Shown in pieces: positions 1-64,000 of a stretch of 64,000 nucleotides of DNA. The number at the start of each line of letters is the position of its first letter. The stretch's first letter is position 1. The stretch spans positions 124,001-188,000 of the forward strand of contig NZ_JAERRB010000002.1 of the NCBI RefSeq assembly GCF_016735595.1, read 5' to 3'. The notes below the pieces were generated by a model. The model was not told the DNA's origin and made no database searches. It was given only the letters and a program-made list of their open reading frames with translations. This stretch comes from Chryseolinea lacunae. Lineage in GTDB: Bacteria; Bacteroidota; Bacteroidia; Cytophagales; Cyclobacteriaceae. A program made the translations under genes and the position numbers.

Positions 1-2781
1 ATAGTCGCGCAGCCACAGCGCCACAATGCCACCGGCTAGTGCAAAGAACACACACACCAGGGTGAGCAGCGCATATTTTAGATTTTTGTAGAGCATAAAC
101 AACACCAGCAACACAATCACCACCGTGAGCGGAATGGCGATCATCAACTGTTTGCCTGCCCGTTGCAAATTTTCGAACTGGCCGCCATAGTCTATGGAGT
201 AGCCTTGCTGGAGGTTGATGGCCTTGCCGATTTTTTCGCGCGCTTCGGCCACAAAGCCGCCCTGGTCGCGACCCTGCACGTTGGTTTTCACAATGAGCAG
301 GCGCTTGGCATTAGCACGATACAGATTGGTTTCGCCGTCGAGCAGCCTCACCGTGGCAAGCTGGTTGATGGGGATCAGCTCGCCGCTGGCCGACGGCACC
401 TGAATGGATTTGATCACGTCGAGGCTGTTACGGTTCTCCGGCACATAGCGCACCACAATGTCGTAGCGACGGTCGCGGTCATAGATCGAGCCCACCGACT
501 TGCCGCCAATGGCGGCTTCCACAATGTTCTGAATGTCGGCCACGTTGATGCCATAGCGAGCCGCTTCCTTCCGGTTGATCTGGATGTTGAGTTGTGCCTG
601 TGGTCCTTCCTGTTCCATGCCCACGTCGGTGGCGCCGTCCATGTTCTTCACAATCTGGCGAATGGTGTCGGCCATGCCGCGCATCTTGTTGATGTCGTAG
701 CCTTGAATGTTGATGGCAAGATCGGCAGCCGAACCCGTCACGGTTTCCATCACGTTGTCGATGATGGGCTGACCAAACGAAATGAATGCCGACGGAAGCG
801 CCTGTCGCATTTCGCGGCGAAGGGTGCCGATGAGTTCCTGCTTGGTGGTGTCCTGTGCCCACAACTTATAGTCTTTCAACACCATCATCACTTCCGTGCG
901 GTTGGAAGGATAGGGGTCGGTGCCATCGTCGTTGCGTCCCGACTGTGTCACGATGCTGAGGATCTGCGGATGGTGTGCGGCCACGTCGCGAATGATGGGC
1001 GCGATGGTTTGGGTTTCTTTGATGGACGATCCCGCAGGCAAAAACACCCGCATCCAGATGGAGCCTTCATCGAGTGGCGGCAAAAATTCTGTGCCCAGCT
1101 TCACAATGAACGAACACGACAGCCCGATGATGATGAAGCCACCAATCACAACCTGTTTGTGATACTTCAGAATGCCGGGCAGTGCATTTTTATATTTGCG
1201 TTCCATCCAGCTGAGCAGATCAATCTTCTTGCGCCACGCGGGCACGTTTTCCTGAATGTCGCTGGTGAGGTATTTTCCATACACAAACGAGATGAACACG
1301 GGAATCACGGTGAGCGCGCAGATCATGGCACCCACCACGGCAAACGCCAAGGTGAGGGCCATGGGTGAAAACAACTTTCCTTCTACACGCTGCATGGTGA
1401 GGATGGGCATGTAGGCCAGGATGATGATGAGCACCGAGAAGAAAATTTCGCGGCCCACTTCCTGCGAAGCGTTCAAGGTCACTTTGATGATGCCGGTTTT
1501 GCGTTCACTTTCGGAGAGGTGTCTGAACTTGTGCGCCAGGTGCGCAGCCATCACACACGCGCCGTCCACAATGATGCCGAAGTCTATAGCACCGAGCGAA
1601 AGCAGGTTGGCCGGAATGCCGTTCAGCTTCATGAGGATGAAAGCAAACAACAAAGCAAACGGAATGGTGAACGCCACCACCAGTGCCGAGCGGATGTTGC
1701 CGAGAAAAATCATGAGCACAAGAATCACGATGATCACGCCTTCGAGCAAGGTGTGCGACACGGTGTCGAGCGTGTTGTCTACCAGCGACGTGCGGTCATA
1801 GATGGGTGTGAGTTTTACGCCCGCGGGAAATTCATTTTGCTGAAGATCGTCCATACGGGCCTTCAATGCCGACAATACCTCCGACGGGTTTTCGCCACGC
1901 CGCATAGACACAATGCCTTCGATGCCTGAGTTCACATTCTTGCCTTCATGATAAATGGCATAGCCCAGAATGCCCGACGGCGGGGGAGGCCCCACTTCCA
2001 CCGATGCCACATCTCGAATGAACACGGGAACGCCGTTGAGGCTTGTGATCACAATGTTGCCAATGTCTTCTTCCTTGCGAATGGCGCCGATGCCCCGCAC
2101 GGCAAAGCCCTGGCCACCGCGTTCCACAATGTTGCCCCCGGTGTTGAGGTTATTGTATTCAATAGCGTTGAGCACATCGGGCAACGTGAGTTGATACTTG
2201 CGCAGTTTCTCGGGCGAGGTGAACACGTGAAATTCTTTCACCGGTCCGCCAAACGTAACCACGTCGGCAATGCCGGGCACCTGCAACAGCGCGGGCACGA
2301 TCACCCAGTCTTGCAGGTCGCGAAGTTCGATGGGGGTAATGTCGGGTGTGGTCTCCAGCACGTAGCGATAGATTTCGCCCACGGCGGTGGTGAGGGGGCC
2401 CATCTCGGGCACCACACCATCGGGAAGGTCGGCGTTGGCAAGGCGTTCAATCACTTGCTGACGGGCGAAGTAGTCGTTGGTGCCATCCTGAAACGAGAGC
2501 TGCACCTGCGCCAGGCCAAACACGGTGCGCGATCGGCGGGCGATTACCTGCGGCACGTTGTTGAGCGCGCGTTCGATGGGAATGGTAACCTGCTGCTCCA
2601 CTTCTTCGGCGGCGCGGCCGGGATATTTGGCAATGACGACCACGTTGGTGTCGGCAATGTCGGGATAGGCTTCAATTTTGAGGAGCTTGAAACACACCAC
2701 ACCAATCACCATCACGGCAATGGAGGCGATGATGATGGCAGCACGGTTGGAGAGCGACAGTACGAGCAGTTTGCGGATCAT
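1..2781 (-). CDS. CzcA/CusA-family heavy-metal RND efflux pump (partial, C-terminus beyond window edge)
   Basis: Inner-membrane proton-driven pump of the HME-RND family, expected to export metal cations through the adaptor and outer-membrane factor encoded just upstream. Translating the minus strand from the ATG at 2781 gives an uninterrupted frame to base 1 (927 codons; the family is about 1030-1050 aa). It starts MIRKLLVLSLSNRAAII with TM1, then the periplasmic porter region, then TM2-TM6 around residues 330-480. The TM4 motif reads GAIDFGIIVDGACVMAAH: the two Asp of the CzcA pattern are present, but the Glu expected 7 residues after the second Asp (VEN in CzcA, IEN in CusA) is Ala. The start lies 3 bp after the stop of the DUF190 gene, so the two are co-transcribed. 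Metal specificity cannot be assigned; the altered TM4 argues against simply calling it CusA or CzcA. Confidence 0.93.
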   Translation of the reverse strand, partial: MIRKLLVLSLSNRAAIIIASIAVMVIGVVCFKLLKIEAYPDIADTNVVVIAKYPGRAAEEVEQQVTIPIERALNNVPQVIARRSRTVFGLAQVQLSFQDGTNDYFARQQVIERLANADLPDGVVPEMGPLTTAVGEIYRYVLETTPDITPIELRDLQDWVIVPALLQVPGIADVVTFGGPVKEFHVFTSPEKLRKYQLTLPDVLNAIEYNNLNTGGNIVERGGQGFAVRGIGAIRKEEDIGNIVITSLNGVPVFIRDVASVEVGPPPPSGILGYAIYHEGKNVNSGIEGIVSMRRGENPSEVLSALKARMDDLQQNEFPAGVKLTPIYDRTSLVDNTLDTVSHTLLEGVIIVILVLMIFLGNIRSALVVAFTIPFALLFAFILMKLNGIPANLLSLGAIDFGIIVDGACVMAAHLAHKFRHLSESERKTGIIKVTLNASQEVGREIFFSVLIIILAYMPILTMQRVEGKLFSPMALTLAFAVVGAMICALTVIPVFISFVYGKYLTSDIQENVPAWRKKIDLLSWMERKYKNALPGILKYHKQVVIGGFIIIGLSCSFIVKLGTEFLPPLDEGSIWMRVFLPAGSSIKETQTIAPIIRDVAAHHPQILSIVTQSGRNDDGTDPYPSNRTEVMMVLKDYKLWAQDTTKQELIGTLRREMRQALPSAFISFGQPIIDNVMETVTGSAADLAINIQGYDINKMRGMADTIRQIVKNMDGATDVGMEQEGPQAQLNIQINRKEAARYGINVADIQNIVEAAIGGKSVGSIYDRDRRYDIVVRYVPENRNSLDVIKSIQVPSASGELIPINQLATVRLLDGETNLYRANAKRLLIVKTNVQGRDQGGFVAEAREKIGKAINLQQGYSIDYGGQFENLQRAGKQLMIAIPLTVVIVLLVLFMLYKNLKYALLTLVCVFFALAGGIVALWLRDY

Positions 2782-2784
2782 GGC

Positions 2785-3084
2785 TTACAGCTTTTCGATG
2801 GGATGAACAGTGATGAATCCGCCTTTCATGTGTTTGCGCAGGAGGCCGACAACGTGGCGTACTTTTTCTTCTTCGTCAATAAACAGGATCATGGCCGGGG
2901 GCTCGTCAAACGAAAACAATTCGCTGGGGCGTTTGATGCGATGATTCTTGCCAAAACCCGAGTGACCCCGAAACGATGTCGCCCCCAGAATGTGATGTTC
3001 GGCCAGAAACTGCATGATATAATCTTCCAGCGATTGGTCGCCGATGGTCTCTTCCAGATCGATAAAAATTTGAGCCTGTAGCAT
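2785..3084 (-). CDS. DUF190 PII-like signalling protein
   Basis: A 99-aa protein of the DUF190 family, which has a PII/CutA-like ferredoxin fold. Family hallmarks are visible: an N-terminal beta strand (MLQAQIFID), the central RGHSGFGK motif (family form RGxxGFG), a PPAMILFID strand and the closing GGFITVHPI strand. It sits between adaptor and pump in the metal-efflux operon, 11 bp after the adaptor and 3 bp before the pump. PII-like proteins are commonly small-molecule or metal sensors that bind transporters, so a role tuning the pump is a reasonable inference, though nothing in the sequence proves the ligand. No Cys is present and only a few His (in EHH, RGH and KNH segments) could bind metal. 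Confidence 0.85.
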   Translation of the reverse strand: MLQAQIFIDLEETIGDQSLEDYIMQFLAEHHILGATSFRGHSGFGKNHRIKRPSELFSFDEPPAMILFIDEEEKVRHVVGLLRKHMKGGFITVHPIEKL

Positions 3085-3095
3085 GTGCGTTATGG

Positions 3096-4058
3096 TTAAT
3101 ATCCGAACGAAAGTCCTTTGAGTTGCATCGCGCCTTTGGTGACCACTTCAGCATTTTCTTCAAGACCGTTCAGCACCACCACCTTGTCGTCGAGTTGCTG
3201 GCCGGCAAGTATTTCTTTTCGTTCGAACGTGGTCTTGTCGGTTTTCACAAACACATAGTCTTTGCCCTGCACGTTCACGAGTGCGCTCATGGGCACCGAC
3301 ATGCTGTTGCCGCTCTTCAGGGCAAACGAGGCTGCGGCAAACATGCCCACCTGAAAACGGTTGTCGGGATTGGGTAGCACGATGCGCACCTTCACCATGC
3401 GTGTGATGTTGTCTACTTCCGCACCGAGGCCATCCACTTTGGTGTCGAATTTCTGGTCGTTGAAGGCCGTGAAGGTGACGGAGCACGGCGTGCCGATTTT
3501 GATTTCGGCAATCTGGCTTTCAGGCACTTCGCACACCAGCCAAACTTCTTTCTTGCGGGGTGTCTTCAGGTGCGCGGGGTCGAGCCCGGCCAGTTTCAGG
3601 CTGGCTTCCTGTTCGGTGATGGCGGCCTCTTCGTTGGCCAGTTGGGTTTCGGCATCCAGCACTTCCTTGCCGGTGGCGGCATTGTGTTCGGCCAGATCTT
3701 TCACACGGTTCAGGTTCACCTTGTAGGTGTTGATGTTGATGAGGTGTTGCAAAAATTGGGTGTAGGCCGAGTTGAGCCGCGAGTCGTCAAACAACACCGT
3801 GTTTCTTCTTCCACCTTCGCTCGACTCCACGATAGACACGGCCACCGACGCCGGCGCGCTGTAGTGACCGGTGAAGCTTTCTTTTTTCACCTGTTGCGTG
3901 GCAAAGAACGACAGCGTCTTTGGGTCGTCGGGAAAAACAATTTTTGCACCCTGGTCCGACACCGTCGCCTGGGGAACAGCGGGATGTGCTTCTTTGCCTT
4001 TGGGTTTCTCGCACGACAGCAGGCCGAGACAGGCGAGCATTACAATAAAACGTTTCAT
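3096..4058 (-). CDS. RND efflux periplasmic adaptor lipoprotein (CusB/CzcB-type)
   Basis: Membrane fusion protein bridging the RND pump and the outer-membrane channel. The 320-aa product begins with a lipoprotein signal (lipobox LLSC, Cys16), so it is probably anchored by lipid. A short lipoyl/alpha-hairpin region (about residues 95-160, with helical ETQLANEEAAITEQEASL) is followed by beta-barrel and membrane-proximal domains (VWLVCEVPESQIAEI, then RFQVGMFAAASF, typical of HlyD/CusB proteins). It lacks the extra N-terminal metal-binding Met motifs of CusB. It lies 79 bp downstream of the outer-membrane factor gene in the same operon and 11 bp before the DUF190 gene. Confidence 0.9.
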   Translation of the reverse strand: MKRFIVMLACLGLLSCEKPKGKEAHPAVPQATVSDQGAKIVFPDDPKTLSFFATQQVKKESFTGHYSAPASVAVSIVESSEGGRRNTVLFDDSRLNSAYTQFLQHLININTYKVNLNRVKDLAEHNAATGKEVLDAETQLANEEAAITEQEASLKLAGLDPAHLKTPRKKEVWLVCEVPESQIAEIKIGTPCSVTFTAFNDQKFDTKVDGLGAEVDNITRMVKVRIVLPNPDNRFQVGMFAAASFALKSGNSMSVPMSALVNVQGKDYVFVKTDKTTFERKEILAGQQLDDKVVVLNGLEENAEVVTKGAMQLKGLSFGY

Positions 4059-4137
4059 GTATGTAGATCTTTAAATCGTCTATGATAAAATTCCGCTGGC
4101 GTTCATGCCGGTGCGGTGAAGCGTCGCGGTGGTGAAG

Positions 4138-5385
4138 TTATTCTGCCAGTTGATTGATCAGCCCCGTGACGTAAAGCAACTGAATGTAGCTTCGCCGGAA
4201 ATCTTCCATGGTGTTGTAGTAGCGTTGCTGGGTGTCGAGCCACGATCGTTGTGCCTCCAGCAAATCGATGATGGAGGTCGATCCCTTCAGGTACGAATAG
4301 CGCACGCTATTGAGGATGGCGGCGGCCTGTGCTAGGTTGCTCTCGTAGGTGGCCACGTTTTGCCGCTGCGTCAGATAGGTTCGGTAGGCGGTGGTCACTT
4401 CGGTTTCGGCCTGGCGTTGGGTGGCCAGTAAGTTTTGTTGTGCCTGCTGGCGTTGTGTTTCGGCTTTGGCGCGTTGTCCCTGGTTGCGGTCGAGCAGGGG
4501 AATGGTGATGGTGGCATAGGCACCCACATACGGAATGTTGTTTTGCGGGTTGAAGATGGCACCCACTTCCGGGCGTGGGTAGGCCAATGAGCGCTGGAGT
4601 TTGATATAGGTTTCGCTGGCGTCGATGGCATTTTTGGCCGAGAGCACATCGGTGCGCTTCGACATTCCCAATTTCAGGAGACTGTCGCCCGCCGTGTTGA
4701 TGTTGGCAAACACGGCGTCGTCAACCTGAATGCTGACACTGTCGGATGCGCCCACCAGGTAGCGGAGGTTCTGAAGCTCGTTGCTGTAGTGTTGCTGCGA
4801 CGTGATGATGTCGCGCTGATATTGTTGTGCCAGCAACTGGGTGCGGGCGAGGTCTGTGCCCGTGATTACTTTGTCTTTCAGTCTAAACTCGTTGATCTTG
4901 ACAAGGCTGTCGATATATACTTTTCCCTTCAGCAGGATGTCGAGGTTCACGCGGGCCGACCACACGTCGAGCCACTTGCTGGCCACCGCATAATACAACC
5001 CGCGCGAGGTTTCATTGAAATCCAGTTTTGATTGCGTGAGCTGTTTGTTGGCAAATTCTATTTTGTTGGTCCGCAACCCACCGATCTGCAGGGGCTTTGT
5101 TACCTGGAACCAGTGCTGTCCGTTGGCCGTGTTCAACACGCCGGCTTCGTTGCGATAATTCCGGTTGGTCATGTAGAGTAACTGCGTGTTGAAGATCGGA
5201 TTGGGGCGAAGCTGCGACTGGGTCACATCGCCTTCGGCCAGCGGTATGTTGAAGGCCGATACCTGGAGATCCGGATTTTGCTTCCGGGCCAGTTGCAACG
5301 ACGCCTGAAGCGAAAGACTGTTTTGGGCCTGCAAGGAGACAGCCGTAAAGACAACGGTGAGCAGGAGGATGAACCGATTTACCAT
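4138..5385 (-). CDS. TolC/CzcC-family outer-membrane factor
   Basis: Outer-membrane channel subunit of the metal efflux system and first gene of the operon. The 415-aa product has a Sec signal peptide (MVNRFILLLTVVFTAVSLQA, cleavage before QNS). It shows the two OEP repeats of the family: long alpha-helical segments rich in Gln, Ala and Leu (for example QNLLATQRQAETEVTTAYRT) separated by short beta segments, with the typical late motif YLKGSTSIIDLLEAQRSWLD. Length matches CzcC/CusC proteins. A -7-like TACCTTTC lies about 32-39 bp upstream of the start on the minus strand, without a clear -33 partner. Confidence 0.92.
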   Translation of the reverse strand: MVNRFILLLTVVFTAVSLQAQNSLSLQASLQLARKQNPDLQVSAFNIPLAEGDVTQSQLRPNPIFNTQLLYMTNRNYRNEAGVLNTANGQHWFQVTKPLQIGGLRTNKIEFANKQLTQSKLDFNETSRGLYYAVASKWLDVWSARVNLDILLKGKVYIDSLVKINEFRLKDKVITGTDLARTQLLAQQYQRDIITSQQHYSNELQNLRYLVGASDSVSIQVDDAVFANINTAGDSLLKLGMSKRTDVLSAKNAIDASETYIKLQRSLAYPRPEVGAIFNPQNNIPYVGAYATITIPLLDRNQGQRAKAETQRQQAQQNLLATQRQAETEVTTAYRTYLTQRQNVATYESNLAQAAAILNSVRYSYLKGSTSIIDLLEAQRSWLDTQQRYYNTMEDFRRSYIQLLYVTGLINQLAE

Positions 5386-5551
5386 AGCTAAACTAAATAG
5401 AGGTTGCTTCGGCGGGGAAAGGTAGAAAAAGTCTGCAAGGTTTCTTTCACCTGTAGTGTTAAATCTTTTTAATACACCCGCCTGCCGAAGGTGTGACTTA
5501 AAAAATCCTTAACGATTTTGATGTCGTGCCCGGGAGTGTTTGTGAGCGATA

Positions 5552-7969
5552 TTACCGTATCATGATTTTATGTATAGTCGATGTGCCGGCATCGGATACG
5601 TAGAGATCATCGTTTGCGTCGAGCGTCAAACCAATCGGGTTGTAGAACACATCGGTCACGATGGTCCGGGTTCCATTCGGAGAAATGGCATAGACCTTTG
5701 AATCATCACTGATCACATAAACATAGCCCGAGCGACTAACCGCGAGCGACAGCGGACCAGGCACCGACGCCAGTGCGGTGGCAATGCCGGCCGGTGTGAT
5801 CTTAACAATCCTGTTTTGCGCATTGTCGCCTACGTAGAGATTGCCGGCGGCATCGGAGGCGATGCCATAGGGCGATTGCAACACAACACCCGACCCATTG
5901 CTACCCATGAAAGTTGTTACTTCTCCCGACGGGGTGACTTTCCGGATCAGGCCATTTAAGAAATCGGTTACATATATATTTCCATCTGCCGAATAGGTTA
6001 GTGTTGCAGGTGCGTTAAACTGGGCATGGCTGCCCGAGCCGTCATTTTTTCCGACACTTCCTCCGGCCAGCGTAGAAACGGTTTCGTTTTCAATGACACG
6101 AATGGCGTTGTTATGTGCGTCTGTGACGTAGCGTTCACCACGTGTTCCGAACACCATGGTGATGGGACTGAAGAAGGTTGCCGAAGCCAGCGGGCCATTC
6201 GCAAAACCGGCATTTCCCGTGCCGGCAAACCGCCGCATCGTGCCCGCGGGGTCGACCACGTTTACCACATGCGTCGCTTCGTCCACTACATACAGATTGC
6301 CCTCACCATCGAACGCCAGGCCCGACGGATTGGATAACCTGGTATTGACATCAGATGTCCAGACCGTTGTGACTGTAACAGACGACACGATGAACACGGG
6401 GCCATAGAGAATGCGCCGGCCATATTCAAGCGAGATGTTGCCGGTGGTGGCACCCGGTGGCACGATGGCGACAATCCGGGTTTCACTGATGCTCTTGATC
6501 TCGGCCGGCACGCCGTTAAATTTCAGAATGGCCATCGAAAGATCGGTGTTGAAATCGGTGCCCGTAATGACCACTTCCTGCCCAACGATTCCACGCGTCG
6601 GCGAAATGGACGTCATGGCCGACTGGATCACCGTGAACACCGGCCCACTCAACACCCGCCCGCCGCTCTCGACGGTGACGGGGCCGGTTGTGGCGGATAT
6701 CGGTACCGTTGCAATGATCTGCGTTGGTGTGATGTTTTTGATCGTGGCCGCCTGGCCATTAAATTTAACAACCGACATCAGCGGGTCGAACGATTGGCCG
6801 GAGATGGTAACATCGATCTCCGGAAAACCGCGCTCCGGATTGATGGACGTGATGGCCGACGCCAGCACCGTGAACACTGGCCCATTCACCACCACATTGC
6901 CGATGCGCAAAGTCACGGCGCCCGTGCTGGCATTCAAAGGAACAATCACCTGCAACACCGTGGTCGATGCTGTGATGACGGTGGCCAGCACCCCGTTGAA
7001 GAAAACGCTGTTGTCGCCTGTCGCCGGGCTGAAGCCCGAACCATAGAGGTACAGCAAAGAACCCGGCGAACCGCTGGTGGCACTCAGGCTGGTGATGACG
7101 GGAATGTTGAAAACGGGTCCGGTTATTTTCTGACTGCCCACCTCGATGGTGATGGACCCCGACGTGGCCGAAGCCGGCACAATGACAATGAGCCCGGTTG
7201 CCGAAGCGGCTTTCACCACGGCCAGCGTGCCGTTGAACTTCACGATATTTTCGGAAGCTATGGCACTGAATTCGGTGCCGGTAATGACAACGTCCTGGCC
7301 CGGCACGCCGGTGAGCGGCGTCACGTCGGTGATGGTGAGACCCGTGGGATCGATGAAATCAAACGGAGGACCTGACACCAGTTGTGCGCCTACCTTTACG
7401 CTGATGGGACCGTCGCCGGCTTGGAAGGGAACCTCTGCGATGAGCGTGTCTTTCTTCACGCTTTTCACGACGGCATTTTTATTATTGAAGAACACCAGAT
7501 TTTCGGATGACTTGTCGCTGAAGCCCTTGCCCACCAGCGTAACCATAGTGCCCGTTGCGCCCTGCAACGGTTTTGCCGATGCGATGGCAAGACGATCGCG
7601 ATAGTGAAACACGGGACCAGTAGTGGTTGTGCCATGCACGGACACGGTCACGTTTCCTTCACCGGCGCCGTCTGGCACAACGGCTACAATAAGCGTTTCG
7701 CTAACGCTTTTCACGGTGGCGTTTTTTCCATTGAACATCACGGCGATGTTAGTGATGTTGGAGCCAAAGCCGCTGCCGCCGATCTTCACTTCGGTTCCGC
7801 CAAGCCCGGTGTTCGGATCGAGTGTGGTAATGGTGGGGGAAAGGGCAGGTGGCGTCTCGTCGCGGTTGCCGCCGCAGGCATGAAGCAGGATCGCGCCAAG
7901 CACAAGTGCGCCGAAAACGACACGTCTGTGGTGGAAGCGCGCCAGGGGGTTCAGGATTTTTGCTTTCAT
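5552..7969 (-). CDS. Large lipoprotein with six IPT/TIG domains and an NHL-repeat propeller
   Basis: An 805-aa surface or periplasmic lipoprotein. The signal ends at a lipobox (LLHACGG, Cys32). About residues 40-545 contain six tandem IPT/TIG immunoglobulin-like domains, each opening with a form of ITSISPxxGxxGxxVxIxGxxF and ending near GPVF. Residues about 550-805 form an NHL/SMP-30-like beta-propeller of roughly six blades, each with a GNLYVxD-type strand (NPSGLAFDGEGNLYVVD, DGNIYVTDFLNGLIRKV, AGNLYVGDNAQNRIVKI). Such proteins are common in Bacteroidota and are thought to bind glycans or proteins at the cell surface; the ligand is unknown. It is monocistronic between the efflux operon and a region of gene decay. 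Confidence 0.88.
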   Translation of the reverse strand: MKAKILNPLARFHHRRVVFGALVLGAILLHACGGNRDETPPALSPTITTLDPNTGLGGTEVKIGGSGFGSNITNIAVMFNGKNATVKSVSETLIVAVVPDGAGEGNVTVSVHGTTTTGPVFHYRDRLAIASAKPLQGATGTMVTLVGKGFSDKSSENLVFFNNKNAVVKSVKKDTLIAEVPFQAGDGPISVKVGAQLVSGPPFDFIDPTGLTITDVTPLTGVPGQDVVITGTEFSAIASENIVKFNGTLAVVKAASATGLIVIVPASATSGSITIEVGSQKITGPVFNIPVITSLSATSGSPGSLLYLYGSGFSPATGDNSVFFNGVLATVITASTTVLQVIVPLNASTGAVTLRIGNVVVNGPVFTVLASAITSINPERGFPEIDVTISGQSFDPLMSVVKFNGQAATIKNITPTQIIATVPISATTGPVTVESGGRVLSGPVFTVIQSAMTSISPTRGIVGQEVVITGTDFNTDLSMAILKFNGVPAEIKSISETRIVAIVPPGATTGNISLEYGRRILYGPVFIVSSVTVTTVWTSDVNTRLSNPSGLAFDGEGNLYVVDEATHVVNVVDPAGTMRRFAGTGNAGFANGPLASATFFSPITMVFGTRGERYVTDAHNNAIRVIENETVSTLAGGSVGKNDGSGSHAQFNAPATLTYSADGNIYVTDFLNGLIRKVTPSGEVTTFMGSNGSGVVLQSPYGIASDAAGNLYVGDNAQNRIVKITPAGIATALASVPGPLSLAVSRSGYVYVISDDSKVYAISPNGTRTIVTDVFYNPIGLTLDANDDLYVSDAGTSTIHKIMIR

Positions 7970-8054
7970 AATGAACGATCAGCCGATCGGGGTTACGATT
8001 TTTTTCGCCGGTGAGAAAATGCATCGCGTCGGCGACTACAAATGTGCGGGCTGT

Positions 8055-8075
8055 CACTGCAAAAGAATTGCAGTG
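8055..8075. repeat. Small inverted repeat
   Basis: CACTGCAA (8055-8062) and TTGCAGTG (8068-8075) form a perfect 8-bp stem with a 5-nt loop, in the gene-free stretch between the IPT/NHL lipoprotein start (7969) and the sulfatase remnant. No T-run follows, so it is not an obvious terminator; it may be an operator or chance. The rest of 7970-8200 shows no convincing coding sequence on either strand. Confidence 0.3.
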
Positions 8076-8201
8076 GCTTCATTTTGGCTGCGACGCCAAA
8101 CCCAACGACGGGTATATGCCATGCAGCGCAGTTTGATGACGACCAACGACCGATAGCGTCGCTCAACCTTTTGTGAACCACGTTTCAAAAAACAGGCGTG
8201 C

Positions 8202-8382
8202 GCAGAAGAGAACCTGATACGCTATCACGGCTTGGGGCACCAACGAATTTTATGATTTGCAGGAAGATCTCTGTGAAATGACAAACCTGATCGTAAGCAC
8301 TGAACACCAGGAGCGAATCAAACAACTCAAGGCCGACATCTACGATTGGCTGGACACACTGGCGGCATGCAAATTCCCCTGA
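8202..8382 (+). pseudogene. C-terminal remnant of a sulfatase, frameshifted
   Basis: A degraded 3' end of an arylsulfatase-type gene. One frame (8205-8231) reads ENLIRYHG, matching the sulfatase C-terminal pattern (K-L-I-R-Y-H-G). The adjacent frame from 8233 then reads WGTNEFYDLQEDLCEMTNL and runs to a stop at 8380-8382 (ending AACKFP). This matches the family pattern W-x-x-N-E-L-Y-D-L-x-x-D-P-x-E-x-x-N-L followed by a helical tail ending near DWL. The frame change falls in the CTTGGGG run at 8231-8237. Nothing recognisable as sulfatase lies upstream of about 8200, so the catalytic domain is gone. Assignment is by motif recognition only. Confidence 0.6.
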
Positions 8383-8516
8383 AGCGCACCATAAAAAAAC
8401 GGTTCGGCGATCTCCGTAATTCCGAAGTTTATTACCTTTAAGCCCCTTTGCGGAATACAAATGTTTGAGGTGAAGGGCTTGGACCAAATGAACGATCAAA
8501 AACATCCCGAACCTAT

Positions 8517-9095
8517 ATGCTGATTAACAGACGAGTTGCCCTCAAACAACTGGGCCTCATCACCGGCGGCGTGTTGCTGTTGCCCGCGTGTGCGCGGCCA
8601 CCGAAACAACCCACCATCGCCTTGAAGAACCTGGTGATCAATGGCGACCAGGAAGCCTTGCTGGCCGAAGTATCGGAAGCGATCATTCCCGCCACCGACA
8701 TCCCCGGCGCCAAGGCGCTTGAAGTTCCCAACTTTGTTCTCCGCATGGTAGACGACTGTTACGACGCCGATGCACAAAAAAGTTTTGTGACAGGCCTCGC
8801 CCAGTTCGACGAAGAAGCCCGCAAAAAAATAGGCAAGTCGTTTGTCGACGCCACACCCGAAGAACGCGAAGGTTTTTTGAAAGGCATTGAAGAAAGTACG
8901 AAGAACGCTGGCGAAAACGCATCACAAACCGACCTGACAAAGTTCTACGCCATCGCGAAGGAACGCACAGTGCAGGGTTTTCTCGAATCCAAATACATCA
9001 TGACCGAGGTGCTGGTGCACACCATGATTCCCGGCCGGTTCAACGGCTGTGTGGAAATTAAAGACAAGAATGATATACAAACTGTAATCGGATGA
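8517..9095 (+). CDS. Gluconate 2-dehydrogenase subunit 3 family protein
   Basis: Small partner subunit of a membrane-associated GMC-type dehydrogenase, expected to fold with and help export the flavoprotein encoded next. The 192-aa protein starts MLINRRVALKQLGLITGG, a twin-arginine-like signal (RR followed by a hydrophobic stretch), and carries a lipobox (LLPAC, Cys25). The body (AEVSEAIIPATDIPGAKALEVPNFVLRMVDDCY) is the recognisable family core, with the conserved PATDxPGA motif. Its stop overlaps the start of the GMC gene by 4 bp (ATGA), so translation is coupled. A possible -7 element TACCTTTA lies at 8433-8440. Confidence 0.88.
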   Translation: MLINRRVALKQLGLITGGVLLLPACARPPKQPTIALKNLVINGDQEALLAEVSEAIIPATDIPGAKALEVPNFVLRMVDDCYDADAQKSFVTGLAQFDEEARKKIGKSFVDATPEEREGFLKGIEESTKNAGENASQTDLTKFYAIAKERTVQGFLESKYIMTEVLVHTMIPGRFNGCVEIKDKNDIQTVIG

Positions 9096-10804
9096 GCTTC
9101 ATGAATATTGACGGCACCAAGGAAAATACCTTCGATGCCATTGTGATCGGGTCGGGCATCAGCGGCGGCTGGGCAGCAAAAGAATTCACCGAAAAAGGAT
9201 TGAAGACACTGGTGCTGGAACGCGGCCGCGATGTGAAACACAACATCGACTACCCCACCACCAGCATGCAGCCCTACGAGTTTGAACACCGCGGGCAACT
9301 TACCGAAGATGTGCGCAAGGCCAATCCCATTGCCAGCAAGTGTTATGCGTTTCACGAAGATGCCCAACACTTCTTTGTGAAAGACAATGAACATCCCTAC
9401 GTGCAAGACAAACCGTTCGACTGGATTCGCGGCTATCAGGTAGGCGGCAAGTCGCTGTTGTGGGCGCGCCAGACGCAACGCTGGAGCGACTACGATTTCA
9501 CAGGCCCCGCGCGCGATGGCTTTGCCGTGGACTGGCCCATCCGCTATGCCGACCTCGCCCCGTGGTATAGCTACGTAGAAAAATTTGCGGGCATCTCCGG
9601 CAATGCCGACGGCCTCAAAGAATTGCCCGATGGCGAATTTCTGCCGCCGATGGAAATGACCTGTGTTGAAAAACATTTCAAAGAAAAAGTAGCCGCACAA
9701 TACAACGACCGTCACATCATCATCGGTCGCGCGGCACACATCACCAAAGCCAACCCCATTCATACTGAGCAGGGCCGGGCCACATGCCAGCACCGCGACC
9801 TGTGTCAACGCGGATGTCCCTTTGGCGGATACTTCAGCAGCAACTCGTCTACCATACCGTGGGCATTGCGCACGGGCAACCTCACGCTGCGTCCCGACTC
9901 GGTGGTGCATTCCATCATCTACGACGAGAAGAAAGGCAAGGCCACCGGTGTGCGGGTGATCGATGCCAAGACAAAAGCCGCGACTGAATTTTTTGCTCCT
10001 GTCATCTTCGTGAATGCTGCGGCGCTGAACACCAACCTGCTGTTGCTAAACTCCACGTCGTCGCGTTTCCCCAACGGTCTGGGCAACGACAATGGCCTGA
10101 TGGGAAAATACGTGGCCTTCCACAACTATCGCGCGGGAGTGTCGGGTGAGTATGAAGGATTTGAGAATTTCACAAAATATGGCAATCGCCCCAACGGCTG
10201 CTACATACCACGCTTCAGAAATGTGGAGAAACAGGAAACCGATTTCCTTCGCGGCTATGCGGCAGGCTTCAGCGGCTTCCGGCGCATAGAGCAATCGTGG
10301 GATGGTGTGGGCAAAGACCTGAAGAGCAACTTGCTTCACCCGTCGCTGGGCAACTGGGGTGTGGGCTCGCACATGATGGGCGAAACCATTCCCAAAGAAA
10401 CCAACACGGTGTCGCTCAGCAAAGACCAGAAAGATGCGTGGGACATGCCGCTGCTGAAGATGAACATCGACTACGACGACAACGATGACAAGATGGTGAA
10501 AGACTACCTGGAACAACTCACCGACATGTTCACCAAAGCAGGCTTCACCAACATCCGCACCCGCGACTCGAAGCAGGCACCGGGACTCGACATCCACGAA
10601 ATGGGCGGCGTGCGCATGGGCCATGATCCGAAAACGTCGTTGCTGAACAAATGGAATCAACTACACGCCTGCAAAAACGTGTTCGTCACCGACGGCGCCT
10701 GCATGACGTCTACCAGCACGCAAAACCCTTCGCTCACCTACATGGCCCTGACGGCCCGCGCGGTTGACTTTGCCGTGAAGGAACTGAAGAAGAATAATCT
10801 TTAA
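9092..10804 (+). CDS. GMC-family FAD oxidoreductase (gluconate 2-dehydrogenase-like large subunit)
   Basis: Flavoprotein dehydrogenase that probably oxidises a sugar or sugar acid in the periplasm. The 570-aa protein has the FAD-binding Rossmann motif GSGISGGW near residue 15 with ERG at the end of the second strand. It also has a cysteine-bearing loop (CQRGCPFGGYFSSNSS) and the C-terminal GMC motifs (HEMGGVRMG, then VTDGACMTSTSTQNPSLT), which supply the catalytic His and Asn. There is no own signal peptide; export would depend on the Tat-type signal of subunit 3. No cytochrome c subunit gene follows, so the electron acceptor is unknown. A strong terminator follows at 10820-10890. The substrate cannot be told from sequence. 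Confidence 0.9.
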   Translation: MSFMNIDGTKENTFDAIVIGSGISGGWAAKEFTEKGLKTLVLERGRDVKHNIDYPTTSMQPYEFEHRGQLTEDVRKANPIASKCYAFHEDAQHFFVKDNEHPYVQDKPFDWIRGYQVGGKSLLWARQTQRWSDYDFTGPARDGFAVDWPIRYADLAPWYSYVEKFAGISGNADGLKELPDGEFLPPMEMTCVEKHFKEKVAAQYNDRHIIIGRAAHITKANPIHTEQGRATCQHRDLCQRGCPFGGYFSSNSSTIPWALRTGNLTLRPDSVVHSIIYDEKKGKATGVRVIDAKTKAATEFFAPVIFVNAAALNTNLLLLNSTSSRFPNGLGNDNGLMGKYVAFHNYRAGVSGEYEGFENFTKYGNRPNGCYIPRFRNVEKQETDFLRGYAAGFSGFRRIEQSWDGVGKDLKSNLLHPSLGNWGVGSHMMGETIPKETNTVSLSKDQKDAWDMPLLKMNIDYDDNDDKMVKDYLEQLTDMFTKAGFTNIRTRDSKQAPGLDIHEMGGVRMGHDPKTSLLNKWNQLHACKNVFVTDGACMTSTSTQNPSLTYMALTARAVDFAVKELKKNNL

Positions 10805-10819
10805 GCAAAAAAAATAAAC

Positions 10820-10890
10820 CGCAGCGGTGCGCGAGAAGCAAAGGGAACACACACGGCCTTTGCATTTCCCTGCACCGCTGCGTTTTTTTT
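10820..10890. terminator. Rho-independent terminator after the GMC operon
   Basis: CGCAGCGGTGC (10820-10830) pairs perfectly with GCACCGCTGCG (10872-10882), followed by eight T (10883-10890). A-rich sequence upstream of the left arm means it may also terminate the convergent regulator gene that ends at 10913. The loop is long (about 41 nt). Confidence 0.75.
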
Positions 10891-10912
10891 AGCGTGCGCT
10901 TTTTCGTGACCT

Positions 10913-11566
10913 TCAGTGACTCATGAAGTAGCCCATGTGGCCGGTCACCAACTGGTCGGTGATGGCTTTCTTCACCGCCTCCGCTTTTGAATTCACATTC
11001 AGTTTCTTGTAGATGTTCTTCAGGTGCGACTTCACCGTTTCGCCGGAAATGTAAAGTTCCGTTGCAATGGTGGAATACGTTTTTCCCTGAATAAGCAACT
11101 TCAGCACCATCGACTCGCGGGTAGACAAAGGCGATATTTCGCTGATGTGCATGGAGCGCACCAGCTGTCGTGCCACAATGGGGTCCAGAGGCGAACCGCC
11201 GGAGGTGAGGGTGTTGAGTGCCTCCAACAGATGCTCGATGCAGTTGCGTTTCAGCAAATAGCCCGAGGCGCCGTGGCTCAGCGTGGAGAAGACAATTTCT
11301 TCGTCTTCATAGTTGGTGGTGATGAGGATTTCGAGCCCGGGAATTTTTTCGCGGATCTTCATAATAAAGTCCGTGCCCTTCATTTCAGCAAAGTCGATGT
11401 CCATAATAACGATCTCGGTAAAATCGTCCTTGATTTTTCGAAGGGCTTCGCGGCAATCGTTATACGAACTCACCAGCTGATATTTGCCGGAGACTCTGAT
11501 CAGGGAAGAAACCACCGTACAAAAATTCTCGTCTTGGTCAATCAGTGTAATTCTCTTTCGTAACAT
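10913..11566 (-). CDS. NarL/LuxR-type response regulator
   Basis: Two-component transcription regulator of 217 aa. The receiver domain (residues 1-120) has the acidic pair at D10/D12, the phosphoacceptor D56 in VIMDIDF and the conserved Lys106 in YLLKRN. The C-terminal LuxR-type helix-turn-helix (about 145-205) reads LSTRESMVLKLLIQG, then GETVKSHLKNIYKKLNV, the classical recognition helix. No histidine kinase gene is adjacent, so it is an orphan regulator here. It is divergent from the SusC/SusD operon, so control of that operon is possible. Confidence 0.9.
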   Translation of the reverse strand: MLRKRITLIDQDENFCTVVSSLIRVSGKYQLVSSYNDCREALRKIKDDFTEIVIMDIDFAEMKGTDFIMKIREKIPGLEILITTNYEDEEIVFSTLSHGASGYLLKRNCIEHLLEALNTLTSGGSPLDPIVARQLVRSMHISEISPLSTRESMVLKLLIQGKTYSTIATELYISGETVKSHLKNIYKKLNVNSKAEAVKKAITDQLVTGHMGYFMSH

Positions 11567-11776
11567 GGGTCAGTTTGTTTTCATCTCTGCTACGAAGAAC
11601 GAATTCCCCCGAGCCGGAAGCTAATCGCCAGGACCGAAATGCAGTGAATGGTCATGTTCATGATGTCAGCCGAACGCCGTCTGCCCTTTGCCGCGCTCAA
11701 TGGCACAGATAGCAAAGTTTTTTTTGATTTTTTGAAGACAGACCGGATGTTGCAACGGTATGCAAAGCGCGCGGCG

Positions 11777-11798
11777 GAAAAAACACGCCTGTTTTTTC
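11777..11798. repeat. Inverted repeat in the leader region between the regulator and susC
   Basis: GAAAAAACA (11777-11785) and TGTTTTTTC (11790-11798) form a perfect 9-bp stem with a CGCC loop, about 140 bp before the susC start. It could be an operator or an RNA hairpin; no function can be assigned. The rest of the 11567-11939 gap contains T-rich sequence near 11710 and the candidate susC promoter, but no ORF that looks coding. Confidence 0.35.
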
Positions 11799-11887
11799 AC
11801 GGCAAAGGTTAAGCGACTACCGCGTTGTGTGCCGGATGAGGCTGGGCCTAACGTGCAGGCTCCCCCATCGAGGTGATTTTTGGGTGA

Positions 11888-11918
11888 TTTCTTCCCGTGT
11901 CAGACGGGGTGAACTTTG
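11888..11918 (+). promoter_or_regulatory. Candidate Bacteroidota-type promoter for susC
   Basis: TTTC (11888-11891), a 19-bp spacer and GAACTTTG (11911-11918) resemble the TTTG-N19-TAnnTTTG consensus with one mismatch in each box. The start codon is at 11940, giving a short leader. A perfect match with the same 19-bp spacing occurs elsewhere in this window (48397-48427). Confidence 0.4.
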
Positions 11919-11939
11919 ATAAATCTAAAAAATCAGCCT

Positions 11940-14900
11940 ATGAAAAAAGTTTTACTCACCCTGTATGTCCTGGCCGCCGCCGTCTGCACGGCCTGGTCGC
12001 AGCAACACACGGTCACCGGTCATGTCACGTCTGCCGACGACGGATCGGCGTTGCCCGGTGTTAACGTTATTTTGAAAGGAACATCGGCCGGAAGCTCCAC
12101 TGATGTTGACGGCGCCTATTCTGTTGTAGTGCCCGACGAAGGCGGTGTGCTCTCCTTCACCTTCATCGGCCTGCAAACGCAGGAGGTGGAAGTGGGTAGC
12201 CGAACCGTTGTGGATGTGCGCATGTCGCCTGATGTTACCCAGCTCACCGAAGTGGTGGTGACGGCCCTGGGCCTGGAAGTGAGCAAAGATCGCCTCGGCT
12301 CTGCCACGTCGAAAGTGACGGGCAGCGCCGTGAAAAATTCGGGCGAAGCCACGCTCATCAACGGCCTGTCGGGCAAAGCGGCTGGCGTGTATGTGAACCG
12401 TTCTACGGGCGACCCTGGTGCGGGCTCCTACATTCAGATCCGCGGGCAGAGTTCCATCACCAGCAGTGTGCAGCCGCTCATTGTGGTAGACGGTGTGCCG
12501 GTCTATAACACCACCATGTCGATGGCACCGGGAAACAACGACACGGGAGGTGTGGTGCAGCAATCGCGTCTCAACGACATCAACCCCAACGATGTGGAAT
12601 CGGTGGAAGTGTTGAAAGGCGCCAGTGCCAGTGCGCTGTGGGGTTCGCGTGCGGCCAACGGCGTGATCATGATCACCACCAAACGGGGCTCGAGCGAGAA
12701 AGGAAAAATCAACGTGGGCTATAGCGGCTCCTATTCAACCGACGAGATTCTGCGCAAGCACCCGATGCAACGGACGTGGGGACAAGGCATCTCGGGCTAT
12801 TATTACACGAACGTGACCGACCCCGACGAAGGCTCCGGAAACCCCTATTCGTTTGGCGACAAGATATCGACCCGCAAGGGCGGAGCCGACGATGTGCTCA
12901 CCGAAAGTTCGCTGGGCTACATCGGCTATTTTCAAACGCCCGACGGCACAAAATTCTATCCGGTTGCCGAAAGCGGATTTGACGAAACCAACGTGCACGG
13001 TGGAAAAAATTCGAAAGACACCTACGATCAGTACGACGCCATTTTTGGCAAAGGCCATTTCTGGGATCACAACATCTCGCTGAGCGGTGGCGACAAGAGC
13101 GGTAACTTCTACATCAGCATCGGCGACATGAATCAGAAGGGCATCGTGAAAGCCAACAGCGACTATCATCGGACATCGTTCAAGTTCAGCGCCGAAAAAA
13201 TGTTTCGCGACATCATCAAGCTGAGTTCGAATTTTAACTACTCGCACATCACTTCCAACCGCATCCAGCAAGGTTCCAATCTGAATGGCCTGCTACTGGG
13301 CGGCGTGCGTTCGGCACCCGACTTTAACAATGCCTACTATCAGGGCACATACTACGATGCTACGGGCCTCGCGTTTGCCAGTCGCCAGCGCAGCTATCGC
13401 AACCAGATTGGCCGTCGCAGCGACCCGAGCTACGACAACCCCGTGTGGGTCATGAACAACAACCGCGACAAGTCGGCCGTGGACCGTTTCCTGGCCAGTG
13501 TGCAAATGGACGTGATGCCCACCGACTGGCTCACCCTCACGGCTCGCGTTGGCGTGGATCACTACTCCGACCGCATGCAGGCATTCTTCCCGGTGAACTC
13601 TGCTAGCACCAATAGCGCCGGCTCCATCCAACTGCAAACACCACGCGAAACACAATTCAACGGCGACCTGTTTGCCCGCGGCGAATGGAAACTATCCGAC
13701 GCCTTCAACTTCGGCGCGCTGGTGGGCATGAACCTGAACCAGCGTTCGGCCGACAACGTGGGGGCGCTCACGCAGTCGTTCATCATCACCAGCGATGTGC
13801 CCGTGAACGTCAACAACGCCACCAGTTCAAACCGCGTGCCGTTCAACACATTCACGCAGGTTCGTACGGGTGCCCTATACGCCACGGCAAACCTGGGATG
13901 GCGCGATCAACTGTTCATTAACGTGACGGGCCGTTCGGAAAGCGCGTCCACCTATGGCCGCGGGCAAAGTCCAACCTACTTCTACCCGTCGAGCGATGTC
14001 GCGTGGCAGTTCACCAAAACGCTGGGCATTCAAAGCAACTTCCTCAGCTTTGGCAAACTGCGTGTGGGCTATGGCAAAGTGGCCACACAACCGCTGCCGT
14101 ATAACACCGCCACCTATTTCAACCCCACCATCTACCTCGAAAGCTTCAGCACCACGGTAGACGCCTCGGCCTATGGCGGTGGCTACGAACAAAGCTTCAC
14201 ACTGGGAAACTCGCTGTTGAAACCGGAAGTGAAAACTGAAGTGGAGTTTGGCGGAGACTTTCGTTTTCTGCGCGATCGCGTAACGTTGGGTGCCACGTAC
14301 TTTACAAACACCGTGAAAGATGTGCTGCTGCCCGTGGCCCTGGCACCGTCGACCGGCTTCACCAACAAGACCGACAATGTGGCCACGCTGGAGAACAAAG
14401 GCATCGAGCTTGAGTTGAGTGGTGACGTGGTGCAGGTGGGTGGCTTCCGCTGGAATGTGTATGCCAACTGGTCGCGCATCCGGAACAACGTGAAAAGTCT
14501 TTCGGGCACGTCATCACTGTTGTTGCAGGGATTTACCGGCACATCGTCGCGTGCCGTGGAAGGGCAGCCTGTGGGTGTGCTCTGGGGCGTGGACTTTCAA
14601 CGCAACGCCGCCGGGGAATTGGTGCTCGACGAACATGGATTTCCGCAGGCCAACAATACCGAAAACGTGATTGGCAATCCCAATCCCGATTGGCGTGGTG
14701 GTCTGGGCAGCATGTTCAGCTTTAAAGGCTTCACGTTGAACGTACTCTTCGAACATTCGCATGGCGGACAAATCTGGGGAGGCACACGCGGCGCCATGGT
14801 GAATTTTGGCACACACGCCGACACCGATCATGAGGTGACGCTCACGGCCGCGCAGGCTTCCACGCTCTTCACCTACAGCGGCACCACCGTGGCGGGCTAT

Positions 14901-15314
14901 GGACGCGCGTCTGATTTTGGTGTGGCCTATGCACCCAATGCCGACGGCAGCTACACCATTCGTGGCGAAGTGAAAGACTTTGGCGGCGGGCCGGTGGTGT
15001 TGGATGAAGCGTGGTATACGGGACTCGGCAGCGGATTTGGCCCCGTGGGATCACAGTTTATTGAAAGCGCGCAATGGACGCGCCTGCGTGAAATCACATT
15101 AGGCTATTCGTTGAACTCCGACAATTTTCGCAAGGCCACAAAACTCAGCTCGGTGGAATTCTCCGTGACAGGCCGAAACCTTTTCTTATGGACGCCCTTC
15201 CAGGGCAACGATCCCGAAACAAACCTGACGGGCCCCACCAACGGCCGCGGGCTGGACTACTTTAACAACCCGGCCACGAAGTCGTATGTGTTCTCTGTAA
15301 AAATTAATTATTGA
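11940..15314 (+). CDS. SusC/RagA-family TonB-linked outer-membrane transporter
   Basis: Outer-membrane beta-barrel that imports a nutrient (usually an oligosaccharide or peptide) with its SusD partner. The ATG at 11940 gives 1124 aa beginning with a signal peptide (MKKVLLTLYVLAAAVCTAWS); an upstream TTG at 11916 is in frame but less likely. Domains: a carboxypeptidase-D-like regulatory domain (about 25-100, VTGHVTSADDGSALPGVNV), then a TonB plug (about 110-240). The plug holds the SusC signatures IQIRGQSSI, PLIVVDGVPV and VESVEVLKGASASALWGSRA. The remainder is a roughly 22-strand barrel ending in ...VFSVKINY, with a terminal aromatic residue. The SusD gene follows 15 bp later. No glycoside hydrolase or peptidase is linked, so the substrate is unknown. 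Confidence 0.95.
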   Translation: MKKVLLTLYVLAAAVCTAWSQQHTVTGHVTSADDGSALPGVNVILKGTSAGSSTDVDGAYSVVVPDEGGVLSFTFIGLQTQEVEVGSRTVVDVRMSPDVTQLTEVVVTALGLEVSKDRLGSATSKVTGSAVKNSGEATLINGLSGKAAGVYVNRSTGDPGAGSYIQIRGQSSITSSVQPLIVVDGVPVYNTTMSMAPGNNDTGGVVQQSRLNDINPNDVESVEVLKGASASALWGSRAANGVIMITTKRGSSEKGKINVGYSGSYSTDEILRKHPMQRTWGQGISGYYYTNVTDPDEGSGNPYSFGDKISTRKGGADDVLTESSLGYIGYFQTPDGTKFYPVAESGFDETNVHGGKNSKDTYDQYDAIFGKGHFWDHNISLSGGDKSGNFYISIGDMNQKGIVKANSDYHRTSFKFSAEKMFRDIIKLSSNFNYSHITSNRIQQGSNLNGLLLGGVRSAPDFNNAYYQGTYYDATGLAFASRQRSYRNQIGRRSDPSYDNPVWVMNNNRDKSAVDRFLASVQMDVMPTDWLTLTARVGVDHYSDRMQAFFPVNSASTNSAGSIQLQTPRETQFNGDLFARGEWKLSDAFNFGALVGMNLNQRSADNVGALTQSFIITSDVPVNVNNATSSNRVPFNTFTQVRTGALYATANLGWRDQLFINVTGRSESASTYGRGQSPTYFYPSSDVAWQFTKTLGIQSNFLSFGKLRVGYGKVATQPLPYNTATYFNPTIYLESFSTTVDASAYGGGYEQSFTLGNSLLKPEVKTEVEFGGDFRFLRDRVTLGATYFTNTVKDVLLPVALAPSTGFTNKTDNVATLENKGIELELSGDVVQVGGFRWNVYANWSRIRNNVKSLSGTSSLLLQGFTGTSSRAVEGQPVGVLWGVDFQRNAAGELVLDEHGFPQANNTENVIGNPNPDWRGGLGSMFSFKGFTLNVLFEHSHGGQIWGGTRGAMVNFGTHADTDHEVTLTAAQASTLFTYSGTTVAGYGRASDFGVAYAPNADGSYTIRGEVKDFGGGPVVLDEAWYTGLGSGFGPVGSQFIESAQWTRLREITLGYSLNSDNFRKATKLSSVEFSVTGRNLFLWTPFQGNDPETNLTGPTNGRGLDYFNNPATKSYVFSVKINY

Positions 15315-15329
15315 TTCAGACTAACGACC

Positions 15330-16751
15330 ATGCATATGAAGACCTTAAAAATATTTCTGATCCTGCTGTGCGCGCTGGCGTTGAATGCGTGTGAAACCTT
15401 TGTGGAAGGTGTGGACGAAAAAGATCCCACGCGCCCGGTAGATGCCGACTTGTCGCTGGTGATGACGGGTATGGAGGTGGAATACCTCAGCACCCTCGAA
15501 GGCGAAATGGCCCGCACCGCCGGCTTGTGGACCGGCTACTTCACAGGTTCCGATCGCCAATACATAAACCTTTACAACTACCTCACCACGGCCGGCGACT
15601 ACGACAGCCCGTGGGGAAATGTGTATACGTTCACCTTCAAACAAGCGCGCATCGTGCAGGAGAAAGCCACGGCCATCAACAACAAACTCTCCCTGGGCGT
15701 AGGGCAAATTGTGGAGGCCCATGTGATTGGCACCGCGGCCGGCGTGTGGGGAGATGTGCCCTATGTGGAAGCGATAAAACATGAGTCGTTTCCAAATCCG
15801 AAGTATGATGCACAGGCGGAGGTATTCACCAAACTCATCGCGTTGCTCGACGATGCCATTGGCAATCTTTCTTCGGGCGTCGGCGACCTGAACGGCGAGT
15901 TTCTTAGTGGGGGCGGCGCGCCGGGCGTGGTGCTCAGTGGTGTTCCTGCGAAGTGGATTAAGGTGGCGAACTCCCTGAAGGCACGATATTATCTCTATCA
16001 GAAAAACTATGCGAAAGCGTTGGAGTCGGCCAATGCCGGCGTGAACGATCTGGCGTCGAACCTGATGGCGCCACACGGCACCACCAACGACCAGGACCGT
16101 AACATCTACTTCGATTTTCACGAACGCCAGCGGTCGGGTTACCTCACAGCCAAGAACGCCTTTCTCGCGCTGATGCTCGACCCCGCGGTGGCCACCAGCC
16201 GCAACAACACCAAGACCAACGAGACCACGCGCTTCAAACTGTTCTACAGCAAATCGGCCGACGGTGATTACGACATCAACGTGTCGGACGAGGTACCTTC
16301 CTATTTTGGAACGGCCGCCAGCTTTCCGCTCATGAGCGCGTTCGAAAACAAACTCATTGCGGCCGAGTGCGCGGCACGACTCAACGGTGTGGCGGCAGGC
16401 CTTGCCGTGCTGAATGAACATCGCGCGTTGTTGCGCGCCGAATATCCCACCGGCACTTACACTGATTTTGTAGCCGGCGATTTTACGTCGGGTGGTTTGG
16501 AAAACGCTGATGGCAAAGGGGACCTGGATGCGTTGCTTCGCGAAATACTGGAAGAAAAGTATGTGTCACTCTATGGACAGATTGAAGTGTTTAACGAAAT
16601 ACGCAGAACCAACAATGCGGTGGGTGTGCCGCCAAATTCCGGCGACCGAATTCCGCAAAGGTTCCTCTATTCACAAAACGAAATCAACGCCAACACCAGC
16701 ACACCAAACCCGATACCCGATTTGTATACAAAGACCTCCATCTTTCAATAA
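15330..16751 (+). CDS. SusD/RagB-family nutrient-binding outer-membrane lipoprotein
   Basis: Surface lipoprotein lid for the SusC transporter upstream. The 473-aa protein has a lipoprotein signal (ALNACETF, Cys near residue 21) and the helical, TPR-like SusD architecture. Visible family segments are DSPWGNVYTFTFKQARIVQE, then GVWGDVPYVEAI, AKWIKVANSLKARYYLY and, at the C-terminus, EEKYVSLYGQIEVFNEIRRT. By length and motifs it resembles the SusD-like/SusD_RagB group that pairs with peptide- or small-glycan-type SusC proteins, but the ligand is not predictable. An alternative ATG lies two codons downstream (15336). A clear terminator follows at 16783-16837. Confidence 0.93.
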   Translation: MHMKTLKIFLILLCALALNACETFVEGVDEKDPTRPVDADLSLVMTGMEVEYLSTLEGEMARTAGLWTGYFTGSDRQYINLYNYLTTAGDYDSPWGNVYTFTFKQARIVQEKATAINNKLSLGVGQIVEAHVIGTAAGVWGDVPYVEAIKHESFPNPKYDAQAEVFTKLIALLDDAIGNLSSGVGDLNGEFLSGGGAPGVVLSGVPAKWIKVANSLKARYYLYQKNYAKALESANAGVNDLASNLMAPHGTTNDQDRNIYFDFHERQRSGYLTAKNAFLALMLDPAVATSRNNTKTNETTRFKLFYSKSADGDYDINVSDEVPSYFGTAASFPLMSAFENKLIAAECAARLNGVAAGLAVLNEHRALLRAEYPTGTYTDFVAGDFTSGGLENADGKGDLDALLREILEEKYVSLYGQIEVFNEIRRTNNAVGVPPNSGDRIPQRFLYSQNEINANTSTPNPIPDLYTKTSIFQ

Positions 16752-16782
16752 GGATGTCGCGCAAACGAAACGCCTGATTAAC

Positions 16783-16837
16783 ATGAACCCCGCAGGTTTG
16801 GGATGAACCTGCCGGGGTTCATGATTTTGTTTTTTTT
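16783..16837 (+). terminator. Rho-independent terminator after susD
   Basis: ATGAACCCCGCAGGTT (16783-16798) pairs with AACCTGCCGGGGTTCAT (16806-16822), with one bulged base and a 7-nt loop, followed by a T-rich run (TTTTGTTTTTTTT, 16825-16837). It separates the SusC/SusD operon from the DUF1223 gene. Confidence 0.8.
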
Positions 16838-16859
16838 GAAATGACTAACCGATCAAACT

Positions 16860-17591
16860 ATGCACTACGCGTTGTCGATTTTATTCCTGGCCCTCTCCGA
16901 AGGGTATGTTCCAACAAAACCCGCCCCACCCGTGGCCGTGGTCGAGCTTTTCACGGCCGAGGGCTGTTCCAGTTGCCCGCTGGCCGACGAGATGCTGAAG
17001 GAGTTGACAGATATTATGCAGAAAGAAGGAAAACACGTGCTGGCCCTGGCCTATCACGTCACCTACTGGAATCACCTTGGATGGGTAGATCCCTATAGTC
17101 AGGAAGCGTTTACGGAACGGCAAAAAAAATACAGCAAGCTCCTGAACGTGCAAGGGCTGTACACACCTGAAGCCGTGGTGAATGGCAAACACGAATTTGT
17201 AGGTTCCAATCCAGTTTCGTTTCGCATGGCCGTGGACTCGGCGTTGCGAACACCGGCCACCTATGCCCTTGAAGCCCATGCCGCGCTGCAAAAAGATTCG
17301 GTGAAGCTGACCTACACGCTGAGCAAAGAGCCGAAGCGCGTGGTGTTGAATGTGGCCATCGTCGAAAAATATGTGGAGCATCGTGTGTTGCGCGGCGAGA
17401 ACAAGGACCGCACCTTGAAACACTATCACGTGGTGCGTGCCATGGAGAAAATTCTCAAACCCATGCAAAACGGCACGTACACACTGGCCTGGCCCGCCGA
17501 CTTGCCAAAGGAAAATGGAGAAATGATTGTCTATGTGCAGCAGACGTCAGGCTGGAGTATTGTAGGCGGCGTTGGCGTGGAGGTTGAATGA
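16860..17591 (+). CDS. DUF1223 thioredoxin-like secreted protein
   Basis: A 243-aa protein of the DUF1223 family, which has a thioredoxin-like fold. The diagnostic motif LFTAEGCSSCPLAD (CxxC, residues about 30-43) follows a short hydrophobic N-terminus that may act as a weak signal peptide. The conserved segments YHVTYWNHLGWVDPYS and YTPEAVVNG are also family-typical. The biological role of the family is not established; the CxxC suggests thiol redox activity. It starts just after the susD terminator, so it is probably an independent unit. It is convergent with the LytTR gene, with a bidirectional terminator between them. Confidence 0.85.
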   Translation: MHYALSILFLALSEGYVPTKPAPPVAVVELFTAEGCSSCPLADEMLKELTDIMQKEGKHVLALAYHVTYWNHLGWVDPYSQEAFTERQKKYSKLLNVQGLYTPEAVVNGKHEFVGSNPVSFRMAVDSALRTPATYALEAHAALQKDSVKLTYTLSKEPKRVVLNVAIVEKYVEHRVLRGENKDRTLKHYHVVRAMEKILKPMQNGTYTLAWPADLPKENGEMIVYVQQTSGWSIVGGVGVEVE

Positions 17592-17630
17592 GGTGTGTTG
17601 AGGGGAGTGATTAACGATCGGGCAAACCTA

Positions 17631-17665
17631 AAAATCGCACGATGGTATGAGCATCGTGCGATTTT
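17631..17665. terminator. Bidirectional terminator between convergent genes
   Basis: AAAATCGCACGATG (17631-17644) and CATCGTGCGATTTT (17652-17665) form a perfect 14-bp stem with a 7-nt loop. A/T ends on both sides suit termination of both the DUF1223 gene (+) and the LytTR gene (-). Confidence 0.75.
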
Positions 17666-17694
17666 GAAAATTCAGCAGGGGAGGGAGTGAATGC

Positions 17695-18081
17695 TCAGGC
17701 CACGGCCGAAAGTGGTTCGGTATAGTGCGTCAGAATTTTGGTGCGCAGGGAGCGGTTGCGGTATCGGCTCACTTTAAAATCCTTGCCAATGGTGGTGCGC
17801 ACCATCAGCGTGTTCTTCGCTTTTTCGATGCACTTAAAAATGTTGATGTTGAGAATGATGGAACGATGCACGCGGATGAACGTGCGGGGACAAAGTTTTT
17901 TCTCCAGATCTTTGAGGGCCTCGCGCACCACAAAGGTTTTGTCGCCGGTGTGAATGAGGATATAATAGTTGCAGGCTTCCACATAGCTGATCGTGTCGAT
18001 GTCGATGAAGTAGATCTTGCGGCCCGCTTGCACCACCATTTTGCCGGAGGCGGCGGGAAGTTCTTGTAACATATCGCGCAT
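17695..18081 (-). CDS. Stand-alone LytTR DNA-binding protein
   Basis: A 128-aa protein consisting of a LytTR DNA-binding domain with a short N-terminus and no receiver domain. Domain features are clear: VVQAGRKIYFIDIDTISYVEACNYY, then FVVREALKDLEKKL, FIRVHRSIILNI and the C-terminal SRYRNRSL. The ATG at 18081 is preferred. The frame stays open to 18246, but the upstream residues look non-coding (proline-rich and unlike the family). It is transcribed divergently from a LytS-type kinase, whose own LytTR regulator is a separate gene, so the three may form one regulatory circuit. Confidence 0.85.
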   Translation of the reverse strand: MRDMLQELPAASGKMVVQAGRKIYFIDIDTISYVEACNYYILIHTGDKTFVVREALKDLEKKLCPRTFIRVHRSIILNINIFKCIEKAKNTLMVRTTIGKDFKVSRYRNRSLRTKILTHYTEPLSAVA

Positions 18082-18315
18082 AGCAGAGTAGTTTAGGGGT
18101 GAAACTGATACCCTGAAGTACGCAAGTTTTATAACGCAAACGGGGGACGGGCTACAGACAGAGACGCCCGGGGCATCAATAGGGGGTTTTGGCGGATGAC
18201 CCCGATTGGGCCATGGCAAGTTCCAATTGGTGCGGCGCAGCGCCATATCCGGTGGCGCGCCGGAAGGATGATGTTTTTTCTTTCGTATTTTGAAACTTCT
18301 TTCGTCGATTCATTC

Positions 18316-19395
18316 ATGAGCCTTTTCACCACCCTGATCTACAGCAATCGTCCGGCCGTCCGGATTGCACGACACGTGTTGTTTTGGGTCACCGACATTG
18401 CCAACTACCTGCTCATCGTTTCTGTGAACACCGAAATCAACGCGGTGGAGGTGAACAAAATCCTGTTCCGCATCCCCCTCATCGCGCTGGCCGCCTACTT
18501 CTTTATCTACTACCTCATTCCAAAATATTCGCGCGAGCGCGACAAGGGGCAATTGTTTCTCTGGATCATCGGCATGATGATCTATCTTGGGGTAGGCGTG
18601 CGATTCTATCGCTACTACATTCTCGGTCCATTGCTCGACCCCAACCAGGTGCTCGACTTCGACGTGTGGGATTTTCGTCGCGTCCTCTCTGAAATTCTTC
18701 AGTCCATGGTGGTCATCAGCATGGCCATTGCCATCAAGCTCATCAAAAACAAGACTGAGCTTCAGCAAAAAAATGAAGCGCTTGTCGAAGAAAAGAAAAC
18801 CGCCGAGCTGGGATTTCTCAAGGCACAGATGCACCCGCACTTCCTGTTCAATACCCTGAACACCCTGTATTCGGAAACCATCCAGGACTCGGGCAAGGCC
18901 CAGCAGGTGGTACTGCATTTGTCTAACCTCCTTCGCTTCATGCTCGACGAATGCCAGAAGCCGCTCATCCCCATCCAGCACGAAATCAAAGTGGTGCGCG
19001 ACTTCATTGCGCTCGAAGAACTCCGGCACGGCGCCCGCCTGCACGTGAAGCTGGTGGTGGAAGACATCAACCCGCACATGATGCTGTCGCCGCTCATTTT
19101 TCTTCCCTTTGTGGAAAACAGTTTCAAACACACGCTCAGTCATAAACGCGGCCAGATTGCCATCGACATTGTCATTCGCGGAGAAGGTGATACATTGCGT
19201 CTGCGCATCGCCAACGACAAGGAAGAACCGACGTTTCATCGCAACGGCCACAAACGCGGCCACGGCATCTCCAACATCCGCCGCCAACTGGAGCTGCTCT
19301 ATGGAAAAACGTATAGCCTGGAAGTAGACGATTCGCAGGACCAGTATGTTGTTTCGTTGTCCATTCCGTCTTTGCAATCCGTAGCCTATGCCTGA
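18316..19395 (+). CDS. LytS/YehU-type sensor histidine kinase
   Basis: Inner-membrane sensor kinase of about 359 aa. Four hydrophobic segments (about residues 15-35, 50-68, 80-97 and 128-142) precede the His_kinase domain. The phosphoacceptor H173 sits in KAQMHPHFLFNTLNTL. The ATPase N box is FLPFVENSFKHTL, and a G-rich motif GHGISNIRRQLELLYG lies near the C-terminus. The ATG at 18316 is chosen because the upstream extension (open to 18196) lacks family character; ATG 18268 is a further alternative. It overlaps the response regulator gene by 8 bp. The stimulus is unknown. Confidence 0.9.
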   Translation: MSLFTTLIYSNRPAVRIARHVLFWVTDIANYLLIVSVNTEINAVEVNKILFRIPLIALAAYFFIYYLIPKYSRERDKGQLFLWIIGMMIYLGVGVRFYRYYILGPLLDPNQVLDFDVWDFRRVLSEILQSMVVISMAIAIKLIKNKTELQQKNEALVEEKKTAELGFLKAQMHPHFLFNTLNTLYSETIQDSGKAQQVVLHLSNLLRFMLDECQKPLIPIQHEIKVVRDFIALEELRHGARLHVKLVVEDINPHMMLSPLIFLPFVENSFKHTLSHKRGQIAIDIVIRGEGDTLRLRIANDKEEPTFHRNGHKRGHGISNIRRQLELLYGKTYSLEVDDSQDQYVVSLSIPSLQSVAYA

Positions 19396-20122
19396 CATCA
19401 CCTGCATTGTGATTGAAGATGAAAAGCCCGCCCAGGAGGTGCTGAAATCTTTTCTGCAAAAAACCGAGTGGATCAAACTGGCCGCCGTGTTCGACGACGC
19501 CGTGTCGGCCCTCGACTACCTGAAGAAAAATGAAGTAGACCTCATCTTCCTCGACATCCAGATTCCTACGCTCACGGGGCTTGAGTTTCTCAAAATCATC
19601 AAAGACCCACCGCAGGTCATCATCACGTCGGCCTACTCGCAATATGCCATCGAAGCCTTCGAGCTTGACGTGCGCGACTATCTGATGAAACCCTTTTCGT
19701 TCGACCGCTTTCTGAAAGCCGTGAACCGCATTGCCACCCGGCCCGACCCTGCCACGGTGCAACAATTTAACAGCAAGACCCACTCGTCGGCCGACAAGAG
19801 CTTTGCGTTTTTCAACGTGAAGAAGACCATGACCAAGGTGATGTTCAACGACATCCTTTTTGTGGAAAGCATGCGCGAATATGTGTATCTCCACACCACC
19901 CGCGGCAAGGTGGTGACCAAGATGAGCACCGCCGAAATGGAGAAGCTTTTGGGACCCGGCTTTGTGCGCATCCACCGCTCCTTCATCGTGAACATCGAGA
20001 AGATCACGGCCTATAATGCCGAAGATGTTTTTGTGGACCAGGTCGCCCTGCCCATCGGGGTGAACTACAAGAAATATGTGGACGATTTCTTTCGCAACAG
20101 CTTCACCCATTCGGCCTCCTGA
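19388..20122 (+). CDS. LytTR-family response regulator
   Basis: Cognate regulator of the upstream kinase (8-bp overlap). The 244-aa protein has a CheY-like receiver with acidic residues E10/D11, phosphoacceptor D56 (LIFLDIQIP) and K101 (DYLMKPFSF). A C-terminal LytTR domain (about 135-240, with YVYLHTTRGKVVTKMS and FVRIHRSFIVNIEKI) follows. This is the AgrA/LytR type of DNA-binding output. Its targets are not evident; the giant secreted protein gene begins 76 bp downstream in the same direction and could be one. Confidence 0.93.
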   Translation: MPDITCIVIEDEKPAQEVLKSFLQKTEWIKLAAVFDDAVSALDYLKKNEVDLIFLDIQIPTLTGLEFLKIIKDPPQVIITSAYSQYAIEAFELDVRDYLMKPFSFDRFLKAVNRIATRPDPATVQQFNSKTHSSADKSFAFFNVKKTMTKVMFNDILFVESMREYVYLHTTRGKVVTKMSTAEMEKLLGPGFVRIHRSFIVNIEKITAYNAEDVFVDQVALPIGVNYKKYVDDFFRNSFTHSAS

Positions 20123-20198
20123 CCTCCAAAAAACCTGTTTCAAACCCTTTTTAGCGAGCCTTTACACGTTTTTTCTTACATCGTCGTTTTGGAGCAGG

Positions 20199-23100
20199 AT
20201 GGTCCTTAGTTTATTATCACATTATTTCCGAATTTCAGGGTTTAGATTTTCTGTGAAGCAAATCAGAACATATTTTTTAATCGCTTTTCTTTTGCCAGCA
20301 GCCTTTGCGGTGGCCCAAAAGAAACCAGACACTTCTATTCCCCTCAGCTTTCCCGACAGTGTGCGCATTGTGCTGGAAAACACCCGCAATGTGGATGCCT
20401 CCGTGATCGGCGGCAGCTTTGGAGCGGCCTGGAACAGCCTGGGTCCCGACCAGCAAAACACCATTCAGAAGCAGGTGCGCCGCATGAAAAAAAAGAAGTA
20501 TGCCCTGCGCCCGCACATGGTGAACTACTTCGGCGCTATTGCCAACGCGGTGGCGGTTGAGAAAGCGGATGCCTCGCGCATCGACGGCTTCCTGAAAGTG
20601 GCCGGGCAGGTCATCGAGAATGAACCGGTGGCAAAAGCCGCCAACTTCCTGCAATTGAGCAACACGTTCTTTCAGCACCACGCCCTGCACTACGAAAAAT
20701 CGTTTCGCCTCTATGCCCGCGACGACGACTATGCCTTCGACTACATAACGCCCGCGCCCGTCATCGATCTGAACGACACCACCAGCACCGGCTCATCGAA
20801 CGATACACCCTACAACGATCCGCTGGTTTCGCCTTCTTCCGATCCCGACGCGCCGGCCGACACAGCCTATGCCGAAGCACCGCCACTGTGGATGAGTCCG
20901 CCACCCCAACCCATCGTGGAAGGCGCCGTGATTCGCTTCAACCGCGTGACGCTGAATTTTGTAACGAAATACGATTCCGTATTCCTCAAAAACACCAAAG
21001 GCATGTTGTCGCTGCGAACCGCCGTGTTTGTGGGCGACGAAGGTTCATTCGATTGGTCGCCGGCCCACCTGAATGCCGACAGCGTGTCGTGCAACCTCAC
21101 CGCCTACAACTTTAATGTGAACAAACCGGAATTTAAATCCGACCTGGTGAAGCTGAACTACCTCGGCAAGACACCCGGCTATATTCCCGGCACGTTCGAG
21201 TTCAAGTCGCAGGCCCGCAAAGATTCGGTGCCGTCTACCTACCCACGGTTCCGGTCGTTTCAAAACAACCTCGCCATCAAAGGCATTGGCGACGAGAACG
21301 TGAAATACAGAGGAGGCTTTTCGTTGACCGGCCGCAAAATTTCAAGCGCATCGGTCACCGGCGATCCGTCCACCATCGAGGTGTCGCACAACGGTGAGCT
21401 GAAGTTCATTGCGCGCTCGCCCGACTTTGCATTCACCGACTCCACCATCATCGCCCAAAAATCGAACGTCAATATCCCGATGCAGGGCGACTCGCTCACG
21501 CACTCGATGGTGCGCATGAAGTATGCTTTTGGCAAGGACAGTGTGCAGCGCCTCACCCTCCGCAAAGACAAGAGCGGCATGAAGCACACACCCTATTCGG
21601 CCTCGTTCTTCAGCATAGACTTTGCCGCCGACGTGATCCGTTGGGATATGTATACCGACAGCCTCGACATTCTCATCGACGGCGGAAGCAACACCGTGCC
21701 CATGGTGATTGAGTCGGTCGACTTTTATGATCCCGAAGATTTTCGCTTGCTGAAAGGGCAGGGTTTCACGTTTCACCCGCTGGCACTGGTGGCAAACTAT
21801 TGTATGAAAAACAAGGTGCGCGATTTTTATTCGGGCGACCTCGCCAGCTTCTCGGGAAAGAAAATGAGCGACGTGAAAGCGGCCATCGAATTTCTCAGCG
21901 AAAAAGGATTGATCACCTACTCGCCCAAAACCGACGTGGTGCACGTGAAGGAAAAAGCCATCCTCCTCTATAAAGCTTACCGCGGCGAGATGGACTATGA
22001 CAACCTGAAGATCCACTCCGTGATCGACAGCTTCCCCAACGCTTCATTGAACTTCAACAAGAAGTATATGGTGGTGCGCGGCGTGGAGGAATTCAAAGTG
22101 AGCGACTCGCTGAACGTGCGCATCGATCCGGACAGCAGTGTGATCACCCTGTTGCAAAATCGCGACATCAAGTTCGACGGTACGATCAACGCCGGAAACT
22201 TCGAGATCAGCGGGAAAGGCTTCATGCTGAAATACGACAGCTTCTACATCAGCCTCACGCACATCGACTCCATCAATTTTTATGTGACCGAAACCAACGC
22301 CAAGGGGCAAAGCATCAGGCGAAAGATCAACAACTCCATGGTGGGCACCGACTCCACGGCGGCCGCGGCCGGCGGGTTAGACACCTCTCAGAAATCGTCG
22401 GGCACGCTGTTCATCAGTAAAGCCAACAATAAATCGGGTAAACGAAAACTGTCGCACTACCCGCGACTCGACGCTGCAGCAGGTGGTGTAATTTATTTTG
22501 ATCGCGAAGAAGTGTTGGGCGGCGCCTACGACCGGTCCATGTTTTTTGTGGTGCCACCTTTCAAACTCGACAGCTTGAACAACGCCGACCCGGCGTCTAT
22601 CAACTTCGACGGTACGTTTGTGAGCGGCATGTTCCCAAGCTTTAAAGAGAAACTGCATACGCAACCCGACAAGTCGTTGGGGTTTGATCACATCATTCCG
22701 AAGACCGGCTACCAGCTTTATCAGGGCGAAGGAAAAATGCACGGCTCACTCACCATGAACAACCGCGGATTGCGGGGCACGGGGCACGTAGACTACCTGG
22801 CTGCATCGGCCACGTCGAACGACATTGTGTTCTATCCCGACTCGGTGCTGGCCCGCGGTATGCATGCCGTGATCAAGGAAAAACAATTTGGCGGCATAGA
22901 CTTCCCCAACGCATCGCTCACCGACTACCAGATGAAGTGGTATCCGAAAAGCGACCAGATGAAATTCAAAAACATGAAAGCGCCCTTCAGCTTCTACGAC
23001 TCCACGGCGCAGATGCAAGGCACTGTGACCATATCGAAGGAAGGTGTGGCCGGTGCCGGAAAGCTGGAGACGCGGGGCACGGAACTCATATCGCGCGCCA

Positions 23101-25034
23101 TGAACTTCACGGCAAAAGATTTTGGTGCACGCCACGCACGCTTCAAAGTAAAATCGGACGATCCCGAAAAGCCTTTGTTGCAGGGTAACGACATCCGCCT
23201 GAAATTTAACCTCGAACAAAACTACGCCGACGTGAGCCCCGAAGTGGAAGGGGTGGCCGCCATCGCGTTCCCGTTCGCGCAGTTCAAAACCTCTATCCCG
23301 AAAATGCGCTGGGATCTGAACGCACAAAAAATCACCATGAGCAAAGATCCGGCTGTGCCGCTGGAGAACTCCTACTTCTACACGACCCGCAAAGACCTCG
23401 ACTCGCTGAACTTCCTTGCCGAAAGCGCCGAATATAACCTGAAGACACAGGAGCTGAAGGTGAGCGGCATTCCCTATATCATTGTGGCCGATGCCAAGAT
23501 CACACCCGAAAACAACGAAGTGTTGATCCTTGAAAACGCCAAGATCGGAACGCTGAAAAACACCACCATCGTGCTCGACACCCTCAACGGCTATCACCGC
23601 CTCACCGAAGGCGTTGTGGACATCGTGTCGCGGAAAGAATTTGCCGGCTATGCCACCTATCAATATGTGAACCTGTTGCAGGACACCTTTGCCATCAAGA
23701 TGACCAACTTCCACCTTGAGCCCATCACGGAGGTGGAACAAACCAAACGCTCGTCGCGACGCAAGTCGTCGGCCGCCAGCATGCAAACCGTGGCTACGGG
23801 TGCCGTGTCTGACAAAGAAAACCTGGTATTGGGTGCGGGCATGTTCTACAAAGGCGACATGATCATGTATGCCACGCGACCGGCGTTGCAACTGTCGGGC
23901 TTTGTGAAACTCGACATCAAAAAGATTAAAGGCGCCAACACCTGGATTCAATATTCCCAAACGGGTGATGAAACCACGGTGGCCATCGACTTCGACAACG
24001 CCATCACCGAAGAAAGCAAGCGCGTAAATGCCGGCCTGCACGTGGGCGCGGACAACGACTTGTACATTACCTTCATGACCGACAAAAAATCGGACGACGA
24101 CGAAGACTTTTTCCTCCCGAGCGGCAGGCTCTACTACGACACGGCGTCGCTCGAATTCAAGATCGAGGATTTGGAGAAAGCCGCTGGCAACAAACTGTCG
24201 GGAAAAGTATTTGCCTACAAAGACGCGAACATGCAGGTGCGCTTCGAAGGCGCCATTAACCTCTTCAAAGGCAGCAAAGATTTTAACGTGACGGCTTCGG
24301 CGCTGGGCCAGGGCAACATGGAAACAAACGAGATCAAGATGAACTCTTTTGTGATGATCGACTCCAACGTGCCTGTGCCGGCATTCGACCTCATGGGCAA
24401 ACAGATTCAGGACGTCATTAAAAACGAAGGCGCCGACGAGGGCCTTGGCGACCAGACCGAGTTGCTCTATAAGATTGCGGACTTCCTGGGCGAAAAAGCC
24501 GTGAAAGATTTTGAACAGCGTAGTTTGCAAGGCTATGTATCATTGAGCACACTTGCGCCACTGGCCAAGCCCATGGTGTTCTCGAACGTGAACCTGAAGT
24601 GGTCGCCCAAACACAAAGCGTTCTACAGCGAAGGACCGCTGGGCATGTCGAACGTGGGCCGCAACGATATTAACGGAGCGTTTGAAGGTTTCATGGAAGT
24701 GAAAAAGAATGAAGACGGTTCGCCGGTGTTCAACGTGTTCTTCAAAGCGTCGCCCGAGGCATGGTATTTCTTTGGTTTTGAAGACAACCGCTTGCTGGTG
24801 CACTCGTCGAACTCCGAATTCAATTCCATCATCTCCAAGAAATCAAATGCGGGCAAAGCCAAGATTGGCGAAGTGGCCTTCATTCCGGGCAGCGACGACG
24901 AAACGTTGTCGTTCATCAACCGGTTCCGCCGCGAATATTTTGGCAACGATGTGCCCTATAGTTTCAGCGACGGCACGGCCACCATCAAGAAGAAGGACGA
25001 AGAGAAGAAAAAAGAGAGCGACGATGGATTTTAA
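20199..25034 (+). CDS. Giant secreted beta-rich protein of unknown function
   Basis: A protein of about 1600 aa that I do not recognise. The ATG at 20199 is preceded by GGAG and gives 1611 aa; an in-frame GTG at 20253 would give 1593 aa with a cleaner Sec signal (VKQIRTYFLIAFLLPAAFAVA, cut before QKK). The body is a long series of amphipathic beta strands with frequent Asp, Ser and Lys. It has many short statements of the type xFDGTINAGNFEISGKGF and KGVMxLKxDSFY, reminiscent of OstA/LptD-like or other repeating jelly-roll surface proteins. There is an acidic, Pro/Thr-rich spacer (about residues 170-230). The C-terminus is highly charged (KKKDEEKKKESDDGF), and no type IX sorting domain was recognised. 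It follows the LytS/LytTR pair and precedes DUF2339 by about 200 bp. Confidence 0.8.
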   Translation: MVLSLLSHYFRISGFRFSVKQIRTYFLIAFLLPAAFAVAQKKPDTSIPLSFPDSVRIVLENTRNVDASVIGGSFGAAWNSLGPDQQNTIQKQVRRMKKKKYALRPHMVNYFGAIANAVAVEKADASRIDGFLKVAGQVIENEPVAKAANFLQLSNTFFQHHALHYEKSFRLYARDDDYAFDYITPAPVIDLNDTTSTGSSNDTPYNDPLVSPSSDPDAPADTAYAEAPPLWMSPPPQPIVEGAVIRFNRVTLNFVTKYDSVFLKNTKGMLSLRTAVFVGDEGSFDWSPAHLNADSVSCNLTAYNFNVNKPEFKSDLVKLNYLGKTPGYIPGTFEFKSQARKDSVPSTYPRFRSFQNNLAIKGIGDENVKYRGGFSLTGRKISSASVTGDPSTIEVSHNGELKFIARSPDFAFTDSTIIAQKSNVNIPMQGDSLTHSMVRMKYAFGKDSVQRLTLRKDKSGMKHTPYSASFFSIDFAADVIRWDMYTDSLDILIDGGSNTVPMVIESVDFYDPEDFRLLKGQGFTFHPLALVANYCMKNKVRDFYSGDLASFSGKKMSDVKAAIEFLSEKGLITYSPKTDVVHVKEKAILLYKAYRGEMDYDNLKIHSVIDSFPNASLNFNKKYMVVRGVEEFKVSDSLNVRIDPDSSVITLLQNRDIKFDGTINAGNFEISGKGFMLKYDSFYISLTHIDSINFYVTETNAKGQSIRRKINNSMVGTDSTAAAAGGLDTSQKSSGTLFISKANNKSGKRKLSHYPRLDAAAGGVIYFDREEVLGGAYDRSMFFVVPPFKLDSLNNADPASINFDGTFVSGMFPSFKEKLHTQPDKSLGFDHIIPKTGYQLYQGEGKMHGSLTMNNRGLRGTGHVDYLAASATSNDIVFYPDSVLARGMHAVIKEKQFGGIDFPNASLTDYQMKWYPKSDQMKFKNMKAPFSFYDSTAQMQGTVTISKEGVAGAGKLETRGTELISRAMNFTAKDFGARHARFKVKSDDPEKPLLQGNDIRLKFNLEQNYADVSPEVEGVAAIAFPFAQFKTSIPKMRWDLNAQKITMSKDPAVPLENSYFYTTRKDLDSLNFLAESAEYNLKTQELKVSGIPYIIVADAKITPENNEVLILENAKIGTLKNTTIVLDTLNGYHRLTEGVVDIVSRKEFAGYATYQYVNLLQDTFAIKMTNFHLEPITEVEQTKRSSRRKSSAASMQTVATGAVSDKENLVLGAGMFYKGDMIMYATRPALQLSGFVKLDIKKIKGANTWIQYSQTGDETTVAIDFDNAITEESKRVNAGLHVGADNDLYITFMTDKKSDDDEDFFLPSGRLYYDTASLEFKIEDLEKAAGNKLSGKVFAYKDANMQVRFEGAINLFKGSKDFNVTASALGQGNMETNEIKMNSFVMIDSNVPVPAFDLMGKQIQDVIKNEGADEGLGDQTELLYKIADFLGEKAVKDFEQRSLQGYVSLSTLAPLAKPMVFSNVNLKWSPKHKAFYSEGPLGMSNVGRNDINGAFEGFMEVKKNEDGSPVFNVFFKASPEAWYFFGFEDNRLLVHSSNSEFNSIISKKSNAGKAKIGEVAFIPGSDDETLSFINRFRREYFGNDVPYSFSDGTATIKKKDEEKKKESDDGF

Positions 25035-25241
25035 TGAACGGGCATAAGCGCCTCCCTGAACTTCGCGACCTGTCTGAAACAAGCTCAAATTCTTTTTTTT
25101 AATTTATACATCATTTTGCTCCTGTTTACGTATTCACGCAACATGTGTCATGCCTCCGGCGAAAACGGGGCAGGGTTGATTGTGCATGATGTAGCAAACC
25201 GTAAAGCATTTCGACTTAATATTGCGTACTAACCCAAGTCT

Positions 25242-27740
25242 ATGGAAGCCGTTTTTTTTGTTCTGGCCGTCATCATCCTCGTTTTAATTGTCAATCTAAA
25301 AAGCTCTGTAAAGAATCAGCTCGATGCGTTGCAAAAACGGATCGATGCACTTTCTGACGAGCTGAAGAAGGCGCCGCGTCAGCAACCGCTGCCCCCAACG
25401 CCACCGGTGCGTTCGGCTTTCGAAGACATTGTGATGCCACAGGCAGCCGCGAAGCGCGTTGTGCCCGTGGTGGAAAAAGATTCTATCCTGGAGCCCACCC
25501 GGCCACCGGAAGCAAAAGAAGACGTGGCACCGAAACAACCCGTGCCGCCTCCCGTGGTCACACCCGCTGCAATGGAACCAAAGCCACCGGTTATTGTGGC
25601 GCCGCCTTCGCGCGACCCCGTTCGCCGTCCCCCTGCACCTCCGGCTCCACCCAAGCCCAAAGAGCCTGGCTTTTTTGAACGCAACCCGGATCTTGAAAAG
25701 TTTATCGGCGAGAACCTCGCAAACAAAATTGGTATCGGCATTTTGGTGTTGGGCATTGGCTTCTTTGTGAAGTATGCCATCGACCAGGACTGGATCAGTG
25801 AGATTGGCCGTGTGTTCATCGGCATTTTGTGTGGTGGCATTTTGCTGGGCGTGGCGCATCGCATGCGCAAAACGTTCGCCGCATTCAGCTCCGTGCTGGT
25901 GGGTGGCGGTGTGGCAATCTTGTATCTAACCATTGCCATTGCCTTTCATGAATATCAGATATTTTCGCAGACGGCAGCATTCATTCTGATGGTGGTGATC
26001 ACCGCGTTTGCCGTGATGCTTTCGCTGGGCTACGATCGCAAAGAGCTGGCCGTACTCTCCATACTCGGTGGTTTTGCTTCGCCGTTCATGGTGAGCACGG
26101 GCGAAGGAAACTACATTGTGCTGTTCATCTATATCCTCATTCTCGACGGCGGGATGCTGGTGTTGGCGTATTATAAAAAATGGAACATCGTCAACATCAT
26201 CTGCTACGTGTTCACCATCCTGCTGTTTGGCTCCTGGCTGGGTGCGCGTTTCGATGGCGAGAAACCTTCCATGATTGTGGGTGCGTTGATCTTTGCCACG
26301 CTGTTCTATCTGGTGTTCTTTGCCATGAACATGATCAATAACCTGCGCAAGCGAACGGCGTTTGCCGCGCTCGAAATTTCACTGTTGCTGAGCACGACAT
26401 TTTTCTACTATGGCGCCGGCATGGTTATCCTGAACAACGCACATGGCGAACCGTTCAAAGGATTGTTCACGGCCTGTCTGGGTATTTTTAATTTCATTTT
26501 TGCTTACACGCTTTTCAAAAGCTCACGCGTGGACAAGAACCTGGTCTATCTTCTCATCGGGTTGGTGCTCACGTTCATCAGTCTCGCGGCACCTGTTCAG
26601 CTGGAAGGCAACTACATCACCCTGTTCTGGGCAGCCGAAGCCGTGTTGCTGCTGTGGCTTTCGCAAAAGTCGGGCATTCGTTTAATGAAGCTCACCGCCG
26701 TCATCATCATGGGACTGATGGCGATCAGTCTGCTCATGGACTGGGGACAGATTTACCTCGACGACAACAATGAACAAACGCTGCGCATCATTTTCAATAA
26801 AGGATATATCACCGGCATTGTGTCGCTGATGTCCATTGGCCTCACCCTCTACCTGCTGAAGTTCGAAAAGAGCGAGTCGCAGGAGAATGTTAAGATCTAC
26901 AGCGCGATATTAACGTTTGGTGGCATTTTGGTTTTGTATTTCTCACAACTGCTGGAACTGCGCTATCACCTCATTGCAAACGAAGTGGCCTATTCGGCAC
27001 AGAACATTGTGATCGGTTGCTACAACATGATGTTTATCGCCGGGTTGCTGCTGAGCGCAAAACGACTGCCGTTGCCGAAGGAAGCCGAGCCGCTGCCGCC
27101 TTTCCTGGGCGTGCTGGCCATTCTGATGTATTTGTTGTTCTATCAGGGACAAAGCGTGATGGCACGCAACGAATATCTGGAAAACGGTGCCCCCATCACC
27201 GGTTTCATTTTTCACTACGTGCTGGTGGCGGTGTTGCTGGTGGTGGCGGTGTTGAGCCTGCGCAAAATCCAACACATGAAGGTGTTCAACGACCAGACCT
27301 ATAATGCCTACTCGTGGTTCTATGTTTTCTTTTTTGTGTTCGTGGCCAGCGCCGAACTCGACCACGTAGTGGTGATGGCGGCCTATTCGCCCGGCGACTA
27401 CATCGACGACATTCTCACCCAAAACCATAAGATCGGCTATCCCATCCTGTGGGGCATCACGTCGTTCCTGCTCATTGCCGTGGGACTGAAGCTGAAGAAA
27501 AAACACCTGCGCATCATCTCGCTCACGCTCTTCCTCATCACCCTGCTGAAACTTTTCTTTGTCGACATTCGCGGCATTTCGGAAGGTGGAAAAATTGCGG
27601 CCTTCATTTCACTGGGTGTGCTGCTGCTGGTGGTGTCGTTCATGTATCAGCGTTTGAAAAAACTGTTGCTGGCCGACGAATTGCCCGCAACAACACCACC
27701 CGATGCTCCCCTCGAAACGCCAACGGAAGAAGAAGTATGA
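25242..27740 (+). CDS. DUF2339 polytopic membrane protein
   Basis: An 832-aa integral membrane protein of the DUF2339 family. Residues 1-30 hold a TM segment and the start of a coiled coil (KNQLDALQKRIDALSDELKK), then a Pro/Val-rich spacer to about residue 145. The rest has roughly twenty hydrophobic segments. Family signatures include GIGFFVKYAIDQDWI, then RVFIGILCGGILLGVAHRM and LGGFASPFMVSTGEGNY. The function is unknown. The stop overlaps the start of the DUF3999 gene by 4 bp (ATGA), and this gene pair recurs together in other bacteria, so the products probably work as a unit. Confidence 0.9.
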   Translation: MEAVFFVLAVIILVLIVNLKSSVKNQLDALQKRIDALSDELKKAPRQQPLPPTPPVRSAFEDIVMPQAAAKRVVPVVEKDSILEPTRPPEAKEDVAPKQPVPPPVVTPAAMEPKPPVIVAPPSRDPVRRPPAPPAPPKPKEPGFFERNPDLEKFIGENLANKIGIGILVLGIGFFVKYAIDQDWISEIGRVFIGILCGGILLGVAHRMRKTFAAFSSVLVGGGVAILYLTIAIAFHEYQIFSQTAAFILMVVITAFAVMLSLGYDRKELAVLSILGGFASPFMVSTGEGNYIVLFIYILILDGGMLVLAYYKKWNIVNIICYVFTILLFGSWLGARFDGEKPSMIVGALIFATLFYLVFFAMNMINNLRKRTAFAALEISLLLSTTFFYYGAGMVILNNAHGEPFKGLFTACLGIFNFIFAYTLFKSSRVDKNLVYLLIGLVLTFISLAAPVQLEGNYITLFWAAEAVLLLWLSQKSGIRLMKLTAVIIMGLMAISLLMDWGQIYLDDNNEQTLRIIFNKGYITGIVSLMSIGLTLYLLKFEKSESQENVKIYSAILTFGGILVLYFSQLLELRYHLIANEVAYSAQNIVIGCYNMMFIAGLLLSAKRLPLPKEAEPLPPFLGVLAILMYLLFYQGQSVMARNEYLENGAPITGFIFHYVLVAVLLVVAVLSLRKIQHMKVFNDQTYNAYSWFYVFFFVFVASAELDHVVVMAAYSPGDYIDDILTQNHKIGYPILWGITSFLLIAVGLKLKKKHLRIISLTLFLITLLKLFFVDIRGISEGGKIAAFISLGVLLLVVSFMYQRLKKLLLADELPATTPPDAPLETPTEEEV

Positions 27741-28990
27741 AACAGATCTCATTTTTGATAGCGACAATTCTGTCAACGTCCATCGCGCTGGCGCAGGCCC
27801 CGGTGTTTGTGGCAGAGGCACCCTTGCCCCCGGTAGAAAACGATGGTTTCTATGAAGTGCCCGTTTCTCCTGCGTTGGCTGCCTACCTCACCGAGTCGCT
27901 GGGCAACGTGCGGATTGTGGACGGACAAGGACATGAAATTCCATTTCTTGTGCGCGAAGAAAAGCCGCATGTCTATTCCATGCAGTTCAGACCCTACGAG
28001 ATTCTGGAAAAGAAACAGGAGGAGGGATGCTGCACCTCGCTCATGCTGCACAATCCCAAGCAAAGTCTGCTCAACTCCATCCAGCTCGTCATCAAAAATG
28101 CTGACGTGTCGAAGGAAGCCACCCTGCTGGGCAGCGACGACAAGGAACATTGGTTTGCGCTGAAGCAACATTTCATGCTCTATCCATCAACGAACGCCAG
28201 CGGCACATCCGAAATCAAGATCGTGGATTTTCCCATGAGCAACTATCGCTACTATTCGCTGCGCATCGCCGACTCCACCAGCGCGCCACTCAACATTCTC
28301 AACGCCGGCTATTTTGAAGACCGTCAGGAAGAAGGCAAATACACGGCAGTGCCCGTGAAAGAAATGTTTCAGCGTGAGAAGGCCGGAGAGAAAAAAACCT
28401 ACGTCACGCTTCACTTCGATACAGCCCGCCGTGTTGACAAACTGGAGTTGGCTTTAAAAGGATCACCGTATTTTCTGCGCCAGGCCGTGCTCTATGACGT
28501 GCGCCAACGCACAAACAAAAAAGGAAAAACAGAAACGTACTACAACAGCATCGAGGAAATAGAATTGAACTCACGTCACGTCACCAGCCTTGAGCTTCCC
28601 GCCATGAAAGTGAAAACGTTTTTGCTGGTCATCGACAACCGCGACAATCCTCCGCTCAAGGTGGATGTGGCCAAACCCTATCAGCTGAACCGCTACCTCA
28701 CAGCCTATCTGAAGAAAGGCGATTCCTATACGTTGAAAGTTGGTGAAGAAACACTCGGCAGCCCCAGCTACGATCTTGCCTTTTTCCGCGACAGCATTCC
28801 ACAGCAACCACCTGTGCTTTCGGCTGGCAACATCACGTTGCTGAAACAAAAAACAAAAGTGGAGGGCACACCCACGTTTTTCACATCAACGGCGTTCATC
28901 TGGGGAGCGGTGGTGTTGGTCATCGCCATTCTGGGGTTCATGTCGGTGCGCTTGTTAAAAGAAGCCGGCAACAACAAGGAAGGCGCGTAG
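27737..28990 (+). CDS. DUF3999 family protein
   Basis: A 417-aa exported protein with a signal peptide (MKQISFLIATILSTSIALA, cut before QAP), a large beta-rich extracytoplasmic region and a C-terminal TM helix near residues 383-405 (AFIWGAVVLVIAILGFMSV). The ATG at 27737 overlaps the DUF2339 stop, indicating translational coupling; upstream codons in the same frame belong to the DUF2339 gene read in another frame. The conserved DUF3999 elements include GHEIPFLVREEK and YYSLRIADST. The last base lies only 3 bp from the end of the convergent ketosynthase-like gene. Function unknown. Confidence 0.87.
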   Translation: MKQISFLIATILSTSIALAQAPVFVAEAPLPPVENDGFYEVPVSPALAAYLTESLGNVRIVDGQGHEIPFLVREEKPHVYSMQFRPYEILEKKQEEGCCTSLMLHNPKQSLLNSIQLVIKNADVSKEATLLGSDDKEHWFALKQHFMLYPSTNASGTSEIKIVDFPMSNYRYYSLRIADSTSAPLNILNAGYFEDRQEEGKYTAVPVKEMFQREKAGEKKTYVTLHFDTARRVDKLELALKGSPYFLRQAVLYDVRQRTNKKGKTETYYNSIEEIELNSRHVTSLELPAMKVKTFLLVIDNRDNPPLKVDVAKPYQLNRYLTAYLKKGDSYTLKVGEETLGSPSYDLAFFRDSIPQQPPVLSAGNITLLKQKTKVEGTPTFFTSTAFIWGAVVLVIAILGFMSVRLLKEAGNNKEGA

Positions 28991-28993
28991 GCA

Positions 28994-30076
28994 CTACACC
29001 GCGCGGTGCAACAACTGGAACGAATAGTTCCGGTCCATGTAGTGGTTCACAGACAGCACGGTGCGAATTTCTTTCGGCATTTCAAATCCATTCACCTTCA
29101 CAATGTCGGGGATGTGTTGCTTCTTCAGCATCGAAGCACCCAGCCACAGGGCAAACGACGTGGCCGTGCAATAGTCGCCGCTCAGGTGTTTATAGCGCAC
29201 CTGGGGAAGTGCTTTCAATTCGCGTGTCTCAAGTTCTTTCAGACGCGCATCGCGTGTGGCATCGCCGGTGATGCCGTTGATCCATACATCAACATCCTCC
29301 AGTGTCAGGTCATTCTCCTTCAGAAATTGCCGGAGCTCAACAGCAAGCTCGTCGGTTGTTTCGGGGCGATACACCATGCGTGAATCTTTCAGGACGCACC
29401 ACGTGTTGTCGGTTTGCACGCCCGTTAAATCGAAGAATGCCGAGCCTTCGCCCTGGATGGTGCCGAGGGTAGGTGTGTTGAACAGGTCGAGGTTGGAAAT
29501 TTTTTCAGTCTTATAATGATGTTCGCGGATGCTGGCAATGAACTGCACCGAAGCTGCTTCGTCGTAGGAGCCAACCAGGAAATGTGCTGTTTCGTTTTCG
29601 GCGATGTGCATCATCGCGTCTTGCAAGGCATTCTCGAACGCAAAGCCTTTGCTCACGTAGGTATTGTTGTAGCCCATGCATTTGATGGTCACCGCTTCCA
29701 ATCCGGCGAGGGCGTTGTAGGTGCCTTGCATGAAGTGTGTGGGGGTGAGCTGCTTTTCTTTCAGCTCCAGCATTTCGCGGAGAAACTTTTCGGTCTCATC
29801 CAGGAAGCCATAGCCTGTGGCCGTGATGATGCCGTCGGGTTTGTCGATGCCGGCGTCGCGAAGACAAATGGTGGCCGAGGCCAGCCCGATACGCAACATG
29901 CGGCTGAGACGGCGAAGTTGTATGGGATTGATGTAGGCCTTAAAATCGGGCACCACACTGGTGAGCACATTCTGATCGTAGGTGGAGATTTCATCCAGGA
30001 AAAGCTGGTTGTCGAATGTCTTCTGGGGAGAAATCATTCCGATGCCCTGAATGTAATACTGCATATTTCCCGTCAT
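28994..30076 (-). CDS. Ketosynthase-like protein lacking the catalytic Cys (chain-length-factor type)
   Basis: A 360-aa beta-ketoacyl synthase homologue and last gene of the dialkylresorcinol operon. The thiolase-fold landmarks are present: MQYYIQGIGMISP at the N-terminus, ASATICLRDAG, THFMQGTYNALAGLEAV and a C-terminal SGDYCTATSFALWLG. However, the segment that should hold the nucleophilic Cys reads YVSKGFAFENAL, with Phe in place of Cys. In type II polyketide and aryl-polyene systems such partners (KS-beta, chain length factors) dimerise with an active ketosynthase and set chain length. The active partner is the next gene upstream, 3 bp away. Confidence 0.8.
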   Translation of the reverse strand: MTGNMQYYIQGIGMISPQKTFDNQLFLDEISTYDQNVLTSVVPDFKAYINPIQLRRLSRMLRIGLASATICLRDAGIDKPDGIITATGYGFLDETEKFLREMLELKEKQLTPTHFMQGTYNALAGLEAVTIKCMGYNNTYVSKGFAFENALQDAMMHIAENETAHFLVGSYDEAASVQFIASIREHHYKTEKISNLDLFNTPTLGTIQGEGSAFFDLTGVQTDNTWCVLKDSRMVYRPETTDELAVELRQFLKENDLTLEDVDVWINGITGDATRDARLKELETRELKALPQVRYKHLSGDYCTATSFALWLGASMLKKQHIPDIVKVNGFEMPKEIRTVLSVNHYMDRNYSFQLLHRAV

Positions 30077-30079
30077 AGA

Positions 30080-31288
30080 TCAGACCGCTGCGATAAGGAG
30101 TGATGATGTGTTGCCGCCAAAGCCAAACGAGTTTGACAGCATTTGCTTCAACGTCACGTTTTGCTTCAGTTCTCTAACGGGGGAAACAGAGAGCTCGGGC
30201 ATTTGTTCATTAAAATTTAAGTTGGGCCACACCACGCGATGTTGCAGTCCCAGGAGGCAATAGACCGCTTCGATGCTACCGGCCGCGGCCAGCGTGTGGC
30301 CGGTGTAGGGCTTGGTGGAGCTGAACAACGGCACCGTGTCACCGAAAAGTTTTTGAATGCCAAAACCTTCCGACAGGTCGTTATTTTCGGTGGCCGTGCC
30401 GTGCGCGTTGATGTAGTCCACGTCGGCAGGAGCAATGCCGCCCATGTCGAGCGCGAGGCGCATGGCGTTGAACGCGCCCGTGCCTTCGGGCGAGGAAGCC
30501 GTTTGATGGAAGGCATCGTTGGCGTTGCCATACCCTTTCAATTCGGCAAGGGGTTGTTTCTTGCTTTTGGCCAGGGCGTCTTCACCTTCCAGCACCACAA
30601 ACGCGGCACCTTCGCCAAGGTTGAGTCCTTTGCGTGTGTTGTCGAACGGTCGGCAATGTTGGGGGTCAACAATCATCAGCGAGTTGAAGCCGTTGATGGT
30701 GAAGCGCGACAATGCCTCGGTGCCGCCGCAGATGGCGCGCTCCAGCTTGCCGTGTTTGATGAGCTGTGCGCCCTGCATGATGGAGTTTGCCGACGACGAA
30801 CATGCCGTGCTGAGTGTAGCGATGTATTTCTTGATGCCCACCGCGTCGGCCAAACGCTCGCCGTGTTCGCCGGGATTGGCTGTGTCGGTATACTGAACAA
30901 AGTCGCCCGCTTGTGTGGGATCCATCAGTTCATAAAAATGACGTTCAAATTCGCGAATACCTCCCGTGGTGGTCGACGACAGCAAGCCTGCCTGCTGCAC
31001 TTCGGCCGGAGAGAGCGATGCCGACTGGATCGCTTCCTGCAAGGCGATCAGCCCCAGCAACGCTGTGCGTGTGTAGCCCTTGCCTTCGGCCACGCCGGCC
31101 AGGGCACAAAGTTCTGCGTTGAACAGCTTGATCTCACACGCGGGCAAAGTCTTGCCGTGAATGGTGTCAAGCACATTCAATTCGCCAAAACCACACCGGC
31201 GGTGAAGAAGAGATTGTACGTTTTCTGCTGTGTTTTTTCCGATGGATGTGATGATGCCAAAACCTGTGATGAACACACGTTGACTCAT
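30080..31288 (-). CDS. Beta-ketoacyl-ACP synthase (FabF-like, active)
   Basis: Condensing enzyme that extends an ACP-bound acyl or polyketide chain. The 402-aa protein carries the full catalytic triad: Cys163 in LSTACSSSANS, His296 in INAHGTATENND and His331 in YTGHTLAAAGS, plus the C-terminal NSFGFGGNTSSLL. It is shorter and more divergent than housekeeping FabF, in line with a secondary-metabolite role. The start overlaps the ACP stop by 4 bp and the Cys-less partner follows, so ACP, KS and CLF form a type II cassette. Confidence 0.9.
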   Translation of the reverse strand: MSQRVFITGFGIITSIGKNTAENVQSLLHRRCGFGELNVLDTIHGKTLPACEIKLFNAELCALAGVAEGKGYTRTALLGLIALQEAIQSASLSPAEVQQAGLLSSTTTGGIREFERHFYELMDPTQAGDFVQYTDTANPGEHGERLADAVGIKKYIATLSTACSSSANSIMQGAQLIKHGKLERAICGGTEALSRFTINGFNSLMIVDPQHCRPFDNTRKGLNLGEGAAFVVLEGEDALAKSKKQPLAELKGYGNANDAFHQTASSPEGTGAFNAMRLALDMGGIAPADVDYINAHGTATENNDLSEGFGIQKLFGDTVPLFSSTKPYTGHTLAAAGSIEAVYCLLGLQHRVVWPNLNFNEQMPELSVSPVRELKQNVTLKQMLSNSFGFGGNTSSLLIAAV

Positions 31289-31557
31289 GCCTGCACCCGG
31301 TTTTTCTGAATGTATTCCGCCATGGTGCGGATGCTTTGAAATACGTGTCGCCCTTCTTTCGGATCTTTCAGCTTAATGCCGTAGTTCCGGTCCAGCAACA
31401 CCACCAGCTCGAGCGAGTCGATGGAATCCAGGCCAAGTCCTTCGCCAAACAGCGGTGTGTTCTCGTTGAAGTCGGCGGGGATCATGTCTTCCAGGTTCAA
31501 TTGTTTTACAAGTTCCTGGCGAAGCTCAAGCTGAAGTTCTTCTATCGTTTGACTCAT
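31285..31557 (-). CDS. Acyl carrier protein
   Basis: A 90-aa carrier protein with the phosphopantetheine attachment site GLDSIDSLEL (Ser45). Four-helix carrier protein features and an acidic helix II (LDSIDSLELVVLLDRNYGI) are visible. It is longer at the C-terminus than the fatty acid AcpP. Genetic coupling to the ketosynthase (4-bp overlap) indicates it is dedicated to this pathway. No phosphopantetheinyl transferase gene is in the window. Confidence 0.9.
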   Translation of the reverse strand: MSQTIEELQLELRQELVKQLNLEDMIPADFNENTPLFGEGLGLDSIDSLELVVLLDRNYGIKLKDPKEGRHVFQSIRTMAEYIQKNRVQA

Positions 31558-31677
31558 GCTATATTTTCCTATGTTATTACGTTTGAGGTGGCCGACAACG
31601 AAATGTTTATGTTCACATTCCCGGGGATCGGCCGGCCGTTATAGTCGTTCGGTTTTTAATCTCTTTCTTCATCCAAA

Positions 31678-32946
31678 TCACACCACCGTCCTCGACTTGT
31701 GAATGACCACACTGGCCAGCAAGGTCACCAGGGCGAAGGCAACGAGTTTCAATACATTGGGCAAGATCACACCGATGGATGCCTGTCGTAAAAATAAGTC
31801 ATTAAAGGATTCCAAGCCCCAACTCATGGGAGAAAATCGGCTAAGAGACTGTAAAATCTCCGGCATAACATACACCGGCACCCAAACTCCGCCAATGGCC
31901 GAAAGAATCACCACCGACACCGACCCGAACGACAATGCCTGCTGGGCCGTCTTGAAGTAGACGCCGATCAACACACCATAGCCCGTCGCCGCCATCGCCA
32001 CGGCGCAAGCCGTGATAAAAATGTTAAGGGCATCGCCACCCAGGGCCAGCTTGCTCAGGCCCAGCCATGGCATCACAAAAATGCCAACGGCAATCATCAT
32101 CACAAACTGGGTGAGGCACACCAGAAAGTAGAACGAGAACTTGCCGGCAATCACGGGAAACTGTGAGCCCGATATGAGTCGCAGTCGCAGCATGCTGCCT
32201 TCTTCGCGTTCCTTAATAAAATTTCCCGCGAGGGGATATAAGATAAAAAACATGGCGAACATGGTCCACGCTGGCACGTTGTGTTGCACCGAGTTGAGCA
32301 TGAGTCCCTGGAATTTATTTTCGGATGCGTATTGTGTGCTCACGCGTACAATTTCGGTGAGCTTGAAATCTCGCTTTGGTGGTGCGGGTTTGCCTTCGCC
32401 CAACTGGCTCTGAAGCTCATCGAGCACCCAGGCCGTTTGCACATTGGCGATAATTTTTTCGACAGCGCCCGACAACGACTGTTTGTAGTTTGCTTTGATG
32501 GCCGGATCAAAAAGTATTTTCAGATCCACCCCGGGCAAGGGCGTGGAGTCGGCTTGCGCGGGCAATCCAAAATCGGCAAACACCGTGGTGATGAGCTGAC
32601 GTGTTTTGTTGCGCAGTGCCGCGCTGGTGTTTTGGGGTATGATGATGGCCGCTTTGAAATCGCCCGCCTGCACGCGCTTCTTGGCCACGATCGAATCTTT
32701 CTCCATCACCAGGCTCACGTTGGGCGAAGCGGCAAAGGCTTGTTTTATTTTGGCGCTGAGCGAGTCGGCATCGGCGTCGACAAATAGCACTTCAAGTTTA
32801 ATTTCCTGGTAGTCGCGAAACGGAGCGTCCTGCACCAACGCCATCACCACCACCAGTGCCAACGGCATGATGAAGATGAGCGCCATGCCGCCGGGGTCGC
32901 GTGCGAGCAGGAGAAATTCTTTATAGAGGGTCGACAGGATTTTCAA
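31678..32946 (-). CDS. ABC-2 type transporter permease
   Basis: Membrane subunit of an ABC exporter. The 422-aa protein has one N-terminal TM (ALIFIMPLALVVVMALV), a large extracytoplasmic domain (residues about 40-220) and five further TM segments (about 225-415). This is the ABC2_membrane_3/YhhJ layout. The start is a TTG at 32946, overlapping the ATPase stop (TTGA); the encoded MKILSTLYKEFLLLARDPGG is the usual start of this family, and no in-frame ATG exists before it. It is followed by a 120-bp gap before the ACP gene. Its likely cargo is the resorcinol lipid made by the operon or a precursor. Confidence 0.87.
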   Translation of the reverse strand: MKILSTLYKEFLLLARDPGGMALIFIMPLALVVVMALVQDAPFRDYQEIKLEVLFVDADADSLSAKIKQAFAASPNVSLVMEKDSIVAKKRVQAGDFKAAIIIPQNTSAALRNKTRQLITTVFADFGLPAQADSTPLPGVDLKILFDPAIKANYKQSLSGAVEKIIANVQTAWVLDELQSQLGEGKPAPPKRDFKLTEIVRVSTQYASENKFQGLMLNSVQHNVPAWTMFAMFFILYPLAGNFIKEREEGSMLRLRLISGSQFPVIAGKFSFYFLVCLTQFVMMIAVGIFVMPWLGLSKLALGGDALNIFITACAVAMAATGYGVLIGVYFKTAQQALSFGSVSVVILSAIGGVWVPVYVMPEILQSLSRFSPMSWGLESFNDLFLRQASIGVILPNVLKLVAFALVTLLASVVIHKSRTVV

Positions 32947-33689
32947 TCGCGAATGTTTTTACCGGTTAACTTCAAAAACAATTGTTCCAGGTTCTGGCAG
33001 TCGGGATGCTGCGCCATCACGTGTCCGCGGGTGCCGGTTTGCAACACGGTGCCTTCGTCTATGATGCCCAGGTGTGTGCAGATGCGTTCGGCTTCTTCCA
33101 GCACGTGCGACGAATAGATGATGGACGTGCCCTCTGCTTTCAGATCGGTCAAAAAATCAAGGATCATGTTTCGGGACTGTACGTCTACCCCGGCCGTTGG
33201 CTCGTCAAGAATAACGAGGCGTGGCTGGTGCAGGAGGGCCGCGATAAGGTTCAGTCGTTTTTTCATGCCGCCCGAAAACGTGCCCACTTGTTTGTGTGCC
33301 TTCTCGCGCAGGTTAAACACCGACAGGTATTTTTCGATCTGTCTTTTGATTTCGTCTTTCTTCAAGCCATACATGCGCCCGAAGTAAACCAGGTTTTCAT
33401 GGGCCGTAAGGGTAGGGAATAAGGCAATCTCCTGAGGGGCGACGCCGATTTTTTTTCGTACTTCCGCGCCATGCTCCTGCATGTCGAGTCCCAGCACCGA
33501 CACCGTGCCCGAGTCGGGCCGCATAAGGCCGCACAACATCATGACGGTGGTAGACTTGCCGGCACCGTTTGGTCCCAACAGGCCAAACACAGCGCCCTCC
33601 GGAATTTCGAACGACATGTTCGACACGGCAGGCCGGGGTGCTTTAAGGTATTGTTTGGTGAGATGATCCAGACGTACTACAATGCTCAT
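32943..33689 (-). CDS. ABC transporter ATP-binding protein
   Basis: ATPase subunit of the exporter, 248 aa. It shows Walker A GPNGAGKST, the Q-loop region IGVAPQEIALFPTLT, the signature FSGGMKKRLN, Walker B LVILDEPTAGVD and the H-loop IIYSSHVLEEAE. It belongs to the DrrA/CcmA-type subfamily that serves drug, lipid and natural-product exporters. It overlaps both neighbours (permease at 32943-32946, BtrH-like gene at 33686-33689), so the exporter is translated as part of the resorcinol operon. Confidence 0.92.
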   Translation of the reverse strand: MSIVVRLDHLTKQYLKAPRPAVSNMSFEIPEGAVFGLLGPNGAGKSTTVMMLCGLMRPDSGTVSVLGLDMQEHGAEVRKKIGVAPQEIALFPTLTAHENLVYFGRMYGLKKDEIKRQIEKYLSVFNLREKAHKQVGTFSGGMKKRLNLIAALLHQPRLVILDEPTAGVDVQSRNMILDFLTDLKAEGTSIIYSSHVLEEAERICTHLGIIDEGTVLQTGTRGHVMAQHPDCQNLEQLFLKLTGKNIRD

Positions 33690-34693
33690 TTCGATCGGCT
33701 CACGTCATACAGGTCATTGAATATCGCGTGCTCCTGCCGGGCACATTCTTCCAGCATGTCGCCCAACTCCACAAACGTTTTGGTGTCAGACTTTCGGTTC
33801 TTGCACACGCGCCCTGCATAGTAGGCAAAGTCGCGCAACGCATCGCCGCTCTTGGTGAGGCGTTGTGAAAGATCGAAGAGCTGTTGGTTGCCGGTGCGCT
33901 GGCTGGCCTGATCGAGGAATGCCGCATAGATGAAACGGAAGCCCGCGCCGCCGGTGCCGATTTCCTCCTGCATGCGAATCACGTTGCCCAACCACAAAAT
34001 GGCTTTGCGGTCGCCCACGCGCTCGGGCCAGCGACGAAGACGCTTGGCCATATACTTCATGCCTTTCGATCCCACCAACGGCATGGGAATGCGCGTCATG
34101 TGCTCGCTGGTTTGTTTGATGCCCGTCCAGATGGCTTTGTTCAGTTCAAAGTCGCCGGGCACTGTCACGGGATAATACATTCTGCCGCTGGGCTCGGGCA
34201 TGCCCTTCGCAAAGCGTGCGCGCACCAGGTCTTCATACGAAATGTCGGTGGTGTATTCCATCACCGGGTCGCTCACCAGATAGCGGCCATCTTTTTTTCC
34301 AAAGACAATGATGTTGTGAGCGTTAAAGTGAAAGCGGTAGGCCGCGGGAAGATAGTCGAGGTAATAGACCGACGTGAGCATGCCCACGGGCTGACCTTTG
34401 TCGAGCATCTTGTCGAGCTCGGTCATGGCTTTTTCGGTGCTGCTGAATTTATGACGCTCAACACGGATGCCGATGCGATCGGAAAAGCGTTTGAAAATTT
34501 GCCCTGGCCAGATCCGGTAGGCAACCACAGGGATACTGTTCACGCGGATGAAGGGGAGGTAGGAGAAGAACAATCCGGAGCCGATGCCGAACACCAGGGG
34601 TTCGTCGAACTCCATGCCGTGAAAGCGGAGCAGGTTGGACACGACACCGTTTTCGCAATGTGCCGATTGTTTGTGGGTGAAGTCTACAATCAT
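33686..34693 (-). CDS. BtrH N-terminal domain protein
   Basis: A 335-aa protein whose first half matches the BtrH N-terminal domain (DUF4872-associated). The conserved Cys13 lies in SAHCENGVVSNLLRFHG, followed by FGIGSGLFFSYL and later a conserved His/Asp pair in FNAHNIIVFGKKDGRYLVSDP. This is a papain-like Cys-His-Asp arrangement. BtrH itself is an acyltransferase that moves a gamma-glutamyl-AHBA side chain from an ACP in butirosin synthesis. By analogy this protein may transfer an acyl or aminoacyl group from the operon's ACP to a product; that is inference. It overlaps the 138-aa gene upstream and the ATPase gene downstream (ATGA type). Confidence 0.85.
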   Translation of the reverse strand: MIVDFTHKQSAHCENGVVSNLLRFHGMEFDEPLVFGIGSGLFFSYLPFIRVNSIPVVAYRIWPGQIFKRFSDRIGIRVERHKFSSTEKAMTELDKMLDKGQPVGMLTSVYYLDYLPAAYRFHFNAHNIIVFGKKDGRYLVSDPVMEYTTDISYEDLVRARFAKGMPEPSGRMYYPVTVPGDFELNKAIWTGIKQTSEHMTRIPMPLVGSKGMKYMAKRLRRWPERVGDRKAILWLGNVIRMQEEIGTGGAGFRFIYAAFLDQASQRTGNQQLFDLSQRLTKSGDALRDFAYYAGRVCKNRKSDTKTFVELGDMLEECARQEHAIFNDLYDVSRSK

Positions 34694-35106
34694 TTGGGGT
34701 TCTTCAAGCGTTCAACATCTGTCAGTTCTTCCACCGTGATGCGGAAGGTGTAGGCATATTTCTCCAATTGTTTTTTGCTGAGCCGGCCAAAGAAGGAGGG
34801 GAGGCAATGAAGGCGCACCATGAAGCCGAATGTGCCGGCATAGGAGGCCACCATGCCGGGCGTCATGATATGCTTTTTGATTTGGTATAGCAGCGGACTG
34901 GCTTTGCCGGCCAGCACTTTTTGCCGGGCTTCTTCCACGTCGTCGTTCACCACGTCCCATGCTTGTTGCATGGCCACGGTTTCGGGCTCCCACCCGATGC
35001 TGTTCACTTTCACGTAGTGACCTTTTTCGTCGGTGGCGTAGTAGAGTTTGGCAAGTTTGCCTTCGTTCAGATTCTCCTTGTCCTGGGGTACCTGTTCCTG
35101 GTTCAT
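34690..35106 (-). CDS. Small conserved protein of the dialkylresorcinol operon, function unknown
   Basis: A 138-aa soluble protein with no signal peptide and no domain I recognise. Residues 1-65 are charged (an N-terminal EGKLAKLYYATDEKGHYVKV and an acidic helix DVVNDDVEEARQKV). Residues 75-135 contain TPGMVASYAGTFGFMVRLH and a helical C-terminus KYAYTFRITVEELTD. It overlaps the BtrH-like gene by 4 bp, so the two are translated together and the products may interact. It begins 92 bp downstream of the darB stop. Confidence 0.75.
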   Translation of the reverse strand: MNQEQVPQDKENLNEGKLAKLYYATDEKGHYVKVNSIGWEPETVAMQQAWDVVNDDVEEARQKVLAGKASPLLYQIKKHIMTPGMVASYAGTFGFMVRLHCLPSFFGRLSKKQLEKYAYTFRITVEELTDVERLKNPK

Positions 35107-35198
35107 GGCGTTAACAGTTTTCTATACGGGTTATTTGGTCGGTCAATTTCCAAAGTCATCTGCAAGCCGTCAACACCTTCTCTTCGTCAACGGTGTGC

Positions 35199-36338
35199 TT
35201 ACACTACCGTCAGCATCACATAGGCATAGTTGAAGCGCGCGCTTTCGGGGATCATCATCAACAGCGTGTCGCCCTTCTTGAGCCTGCCCGAGTTGAAAAG
35301 TTCTTCCAGCATCAGGTAGGGCGAGGCCGCGCCCACGTTGCCCACCCACGACAAGTTGGTGAACCACTTGGCGGCGGGAATGATCATGCCCAGCGATGTC
35401 AGCTCCTTTTCGATGCGGCTCGCAAAATATTGTGACGACAGGTGCGGAAGGAAATACGTAAGGTTATCGATATCCACGTTTTTGGCATCCACGAGTTTCT
35501 TCAACAACTCGCCGCCTTTTTTCACGATGAATTCGCCCAGCAATTTGGTGTCTTGTTTGATAGCAAAAACAGAGTCGGTGGTCCAATGTTCCTGATCGAT
35601 GTCGCTCCAGCCGATAAATTTTCCATCGCCGTCTTTCACCGCGCCCGAATACATGCAGGCGGGGAGTTCGTGTGCAAACGAGCGTTGCTCGATCCACTCC
35701 ACTTTCAGCGAAAGGCCGGTGGCGTTGGGCTTCGATTGCATGAGGGCCGCACCGGCTCCGTCAGACAACATGAAGCGCAAAAAGTCTTTTTCAAATGCAA
35801 TGATGCCGTCGCCTTCAAGCTGCGAAACTTTGGCGGCTTCTTCTTTGAAGAATTTGGCCAACATCCATTTCGAGAAGCGTTCCGAACCTGTGCACACGGC
35901 GTTGTCGGCACTGCCGGAAAGCACCGACAGGTAGCCGAACTTCATGGCCTGGATGCCCGCGCTGCAAGCACCTGTGGCCGAGTTTATTTCTACGGGATAG
36001 CCTCCCAGCACACCGTGCACCATGGCCGCGTGTGCGGGCAGCATTTGATCGGGCGTGGTGGTGCCGCACGAGAGCACTTCAATTTGTTCTTTGGTGAAAT
36101 CCTTGTCCAGCAGTTTCTCAACGGCCAGGCTGGTCAGGTCTGTATTGGTGTGGGTGGTATTGCCTTTTTTGTCCGATGCGTAATACCGCGTCTTGATCTG
36201 GTTGTTACGCAGGATTAGGGGCTTGGCTTTCGAAGACTGATTGTTGATCAATCCCAGTATGCTCTCAATTTCATCGTTAGAGACGGGTTCGTTTGGTAAA
36301 AAACTGGCTAATCTCGTAATGTAAACACTCCTGTTCAT
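35199..36338 (-). CDS. darB: KAS III-type condensing enzyme DarB
   Basis: Ketoacyl synthase III homologue (379 aa) acting with DarA to form the dialkylresorcinol ring. In the known pathway DarB condenses a beta-ketoacyl thioester with an unsaturated acyl thioester and cyclises them to a cyclohexanedione. The triad is intact: Cys125 in TGACSAGIQ, His299 in YFLPHLSSQYF and Asn334 in WVGNVGAAS. The N-terminus (VYITRLASFLPNEPVSNDEI) and KTRYYA are typical of DarB rather than FabH. It lies 126 bp downstream of darA; a palindrome is in that gap (36405-36419). Confidence 0.88.
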   Translation of the reverse strand: MNRSVYITRLASFLPNEPVSNDEIESILGLINNQSSKAKPLILRNNQIKTRYYASDKKGNTTHTNTDLTSLAVEKLLDKDFTKEQIEVLSCGTTTPDQMLPAHAAMVHGVLGGYPVEINSATGACSAGIQAMKFGYLSVLSGSADNAVCTGSERFSKWMLAKFFKEEAAKVSQLEGDGIIAFEKDFLRFMLSDGAGAALMQSKPNATGLSLKVEWIEQRSFAHELPACMYSGAVKDGDGKFIGWSDIDQEHWTTDSVFAIKQDTKLLGEFIVKKGGELLKKLVDAKNVDIDNLTYFLPHLSSQYFASRIEKELTSLGMIIPAAKWFTNLSWVGNVGAASPYLMLEELFNSGRLKKGDTLLMMIPESARFNYAYVMLTVV

Positions 36339-36404
36339 CCTCTGCTTTATGTTTGGCTAATGTTGATTAAAGTTTCGAGCCCCGAAAGTACCTCTTTCCA
36401 TCAA

Positions 36405-36419
36405 GAATATAAAATATTC
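36405..36419. repeat. Perfect palindrome in the darA-darB gap
   Basis: GAATATAAAATATTC is a 15-bp perfect inverted repeat (6-bp arms, AAA centre) located 66 bp upstream of the darB start. An imperfect -7-like box (TACTTTCG on the minus strand, 36383-36390) lies just inside it. It may be an operator for a second promoter ahead of darB, or simply AT-rich chance. Confidence 0.35.
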
Positions 36420-36464
36420 ACGCATTTTGGGGGCACTAACATGCGTTCTGTTTGTTGTGAGATT

Positions 36465-37388
36465 CTAGCGGCTCTGGCGCAGCGAATTCTGTTTATAATA
36501 TTCCACATCTTCCAGCAATTCCTTGCGCTTCACGGTGAGCTGGATCTTTGATAAAAGCCACAACAACGGCGACAGAAAAAAGATGGCGGTAGGCAACAGG
36601 TACATAAAAATGTAGACCCTGATCTTGCGGCCCGTAGACTGCACGCTTCCGCCCGAAGCAATAAATTTCGACCACACCGAAAACGCTTTCTGTCCACGAC
36701 GTTCCATCAGCACAAGATTGCTCTTGATCTCGATGGCGCCCTCCTTGTTCAGTTCGGTTTGCAGGGTGTCGTAGTTTTCTTTTTCCAACGCATGGTTGAT
36801 CAGCTCACCAAACGTTTCGGAATGTTGCACGTCGGCTTCGGTCACCCCGGCAGCGGGGAAAAACCAGAACGGCTTCCGGTTGCCGGTGAACATCCAGCGC
36901 AAAATGGTGATGAGGCTGGTGAGGTTGCCCATGCGATCTACCAGGGCAATGTGTCCGCGAAGGCGTCCTTCATTCTCCAGTAATCTACGCTTCATTTTTT
37001 CTTGCGCGCCCAGCCACATGTTGCGGCATCCCAGGATGGTCACCACATCGCGTTGCTTCAGCACGCGCTTGGCATCGTCGCTTTGCAGGAACGAGCTCAC
37101 GGGGCGCGACGGTGTGAGGAACCACGGCTGGTAGCCAAGAATCACCAGGTCGTAGGCTTCAAAGGCCTGAGCCGAAAGACTTTTCAGGGTCATCGGTTTC
37201 TGGCCAAACGTTTCGGGAAAGGCATTGAAAAAATCGAATGCGCTCCAGGGAAACGGAAATTTCTCCACCGGTTGAATCTCTTCAAAATGAACACGGTGCC
37301 CCGCACGAATAAACGGCTTGGCCATCGTTTGAAGAATGTTGAGCGATTGCCCCGACTGGGTGAAGTACAGGATGAGAATCTTTTTCAT
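36465..37388 (-). CDS. darA: Dialkylresorcinol condensing enzyme DarA
   Basis: First gene of the resorcinol operon. The 307-aa protein begins with a flavodoxin-like fold (MKKILILYFTQSGQSLNIL, the FMN phosphate loop) and has the family segment PFPWSAFDFFNAFPET followed by LVILGYQPWFLTPSRPVSSF. Near the C-terminus (about 262-285) there is a hydrophobic hairpin (VYIFMYLLPTAIFFLSPLLWLL), indicating membrane association. In characterised systems DarA oxidises (aromatises) the DarB product to the 2,5-dialkylresorcinol. A near-consensus -7 (TATTTTG, one base short) lies about 30 bp upstream of the start. Confidence 0.88.
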   Translation of the reverse strand: MKKILILYFTQSGQSLNILQTMAKPFIRAGHRVHFEEIQPVEKFPFPWSAFDFFNAFPETFGQKPMTLKSLSAQAFEAYDLVILGYQPWFLTPSRPVSSFLQSDDAKRVLKQRDVVTILGCRNMWLGAQEKMKRRLLENEGRLRGHIALVDRMGNLTSLITILRWMFTGNRKPFWFFPAAGVTEADVQHSETFGELINHALEKENYDTLQTELNKEGAIEIKSNLVLMERRGQKAFSVWSKFIASGGSVQSTGRKIRVYIFMYLLPTAIFFLSPLLWLLSKIQLTVKRKELLEDVEYYKQNSLRQSR

Positions 37389-37561
37389 GAAACTATTTTC
37401 CGGCTGCTAAAGGGCGCAAAATAGTATTTTTTTCAGCACAACCACCCGCTGCCCCCGGGCATGTACCATTATTGTTAGGAAGAGAATTTTTTGGGAAGCC
37501 GAAACGGATGACGGCACCCCGGAAAAAATGCCCACGTCTTCAACGATCCCTCCGAGCGTCA

Positions 37562-38800
37562 TTACTTCACCAACACTTGCAAGGTGCTGCGCGACGACTG
37601 TTCCAGCATCACACCCGGATGCTGGCGATAGCGTTCGAACGAGGCGGCGTCATAATTTTTTATGGTGATGAGCGTGAGCCCGGTGTTATAATACACCTCG
37701 AAATTTTGCTGCAGCATTCCGATCAGCTTCACCACCTTACTCTCGCGGAAGTCGATGCAAAACGAAAACGAGATGGCCGAATTTTGCATGAGGTTGATAC
37801 GGATGTCCAGCGTCGACAAGGCATGGAAAATGACGCCGAGTTGCTCTTCCGATATGAACGTGTAGTCTGTGACCTTGCACGAGATCAGGCACTGATGATC
37901 CTTGAACACGATGAGCGGGGGAAGATTTTCTACGGTGCAGGCGTGGATGCGCGTGCCGGGCAACGAAGGGTCGTCGAAGTTTTTGACCAGCAACGGAATG
38001 TTTTTATTGGCCAGCGGCTTGATGGTTTTCGGATGGATCACGTTGGCGCCATAGTAGGTCATCTCGGCCGCTTCCTTATAGGGCAGTTCTTCAAACACGA
38101 TGGGTGACGGGAAACGCTTCGGATCGGCATTCATCACCCCGGCCACATCCTTCCAGATGGTGAGTGACGCGGCATCGAGCGACGATGCAAAGATGGCCGC
38201 CGAATAGTCGGACCCCTCGCGCCCCAGCGTGGTGGTGAGCCCATCGGGGGTGCGCCCAACAAAGCCCTGCGTAATGACGATGTGTTTTTGAAGCACGGCT
38301 TTCAGCGGTTGCACATTGGTCGCGGTCTTCGCCCAATCCACCTTGCCTTCGCGAAAGCTGCTGTCGGTGGCAATGCACGTGCGCGCATCAAGCCAATGGC
38401 TGTGCAGGTTTTGAGAAAGGAGGTAGTGATGCACAATCACCGACGACATCAGCTCACCCTTCGACACCACCTGATCGTAGCGCTGATCGCCATCGCCAAG
38501 CGTGATTTCTTTTTCGATGTCGGCCACGATGGCATTCACCGCCGCATAGACGCCCGCGGTGTCCTGAAACAAGGCTTCAATGATGTCGTAGTGATATTTC
38601 TTCAAGGTCGCCAGCGCGGTGTTCACCGCTTGCGCAGAGGCCGCAGGAGCCACCAGTGTTTCCAGCAAATCGGTGGTTTTGCCCATGGCCGACACCACCA
38701 CCAGCAGGTTGTTTTCCGCGTGCGATTGGATGATGGAGGCCACGTGGCGAATGCGTTCGGGAGTTTTCAGGGAGGCCCCTCCAAATTTAAAAACCTTCAT
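37562..38800 (-). CDS. Aspartate kinase (monofunctional)
   Basis: Phosphorylates aspartate, the first step to lysine, threonine and methionine. The ATG at 38800 gives 412 aa beginning MKVFKFGGASLKTPERI, the canonical kinase start (family KFGGTS), so the 19-residue upstream extension of the frame is excluded. Other catalytic motifs: VVVSAMGKTTD, SKGELMSSVIVH and FVGRTPDGLTTTLGREGSDYSA. C-terminal ACT-type regulatory regions (about 310-412) include CKVTDYTFISEEQLGVIFH and LMQNSAISFSFCID. No fused homoserine dehydrogenase is present. It is divergent from fructose-1,6-bisphosphatase, with 51 bp between. Confidence 0.93.
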   Translation of the reverse strand: MKVFKFGGASLKTPERIRHVASIIQSHAENNLLVVVSAMGKTTDLLETLVAPAASAQAVNTALATLKKYHYDIIEALFQDTAGVYAAVNAIVADIEKEITLGDGDQRYDQVVSKGELMSSVIVHHYLLSQNLHSHWLDARTCIATDSSFREGKVDWAKTATNVQPLKAVLQKHIVITQGFVGRTPDGLTTTLGREGSDYSAAIFASSLDAASLTIWKDVAGVMNADPKRFPSPIVFEELPYKEAAEMTYYGANVIHPKTIKPLANKNIPLLVKNFDDPSLPGTRIHACTVENLPPLIVFKDHQCLISCKVTDYTFISEEQLGVIFHALSTLDIRINLMQNSAISFSFCIDFRESKVVKLIGMLQQNFEVYYNTGLTLITIKNYDAASFERYRQHPGVMLEQSSRSTLQVLVK

Positions 38801-38804
38801 TTCT

Positions 38805-38835
38805 ATTGTACTAAATCGTTTGCGGACTACCTTTG
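38805..38835 (+). promoter_or_regulatory. Promoter for fructose-1,6-bisphosphatase
   Basis: ATTG (38805-38808), a 19-bp spacer and a perfect TACCTTTG (38828-38835) match the Bacteroidota TTTG-N19-TAnnTTTG promoter. The start codon at 38852 lies 16 bp beyond the -7 box, implying a very short leader. The divergent aspartate kinase gene starts at 38800, so its promoter must overlap this one or the fbp coding sequence. Confidence 0.65.
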
Positions 38836-38851
38836 AGTCAATTTTAAGAGC

Positions 38852-39874
38852 ATGCAAAGATCATTCAATAATGGTAATGCGCCAAGCATTGAGTCTTCAA
38901 GAATCGCGCATTCTATCGGCACCACGCTGGATCGCTTCATCAAAAACAACCAGGAGCAATTTCAATATGCCAGCGGCGAACTGTCGCAGCTGCTGCGCGA
39001 CATAGCCCTCGCGTCGAAAGTAGTGAACCGCGAAGTGAACAAAGCGGGCCTCATCGACCTGATGGGTGCCGTGGGTTCCCAGAACCTGGCGGGCGACGAC
39101 CAACAAAAGCTCGACGTGCTGGCTAACATCCGTTTCACCCGCGCGCTGGCCAAAGGCGGCGAAGTGTGCGCCCTCATCTCCGAAGAGTCAGACACCTATG
39201 TGGACCTGAACAACGAAGGCAAATACGTGATCGCCATCGACCCCCTCGACGGCTCGTCAAACATCGACGTGAACGTTTCCATCGGCACCATCTTCTCCAT
39301 CTACCGGCGCAAGAGCCCGGCAGGCACGCCCATCCAAAACATCGACATTCTTCAAAAAGGGTCCGACCAGGTGGCGGCGGGCTATGTGCTCTATGGATCC
39401 TCCACCATGATGGTCTACACCACAGGCCACGGCGTGAACGGCTTCACCTACGAACCCACACTGGGCGAATATTTCCTCTCGCACCCCCAACTGAAAATGC
39501 CCGACGACGGCAAGATCTTTTCCGTGAACGAAGGCTTGGCCAATTCCTTCTCACCCGCCATGCTTGCCTACCTGAAATATTGCAAAGACCAGAACTACAC
39601 GGCGCGCTACATCGGCTCGCTGGTGGCCGACTTCCATCGCAACATGCTGAAGGGCGGCATCTACATCTATCCCGCCACCGCCAAATCGCCCAAAGGCAAA
39701 CTTAGGTTGATCTATGAATGCAATGCCCTGGCGTTTGTGGCCGAGCAGGCCGGAGGAAAAGCAACGGACGGAAAAAAACGAATCCTCGACATCGACGTGA
39801 CCGAACTGCATCAGCGCACGGCGTTTTATGTGGGGTCGAAAAATATGGTGGAGAAGACAGAGGAGTTTTTGTGA
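38852..39874 (+). CDS. fbp: Class I fructose-1,6-bisphosphatase
   Basis: Gluconeogenic enzyme hydrolysing fructose-1,6-bisphosphate to fructose-6-phosphate. The 340-aa length fits class I. Metal-binding motifs are complete: [18 protein letters not shown] and the later [19 protein letters not shown]. The substrate-binding segment [21 protein letters not shown] and the active-site loop ([17 protein letters not shown]) are recognisable. A good promoter lies directly upstream. Confidence 0.95.
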
Positions 39875-39879
39875 GATAA

Positions 39880-40073
39880 TTAGCCTTTCATGGCTGACGG
39901 ATCTCTTCGGCTGTCGAAAACGGAAGTTACCAATATGGTTTCGTCTTCAATCCGGTAATTAGCCTTCGATGCGATTTTCCGATGTGCGTTAACTCGTCTT
40001 TGATTTGGCCAAGGAAGAAAATTGATGCAGTCTTGAATGTCTTGGGGGCCTGTTCTGCGTAGAACAGTTTCAT
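39880..40073 (-). pseudogene. Remnant of a RelE/ParE-type toxin (frameshifted, internally deleted)
   Basis: From the ATG at 40073 the frame reads MKLFYAEQAP and soon diverges from any toxin. In the adjacent frame after the run of five C (40044-40048 on the plus strand as G) it continues QDIQDCINF. It then ends with YRIEDETILVTSVFDSRRD followed by PSAMKG and a stop at 39880-39882. That C-terminus is the classic ParE/RelE ending (YRIE-D-ILV-V-H/D-RRDP). The usual middle of about 30 residues is missing, so the toxin is doubly broken. It lies 10 bp after the antitoxin gene, in the standard antitoxin-toxin order. Confidence 0.6.
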
Positions 40074-40083
40074 TTTGTTTTTG

Positions 40084-40314
40084 CTAACGAATGCGTTTTA
40101 TGGCCTCTTCAGGGGTAAAGAGACGTCCATTTTTTATGTCTTCTTCTGATATTAAAGTACGGCGAATAAGTTCTTCCCTATAGGCGGCCTCATTATGCTT
40201 TTTCTGAAGCAATTGCCGCATTAATTGCAGCACATCCATGTCGGTCTCGTGCTCAATCATTCTTAACAGTTCTCCTTTCAACTCGGCTACACTCATCTCT
40301 GAAGCTTTAAGCAT
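40084..40314 (-). CDS. Small antitoxin-like protein (orphaned)
   Basis: A 76-aa, charged, helical protein (MLKASEMSVAELKGELLRMI, then EEDIKNGRLFTPEEAIKRIR). The C-terminal pattern, a Ser/Thr-x-E-x-A-I-x-R-I-R ending, resembles addiction-module antitoxins of the kind encoded directly before ParE/RelE toxins. The neighbour downstream is a wrecked toxin of that type. A name cannot be given. The two small genes together look like a former type II toxin-antitoxin module whose toxin has been inactivated. Confidence 0.6.
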   Translation of the reverse strand: MLKASEMSVAELKGELLRMIEHETDMDVLQLMRQLLQKKHNEAAYREELIRRTLISEEDIKNGRLFTPEEAIKRIR

Positions 40315-40403
40315 TTAAAAGATAATGATTTTGGAAGATTTTAGAAACTTAAGATCTATTAACAAATACCTTGCAAAGCGAGTTTCCGAATCTGGAGAAA
40401 CAC

Positions 40404-40431
40404 AAAAAAAGGCCAGGTAGACGACCTGGCC
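40404..40431 (-). terminator. Rho-independent terminator for the DUF5606 gene
   Basis: GGCCAGGT (40411-40418) and ACCTGGCC (40424-40431) form a perfect 8-bp stem with a 5-nt loop. On the minus strand it is followed by seven T (A run at 40404-40410 on the plus strand). Confidence 0.8.
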
Positions 40432-40490
40432 CTTCAAAAGGCACTGTAGAAAACTTCTTGCAATGCGTATATCTCTTGCGTTATTAACGA

Positions 40491-40910
40491 TTATCCCTCT
40501 GCTTTCGCTTCCGTCTCCGTCAGCAACTCAGGAGCATATTTTAAAATGGTCGCATACCAGCGCACCAGTTTCTTGATATCCGAAACATACACTCTGTCTT
40601 CATCATACTCCGGCAGCACGGCTTTCATGAAGGCCTTCAGTTCCACCGCGTCGGCGTTGGCGTCAACACCGAGGTCGTCGTTGAAATCCTTGTGAATTTT
40701 TTTCAGCACGTCTTCAAGACCCACGGTACCTTCTTTGGTGGTGGTGTAGATGGATATTTCGTTCAGCAACGACAAGCGATGGCTGGTGGTGGCCACCAGT
40801 TTGGTTTTGGCTTCATCGAGCGATTCCAGGATCACGCCCGATTTGGTGGGAGCAACCACTTTGTAAAGCCCGCCTTTCCCCGACACCGTTGCGATTTCAG
40901 ATATGGTCAT
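40491..40910 (-). CDS. DUF5606 family protein
   Basis: A 139-aa protein of a family largely restricted to Bacteroidota. Landmarks are the N-terminal MTISEIATVSGKGGLYKVV, then ATTSHRLSLLNEISIYT, VLKKIHKDF and the C-terminal DRVYVSDIKKLVRWYATIL. Sequence character suggests an SH3-like N-terminus that could bind nucleic acid or protein, but the function is not known. The ATG at 40910 is used; a TTG two codons upstream is in frame. Confidence 0.85.
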   Translation of the reverse strand: MTISEIATVSGKGGLYKVVAPTKSGVILESLDEAKTKLVATTSHRLSLLNEISIYTTTKEGTVGLEDVLKKIHKDFNDDLGVDANADAVELKAFMKAVLPEYDEDRVYVSDIKKLVRWYATILKYAPELLTETEAKAEG

Positions 40911-40931
40911 AGTCAATTTTTAAATGAGGGG

Positions 40932-40939
40932 CAAAGCTA
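40932..40939 (-). promoter_or_regulatory. Candidate -7 promoter box for the DUF5606 gene
   Basis: TAGCTTTG on the minus strand is a perfect TAnnTTTG, 21 bp upstream of the start codon. No convincing TTTG box was seen 19 bp further upstream, so only the -7 element is supported. Confidence 0.4.
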
Positions 40940-41000
40940 AAGAAATGCCGAGAAAAGTCCAGCATGAACACGACCACTGAAAAATGAAGGGTGCCCCGCG

Positions 41001-41615
41001 TCATACTTTCCGTTCGGGAAACGGTTCTTTCAGCGCCTCGTCAATAAAGTCCAGGATTTCATCTTTGCCCTGCGACTTGGCTGCCGACGAGAGAATGATG
41101 GCCGGCAATTCCTCCCAACGCAGCAACAGGGCCTTTTCGTAGACCTTCAGATTTTTCTGAAGCTCGCCCTGCTTCAGTTTGTCGATTTTGGTGAAAATGA
41201 GGGCCACAGCCACATCTTTGCTACCCGCCCATTCAATAAAGTTGAGGTCGTTGGCCTGGGGTGGGAGGCGCGAGTCGATGAGCACAAACAGGCAGCCGAG
41301 GTTTTCGCGTTTCAGCACATAGTCTTCGATCATCTGCCCAAAGCCCGCCCGTTTGGTTTTGCTTCCTTTGGCAAAACCATAGCCGGGCAAGTCCACGAGA
41401 TACCAGGTTTTGTTGATGAGGAAGTGATTGATGGTTTGGGTCTTACCAGGTGTTGACGACGTCTTGGCCAAACTGTTGGAATGGGCCAGCATGTTGATGA
41501 GCGAAGACTTGCCCACGTTGGAACGGCCGATGAAAGCAAACTCCGGAAGATCGGGCGCCGGGCATTTTTTTACGTCGGCAAAGCTGGATATGAATTCGGC
41601 GGAGCGTATCTTCAT
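41001..41615 (-). CDS. yihA: Ribosome biogenesis GTP-binding protein YihA/YsxC/EngB
   Basis: Essential GTPase that assists late 50S subunit assembly. The 204-aa size is typical. GTPase motifs in order: G1 GRSNVGKSSLIN, G2 STPGKTQTINHF, G3 DLPGYGFAKG, G4 TKIDKLKQ and the G5 region LSSAAKSQG. It is transcribed alone and divergently from the PorE-like gene. Confidence 0.95.
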   Translation of the reverse strand: MKIRSAEFISSFADVKKCPAPDLPEFAFIGRSNVGKSSLINMLAHSNSLAKTSSTPGKTQTINHFLINKTWYLVDLPGYGFAKGSKTKRAGFGQMIEDYVLKRENLGCLFVLIDSRLPPQANDLNFIEWAGSKDVAVALIFTKIDKLKQGELQKNLKVYEKALLLRWEELPAIILSSAAKSQGKDEILDFIDEALKEPFPERKV

Positions 41616-41741
41616 GGTTAAAGTAATGATTTAAGGTTAAAATACTAAGATTGTAATAACCGTGTGGCTATGATTTCAATTTTATGCGTCAAAATTCAGT
41701 GTTTTTCATATCTTGTCGCTATATTGGAATAGATTTTTAGA

Positions 41742-41749
41742 TAACTTTA
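41742..41749 (+). promoter_or_regulatory. Candidate -7 box ahead of the PorE-like gene
   Basis: TAACTTTA matches TAnnTTTG at seven of eight positions, 20 bp before the ATG at 41770, in a very AT-rich 150-bp region. TTGG at 41724 is closer than the usual 19-bp spacing, so the -33 box is unclear. Confidence 0.35.
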
Positions 41750-41769
41750 TTGTTAAAATTTTTTAGACA

Positions 41770-43902
41770 ATGACCAGTATCCGAAGTGTACTGATTTTTT
41801 TATCTCTCTTTTTGGCGCTTATCACCCCCGGTTTTAGTCAGCAGGATCCCAAAGAAACGGCTCGCCAATACCTGGAGCAGGCTGAATTGATCCTCAGCGA
41901 AACAAAAGCTATGGACGATGCCCGCGAATTGATGGTGACCGCCGCCGACCTGGATACCACGTTCATCAAGGCCAACTACGAGGCAGGCTGGATGCACCTC
42001 CGCACCGTGCAGAAGGAGCGCGCCGGAAAATACTTCCTCCGCGTCTATCGCCAGGACCCCGCCTACAAATTCGACATCGAATACCTGATCGGTCGCAGCT
42101 ACCAATACGGCGAGCAATTCGACAAGGCGCTTCAATATTACAACCTTTACAAGGAAAAGCTTGTGAAAAAGGCAAGCTACCAGGGCAAAGACAAAGTCGA
42201 TATGGCCACCGTGGACCGCACCATCTTTGAATGCGAAAATGGCAAGGAATTCACCTCACACCCCGGCAACTTCTCGATCGTGAACATCGGCCGCGAAATC
42301 AACTCGGAATTTGAAGACTACGCCCCCGTGCTCAACGAAAAGGAAGACGAGATTGTGTTCACCACCCGCCGCCGCGAAGACAACTTGAACCAGAACGTGT
42401 TCGACGATAACAAACCCTACGAAGATATTTTCACCGCCAAAAAAGCGAACGGTGCCTGGTCCTTTGCCAAAAACATCGGCCCCACCGTGAACACACCCTA
42501 TCATGACTCCAACCTCGCCCTGTCGGCCGACGGTAACACACTCTTCATCTTCAAAGACGAAGGGGGAGGCGACATCTTCTATGCCGAACGCAAAGAGACC
42601 GGCGAGTTTGCAGAACCTGTGCCGTTGCCCGGCATCATCAACTCCAGCTTCGAAGAAAAATCGATCACCATCTCCAGCGACGAAAAGACACTTTACTTCT
42701 CCAGTAACCGTCCCGGCGGATTTGGGGGGCTCGATATATACAGGGCCACCAAAGATTCGAAAGGGGAGTGGACCAACGTGAAAAACCTGGGCCCAAAAAT
42801 CAACACCGACCTCGACGACGACGGTCCCTTCATTGACTATGACCTGGTGACATTATACTTCAGTAGCAAGGGCCGCAAAGGCATGGGTGGTTTCGACGTG
42901 TTCAAGACCAAGTTCGACCTGAAGACCAACGAATGGAGCGAACCCGAAAACCTGGGCTACCCCATCAACACACCCGACGATGACATTTATTTCGTGTCGT
43001 CTAAAGACAGCAAGCGTGCCTACTATTCTTCCGTGCGCGAAGACGGCATGGGCTATACCGACATCTACCTCATCACCATTCCCGAGGGCCTGAAGAACAC
43101 AGAGCCCGTCACCTCCAAAACACCAACCGATCCACCACCGGTCGACACCACCGCACAAGTGGCCAACGTGCCCCCTGTTGTGCCCGTCATCCCCGATGTG
43201 ACACCTGACAAAACACCGGTCAAGACGCCTGATAAAACACCGGTGGTAACGCCTGTGGCGAAGAAAGACGTGGTGCCGCTGAAATATGTGGTGACCGTGG
43301 TGAACGCCGAAACCAAAACACCGATGGAACCGAAAATCCGGATGGTGGGCTCGAAAGACAACATCATTGTGCCCATGACCCCGAAGGGCAACGGCGTATA
43401 CGAATTCAGCATCACCAGCGCCAAGGCAAAAGACTATCGCCTGTCGGTGGAACAGGAGGGCTTCGTGTTCTTTAACCAGAACCTGAAAATCGAAGCCGCC
43501 ACCACAAAAGAGAAAACGGTGAACAAAACCATCGAAATGCGCAAGCTGGTGGTGGGCACCTACTCGATTCTGCGAAACCTCTATTTCGACTTCGACAAAG
43601 CCACATTCAAAACCGACTCCTACACCGAGCTGAACAAGCTGGAAGCCATGTTGAACCAGAACCCCAGCATGGTGGTGGAAATCGGCGGTCACACCGACGC
43701 GGTGGGCACAAAGGAATACAACCAGCAACTGTCGCAACGTCGCGCACAGGCCGTGAAAGACTACCTGACCAAGAAGGGAATCGACACACGCCGCATCAAA
43801 CCGGTTGGCTATGGCAAATCCAAGCCACTGGCCAGCAACGACGACGAATCGGATGGACGCGAGCTGAACCGGCGTGTGGAGTTCAAGGTGCTGGAGAAAT
43901 AA
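41770..43902 (+). CDS. PorE-like OmpA-family protein (TPR, PD40 propeller, CRD, OmpA_C)
   Basis: A 710-aa envelope protein. Domain order: a signal peptide (ending near GFSQ), TPR helices (about 30-150, MDDARELMVTAADLD then EQFDKALQYYNLYKEKL), and a WD40-like/PD40 beta-propeller (about 165-435, with SSDEKTLYFSSNRPGGFGG). A Pro/Thr linker with TPDKTPVKTPDKTPVVTP follows, then a carboxypeptidase-regulatory-like domain (about 500-590). The OmpA C-terminal peptidoglycan-binding domain (about 595-710) has GHTDAVGTKEYNQQLSQRRA and NRRVEF. This is the architecture of PorE, a peptidoglycan-anchored component of the type IX secretion system. Paralogues with other roles exist, so the name is tentative; its position two genes before porT supports it. 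Confidence 0.82.
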   Translation: MTSIRSVLIFLSLFLALITPGFSQQDPKETARQYLEQAELILSETKAMDDARELMVTAADLDTTFIKANYEAGWMHLRTVQKERAGKYFLRVYRQDPAYKFDIEYLIGRSYQYGEQFDKALQYYNLYKEKLVKKASYQGKDKVDMATVDRTIFECENGKEFTSHPGNFSIVNIGREINSEFEDYAPVLNEKEDEIVFTTRRREDNLNQNVFDDNKPYEDIFTAKKANGAWSFAKNIGPTVNTPYHDSNLALSADGNTLFIFKDEGGGDIFYAERKETGEFAEPVPLPGIINSSFEEKSITISSDEKTLYFSSNRPGGFGGLDIYRATKDSKGEWTNVKNLGPKINTDLDDDGPFIDYDLVTLYFSSKGRKGMGGFDVFKTKFDLKTNEWSEPENLGYPINTPDDDIYFVSSKDSKRAYYSSVREDGMGYTDIYLITIPEGLKNTEPVTSKTPTDPPPVDTTAQVANVPPVVPVIPDVTPDKTPVKTPDKTPVVTPVAKKDVVPLKYVVTVVNAETKTPMEPKIRMVGSKDNIIVPMTPKGNGVYEFSITSAKAKDYRLSVEQEGFVFFNQNLKIEAATTKEKTVNKTIEMRKLVVGTYSILRNLYFDFDKATFKTDSYTELNKLEAMLNQNPSMVVEIGGHTDAVGTKEYNQQLSQRRAQAVKDYLTKKGIDTRRIKPVGYGKSKPLASNDDESDGRELNRRVEFKVLEK

Positions 43903-43973
43903 CCCGGAATTTCTTTCCTAAAATCAAACCCGCTACCTTCGGCCCTGTTTAAGGAGAAGGTAAAGCAGAGTCC

Positions 43974-44696
43974 ATGGCAGTCGTACCGTATAAAGAGGAA
44001 AACACATCCAAAAAGGAGCAGGTGGCCCGCATGTTTGACAACATCAGCCACCGCTATGATTTTCTCAACCATTTTCTGAGCCTGGGCATCGACAAGGGCT
44101 GGCGCAAGAAGGCCATCAACCTGCTGCGTCCACTTCGTCCCACACAACTGCTCGACGTGGCCACCGGCACCGGCGACTTTGCCCTGCAGGCCCTCACGTT
44201 GAACCCCGAAAAAATCGTGGGCGTCGACATCTCCGAAGGCATGCTGCAGGTGGGGCGCAAAAAAATTGCGTCGCGCGGGGTGGCCGAAATCATCACGTTG
44301 CAACAGGCCGATTCCGAAAATCTTCCCTTCGCGGAAAATAAGTTCGATGCCGTGACCGTTGCATTTGGGGTGCGGAACTTTGAACACCTCGAACGCGGTC
44401 TGCAGGAAATCTACAGGGTGCTGCGGCCGGGTGGCATGGTGGTGGTGCTGGAGTTTTCAAGACCCCGCAAGTTCCCCTTCAAACAGGGTTATAGTTTTTA
44501 TTTTAAATTCATTTTGCCTAAAATAGGCAGGATTGTGTCGAGCGATAAGGCGGCTTATACGTATTTGCCGGAGTCGGTCGAGGCATTCCCGGATGGCGAA
44601 GATTTTCTTCGCATCTTGGGCCAAACAGGTTTTAAACAGACGCAATGCAAGTCACTCACTTTTGGGATAAGCTCTATTTACACCGGCACAAAATAG
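43974..44696 (+). CDS. ubiE: Demethylmenaquinone methyltransferase UbiE/MenG
   Basis: SAM-dependent methyltransferase for the last step of menaquinone synthesis. The 240-aa protein shows the UbiE start region (VARMFDNISHRYDFLNHFLSLGID) and the SAM site LLDVATGTGDFAL. The family signatures DAVTVAFGVRNFEHLERGL and the C-terminal FKQTQCKSLTFGISSIYTG are also present. Its last 52 bp overlap the start of porT, indicating linked translation. Respiratory menaquinone fits a Bacteroidota host. Confidence 0.95.
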   Translation: MAVVPYKEENTSKKEQVARMFDNISHRYDFLNHFLSLGIDKGWRKKAINLLRPLRPTQLLDVATGTGDFALQALTLNPEKIVGVDISEGMLQVGRKKIASRGVAEIITLQQADSENLPFAENKFDAVTVAFGVRNFEHLERGLQEIYRVLRPGGMVVVLEFSRPRKFPFKQGYSFYFKFILPKIGRIVSSDKAAYTYLPESVEAFPDGEDFLRILGQTGFKQTQCKSLTFGISSIYTGTK

Positions 44697-45379
44697 TTTT
44701 TGCACTTGCACTGTGTGTTTGCGCCTTTGCCGCCGAGGCCCAGAAGTCCACGCGCTGGGTGCAAAAGAACAACCCCAACTACGACAACAAGAAGCTGACC
44801 TACGGCTTCCTCATCGCCCTGCATTCATCGATCTACCAGACTCAATACTCCGACCGCTTTGTCTCTCACGCGTTCGATACGGTGCATTCCGTCACGTCGT
44901 CGTGGACATCCGGTTTTTCGCTGGGCTTCATCGTGAACTACCGCCTCACCGAGTTTCTCGACATCCGCCTCACACCCGACGTGGCGTTCTATGAGCAACA
45001 GGTGATGTATCAATACACCGACGAGCACACCGACAATCAGCGGCTGGAATCCACCATGGTGGAGTTTCCGTTGTTGTTGAAATACAAGTCCGAACGTCGT
45101 GGCAACATTCGCATGTATATGATCGGCGGTGTGAAACCGGCCATCGAAGCCTCGGGCAAAAAAGATGCGGCATCGTCGCGCCTGGAGATCTCGAAAAGCA
45201 ACATGAGCCTGGAAGCAGGCTTTGGGTTTGATTTGTATTATCCCTTGTTCAAATTTTCTCCCGAGATCCGATTCTCGCGCGGCATCGTGAACATGCTGGG
45301 CAATCCCGACAACGAATACGGTCAACCGTTGCGACGGATGAACACCAACACCATCACGTTATACTTTCTGTTCCAGTAA
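44645..45379 (+). CDS. porT: Type IX secretion / gliding motility protein PorT
   Basis: Outer-membrane beta-barrel required for type IX secretion. The 244-aa protein has a signal peptide (IVFALALCVCAFAAEA, cut before QKS) and the PorT-like opening QKNNPNYDNKKLTYGFLIAL. It is followed by alternating amphipathic strands typical of the PorT/OMP_b-brl_2 family (SGFSLGFIVNYRLTEFLDIR, TMVEFPLLLKYKS) and ends with aromatic residues (TITLYFLFQ). The ATG at 44645 lies inside ubiE, and no other start codon precedes the signal peptide, so the 52-bp overlap is real. porT directly after ubiE is, as I recall, a recurring order in Bacteroidota. Confidence 0.82.
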   Translation: MQVTHFWDKLYLHRHKIVFALALCVCAFAAEAQKSTRWVQKNNPNYDNKKLTYGFLIALHSSIYQTQYSDRFVSHAFDTVHSVTSSWTSGFSLGFIVNYRLTEFLDIRLTPDVAFYEQQVMYQYTDEHTDNQRLESTMVEFPLLLKYKSERRGNIRMYMIGGVKPAIEASGKKDAASSRLEISKSNMSLEAGFGFDLYYPLFKFSPEIRFSRGIVNMLGNPDNEYGQPLRRMNTNTITLYFLFQ

Positions 45380-45524
45380 GCCTCCGGTATTTCATAAGGG
45401 CAGACGTATTCATAGCCATCATCTTCCAGTCGCGGGTGTCAATCGGATCCTTCTGAAATAAATCTCCATAACCTTTGCCATCAGGATACACATTGTCCGT
45501 ATAGACGATTTTAGAACGATACAT
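45354..45524 (-). pseudogene. Possible frameshifted remnant of an unidentified small gene
   Basis: In the gap after porT, the minus strand from the ATG at 45524 reads MYRSKIVYTDNVYPDGKGYG, then DLFQKDPIDTRDW, which looks like protein sequence. The adjacent frame then continues LEDDGYEYVCPYEIPEAYW, also protein-like, before running into the porT antisense. Two protein-like segments in neighbouring frames suggest one frameshifted small gene, but I do not recognise a family. An intact short ORF or chance remain possible. Confidence 0.22.
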
Positions 45525-45562
45525 TTTTTGATGTACTTTACGACGACACAACTTTCTCTGAC

Positions 45563-46318
45563 ATGTCAAACCGAATTGCCCTCATCACCGGCGCCACGTC
45601 AGGCATTGGCGAAGCCGCTGCCCGCCTGCTGGCCAAACATAACTTCAATCTCATTCTCTGCGGCCGCCGGCAGGAACGGCTCACAGCCCTGCAGCAGGAG
45701 CTCTCAACCCAAACTAAGGTCACCACGCTTTCCTTTGAAGTGCGCGACGCTGCAGCGGTGAAAGATGCCATCGCCTCCCTGCCCGCAGCCTGGAAAGCCA
45801 TCGACGTGCTCATCAACAACGCCGGCAATGCCCACGGCCTCGACCCCATCCAAACCGGAAGTATCGACGACTGGGACGCCATGATCGACATCAATGTGAA
45901 GGGACTGCTTTATGTGTCGCGCGAGGTGATTCCCGGTATGACCGAACGTGCCTCCGGACACATCATCAACCTCGGCTCCATTGCGGGCAAGGAAGTCTAT
46001 CCCAACGGCAATGTGTATTGCGCCAGCAAGTATGCCGTAGACGCCCTCACACAAGGCATGCGCATGGACCTGAATGCCTTTGGCATCAAGGTAACGTCTA
46101 TCAATCCCGGCCTCGTGGAAACAGAATTTGCAAAGGTGCGCTTCAAGGGCAACGAAGACAAAGCGTCGTTGGTCTACCGGGGCATGAAGCCGCTGGTGGG
46201 CGAAGACATTGCCGACATCATGCTCTATGTGTTGCAGGCTCCTGCGCACGTGCAGCTTGCCGACATCACTGTGTTCCCCACAGCACAGGCCAGTGCCACC
46301 ATCGTGAAAAGAAGTTAG
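45563..46318 (+). CDS. Short-chain dehydrogenase/reductase (YdfG-like)
   Basis: A 251-aa NAD(P)-dependent oxidoreductase of the classical SDR family. It has the cofactor motif GATSGIGEAAA, the stabilising NNAG (INNAGNAHGLD), catalytic Ser in NLGSIAGKE, and Tyr/Lys in YCASKYAV. The sequence resembles YdfG-type 3-hydroxy acid/serine dehydrogenases (GLDPIQTGSIDDWDAMIDIN). Substrate is uncertain. Its end overlaps the convergent esterase gene by 4 bp, without room for a terminator. Confidence 0.9.
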   Translation: MSNRIALITGATSGIGEAAARLLAKHNFNLILCGRRQERLTALQQELSTQTKVTTLSFEVRDAAAVKDAIASLPAAWKAIDVLINNAGNAHGLDPIQTGSIDDWDAMIDINVKGLLYVSREVIPGMTERASGHIINLGSIAGKEVYPNGNVYCASKYAVDALTQGMRMDLNAFGIKVTSINPGLVETEFAKVRFKGNEDKASLVYRGMKPLVGEDIADIMLYVLQAPAHVQLADITVFPTAQASATIVKRS

Positions 46319-46965
46319 GCAAACGTGAGCAGCGTCTCGGTGTGCAGTTGATGTTTTCCTTCGAAGGTGATCACCTTGGGTGTGATACCCAGCCGGGCCG
46401 TTAACACTTTCATTTCTTCGAAGCGACTGTCGTTGAGAAAAGGGTCGGCTGTGCCGTGCACAAAATAGACTTCCTTGCCTTCGAAGAAATGAACACCCAC
46501 CTCCACGTTCATGTCGGGCGGCAACACACCTGCCCAGAGAATGAACCGGTCAAATTTTATTTTCCCATCCACCACCCACCGCGAGGCTGTGGCCGCGCCT
46601 TGCGAAAAGCCCAGCACCGTCACGGGCAGGTTTGGGTTGGTCACCACCGTGGCATAGACGGTGTTCAGGTAGGACAGGTAGTTCTGAATGTCGGTGAGGC
46701 GGTCTTCTTTGGTCATCCACGTGGCGCCTACGCGATCGGAAGCGCGGCCCGTGGGTTGAAGGCTGTCGGTATAGAAGCGTGAAAGGCCTTCGGGAGCCAC
46801 CACAAAAATGTTTTGCTGTTCCAGCGCACTGAAGTTTTTCAGGAAGTATTCGGCCAGCTGGCCATAGCCATGGAGAACAAACCAGATCTGCCGGGTTTGG
46901 CTGTTCAGTGTGCCCAGGGTGAAGTAGCGGGCGCGGTAGGAAATGGCGACATGATGTTGATCCAT
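46315..46965 (-). CDS. Alpha/beta-hydrolase esterase (phospholipase/carboxylesterase-like)
   Basis: Cytoplasmic serine hydrolase of about 216 aa. The ATG at 46965 (MDQHHVAISYRARYFTLG) is preferred because the upstream part of the frame crosses a terminator and the end of the next gene. Catalytic elements: the nucleophile in VLGFSQGAAT, Asp in VHGTADPFLND and His in EGKHQLHTET. An oxyanion-hole region FVLHGYGQLA is also seen. This is the YpfH/carboxylesterase type; substrate unknown. Confidence 0.85.
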   Translation of the reverse strand: MDQHHVAISYRARYFTLGTLNSQTRQIWFVLHGYGQLAEYFLKNFSALEQQNIFVVAPEGLSRFYTDSLQPTGRASDRVGATWMTKEDRLTDIQNYLSYLNTVYATVVTNPNLPVTVLGFSQGAATASRWVVDGKIKFDRFILWAGVLPPDMNVEVGVHFFEGKEVYFVHGTADPFLNDSRFEEMKVLTARLGITPKVITFEGKHQLHTETLLTFA

Positions 46966-46981
46966 GGCAGGCGAAGGTAAC

Positions 46982-47007
46982 AAAAAAAGCCCCGACAACG
47001 TCGGGGC
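46982..47007 (-). terminator. Rho-independent terminator after the 139-aa exported protein gene
   Basis: GCCCCGAC (46989-46996) and GTCGGGGC (47000-47007) form a perfect 8-bp stem with a 3-nt loop. On the minus strand it is followed by seven T (A run 46982-46988). Confidence 0.85.
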
Positions 47008-47033
47008 TTTCTGATGCTGGTTTGGTGAACTCC

Positions 47034-47453
47034 CTAGCGTTTGAAGCCTAGGGCGCTGCCACCACAATATCCGGTCGAACCATCGAAGGTGTACTGGATA
47101 TAGTAGATGCCCGTGGTGTTGCAAGGATAGGCAATGGCCGAGATAAACTGGCCGTTGATTTTGCTGGTCGCCACTTTGTTACGGTTGGAGTCGTAGAGGC
47201 TCACCACGATGCCGTCGGTGGGTTGTGCTGCCGCGCAGATGTTGATCATATATTGCGTGCCCTTGGTGAACACATATGAATACTCAACAAAGTCCTTTCC
47301 TCCTTTTTCGATTTTATAGCTCTTCAAGAAATTGAAACCGGCAGCAAGCTTGGGGATGCATTGGTTGCTTAAGGCTTCTGAGTTGCACTGTCCGATTACT
47401 TCTAATGTGCTTAGAACGAGAACGGATAGAACAATTGCAATTAACTTTTTCAT
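47034..47453 (-). CDS. Small exported Cys-containing protein, unknown
   Basis: A 139-aa secreted protein with a signal peptide (MKKLIAIVLSVLVLSTLEVIG, cut before QCN). The mature part has several Cys (CNSEALSNQC, NICAAAQP, AYPCNTT, GYCGGS) that may form disulfides. Strands such as EYSYVFTKGTQYMINICAA and GIYYIQYTFDGSTGYCGGSA suggest a beta-sandwich of the kind seen in small C-terminal carbohydrate- or pre-peptidase-like domains. No family is assigned. It is 19 bp downstream of the 300-aa lipoprotein gene, in one operon, and followed by a strong terminator. Confidence 0.72.
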   Translation of the reverse strand: MKKLIAIVLSVLVLSTLEVIGQCNSEALSNQCIPKLAAGFNFLKSYKIEKGGKDFVEYSYVFTKGTQYMINICAAAQPTDGIVVSLYDSNRNKVATSKINGQFISAIAYPCNTTGIYYIQYTFDGSTGYCGGSALGFKR

Positions 47454-47472
47454 AGGCTCCTGTTAAATATAC

Positions 47473-48375
47473 TTAGCTTATAATCTTGTTTCTGATGGCG
47501 CTGGTGGTGGCCCGGATGTTGGTGATGTCTTCGGGCTTGATGTCGATCGTACTCGAGCTGTTGTCTTTGATGACCATAACGCCGTCCACAATTTCAAACG
47601 TGGATTCTTTGTAGGTATAGGTGATGTTTACCTTGTCATAGATTTTTTTCAGCTCTTCCATGTCAGTCAACAATGATGCCATGTTCTGGTCGCTTTCCTT
47701 GTAGAAAGAGAGAAGGAGCAGGATGTTTTCGAGAATGATTTTTTGCTCGCCGATGGTTTCTTGCAACTGCTTGTTGGTGGGGTTTGCCTGGGCCACTTCG
47801 CAGGTGATGTGAAGTGCTTCAAGCCAGCCGCCGGTGAGGAACAACACGCTGAGGTTCGAGCGGTTTTGCGTTTGCAGGTAGTGGTTGATGCTGTTGAAGT
47901 TCTGTGTGGTGATGAGCAGCAACGAGTCGAGGTTCTTGCTGTTGGTGGCCAGACGACCAATGGTTTCGATGTCGAAGAATTGGCCGATGTTCAAACCGTC
48001 GGCAAGTTCTTTGATCGACCCCATATACTTTACACCATCCTGATTCTGCTCATAGATGTTGGTGTATCCCAAATCGGTTCCGTACACGCCAAGGTTGAGA
48101 GCTTTCTTATAGTTGCTGTTGTACTTGGAGATATTGTCGGCCGAGTTGAGGTAGGACACGTTGTATTTCTTGCCCGACTCCTTTAGCAACACCGAAATTT
48201 CCAGTGGGCTGGGAATCTGTTGGAGGATATCGCCAATAACACCTTCGGATATGGAGGGCCCCTCAGCCTTGGCTGTGTCTAGCCCCTCGAGGAACGCCTG
48301 GTCATCCGTCTTTTTGGATGAGCCGCACGCGCTGCTGAAGAGTGCCAGAATAACCCCAATTATTACAATTCTCAT
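47473..48375 (-). CDS. Hypothetical lipoprotein
   Basis: A 300-aa lipoprotein (lipobox FSSACGSSKK, Cys17), probably periplasmic or on the inner face of the outer membrane. The mature part is mostly helical (for example GSIKELADGLNIGQFFDIE and KIILENILLLLSFYKESD) and I do not recognise a named family. It has a textbook Bacteroidota promoter just upstream and is followed by the 139-aa exported protein. The ABCG-type transporter gene upstream lies 68 bp away in the same direction, so functional linkage is possible. Confidence 0.75.
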   Translation of the reverse strand: MRIVIIGVILALFSSACGSSKKTDDQAFLEGLDTAKAEGPSISEGVIGDILQQIPSPLEISVLLKESGKKYNVSYLNSADNISKYNSNYKKALNLGVYGTDLGYTNIYEQNQDGVKYMGSIKELADGLNIGQFFDIETIGRLATNSKNLDSLLLITTQNFNSINHYLQTQNRSNLSVLFLTGGWLEALHITCEVAQANPTNKQLQETIGEQKIILENILLLLSFYKESDQNMASLLTDMEELKKIYDKVNITYTYKESTFEIVDGVMVIKDNSSSTIDIKPEDITNIRATTSAIRNKIIS

Positions 48376-48396
48376 AGCTATAAAATTATTCGTTTA

Positions 48397-48427
48397 CAAA
48401 GTTAGAAATTCAGCATTCCCGGCCAAA
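48397..48427 (-). promoter_or_regulatory. Perfect Bacteroidota-type promoter for the lipoprotein gene
   Basis: On the minus strand TTTG (48427-48424), 19 bp, then TAACTTTG (48404-48397): both boxes match the TTTG-N19-TAnnTTTG consensus exactly. The start codon at 48375 lies 21 bp beyond the -7 box. Confidence 0.75.
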
Positions 48428-48443
48428 AAGTTACCTGAATGCT

Positions 48444-51400
48444 TTATTTATTTTTCGGTTTTGCCTTGGGAAGGTTGATCTTTCCTTGAACCTTATCGAA
48501 GGAGTTGATCAGTTTGCGGAGCCATTCGAAGTACAGCGTGATGTAGAGCACCAGGGTCATGAGCCAGATCACGATGTTGTTGAACACAAAGGTGTCGATT
48601 CGCATGCCCAGAAACTCCTTCTGGGGGGCAAAGAACTGCGCGCGGTAGTCTAGCGGACCCGACGGCCGGGGATCCAGAAATACCGGGTTGATCTGCTGGA
48701 TCAGCTCGCCGTTATACTCCGTGATACGTTCTTTTTCCGTCACGTTTTTCACCAGGTCGGCCAGGCTTTCGTTGAAGTAAAGGTTCTTCACCACATTGGT
48801 GTTGTAAGGATTTTCGGTGGCGTTTTCCATCTGGAAGATCAGCTTCTCACGACCGGCCACGGCCTTGTTGTAGATGCCCTGATAGAATTTCTTATACTCC
48901 GCCAAAAAGTTTTCCAGCAGCTTGTCGAAGGCAGGCGAATATTTCGCGGGCGTCCATTCGGAAACGAGGAATTTTTCGAGTCCCTTCTTGTAGATATCAT
49001 GCTCCAGGTTGTCGTGCAGGATGCGCAGGTCTTTTGCGACAAGCTGTTGCACAGAGTCTCTTTTGTCTTTGTAGTTGTCGGCGATGAACTTCCGCTTCTT
49101 CTCAAGTTCGTCTACCAGAAACGACGAACGGAAGTCGGCCTGGTTCTCAATTTTCTCCAGCTTATAGAAAGGTTTCTCAAAGGAGTTGTTCTTGAATTGA
49201 TCGACAGCCAATGCTTCATAGGCCCAGCGCGACGCCATCATGTCGGCCACAATGGGCACCTTGCCTTTGGTGCTGATGATGTTGTTCAGTTTGTCGAAGC
49301 TGAACAGCAAGCCGCTCAGAATCATTTGAGGGATGAGCAACAACGGGATCATCACATACACCGTCACCGCCGAGTTGAACGCCGACGAGATGTTGAGCCC
49401 CAGCACACTGGCAAAACACGATACGGTGAACAGGATAAACCAGAACGGCAACAGCATGCTCCACTCAATTTCCAGAATGAGGTTGCCGATCAGGACAAAC
49501 GAAAAAGTCTGTACGGCCGAGATCACAAACAGGATGGTGATCTTCGACATGAGGTAGCTATTCCAGCTTAGGTTGAGGAATGATTCGCGGCGCAGGATCT
49601 TGCGGTCGCGGATAATTTCTTCGGCACTCACCGTGAGGCCCATAAACAACGCGACGATGATGCTCATCAGCAAAAACGCAGGGAAGTTGTCGTTGAAGCG
49701 GAACATGTATTCCTTTCCGCCGGGTGCGCTCTTGTATTTGATGATCACGGCCAGGATGATGGCCAGCAACGGCGCCTCCAGCAGGTTGATGAGGAGGTAT
49801 TGTTTGTTACTCAGTTTCGAAAGCGTGTCGCGCGTGGCGAAGATCATGGTTTGCTTCAGCTTGTTGGGCAGGCTGAGCGACTGGGGTGGTTCTTCGCGAA
49901 CATCCTCCACACGGTTGATCTTGAAACGGTCTTTGTACAGGTCATACCACTGTGGCGGTGTGATCTTGCGTTTGTTGGTGGGCTGACCATATTCGTCCAC
50001 CACCTTGGCTTCGATGATGTTGAAGATCTGTTCGGGGTTCACATTACCACAGGTTTCGCATTGCCCGCGGTTGCTGTCTACCTGGTGGGTCGATTTCTTG
50101 AAATAGGTTACGGCTTCAATGGGGGGACCGTAGTAGGCCGGGAAGCCACCGGTGTCCATGATGATCATCTTGTCGAACATCTTGTAGATGTCGGACGACG
50201 GTTGGTGAATGACCACGAAGATGAGCTTGCCTTTCAGCGACAACTCTTTCAGCAAGTCGATCACGTTTTCAGAGTCGCGCGACGAGAGACCCGAGGTGGG
50301 TTCGTCGAGGAACAGGATGGCCGGTTCGCGGATCAGTTCCAGGGCAATGTTGAGGCGCTTGCGCTGGCCACCGCTAATGGTTTTGTCGAGGGGATTTCCC
50401 ACACGCAGGTCTTTGCGTTGGTCGAGGCCCAGGTTTTCCAGCACTTCCATCACACGCTTTTGCAGTTGCTCTTCCGTGAAGGTGGCAAAGCAAAGCTTGG
50501 CGTTGTAGTAGAGGTTTTCGTATACAGTAAGCTCTTCAATCAGCAAATCGTCTTGCGACACATAGCCGATGACACCGTGAATTTTATCTTTTTGGGTGTT
50601 GATGTCGAAGCCGTTGATGAGGATGTTGCCCTTGGTGGGTTTCACCAGTCCGGCCATCACGTTCAGCAGGGTGGTTTTGCCCGCGCCGCTGGCACCCATG
50701 ATGCCGATGAGTTTTCCGGGGCCTTCCGAGATCATCACATTCCGCAACCCGATGCCGCCGCTGGCAAACTTCAGCTCTTCGATGTTCACGTTGAAACTGA
50801 GCCGGGTGGTTTTCAGTTCTTCGTTGAAGTTGGCCACCAGGTCGCTATAGTAGAGGGCGTCGCCGGCTTGTGTTTTGATGGTGCTGCCGTGCGAGAAGAG
50901 ATACACCCGGTTGGAGGGCATCGGAAACCCGTTGAGCGTGTTAGACTCTTCACCAAGGTATTTGGTGAAGTACATGTCAACACCTTTCACGCGCATGAAC
51001 ACGAGCGTGCCTTCGATGTGACCGTGCACGTGTTTATAAAGTTTGCCTTCTTCGGCTTTGGCGGCCTTGTCGAGCAACAGGATGTCGGCGTAGTTGAGGG
51101 TGCTGGCGTCTTCGGAGATAACGAAGTTTTCGATGAGTTGGTATTCGTATTGTCCGATGTTAAACACGGTGGAGGCCGTGTTGATGATCTCCATGCGCTG
51201 GGGCGTGAAGTTCTTGTCGGTGCTCACCAGTTCGAGGAGCTTGATAACAACGACTACCTTTTGTTTTTGGGTGAGGGTTTTGTTGATCTTCTTGCAAATG
51301 CCGAGGGTCTTCACCGAGTCCTTCACGGAGGTGAGCTTCGACTTGCCTTCTTCTTCCTCTTTGCCGTAGCCCGAAAACTGATCGTAGAGGTCGAGGTATT

Positions 51401-51536
51401 CTTTGACTGAATCCTGGTCTAGTTCCGTTTGAAAAAAATTGATCACGAACTGGCGCTCGCGAACCGTTACTCCGCCATCTTGTTTCGTGATAATTGCAAA
51501 AAGTTGGGTGAGGGCTTTGAGTATTTCTTCACTCAT
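48444..51536 (-). CDS. ABCG-type fused ABC transporter with TerB-like N-terminal domain
   Basis: A 1030-aa half-transporter with ATPase before permease, as in eukaryotic White/ABCG proteins. Residues 1-150 are an all-helical TerB/DjlA-like domain (GVTVRERQFVINFFQTEL, ELVSTDKNFTPQRMEIINTA). After a linker, the ABC domain (about 250-480) has Walker A MGASGAGKTTLLNVM, signature TISGGQRKRLN and Walker B AILFLDEPTSGLSSRDSE. A CxxC-bearing linker (CETCGNVNPEQ) follows. An ABC2 membrane domain begins near residue 590; five TM segments lie before about 770, a long charged extracytoplasmic loop spans about 790-990, and a last TM (VFNNIVIWLMTLVLYITLYF) closes it. Substrate unknown. The two small exported proteins downstream could be partners. 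Confidence 0.87.
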   Translation of the reverse strand: MSEEILKALTQLFAIITKQDGGVTVRERQFVINFFQTELDQDSVKEYLDLYDQFSGYGKEEEEGKSKLTSVKDSVKTLGICKKINKTLTQKQKVVVVIKLLELVSTDKNFTPQRMEIINTASTVFNIGQYEYQLIENFVISEDASTLNYADILLLDKAAKAEEGKLYKHVHGHIEGTLVFMRVKGVDMYFTKYLGEESNTLNGFPMPSNRVYLFSHGSTIKTQAGDALYYSDLVANFNEELKTTRLSFNVNIEELKFASGGIGLRNVMISEGPGKLIGIMGASGAGKTTLLNVMAGLVKPTKGNILINGFDINTQKDKIHGVIGYVSQDDLLIEELTVYENLYYNAKLCFATFTEEQLQKRVMEVLENLGLDQRKDLRVGNPLDKTISGGQRKRLNIALELIREPAILFLDEPTSGLSSRDSENVIDLLKELSLKGKLIFVVIHQPSSDIYKMFDKMIIMDTGGFPAYYGPPIEAVTYFKKSTHQVDSNRGQCETCGNVNPEQIFNIIEAKVVDEYGQPTNKRKITPPQWYDLYKDRFKINRVEDVREEPPQSLSLPNKLKQTMIFATRDTLSKLSNKQYLLINLLEAPLLAIILAVIIKYKSAPGGKEYMFRFNDNFPAFLLMSIIVALFMGLTVSAEEIIRDRKILRRESFLNLSWNSYLMSKITILFVISAVQTFSFVLIGNLILEIEWSMLLPFWFILFTVSCFASVLGLNISSAFNSAVTVYVMIPLLLIPQMILSGLLFSFDKLNNIISTKGKVPIVADMMASRWAYEALAVDQFKNNSFEKPFYKLEKIENQADFRSSFLVDELEKKRKFIADNYKDKRDSVQQLVAKDLRILHDNLEHDIYKKGLEKFLVSEWTPAKYSPAFDKLLENFLAEYKKFYQGIYNKAVAGREKLIFQMENATENPYNTNVVKNLYFNESLADLVKNVTEKERITEYNGELIQQINPVFLDPRPSGPLDYRAQFFAPQKEFLGMRIDTFVFNNIVIWLMTLVLYITLYFEWLRKLINSFDKVQGKINLPKAKPKNK

Positions 51537-51564
51537 AGATAGACTGTAATAGTATAAAGGTAAT

Positions 51565-51631
51565 AAAAAAAATATCGGTTACCAGCCCATAGAATCAACG
51601 GAAGAATTCTACCAATGGCCTGGTAACCGAT
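51565..51631 (-). terminator. Terminator of the signalling operon
   Basis: ATCGGTTACCAG (51574-51585) and CTGGTAACCGAT (51620-51631) form a perfect 12-bp stem; the 34-nt loop contains further pairing (AGAAT/ATTCT). On the minus strand it is followed by a run of T (A run 51565-51572). It lies directly after siaC. Confidence 0.78.
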
Positions 51632-51650
51632 TTGCTACGAAGGACTTAGC

Positions 51651-52013
51651 TCAGTAGGTTTTGAACTCGAAGGGGATCTCCACCAACTCAGAAAACTCCT
51701 GACCGGCTTCTTCCATATCTTCATCGTCTTCATGGAAATACCACAAGATCTTCATGCCTTTGATGTCTTCCAGCGCGGAAAGAACATCCAATATCAACTT
51801 GGAAGAGGCAGTGTTGAAGTACTCGAGTTTGAAAACGAAATCCGTGGAGGGGTTGGATTCGCTGCCATAGGCTTCGATCCATTCCAGCACGGGACGGTAG
51901 AATTCCGCTGAGTCTTCGGGCAGCGAGCGGCCGCTGATTTCAAATATTCCGTTCTTTTTATCGAGAATTATCTTTGGGGTATCTTCCGTTCCTTCGAGAT
52001 TTAAAATTTCCAT
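51651..52013 (-). CDS. siaC: SiaC-family regulatory phosphoprotein (DUF1987)
   Basis: A 120-aa switch protein. In Pseudomonas, unphosphorylated SiaC activates the diguanylate cyclase SiaD; the SiaB kinase phosphorylates it and the SiaA phosphatase reverses this. The family segments SGRSLPEDSAEFYRPVLEWI and FKLEYFNTASSKLILDVL are clear. The predicted phospho-threonine falls at Thr68, the same residue number as in Pseudomonas SiaC. It is last in the operon, 32 bp after siaB, and before a strong terminator. No GGDEF gene is nearby, so its output target differs or is encoded elsewhere. Confidence 0.88.
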   Translation of the reverse strand: MEILNLEGTEDTPKIILDKKNGIFEISGRSLPEDSAEFYRPVLEWIEAYGSESNPSTDFVFKLEYFNTASSKLILDVLSALEDIKGMKILWYFHEDDEDMEEAGQEFSELVEIPFEFKTY

Positions 52014-52045
52014 GGTATCAGTCTATTTTAAGTTATTCATCAAAA

Positions 52046-52594
52046 TTATTCGTTGTCGCGCGGCACGTTCACTTTCAAGCAGAAGAAGCAGTATTCCGCA
52101 TTCATTTCAGGAAACTCAAATTCCAGTTTGCCTCCGGACTTGCGGGCCATGTCCACAAAACCTAATCCTGCGCCGCCTTTTTCCGAGATGGTGGTGTTCT
52201 TGATGATTTCCTTGTACAGTTCCTTTAGTCCATCCTTATCCAACCCGTTGATCTGTTCCAGGTTTTTCTGGAGCTTGGGCACGTTGGTTTTCTGAACGGG
52301 GTTTCCCGACATGATGCTGTAACGGTTCGCTTCCTTGCCGATCAGGAAGATGGCGGCATGACTGCGTATTTGTCCGTCGACCAGCTCGTCGCTATGCTTC
52401 ACAATGTTTTGAAGCGCCTCGACCATAACGTTGAACACCTTGCGTTTGATGCTTGATTCTTCCCCTGAAGAGTCAAGGTTTCGCTCGGCCATGGACAGTA
52501 TGGATTTGGTGCTCTCCTGGGTGAAATCACCCTGATACACCAGAATCAGTTTCTGCGACATCATGGTGCGGTGCAGGTCATAAATAAAATTCAT
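52046..52594 (-). CDS. siaB: SiaB-family protein kinase
   Basis: A 182-aa kinase of the GHKL/anti-sigma-kinase-like SiaB family, expected to phosphorylate SiaC. Visible landmarks: KLILVYQGDFTQESTKSIL, the N-box-like helix KVFNVMVEALQNIVKHSDE (Glu and Asn for Mg-ATP) and the G-box region SEKGGAGLGFVDMARKSGG. The C-terminal strand pair EFPEMNAEYCFFCLKVNVP ends the fold. It lies between the PP2C phosphatase gene (95 bp upstream) and siaC, reproducing the order siaA-siaB-siaC. Confidence 0.87.
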   Translation of the reverse strand: MNFIYDLHRTMMSQKLILVYQGDFTQESTKSILSMAERNLDSSGEESSIKRKVFNVMVEALQNIVKHSDELVDGQIRSHAAIFLIGKEANRYSIMSGNPVQKTNVPKLQKNLEQINGLDKDGLKELYKEIIKNTTISEKGGAGLGFVDMARKSGGKLEFEFPEMNAEYCFFCLKVNVPRDNE

Positions 52595-52689
52595 GCTTCA
52601 GAAGATTAGATGATTAAGTTTGTGGTTCACTAAGATATACGTTTTATCCTTTAAAACCTTCCGGCACGTGACCGGACAGGGTGCTCGTT

Positions 52690-55600
52690 TTAAAATTTAA
52701 TACCAATCAACAACACGTCGTCCGTTTGTTTGGTGTCGCCGCGCCAGCCTTCCCATTGCTCGTCGAAAACATTCATGGCCGACGGCATCGACTGCGTGTG
52801 AACCTGCTCGATGATTTCGCGGGTTCGCTTCGGACCGAACTTGCGACCCTCCGTGCCTCCGAACTGATCCGGGAATCCATCGGAACTGAAATAGATCGAA
52901 TCCCCCTTCTCAAGCTTGATCTTCGTATTGGTAAAGTTAGTCTGGTTCTTAAAAATACCGCCTCCAATGGGGAATTTATTTCCCTTCACTTCCTCCATCA
53001 CACCATTCTTCATGATGTAGAGCGGTCTGTGGGCACCGGCATATTCCACTTCGCCGGCCGCCATGTTGATCTTGCAGAGGGCAATGTCCATCCCATCCTT
53101 GGTGGTGGCGTCTTCGTCCTGACGTAGGGTGGTCGTTACGCCTTCGTCCAGCAAATCCAGGATCTTGCCCGGCTCGGTAATCTTGCGGCTGCGCACAATG
53201 TCGTTCAGCAGGAAGTAGCCGATCAACGAAAGGAGGGCACCCGGCACACCGTGACCTGTACAGTCTACGGCCGCGATGAAGATATCGTCCTTGATCTGAA
53301 CAAACCAGGGGAAGTCTCCGCTCACCACGTCGCGTGGTTTGTAGAGGATAAACGAATCGGGCAGCGCCTTGTTGATCACCCTCGAGTTGGGGAGGATGGC
53401 GTTCTGAATGCGCTTCGCGTAGTTTATACTTTCGGTGATCTTCTTGTTCTTGTTCTGGATTTCGAGCTCGATCATTTTCCGCTCCGTGATGTCGTGCGAC
53501 ACCACCAGCACCGACTCCAGTTTGTTCGATTCGTCGAACTCGGGAATGGCGTTCACCTGCATCACACGTTTGCCCATTTCGGAGGCAAAGTCGACTTCGG
53601 AGGAGGCCTTTTCGTTGGTGTTGTTCACTTCTTCCACCACCTTCAGCCAGCCGTCGAGGATGGAGGCATCCAGCTCGGCTTCTTTCACTTTCTGGTTCAG
53701 GAAGAACGCCGGTTTCTTGCCGGTATATTCCTCGATAACGGGGTTGATATACGATATGGATTCGCCTTCCAAACGCGTGATAAGGTCGAGCGAGTTTTCC
53801 GAAAGGGCCTGCATTTTCGAACGCATCCGTTGCTCCTGTTCGGCACGTCTCCGCTCGGTGATGTCGCGCGAGTTGAGGATGAAGCCGTGGATGGCCTGGT
53901 TCGACATGAGGTTCCGGCCGGTCGATTCAATCCAGATAAAGCTTCCGTCTTTTGCACGGTATTCGTACTGCACCGTAGCTTCTTCGTCGGGCGAAGCTTT
54001 CATTCTCCGGAAAATTTCCTTGAACGTGTCGCGGTGATCGGGGTGCACCTTGTCGATGTCGCTCTTGCCGATCATTTCTTTCTGGCCATAGCCCAGGATC
54101 GATTCTACCGAAGGAGAAATGTAGCGGATGCTTTCGTCTTCTTCGTAGATGGTGATCACTTCCGAAGCGTTTTCCAGCAACAGCTGCATACGTTTCTGGG
54201 TGCGGTTCACTTCTTCGATCTGTTCTTCCAGTTTTTGGTTGGAGCGTTGCAGTTCCTCTTGTGTGGCCTGCATCTCTTCGGCATTCTGGCGCAACACTTC
54301 CTGCTTTTCCTTCAGCTCATTACTCATCTCCTGCGACTCGGCCAGCAGCTTGCGCGTGCGTTCGTTCACTTTGATGTTAAAGATGGTACGGGCCAGGATG
54401 AGCGAGAGCTCTTTTACAAAATTCACCTGCGAGGTGTCGAACTTCTTAAAGCCGGCAAACTCCAGCACGCCATACACTTCTTCGTTGGTGATGAGGGGCA
54501 CAATGAGAATGCAACGGGGGCGCTGATCGCCGAGAATACCCGACGTGATGGTCACATAGTCGGCGGGGATTTCGGTGCGCAGGATGGTATCTTTTTCGGC
54601 GGCGGCCTGGCCCACAAGACCTTCGGCAAACTTGAACTTCGCCTTCAAATATTTCTTTCTGGAATAAGCATGGCTGGCGCGCATTTCGATGATGGGGCGC
54701 TTCGGATCGTCGTCGTTCACGATATAGAACGCGCCCTGAATGGCACCGATCTTGGCCAGGATAAATTTGATGACGTCTTCGCCCAACTCGTCGGTCGAGT
54801 CGTGCATACGCAGAATTTCGCTGATCTCGGCCACACCTCGAACAATCCAGTTGCGCTCTTTGTCGCGACGTTCGTTTTCGATGAGGTTGTTGCGCATGTT
54901 GATGAGCGACATACCCAAAATGTCGTTGTCGCTGGCCGGTTTGAAGGCTGTGTCGTATTTGCCTTCACCAATGCGTTGTGCGAAATCGGCGCTGTTCTTC
55001 AGCGACTGCACCAGCTCGTCCACTTTCGTGCTCATCTGGCCAAATTCGTCGCCGCTTTTCTCGCCCGTCGATTCGGGCAGCACTCCCTGAGCAACCAAAC
55101 CCAGCGTGTTGCGCATGCCGTAGAGCGGGCGGATCATAGACCGCGCAAACATCATCGACAGCAACGTGGCCAGGGCCAGGATGCAAAGACCGGCATAGAT
55201 AAACACGGCCGTCAGATCAGACGCCTGTCCGTCGGCTTCTTCCTGATCGATCTTGGCAATGAGGGCCAGGTTGGCCAGTTCGATGCGACGCGACACTTCC
55301 AGCACAGAATGTCCACGATAGTCCACCCCTTTCAGGGCGATGCTCTTGCCTTCAAACACGGGGGCAAAGGCCGCTACAAATTTGTCTTTCGGGTCGCGTG
55401 GGTCAAGCAGTTTGATGGCCGACGTGGTGTCGGAACGCAGGGGGCTCACCAACCCAACCTTGCGCGAAATAGGATCTTCGCGCGCAATGATCACCTCGCC
55501 GGTTTGTCCGAGACCCTGGTAGGTCTTCAGCGCACGGTAGGGGATGTTGAGGTTGAGTTTAATGAAGATGAGGTGTTGTGTGCCGGCGTTGTCGGTCACG

Positions 55601-56190
55601 GCACCGGCAGCATACGTGTAGTAGTAGTTTTTCTTTTTGTCGATCAGGAAGGCCGAGAAATACAGATTGGACTTGGCGCGGTCGAAGGTCACACCGTCGG
55701 GATCGACGAGGGCGCCTTTCACGTTGGGATCGGTCGAAGCCTGCACGGCTCCAGTAGCAGAGGTGATAATGATCTCGTCAACACCAAGCAGTTCTTTTTG
55801 CGCAGCAAGATAGTCTGACAGCGATTGGTCGGTGGTGCTTCCGGTGGTCAGGATGGTGTCGGCGCTCACTTCGGGGGTGTCGGTTGCGGGCGGGCCACCC
55901 ATCAGGGCGTCCATGCCGGCATCAGGTGCGGCAGAAGCAGCAGCAGCATCGCCGCCTTTGATACGGTCGGAGCCTTGCAGCATGCGAACAGCAACAGCCG
56001 CTCTTTCAAAATACGAATTGAAATAGGCCGCCCGGTTGTCGGCCACCACGTTGAGGGTGGTGGCAAACTTTTCCTGGTTGGCTTTCAGGTGGTAGTCATA
56101 GCTGAAAAAGCTGATGGCAGCCACGGCCACGAGAGACACAACCAGGATGAGGATGGTGATCTTTGTGCTGATGTTTATGCTTTTCATCAT
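52690..56190 (-). CDS. Large membrane PP2C/SpoIIE phosphatase with HAMP, GAF and two PAS domains (SiaA/RsbU-like)
   Basis: A 1166-aa sensor phosphatase. Rough layout: TM1 (11-33), a periplasmic Cache-like sensor region with an Ala-rich insert (35-330), TM2 (335-357), HAMP (358-410) and a GAF domain (460-610, EGLVGQAAAEKDTILRTEIP). A coiled coil (LRQNAEEMQATQEELQRSNQ) is followed by PAS (680-790), PAS (805-910) and a SpoIIE-type PP2C domain (950-1166). Metal-binding residues are intact: VVSGDFPW, VDCTGHGVPGA, SSDGFPDQFGG and QTDDVLLIG. It should dephosphorylate SiaC, with several input domains tuning activity. It is far larger than Pseudomonas SiaA, which has no GAF or PAS domains. Confidence 0.9.
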   Translation of the reverse strand: MMKSINISTKITILILVVSLVAVAAISFFSYDYHLKANQEKFATTLNVVADNRAAYFNSYFERAAVAVRMLQGSDRIKGGDAAAASAAPDAGMDALMGGPPATDTPEVSADTILTTGSTTDQSLSDYLAAQKELLGVDEIIITSATGAVQASTDPNVKGALVDPDGVTFDRAKSNLYFSAFLIDKKKNYYYTYAAGAVTDNAGTQHLIFIKLNLNIPYRALKTYQGLGQTGEVIIAREDPISRKVGLVSPLRSDTTSAIKLLDPRDPKDKFVAAFAPVFEGKSIALKGVDYRGHSVLEVSRRIELANLALIAKIDQEEADGQASDLTAVFIYAGLCILALATLLSMMFARSMIRPLYGMRNTLGLVAQGVLPESTGEKSGDEFGQMSTKVDELVQSLKNSADFAQRIGEGKYDTAFKPASDNDILGMSLINMRNNLIENERRDKERNWIVRGVAEISEILRMHDSTDELGEDVIKFILAKIGAIQGAFYIVNDDDPKRPIIEMRASHAYSRKKYLKAKFKFAEGLVGQAAAEKDTILRTEIPADYVTITSGILGDQRPRCILIVPLITNEEVYGVLEFAGFKKFDTSQVNFVKELSLILARTIFNIKVNERTRKLLAESQEMSNELKEKQEVLRQNAEEMQATQEELQRSNQKLEEQIEEVNRTQKRMQLLLENASEVITIYEEDESIRYISPSVESILGYGQKEMIGKSDIDKVHPDHRDTFKEIFRRMKASPDEEATVQYEYRAKDGSFIWIESTGRNLMSNQAIHGFILNSRDITERRRAEQEQRMRSKMQALSENSLDLITRLEGESISYINPVIEEYTGKKPAFFLNQKVKEAELDASILDGWLKVVEEVNNTNEKASSEVDFASEMGKRVMQVNAIPEFDESNKLESVLVVSHDITERKMIELEIQNKNKKITESINYAKRIQNAILPNSRVINKALPDSFILYKPRDVVSGDFPWFVQIKDDIFIAAVDCTGHGVPGALLSLIGYFLLNDIVRSRKITEPGKILDLLDEGVTTTLRQDEDATTKDGMDIALCKINMAAGEVEYAGAHRPLYIMKNGVMEEVKGNKFPIGGGIFKNQTNFTNTKIKLEKGDSIYFSSDGFPDQFGGTEGRKFGPKRTREIIEQVHTQSMPSAMNVFDEQWEGWRGDTKQTDDVLLIGIKF

Positions 56191-56213
56191 ACGCGTTGGA
56201 CGCTAGAAATTTT

Positions 56214-56975
56214 TTATGCTTGAGTAATCTTGTCGGCAATCAGGGTTGCGGCTTCTTCCACAAACTTGCGTTGATCTTCGCTGATGGAATTGAAAGAAGC
56301 AATCTCCAGAATGCCCACCACCTGTCCTGTTTTCTTCAATGCCTGAATCAACAAGAACTTGGGCGATGCACTGCCGAGGCCCGAAACAATTTTGATGTAG
56401 CCTTCGGGCACGTCGTCTACATAGAGCGTTGTGCCGTTGGCGGCGGCCTGGCCGATAAGGCCTTCGCCAAATTCAAAACGGATCACCGTGCTTTCGGCAA
56501 GGCTCAGGGCATAGCCGGTTTTCAGTTCGGCAAAGCGCTTGCCGTCTTCTTCCACAATGCGGTAAACGGCGCCTTGTCCGGCGTCGAGTTGTTTGCAGAT
56601 GGCCTGCAGACCGGCTTGCAGAATTTCTTTTTCACCTTTGGCATGCGTGAGGCTGGCGGTCACCGTTTCGAGGCTGATGGTGGTTTTGCCGGCTTGTGCG
56701 GCTTCCTGCTGGGCCAGTGAATCTTCGAGCGCGCGATCGCGAAACACAATGATTTCCTGCTTGTAGCGCAGGGCGTTGTTGAGACTCAACGCGCCAATCA
56801 GAAATGTGACACCGATGGCGATATACACGTTGAGAAATTCAGGCTCATAGCCCCGTGCCAGCTGCAGCCCGCCGGGGAGGGAATAGATGAGGTACAGCGT
56901 TACCCCCGCGCCCAGCACAAACAGTGTGGCCAGCATGAGGCTGATCTTGTATCGGTCGTTGAGAATGCCTGTCAT
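56214..56975 (-). CDS. Membrane-anchored GAF-domain protein
   Basis: A 253-aa protein with two N-terminal TM helices (LMLATLFVLGAGVTLYLIYS and VYIAIGVTFLIGALSL), a short linker and a cytoplasmic GAF domain (about 100-250, EGLIGQAAANGTTLYVDDVP then VGILEIASFN). The GAF domain closely resembles those of the two large sensors in this locus. There is no kinase, phosphatase or HAMP output, so it probably works by interaction. The start overlaps the cheB stop by 4 bp. Confidence 0.82.
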   Translation of the reverse strand: MTGILNDRYKISLMLATLFVLGAGVTLYLIYSLPGGLQLARGYEPEFLNVYIAIGVTFLIGALSLNNALRYKQEIIVFRDRALEDSLAQQEAAQAGKTTISLETVTASLTHAKGEKEILQAGLQAICKQLDAGQGAVYRIVEEDGKRFAELKTGYALSLAESTVIRFEFGEGLIGQAAANGTTLYVDDVPEGYIKIVSGLGSASPKFLLIQALKKTGQVVGILEIASFNSISEDQRKFVEEAATLIADKITQA

Positions 56976-57565
56976 CGATATTGTTTATCTAATTCTTTTA
57001 AAAATTCTACAATCTGGTCCACCTTCATCACATAATCGATTTCCGTAGCAGCCAGGGCTGCCTTGGGCATGGTGTCGATCATGCATTCGCTGGGCTCTTG
57101 CACAATGGTTAACCCATTGCGGTCGTGAATGTGCTTCATGCCCAAGGCGCCGTCTTTGTTGGCGCCCGAGAGCAGAATGCCCACCAGCTTTTCTTTATAC
57201 ACAAAGGCACAACTGCCAAGTGTGATGTCGATGGCCGGCCGCGAGTTGTTCACCATCTCCTCGGTAGAGAGCGCGAACGTGTGACCCAGTTCTACCGACA
57301 TGTGATAGTTGGCCGGAGCCAGGTATACACTGCCTTTCTTTATGTTCTCCTTGTCGTGTGGTTCGGTGACCTGCACAACGCTCTTGATCGATAGCGCTTC
57401 CACAAAGCCATTGCGCACGTGCTTGAGTCGGTGCAAGCACATGATGATTGGCAACGGAAAGCCTTTGGGCAATTGCGCCAGGATTTTGACTACACCCTGA
57501 AAGCTGCCTGCTGACCCACCGATAACAACGGCCTTATAGCTGTTATTTAGGCTGATTTTTTTCAT
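56972..57565 (-). CDS. cheB: CheB-type methylesterase without receiver domain
   Basis: A 197-aa protein consisting only of the CheB catalytic domain (protein-glutamate methylesterase/deamidase). The triad is intact: Ser18 in VIGGSAGSFQG, His45 in IMCLHRLKHV and Asp138 in LSGANKDGALGMK. The usual N-terminal response-regulator domain is absent, so activity cannot be controlled by CheA phosphorylation. It lies 18 bp after cheR. No chemoreceptor gene is in the window; the target may be the coiled-coil regions of the neighbouring sensors, which is inference. Confidence 0.9.
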   Translation of the reverse strand: MKKISLNNSYKAVVIGGSAGSFQGVVKILAQLPKGFPLPIIMCLHRLKHVRNGFVEALSIKSVVQVTEPHDKENIKKGSVYLAPANYHMSVELGHTFALSTEEMVNNSRPAIDITLGSCAFVYKEKLVGILLSGANKDGALGMKHIHDRNGLTIVQEPSECMIDTMPKAALAATEIDYVMKVDQIVEFLKELDKQYR

Positions 57566-57583
57566 TCGTCAATAGACAACTTC

Positions 57584-58405
57584 CTAATCTTTTATTTTCT
57601 TATAAATCTTCTCTTCATTGTTCACGACGATGAAGCGGTTGGCATAATCACACCAAATCAACGACTCCTTCGATCCAATGGCCAGGTATCCGTATTTAAA
57701 TAAACTCTCGTGGAATTTTTTAAGCACCTCATTCTGCAGGGTTTGGTTGAAGTAGATCATCACGTTGCGGCAGAGAATGAGGTCAAACTTGTTGAAGATG
57801 TCGCCCATCACCAGATCGTGGCGGCGGAACGATACGTTCATGAGCAGGTCCTTATTGAACACGGCCATGCCGTTCTCTTCATGATAGTAGTCTTTGAACG
57901 ATTTTGTGCCCTGGAACCGGATGTAGTTCTTTTCATTCAGTTCCATGTTTTTGATGGGGTAGGTGGCGGCTTTCGCGCGCTCCAGGATATTCACATCCAG
58001 ATCGGTGGCAATGAGCGTCACATCTTGCAGCACGCCCATCTCTTTCAGCATAATGCACATGGAAAGCACTTCTTCGCCCGACGAGCAGCCGGCATGCCAG
58101 ATCTTGAATTGCTTGTGATTAAGCATGATGGCGGGCATGATTTCTTCGCGCATGATGCGCCAGAAACTGGGATCGCGGAACATCTCGGTCACGTTCACCG
58201 TCAGTTCGTCGAGGAACTCGTTGATGAAAGAGGGGGTTTCGTTCAGCTTTTTCAGAAGACCATCAACTGAGAGTTTCTTCAGTTCCATGATCCGGAGCAC
58301 GCGTCGCTTGAACGAAGACATCGCGTAGTTCCGAAAGTCATAGTGATACTTCTGGAAAATGAACTCAGAGATCCGTTTAAGGTCGGCAATATCAATGTCC
58401 AACAT
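57584..58405 (-). CDS. cheR: CheR-type protein-glutamate methyltransferase
   Basis: A 273-aa SAM-dependent methyltransferase. An N-terminal helical CheR_N domain (DLKRISEFIFQKYHYDFRNY) precedes the catalytic domain with SAM motif KIWHAGCSSGEEVLSM, the acidic strand LIATDLDVNILERA and DLILCRNVMIYFN. It lacks the C-terminal pentapeptide-binding extras and TPRs of some CheR proteins. First gene of the cheR-cheB-GAF-siaA-like-siaB-siaC series, with a perfect -7 box (58428-58435) and a palindrome upstream. Confidence 0.92.
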   Translation of the reverse strand: MLDIDIADLKRISEFIFQKYHYDFRNYAMSSFKRRVLRIMELKKLSVDGLLKKLNETPSFINEFLDELTVNVTEMFRDPSFWRIMREEIMPAIMLNHKQFKIWHAGCSSGEEVLSMCIMLKEMGVLQDVTLIATDLDVNILERAKAATYPIKNMELNEKNYIRFQGTKSFKDYYHEENGMAVFNKDLLMNVSFRRHDLVMGDIFNKFDLILCRNVMIYFNQTLQNEVLKKFHESLFKYGYLAIGSKESLIWCDYANRFIVVNNEEKIYKKIKD

Positions 58406-58427
58406 GGTGGTCTTTTAAAAAGGAACT

Positions 58428-58435
58428 CAAAATTA
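58428..58435 (-). promoter_or_regulatory. Candidate -7 promoter box for the cheR-sia operon
   Basis: TAATTTTG on the minus strand is a perfect TAnnTTTG, 22 bp upstream of the cheR start codon. No TTTG occurs at the expected 19-bp spacing, so an activator may be needed. Confidence 0.45.
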
Positions 58436-58476
58436 ATTTCTGCCTGATACTACCCGACGAATTTCGGCGCTAAAAC

Positions 58477-58490
58477 TTACACGCGTGTAA
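58477..58490. repeat. Perfect palindrome upstream of cheR, possible operator
   Basis: TTACACGCGTGTAA is a 14-bp perfect palindrome about 42 bp upstream of the -7 box, the place where an activator would bind. Its form is typical of a dimeric regulator site. No regulator is identified. The rest of the 58406-58627 gap shows no coding sequence. Confidence 0.4.
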
Positions 58491-58627
58491 TCTGACCGGA
58501 AGCATTTTATTTTTAAAGAAAATCAAATTAACCCATTCGAACTAATTCCCTGAACAAAAGGACGTTAAAAAATCAGCAGGAAGCAAACCTCGGCCCGTCA
58601 TTCAGCGCAGGCTTTGGGTGATTCCGC

Positions 58628-60490
58628 TCAACGCCCCGACTTCTTGTCCAATTCTTCTTGTGTTATTTGTAGCGCTTGCAAGCTGACGCTTAGGGATTTC
58701 GCCACTTCTTCTGCCAGCGCCCAGTCGTTGCCGTGCGCAGGCTGTTGGGCCAGGCGTGTTTCGAGGGCTTCGGCCTGCTGTTGATACTCGCGCTCCTTGC
58801 GCGACCACTCGGCCTGCAGCGCTTTGATCTCGGCTTCGCTGTGGCTTGGTTTAGGTTGAGCGGTCTCCAGTTCGCGGATGCGGGCCACATAGCTGTTCTC
58901 TTTGCGGGCCACTTCTTCCTGTGTGGCTTGCATTTCTTCCATGTTCTGCCGCATCTCTTCTTCCTGGGCGCGCATCACTTCGGTTTGCTCCTGGAATTGT
59001 TCGATGAGGTTGCGGTTCTTCTGGGCCGCCGTGACCGACGCCAGGGTGGCTGCAATGGATTCGCTCAGCTTTTCTACAAACGCGATCTCGTGGGGCTGGT
59101 AGGCATTGAACGAGGCCAGCTCGATGATGCCATACACTTGCGTGTCTACTTTAAGCGGCACCATCAGAATGGAGCGCGGTGGCGCATCGCCAAGGCCGGA
59201 GGTGATCCGGATATATTCTTCCGGTATGTCGGAAAGGTAGGTGGTTTCTTTTTCCAGAAAGGTCTGACCCAGAATGCCTTCGCCCAACTTAATCTTGCGT
59301 TCTTCAAATTTTTTGATGTCAAACGCGAAGAGTGAGGTCAGCAGCAGGTGCTTGTCGTTGGCGTCTTCTTCGTTCAGCAGATAGAGACCTCCTTGATTCG
59401 AACCGGTGTATTGCACCAGGGCCGCAATCACCTTGTCGCCCAGCGTCACCAGGTTGTCGTTCGATGAGCGGAGAATGTCCACAAACTTGGCGAGGCCTTC
59501 GTTGGCCCACTGGCGCTTGCGCTCCTCTTCGTTCATGGCCTTGAGCTTGTTTTGCATCTCGATGAGCGAGTCGGCCAGCTTGTTCTTGCCCGCTCTGTAT
59601 TCACTGTCGAACGCCTGCTGATAGTCCATGTCCAATCGTCCTTCACCGATGGCCGTCACAAAGTCGGTTGCATCTTTCAGGTTCTCGATGGTGCTGTTGA
59701 TCTGGCGCGCCAGGTGCCCGATCTCGTTGGTGGCGAAGCCGTTGGTGTGCGTGTGGTTCTCGGTGTTGTCTTCTATGCGCTGAATGGGTTTCAACACAAA
59801 GCGGTCGAATGCATAGAGCAAGCCGAACAACAAGACCACATCGACGATAAAAAACACCGCGAGCCAAACCATCACGGTTTGCTGGCGTGTGGCAATTTCG
59901 TCTTCCAGGTCTTTAATGAGTCGGTCATACCAATGCGACACGGAGATCCACTGTGCTTCGAAGGCACTTTTCGCTTGTGTGTATTTGGGATTGACTTGGG
60001 TGGTGACGATGGGTGCGGCAGGCTCGGCGGCGGCGAGCGTGTCGGCCACAGGTGCCGGTGCGGCGGTGGTCACGGTCACAGTCTCTTTTTCCGTCAGCAG
60101 GGTGTTGAGCGAAGTTTTGTAGCGGGTCCAGTATTGGAAAAGGTTGTCGTAGGTGATGCGGGGCAGGCGCGACAGCGGCGCGAGGAAAAAGTCGGTCCCG
60201 TCTATTCGTCCACCCTGAGCCAGCGTCTGAAGCACGTGCTCCTGTTGGTCCAGGTCGGACACTAATTGTGTCCCAAGGTCTGCGCGTCCGTGAAGATATT
60301 GTTGCACCTGCAGCGCCACTTCCTGGTTTCGCACCTGGATGCTGCGGGCAAAGTCGATCTTGCGTTCTGCTTCGTTCAGGGTTTGGATGGTGTGCCGCAC
60401 GGCGAAAAACTCGGCGACAAAGAGGATGGCCATCAGCACCAGGGCATAGATGCCCCACTGCTTCAGTGTTGTGTTGCGCCAAAAGTTCAT
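58628..60490 (-). CDS. Membrane sensor with HAMP, GAF and coiled coil, no enzymatic output
   Basis: A 620-aa protein; the ATG at 60490 (MNFWRNTTLKQWGIYALVLM) is preferred over upstream in-frame starts that add a non-family tail. TM1 is about 12-32; a periplasmic four-helix-like region (35-225) contains a Thr/Ala/Pro-rich spacer; TM2 is about 228-250, followed by HAMP (250-305), a linker and a GAF domain (about 360-500, EGILGQTFLEKETTYLSDIP). A long coiled coil (500-620) contains MRQNMEEMQATQEEVARKE. There is no kinase or phosphatase domain and no classical MCP hairpin, yet the coiled coil and the cheR/cheB genes next door make it a candidate target of methylation. Confidence 0.82.
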   Translation of the reverse strand: MNFWRNTTLKQWGIYALVLMAILFVAEFFAVRHTIQTLNEAERKIDFARSIQVRNQEVALQVQQYLHGRADLGTQLVSDLDQQEHVLQTLAQGGRIDGTDFFLAPLSRLPRITYDNLFQYWTRYKTSLNTLLTEKETVTVTTAAPAPVADTLAAAEPAAPIVTTQVNPKYTQAKSAFEAQWISVSHWYDRLIKDLEDEIATRQQTVMVWLAVFFIVDVVLLFGLLYAFDRFVLKPIQRIEDNTENHTHTNGFATNEIGHLARQINSTIENLKDATDFVTAIGEGRLDMDYQQAFDSEYRAGKNKLADSLIEMQNKLKAMNEEERKRQWANEGLAKFVDILRSSNDNLVTLGDKVIAALVQYTGSNQGGLYLLNEEDANDKHLLLTSLFAFDIKKFEERKIKLGEGILGQTFLEKETTYLSDIPEEYIRITSGLGDAPPRSILMVPLKVDTQVYGIIELASFNAYQPHEIAFVEKLSESIAATLASVTAAQKNRNLIEQFQEQTEVMRAQEEEMRQNMEEMQATQEEVARKENSYVARIRELETAQPKPSHSEAEIKALQAEWSRKEREYQQQAEALETRLAQQPAHGNDWALAEEVAKSLSVSLQALQITQEELDKKSGR

Positions 60491-60549
60491 ATTCCCAAAT
60501 AAACTAAAATAAGGCGAAAGCAAAAACCAGATGTAGGAGATTGGTGAAG

Positions 60550-61032
60550 TTAGCTGATTTTGGCTGCTCCCAGTGCATCGGGGTTGAAGCTGAAGGGCAG
60601 CAACGATTGTGCAGACGGTGCTTTCACCCATTGTCCTTCCTGTGCCAGCATCACCACCTCAAAGGGTTTGTGCTGGCGTTGTTCAAATTCCAGCATCACC
60701 TGGCGACAGGCGCCACAGCAGGCGGCGGGTGTCAGCACGGAAGCACCTTGCCCGCGGGCCACCACCGCCATCTTCTTCACGGCGGTGCCGGGATGCTGCG
60801 CGGCCAGCGTGAACAAGGCCACGCGCTCGGCACACAGCCCCGAGGGGTAGGCGGCATTTTCCTGGTTGGTGCCCGTCAGGATCACGCCGTTCTCCAGCAA
60901 CAGCGCGGCGCTCACCGAAAATCCCGAATACGGTGCATAGGCATGCACCAGGGCCCGCTCGGCGTGCCCGATCAATTGCACCGATTCGGCATCAAGATCG
61001 TCTGGTGTGGAGGCAAGAATAAAGTCTTTCAT
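60550..61032 (-). CDS. cdd: Cytidine deaminase
   Basis: Homotetrameric-type zinc enzyme deaminating cytidine or deoxycytidine for pyrimidine salvage. The ATG at 61032 gives 160 aa (MKDFILASTPDDLDAESVQL); the longer frame upstream lacks family similarity. Signatures: YAPYSGFSVSAALLLENG, TNQENAAYPSGLCAERVALF (zinc Cys and catalytic Glu) and CCGACRQVMLEF (two further zinc Cys). Confidence 0.93.
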   Translation of the reverse strand: MKDFILASTPDDLDAESVQLIGHAERALVHAYAPYSGFSVSAALLLENGVILTGTNQENAAYPSGLCAERVALFTLAAQHPGTAVKKMAVVARGQGASVLTPAACCGACRQVMLEFEQRQHKPFEVVMLAQEGQWVKAPSAQSLLPFSFNPDALGAAKIS

Positions 61033-61176
61033 AAAGTGTGCTGGGTTCGAAAGATAAAAAACTATGGGCAATGATGAACATCCTGTCAATTCGTTTCGGC
61101 GGTGGCGCATGACGAGCGTAGCGATTTCGGTGTGAAAACTAGCCGCGCACATGCTGGCGGGCATGACGATAAATGA

Positions 61177-61184
61177 TAGATTTG
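61177..61184 (+). promoter_or_regulatory. Candidate -7 promoter box for the saccharopine dehydrogenase-like gene
   Basis: TAGATTTG is a perfect TAnnTTTG on the plus strand, 78 bp before the ATG at 61263. The -33 box is not clear. The rest of the 61033-61262 gap shows no coding sequence. Confidence 0.4.
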
Positions 61185-61262
61185 CCCCGCAACGATGACG
61201 ACGCGGAACTTGCGTCCGGCAGCGTTGCAGCATATTTCATAACGACTCCTTGATTCATTTTT

Positions 61263-62594
61263 ATGAAAGAGATTCTTGTCCTCGGCGCCGGCCGGTCTTC
61301 CACTTCCCTTATTCAGTATTTGCTCCGCCATGCGCCTGCAGGACAGTGGAGCGTCACGGTTGGCGATGTCTCGGAGCAGTCGGCACGCGAAAAAATCGGG
61401 ACGTCCGTCAACGGCCGTGCCATTGTGTTTGATATTATGAATGAAGCGCTCAGCAGCGCGGCCATTCAGGGTGCCGATGTGGTGATCTCGCTCATGCCTG
61501 CAAACCTGCATCCGCTCGTGGCGAAACACTGCCTCAAACACAGCAAGCACCTGCTCAACGCCAGCTACGTGTCAGACGAGATGAAAACGTTTCACGACGA
61601 AGCCCTGGCCAAGGGACTTTTGTTTCTCAATGAGTGCGGCCTCGATCCGGGCATCGACCACATGAGCGCCATGCAGGTGATCGACAACATCAAAGCAAGA
61701 GGAGGGAAGCTCACGTCGTTCGAATCGTTCACCGGTGGATTGATTGCTCCCGAAACCGATCCTGAAAATCCATGGCGCTATAAGTTCACCTGGAACCCGC
61801 GCAACGTGGTGATGGCCGGACAGGGCACGGCCAAGTTTTTGCAAAACGGTCAATACAAATACATACCCTATCAACAATTGTTTCAGCGCATCACCACGGT
61901 GTCGGTGCCGGGCTATGGGGACTATGAAGGATATGCCAACCGCGATTCACTGAAGTATCTGGAAACCTACGGGCTGCAAGGCATTCAAACCATGCTTCGT
62001 GGCACCCTGCGCAACAAAGGCTATTGCCCTGCGTGGAACGTGCTGGTGCAACTGGGCTGCTGCGACGACACCTACGCGCTGGACAGCGTGGACAAGATGA
62101 CGCACAGAAGCTTTATCAATTCCTTTCTCGATTTTCATGACACACAACGTGTGGAGGAAAAACTCTGTGCCGTGTTAAAGCTGTCGCCTGAAGGAGAAGA
62201 GATGAAGCGCCTGCGCTGGAGTGGACTGTTCACCAGCGATCCCGTTGGCCTGGCCACGGGCACACCTGCGCAAATTCTTGAACACATCCTCAGCAAGCGA
62301 TGGAAACTTATTCCGGGCGACAAAGACCTTATTGTGATGTGGCATCGCTTCCGGTATGAGGCCGATGGAAAAAAGAAAGAAATACAAGCCCACCTCATCG
62401 CCACCGGCGAAGACGAAGTGCACACGGCCATGGCCAAAACGGTAGGCCTGCCGGTAGGCATCGCCGCCAAGTTGTTGCTGGAAGGAAAATTCAAAACGCG
62501 GGGTGTAGCCATTCCGGTGAAGAAGGAATTCTATGATCCCATTCTGCATGAATTGTCACAGACCGGCATTCACCTGGTGGAGCGCGAATATTAG
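61263..62594 (+). CDS. Saccharopine dehydrogenase family protein
   Basis: A 443-aa NAD(P)-binding oxidoreductase. The Rossmann motif is VLGAGRSSTSLIQYL, and the second strand ends in VGDVS. The saccharopine dehydrogenase core follows (GADVVISLMPANLHPLVAKH, LNASYVSDEMKTFHDEA, LNECGLDPGIDHMSAM). The C-terminal catalytic domain contains SFTGGLIAPETDPENPWRYK and KFTWNPRNVVMAGQG. It resembles the glutamate-forming lysine-degradation (SDH, LYS9-type) branch. The family also includes non-lysine enzymes, and no lysine-ketoglutarate reductase gene is adjacent, so the substrate is likely but not certain. Confidence 0.87.
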   Translation: MKEILVLGAGRSSTSLIQYLLRHAPAGQWSVTVGDVSEQSAREKIGTSVNGRAIVFDIMNEALSSAAIQGADVVISLMPANLHPLVAKHCLKHSKHLLNASYVSDEMKTFHDEALAKGLLFLNECGLDPGIDHMSAMQVIDNIKARGGKLTSFESFTGGLIAPETDPENPWRYKFTWNPRNVVMAGQGTAKFLQNGQYKYIPYQQLFQRITTVSVPGYGDYEGYANRDSLKYLETYGLQGIQTMLRGTLRNKGYCPAWNVLVQLGCCDDTYALDSVDKMTHRSFINSFLDFHDTQRVEEKLCAVLKLSPEGEEMKRLRWSGLFTSDPVGLATGTPAQILEHILSKRWKLIPGDKDLIVMWHRFRYEADGKKKEIQAHLIATGEDEVHTAMAKTVGLPVGIAAKLLLEGKFKTRGVAIPVKKEFYDPILHELSQTGIHLVEREY

Positions 62595-62598
62595 GAAA

Positions 62599-62775
62599 TC
62601 ATGATGGGACAATTCTTCTGTGAATGAAGCTGAGCGAAACCGGCAGCGACACAACATAAGCCAATGTCCACACGAGAGACTGCGTGAGTTCATAAGCAAC
62701 CCAAGCCTGCATTGCATAGGCCAGCGGAACATCACCAGTCCGAGAGCATATTGAGGTGAGGACCACGGTGGTGAG
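62599..62775 (-). pseudogene. C-terminal remnant of a membrane acyltransferase, frameshifted
   Basis: The minus strand between RNase HI and the saccharopine dehydrogenase gene encodes, in one frame, QYALGLVMF. Directly after that, in the next frame, comes PLAYAMQAWVAYELTQSLVW, then TLAYVVSLPVSLSFIH to a stop at 62599. Joined by restoring one C near 62724-62728 they give a continuous two-helix segment. It resembles the C-terminal TM pair of the large glycerol-3-phosphate acyltransferase-like proteins common in Bacteroidota (LVLFPLFYGLQAW type). The catalytic part is absent. Family assignment is from memory of the pattern. Confidence 0.42.
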
Positions 62776-62798
62776 CGGCAATAAAAAATTATGCCACC

Positions 62799-63263
62799 CT
62801 ACGCCTCGTTGTTCCGGTTGGCTTCATACCAACGGTCGGTCAGCAGCGCGTGGCCTTCGGCGGCTTGCACGGCCAGTTGGTCGCACCGCTCATTTTCGGG
62901 ATGACCGGCGTGGCCTTTTATCCAGACAAACTTGGGTTTGAGTTTCAGGTGGAGGGGAATGTAGCGTTGCCACAAATCGGCGTTTGCTTTCTTGGCAAAA
63001 TTCTTTTTCTGCCAACCCCAGATCCAACCCTTCTCCACCGAGTCGACCACATATTTGGAATCGGAATAGATGGTGATGGGCAGGCCTTCTTTCTTGATGG
63101 CTTCCAGTCCCACAATGACGGCCAGCAATTCCATGCGGTTGTTGGTGGTGAGGCGAAAGCCTTGCGACATTTCTTTGACCGCGCTCTGGAATTTCATGAC
63201 CACACCATAGCCACCCGGTCCGGGATTACCTTGCGCGGCGCCGTCTGTGAAAATACGAATCAT
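62799..63263 (-). CDS. rnhA: Ribonuclease HI
   Basis: Degrades the RNA strand of RNA-DNA hybrids. The 154-aa protein has the complete catalytic DEDD set: Asp7 (IFTDGAAQGNPGPGGYG), Glu45 (TTNNRMELLA), Asp68 (IYSDSKYVVDSV) and Asp128 (ERCDQLAVQA). The basic handle region KGWIWGWQKKNFAKKANADL is present and the metal-adjacent His is in KGHAGHPENERCD. Its start overlaps the stop of the MarC-family gene by 4 bp. Confidence 0.95.
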   Translation of the reverse strand: MIRIFTDGAAQGNPGPGGYGVVMKFQSAVKEMSQGFRLTTNNRMELLAVIVGLEAIKKEGLPITIYSDSKYVVDSVEKGWIWGWQKKNFAKKANADLWQRYIPLHLKLKPKFVWIKGHAGHPENERCDQLAVQAAEGHALLTDRWYEANRNNEA

Positions 63264-63832
63264 GAAGGGAACACATTTGATTTAAAGATCTTCACCGCAA
63301 TGGCCAGCAAAATCACACCAAACACACGGCGCAACACGGCAAAGCCAGACTTGCCAATGACGCGCTCCAGCCACGAAGACGAGCGAAGCACGATATATAC
63401 AAAAACAAGATTCAACAAGATACCGATCAATACGTTCCACTCCTGATATACTGCACGAAGGGATAGGATGGTCGTGAGTGTTCCGGCGCCGGCAATAAGG
63501 GGAAACGCCAGCGGCACCACAGAGGCTGAGCCCTTCGCGTCGGGATCGTCTTTGATGAGTGTGATGCCCAGGATCATTTCGAGTGCCACTATGAAAATGA
63601 CGATGGCACCGGCCACAGCAAACGACTGCACATCGAGGCCAAACAGGTGAAGGATGGACTGACCCAGATACAGAAACGACACCATGAGAAATGCCGAAAT
63701 GAGCGTAGCCTTTTCGGCGTGGATGCGCCCTTCACGTTTGCGGATGATGATGATGAAGGGGATGGATCCCAGGATATCGATCACGGAGAAGAGGATCAAC
63801 GTCACCGAAAATATCTCTTTGAGGTCAAGCAT
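63260..63832 (-). CDS. MarC-family integral membrane protein
   Basis: A 190-aa protein with six TM helices, of the MarC/UPF0056 (NAAT) family. Recognisable segments are FSVIDILGSIPFIIIIRKRE near the start, FAVAGAIVIFIVALEMILGI in the middle and VPLAFPLIAGAGTLTTILSL. The ATG at 63832 is used (MLDLKEIFSVTLILF); a TTG two codons upstream is in frame. Family function is not settled. It is coupled to rnhA by a 4-bp overlap. Confidence 0.9.
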   Translation of the reverse strand: MLDLKEIFSVTLILFSVIDILGSIPFIIIIRKREGRIHAEKATLISAFLMVSFLYLGQSILHLFGLDVQSFAVAGAIVIFIVALEMILGITLIKDDPDAKGSASVVPLAFPLIAGAGTLTTILSLRAVYQEWNVLIGILLNLVFVYIVLRSSSWLERVIGKSGFAVLRRVFGVILLAIAVKIFKSNVFPS

Positions 63833-63846
63833 AGCCAAAATTTGGG

Positions 63847-63854
63847 CAAAGCTA
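63847..63854 (-). promoter_or_regulatory. Candidate -7 promoter box for marC-rnhA
   Basis: TAGCTTTG on the minus strand is a perfect TAnnTTTG, 14 bp upstream of the start codon and just after the terminator of the preceding gene. The -33 box would fall inside the terminator stem and is not evident. Confidence 0.4.
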
Positions 63855-63859
63855 AACTA

Positions 63860-63887
63860 AAAATGCCGGACTTTCGCCCGGCATTTT
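63860..63887 (-). terminator. Terminator after the edge gene
   Basis: AAAATGCCGG (63860-63869) and CCGGCATTTT (63878-63887) form a perfect 10-bp stem with an 8-nt loop and A/T ends, 26 bp after the stop of the minus-strand gene that runs off the window. Confidence 0.7.
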
Positions 63888-63913
63888 CCTTCTAAACTCT
63901 TGTAAACTTACAC

Positions 63914-64000
63914 TCAGAAGTTTATCTGATACTGCAACACGACCTGTCCTTTGGAGCCGCCCTTCACAATGTCGGCACCCCGGTTCTCGAAGTAGGGACG
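63914..64000 (-). CDS. C-terminus of an outer-membrane-type protein (partial)
   Basis: The last 28 codons of a minus-strand gene that continues beyond the window. The visible end reads RPYFENRGADIVKGGSKGQV followed by VLQYQINF and TGA. An amphipathic final strand ending in Phe is the usual signature of a Bacteroidota outer-membrane beta-barrel. A terminator follows at once. Nothing more can be said about the family. Confidence 0.55.
   Translation of the reverse strand, partial: RPYFENRGADIVKGGSKGQVVLQYQINF

Follow-up and report, generated by a model that had tools for sequence, protein, structure and literature searches.

The window analysed here is a stretch of 64,000 nucleotides of the Chryseolinea lacunae genome (contig NZ_JAERRB010000002.1, positions 124,001 to 188,000), in which a sequence-only reading had described, at positions 51,651 to 60,490, a composite signalling island joining the methylation enzymes CheR and CheB to a SiaA-SiaB-SiaC partner-switching module. 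All the genes that it named were found on the minus strand at the positions that it gave, and the family matches in Pfam and NCBIfam agree with the names; its limits, instead, had to be extended, as the conserved neighbourhood runs past SiaC to about position 47034 and includes an ABC transporter, a lipoprotein and a 139-aa protein. The features are the following:

58628..60490, minus strand: HGAF, GAF coiled-coil sensor of 620 aa (GAF_2/GAF in Pfam), an optional member
57584..58405, minus strand: CheR methyltransferase, 273 aa (PF01739, E 2e-42; PF03705)
56972..57565, minus strand: receiver-less CheB methylesterase domain, 197 aa (PF01339 CheB_methylest, 2e-48)
56214..56975, minus strand: GAFm, 253 aa (GAF_2), N-terminal hydrophobic segments read from sequence
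52690..56190, minus strand: SiaA-like PP2C sensor phosphatase, 1166 aa (PF07228 SpoIIE/PP2C; GAF_2)
54250..54279, minus strand: EEMQATQEEL, residues 638-647 of the SiaA-like protein, candidate methylation segment in its coil, coordinates computed from the ORF start at 56190
52046..52594, minus strand: predicted SiaB-family protein kinase, 182 aa (PF19788, 2e-42; NF038262)
51651..52013, minus strand: SiaC, 120 aa (PF09345, E 5e-39, 133 bits), with Thr68
51565..51631, minus strand: terminator-like hairpin in the gap between siaC and the ABC gene, with a T8 tract, read from sequence
48444..51536, minus strand: ABCG-type half transporter, 1030 aa (ABC_tran, ABC2_membrane), with a TerB-like and FHA-like N-terminus
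47473..48375, minus strand: Lp300, predicted lipoprotein of 300 aa, lipobox LFSSAC read from sequence
47034..47453, minus strand: p139, small protein of 139 aa, signal-peptide-like N-terminus read from sequence

Among the partner-switching proteins, SiaB scores 179.6 bits against NF038262 (cut-off 85) and matches the solved SiaB of 6kko, with E59 and N63 invariant in 110/110 sequences. SiaC matches the solved SiaC of 6kko and 6k4f and, when aligned with P. aeruginosa SiaC, has its phosphosite at T68, as had been proposed, a residue kept in 105/105 sequences. Against the NCBIfam equivalog models, SiaA, SiaB and SiaC reach 207.5, 84.1 and 85.3 bits, below the respective cut-offs of 700, 225 and 150 bits. 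The SiaA-like protein is composed of an N-terminal sensor, a GAF domain (465-601), a coil (602-666), two PAS domains and PP2C (SpoIIE match at 969-1165), and the eight residues tested in its PP2C site are invariant in 104/104 sequences. The coil itself was read from sequence, as was the membrane-type N-terminus of HGAF. The HAMP domain assigned earlier to both proteins gave no Pfam match in either; NCBIfam sensor-kinase models span the SiaA stretch, and HAMP can be retained there as a putative domain. The genome contains no GGDEF match; therefore SiaD is indeed missing, and a diguanylate cyclase is ruled against as the output.

As for the methylation enzymes, R77, E111, D135, R213, N214 and Y218 of CheR, to which we attribute SAM-site and motif roles, are invariant in 94/94 aligned sequences, and S18, H45 and D138 of CheB, placed by alignment and presumably forming the catalytic triad, in 96/96. 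Judged from these tested residues, both enzymes are predicted to be catalytically intact. Pfam found no receiver match in the 197-aa CheB, which confirms its description as receiver-less. The GAFm ORF overlaps cheB by 4 bases; GAFm was discarded as a methylation substrate, since no methylation-like motif was found in 101 homologous ORFs.

Counts by tblastn show the linkage of these genes to be strongly conserved in the family. Where enough upstream sequence was available, the orthologous sia genes came with CheR and CheB at 65/66 named, 24/24 family-sample and 3/3 further loci; the ABC gene lies near SiaC on the same strand in 72/72, 27/27 and 3/3, respectively. In Chryseolinea serpens DSM 24574 the seven island proteins show 75-99% identity to those of the window over the parts that match. 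Lp300 and p139 were each found in 68/69 and 25/25 of those loci whose downstream sequence reaches 6 kb or more. Conservation across Bacteroidota, by contrast, was not borne out, since CheR was present in 0/29 SiaC regions outside the family and a weak CheB match in one. The latter (L148; 24%, E 3e-11, opposite strand) was rejected as an island: in its genome, G389, CheB lies about 3 kb from SiaC, with a separate CheA-CheR cluster 11-16 kb off. One locus, L126, keeps SiaB-SiaC-ABC and has no SiaA, CheR or CheB. In G045, a genome of another family in which searches gave no CheR, MCP or CheW match, SiaB-SiaC are convergent with the neighbouring ABC gene and with a homologue of Lp300, and G347 has a related ABC gene and a lipoprotein, both convergent with an adjacent STAS/HATPase/REC-SpoIIE partner switch; being convergent, neither arrangement is one transcript. 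Sites with the sigma-70 consensus, which may not apply to the host organism, were not above shuffles (9 vs 11.5). Literature searches found no description of the island.

Downstream of SiaC, the ABC protein (structure model pLDDT 86) is matched by ABCG2 chains over residues 273-750. Its N-terminus scores 23.2 bits for TerB, just below the cut-off of 24.4, and Foldseek gave weak matches to FHA and TerB-type structures; FHA domains were top-ranked, many with probability 0.8-1.0, but the best E was 0.016 and none was below 0.001. No Pfam match to FHA was found in this protein, and a profile match to the MEK1 FHA domain was weak (E 0.079). An FHA-like fold, together with the ability of Rv1747, an FHA-containing ABC transporter of M. 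tuberculosis, to bind a phosphothreonine partner (according to the available part of PMC5549992), could suggest that the FHA-like domain reads phospho-Thr68 directly and that phosphorylated SiaC is the active form. We consider this improbable: residues 150-201, in which we infer the phosphate site to lie, have no Arg or Ser conserved at 90%, whereas Rad53 uses Arg70 and Ser85 (same part of PMC5549992), and in Pseudomonas unphosphorylated SiaC is the binding form, as far as the accessible text of PMC8457831 goes. With regard to the following two genes, Lp300 gave no family over cut-off and no useful fold match (model pLDDT 80), and p139, just downstream of which lies a terminator-like hairpin with a T7 tract, has no Pfam family.

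The whole gap between siaC and the ABC gene folds at -33.7 kcal/mol, and terminator-like sites occur in 46 of 102 SiaC-ABC gaps, against 4 after one shuffle each, and in 3 of 108 SiaA-SiaB gaps. Because of this hairpin the exporter may be transcribed separately, and the idea of a single operon through the exporter is weakened. The same hairpin, the convergent order in G045 and the existence, in the same genome, of ABC paralogues without sia neighbours would also fit a SiaC that acts on a target elsewhere, such as a regulator of transcription or of the cell surface, the ABC gene being conserved but independent. This seems to us somewhat unlikely, given that the ABC gene keeps its same-strand proximity in all orthologous loci of sufficient length, that the neighbourhood recurs in G045 without CheR and in G347 next to a different partner switch, and that the authors of the SiaC-SiaD structure suggest, in the accessible text of PMC8457831, that DUF1987 proteins modulate adjacent proteins. 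The exporter is the best candidate output of SiaC.

The sequence-only reading had also stated that CheA, CheW and MCPs are all missing. This holds for the island, where a profile search found no match to any of the three, and fails genome-wide, as 3 MCPs and, at three places, 6 CheW-family matches lie elsewhere in the same genome. It could thus be argued that the two methylation enzymes work for the cell's classical MCP/CheA arrays and owe their location to historical accident; in the CheR tree, moreover, the CheR of L020, a CheA/MCP cluster, adjoins on a long branch the island CheR and its sister group, the hybrid-kinase-linked CheRs (86/82). On the other hand, each of these chemosensory clusters has its own CheR and CheB match, and the CheRs of L021, L022 and L208 form a group apart. 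In addition, four relatives (G186, G049, G146 and G667) carry the island and have no MCP or CheW match genome-wide, which contradicts service to MCP arrays unless our HMM searches missed divergent MCPs. In these relatives CheR and CheB should act on something else, and we regard an array function as highly improbable; CheR and CheB probably tune the phosphatase sensor of the switch rather than chemoreceptors.

A possible target is found in the SiaA coil, where E639 and E646, seven residues apart, are invariant in 96/96 sequences, and which shows the methyl-accepting sequence pattern of EE/EQ pairs seven apart, with small residues between them, on a coil. Its segment EEMQATQEEL resembles EEMATGSEEL, EEISSSMEQM and EEMSSNAEEL of the host MCPs, all three of which have EE pairs in SiaA-like spacing and match the expressions used. 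The strict motif is present in 91/96 island SiaA sequences and rare elsewhere (1/38 true non-island SiaA-like and 1/39 kinase-like ORFs, and 0/1035 unlabelled ORFs of at least 200 aa, 383,743 residues in all), a contrast that does not count independent events, as all island SiaA sequences belong to a single orthologous group. Co-occurrence of motif and CheR among genomes was discarded as uninformative, CheR being in 4/4 motif genomes but also in 250/395 genomes overall.

HGAF has a comparable coil (EEMRQNMEEMQATQEEV, residues 511-527), and the strict motif was found at 41/44 loci with an HGAF-like ORF. This sensor, reported earlier as preceding the series, is indeed present here and is optional in relatives: by ORF-based counts, 42 of the 89 islands whose sequence extends 2.5 kb or more upstream of CheR have an HGAF-like ORF in the first 2 kb. 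The coil motif is not confined to the island, being present in other GAF/PAS proteins too; in the window's genome a shorter pattern is found in six further proteins outside the island, including a CheB-CheR fusion, and G186 combines a single CheR with four motif proteins. CheR and CheB might then work chiefly in trans, with HGAF and further coil sensors of the GAF/PAS type as substrates, while SiaA would be a simple neighbour and its coil a generic signalling coil. We find this unlikely, since in the 47/89 islands without an HGAF-like ORF upstream of CheR it is SiaA that represents the cluster's motif protein, and since the genes from cheR to siaC are closely packed, with few terminator-like sites in the three tested gaps. 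Since HGAF is missing from roughly every second island, a substrate common to the islands is more likely to be SiaA, which is also, on sequence grounds, the best candidate for methylation by CheR and CheB.

Starting from the observed gene content, linkage, tested active-site residues, relatives with no MCP or CheW match and invariant coil motif, we infer every enzymatic step, as well as the SiaC-exporter contact, of an MCP- and CheA-free pathway to which we give an even chance. CheR and the receiver-less CheB would reversibly methylate E639, E646 and their neighbours in the GAF-PAS coil of the SiaA-like protein and, where HGAF is present, its coil likewise; methylation would set the gain of the SiaA sensor, as for chemoreceptors. 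The SiaA-like PP2C and the SiaB kinase would in turn set the phosphorylation of SiaC Thr68, and unphosphorylated SiaC would bind and control the neighbouring output, most likely through the TerB/FHA-like N-terminus of the ABCG exporter, which would stand in place of the Pseudomonas diguanylate cyclase SiaD. The earlier suggestion that coil methylation tunes the SiaC cycle is thus supported in part, by the relatives with no MCP or CheW match and the MCP-like SiaA heptads, and stays a proposal. That the methyl-accepting receptor is the phosphatase itself, rather than a chemoreceptor or kinase array, and that CheR/CheB adaptation has passed to a Ser/Thr partner switch by which an ABCG exporter is gated, also in cells without MCP and CheW, we put forward more tentatively, at somewhat less than an even chance.

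Glutamate methylation by CheR and CheB is known mainly for providing chemoreceptor arrays with a memory, and the relatives with CheR and CheB intact at the tested residues and no MCP or CheW match are natural settings in which to look for another substrate. Should this substrate be SiaA, adaptation chemistry would be attachable to a Ser/Thr phosphatase, and in a bacterium devoid of GGDEF matches the SiaC family would have a transporter as an output of a new kind. The prediction is a specific one: a pair of glutamates in a single coil, one threonine of SiaC and one N-terminal region of an exporter.

The island shares with SiaABCD of P. aeruginosa the PP2C phosphatase, the SiaB-family kinase and SiaC Thr68, and by this likeness SiaC would be expected to modulate a neighbouring output protein; it differs in the lack of a SiaD or GGDEF match in its genome, in the GAF/PAS/PAS domains and EE coil of the SiaA-like protein, in the presence of CheR and CheB in the cluster and in the ABCG exporter that follows SiaC. 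With chemosensory pathways it has in common CheR and CheB, intact at the tested residues, and an MCP-like coil of EE heptads, whereas MCP, CheA and CheW are absent from the island, CheB has no receiver and four island-bearing relatives have no MCP and no CheW match at all. Wsp and Frz are chemosensory pathways with alternative cellular functions. The existence of pathways of this kind is described in the available part of PMC3447774. Like Rv1747 (PMC5549992, in the part available), the island has an ABC exporter with a putative N-terminal FHA-type region beside predicted threonine-phosphorylation signalling; here, however, the FHA-like domain follows a TerB-like one and has no conserved phosphate-binding Arg/Ser, and SiaB and SiaC take the place of a Hanks kinase as neighbours. 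Finally, the CheRs sister to that of the island (86/82) belong to two CHASE3-GAF hybrid histidine kinase loci of the same genome (L018 and L019), the first of which also has a 199-aa CheB match; the output there is a histidine kinase with receivers, whereas in the island it is the PP2C/SiaB/SiaC switch.

The genome of C. lacunae to which the window belongs (7.9 Mb in 29 contigs) carries the island as a minus-strand series which, in order of transcription and with the distance to the following gene, reads:

HGAF, GAF coiled-coil sensor, minus strand, 222 bases
CheR, minus strand, 18 bases
CheB, minus strand, -4 bases
GAFm, membrane GAF protein, minus strand, 23 bases
SiaA-like phosphatase, minus strand, 95 bases
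SiaB, minus strand, 32 bases
SiaC, minus strand, 114 bases
ABC transporter, minus strand, 68 bases
Lp300, 300-aa predicted lipoprotein, minus strand, 19 bases
p139, 139-aa protein, minus strand

The sequence-only reading had described this island correctly over its own span, except that its HAMP domains were not confirmed by Pfam; it stopped, however, at SiaC, leaving out an exporter whose gene lies 3' of SiaC in every orthologous locus with sufficient sequence. Beyond p139 lies a hairpin and, 3' of it, an α/β-hydrolase ORF (46315-47124), at whose position many relatives have ORFs of about 217 aa. Variant islands (L081, L091, L102 and L107) have a shorter SiaA (~880 aa) and an additional ORF of 372-382 aa between HGAF and CheR. 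A second SiaC of the window's genome (L017, 9894-10256; 59% identical) adjoins a TonB_C protein, with no SiaA or SiaB match within the 17.7 kb extracted.

Linkage was scored by tblastn of the loci with the window proteins. In the best 80 of 261 SiaB matches, the nearest named relative was Chryseolinea serpens (98%); next came further Bacteroidota records, many with Cyclobacteriaceae or Flammeovirgaceae in the title. These 80 named loci, being selected by SiaB similarity, are orthologues by design; CheR and CheB were both present in 65 of the 66 with at least 6.5 kb upstream, the sole exception, L126, having other genes upstream. L126 retains SiaB-SiaC-ABC-Lp300 but has no SiaA, GAFm, CheB or CheR upstream. 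A less biased sample came from Cyclobacteriaceae, in which SiaC was found in 213/390 genomes: of 60 SiaC regions from 43 genomes, hand-picked among the matches listed, 27 had the orthologous sia genes, and CheR and CheB accompanied them in 24/24 loci with enough upstream sequence (genomes may be shared with the named set, and the counts are not to be summed). Among the remaining 33 regions, CheR/CheB occurred only in L208, and the ABC gene in none. The island was also present in three additional genomes of the family from the phylum sample. Outside the family, instead, CheR was found in 0/29 SiaC regions, some truncated by contig ends, and CheB as a single weak match (L148). Thus, the expected conservation holds within the family but not beyond it, and the linkage of CheR/CheB with sia genes is a family-level trait. 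In another family, at L273 (G389:C3:416000-435900), SiaB-SiaC and a CheA-CheR cluster are ~11-16 kb apart, and a CheB-like sequence, matching weakly, lies at a distance of 3 kb from SiaC.

The exception among these regions, L208/L272 (G522:C154), is a second, different che-sia arrangement within the family, whose receptor is a normal MCP. In L272 (676-11896) a full che operon is followed by the sia genes, all on one strand, in the order CheA, CheW-domain protein, MCP, CheR, histidine kinase, CheD, CheB with receiver, receiver protein, CheC, SiaA (321 aa, without the sensor part), SiaB and SiaC.

The exporter gene lies 3' of SiaC on the same strand in 72/72, 27/27 and 3/3 orthologous loci with at least 4.2 kb downstream, mostly directly after it, with gaps from 30 to 1211 bases. 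Where at least 6 kb was available, Lp300 came next in 68/69 and 25/25 loci, and p139 was present in the same numbers. The C-terminal part of the exporter is ABCG-like, ABCG2 chains aligning over residues 273-750. A model of the N-terminal 279 residues, whose start is nearly invariant among homologues, was built on an alignment of 37 rows (pLDDT 86). Its helical part is similar to 2h5n and 2ou3, of TerB type, and the Pfam TerB match falls just below the cut-off. For the beta-rich part the top Foldseek matches are FHA domains, though at weak E-values (from 0.016 upwards), and the MEK1 FHA is the only PDB hit of a sequence profile, again weak (E 0.079). In the alignment of homologues the FHA-like region showed no conserved Arg/Ser of the kind expected for phosphate binding. 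A search of the phylum sample for this N-terminus matched 7/395 genomes. Matches were strong in four family members, which also have two weaker paralogues each, and in G045, from another family; that in G347 was weaker and that in G236 marginal. In G045 SiaB-SiaC is convergent with an ABC gene of island type and an Lp300 homologue, and searching the whole genome for CheR, MCP and CheW gave no match. G347 belongs to a third family; here the genes for a STAS protein, a HATPase_c_2 kinase and a receiver-SpoIIE phosphatase converge on those for a lipoprotein and a related ABC transporter. Counting the island, three families thus have this exporter type in the vicinity of a partner switch, whether CheR is present or not. 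Against this, the window's genome has two exporter paralogues without sia genes (L267, 4261-8324; L268, 6852-10446), one of which adjoins an Lp300 homologue. The G347 locus (L270, G347:C72, 2-7705) also includes kinase-like HATPase proteins.

The window's SiaC-ABC gap holds a stem of 12 bp and a T8 tract. Terminator-like structures were detected in 46/102 such gaps (4 when each was shuffled once); the counts were 3/108 for SiaA-SiaB gaps of similar length, 0/92 for CheR-CheB, 0/100 for SiaB-SiaC and 7/97 for ABC-Lp300 gaps. Upstream, they were found in 22/36 cdd-CheR gaps (6 in shuffles) and in 16/38 HGAF-CheR gaps, the window's own scoring -14.6 kcal/mol, but with 9/38 in shuffles the latter give no clear signal. 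The transcription unit is likely cheR-cheB-gaf-siaA-siaB-siaC, and the exporter group may be transcribed separately, up to the hairpin 3' of p139.

Three MCPs are encoded in the window's genome, and CheW-family genes occur there at three places, every cluster with its own CheR and a CheB match. By contrast, in searches of seven chosen genomes each, not a random sample, four island-bearing genomes of 95-100% completeness (G186, G049, G146 and G667) gave no MCP and no CheW match, G493 gave none in the CheW search, and G473 had both; G186 has one CheR in the whole genome. The tested residues are invariant in 94 CheR and 96 CheB sequences, so that selection acts on both. In the tree the CheRs of the island make up a single clade (support 96/98), whose sister group is the CheRs encoded next to CHASE3-GAF hybrid kinases in the window's genome (86/82); those of L021, L022 and L208 cluster separately, and the CheR of the third CheA cluster (L020) sits on a long branch next to the island-kinase group, so that the deeper branching order is unsure. 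Those kinases, hybrid histidine kinases with three receivers adjoining CheR (L018, 5087-10511, which also has a 199-aa CheB match; L019, 5954-10245), are possible candidates for methylation.

A candidate substrate within the island is the SiaA-like coil, which in the GAF-PAS interval reads ..RQNAEEMQATQEELQRSN... E639 and E646 are invariant (96/96), E638 and E645 nearly so (95/96 and 93/96); the two pairs occupy neighbouring heptad positions beside the hydrophobic line L626-L633-M640-L647-L654-V661-M668. The host MCPs carry EEISSSMEQM, EEMATGSEEL, EEVSSSMEQM and EEMSSNAEEL, and the third MCP EETAAGTQQV, with the same spacing and small residues in between; two of these five have N at a small-residue place or were found by a looser expression, showing that the edges of the expression were our choice. 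The strict expression matched 91/96 island SiaAs, missing L208, with its 321-aa SiaA lacking the sensor part, and the variants L121, L129, L195 and L219. It also matched 10/52 other SiaA-like proteins, nine being orthologues on contigs ending within the island; without these and five further orthologue fragments 1/38 remained, the match in L159, which looks like chance. Among kinase-like ORFs it matched 1/39, and among 1035 mechanically called, unlabelled ORFs of at least 200 aa (383,743 residues) none. Because island SiaAs are a single orthologous group, this contrast shows constraint, not repeated origin. An HGAF-like ORF precedes CheR in 44/95 islands (42/89 with at least 2.5 kb upstream), and 41/44 carry the motif. 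A shorter coil pattern gave eight matches in the window's genome, compared to 0 in the control, which counts against SiaA being exclusive: besides SiaA and HGAF, these were a CheB-CheR fusion and five more proteins, of which the four checked all have GAF, and some PAS, Cache or CHASE3.

By analogy with SiaABCD, we propose that methylation by CheR/CheB would tune SiaA, that SiaA and SiaB would set the state of SiaC, and that SiaC, in turn, might gate the exporter. In the searched literature, with subscription papers mostly outside its scope, neither CheR/CheB linked to SiaABC nor SiaC linked to an ABC exporter was described. According to PMC8457831, unphosphorylated SiaC binds and activates SiaD, Thr68 phosphorylation preventing both, and DUF1987 (SiaC-type) proteins were suggested to modulate neighbouring proteins. 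As further precedents, two other papers report a non-receptor substrate of CheR, PhoP, methylated at an arginine (PMC8546571), and che clusters with a STAS gene in Campylobacterota, for which a switch acting on a chemoreceptor was proposed (PMC9239204). The components are known; what is new is their wiring, as a variant.
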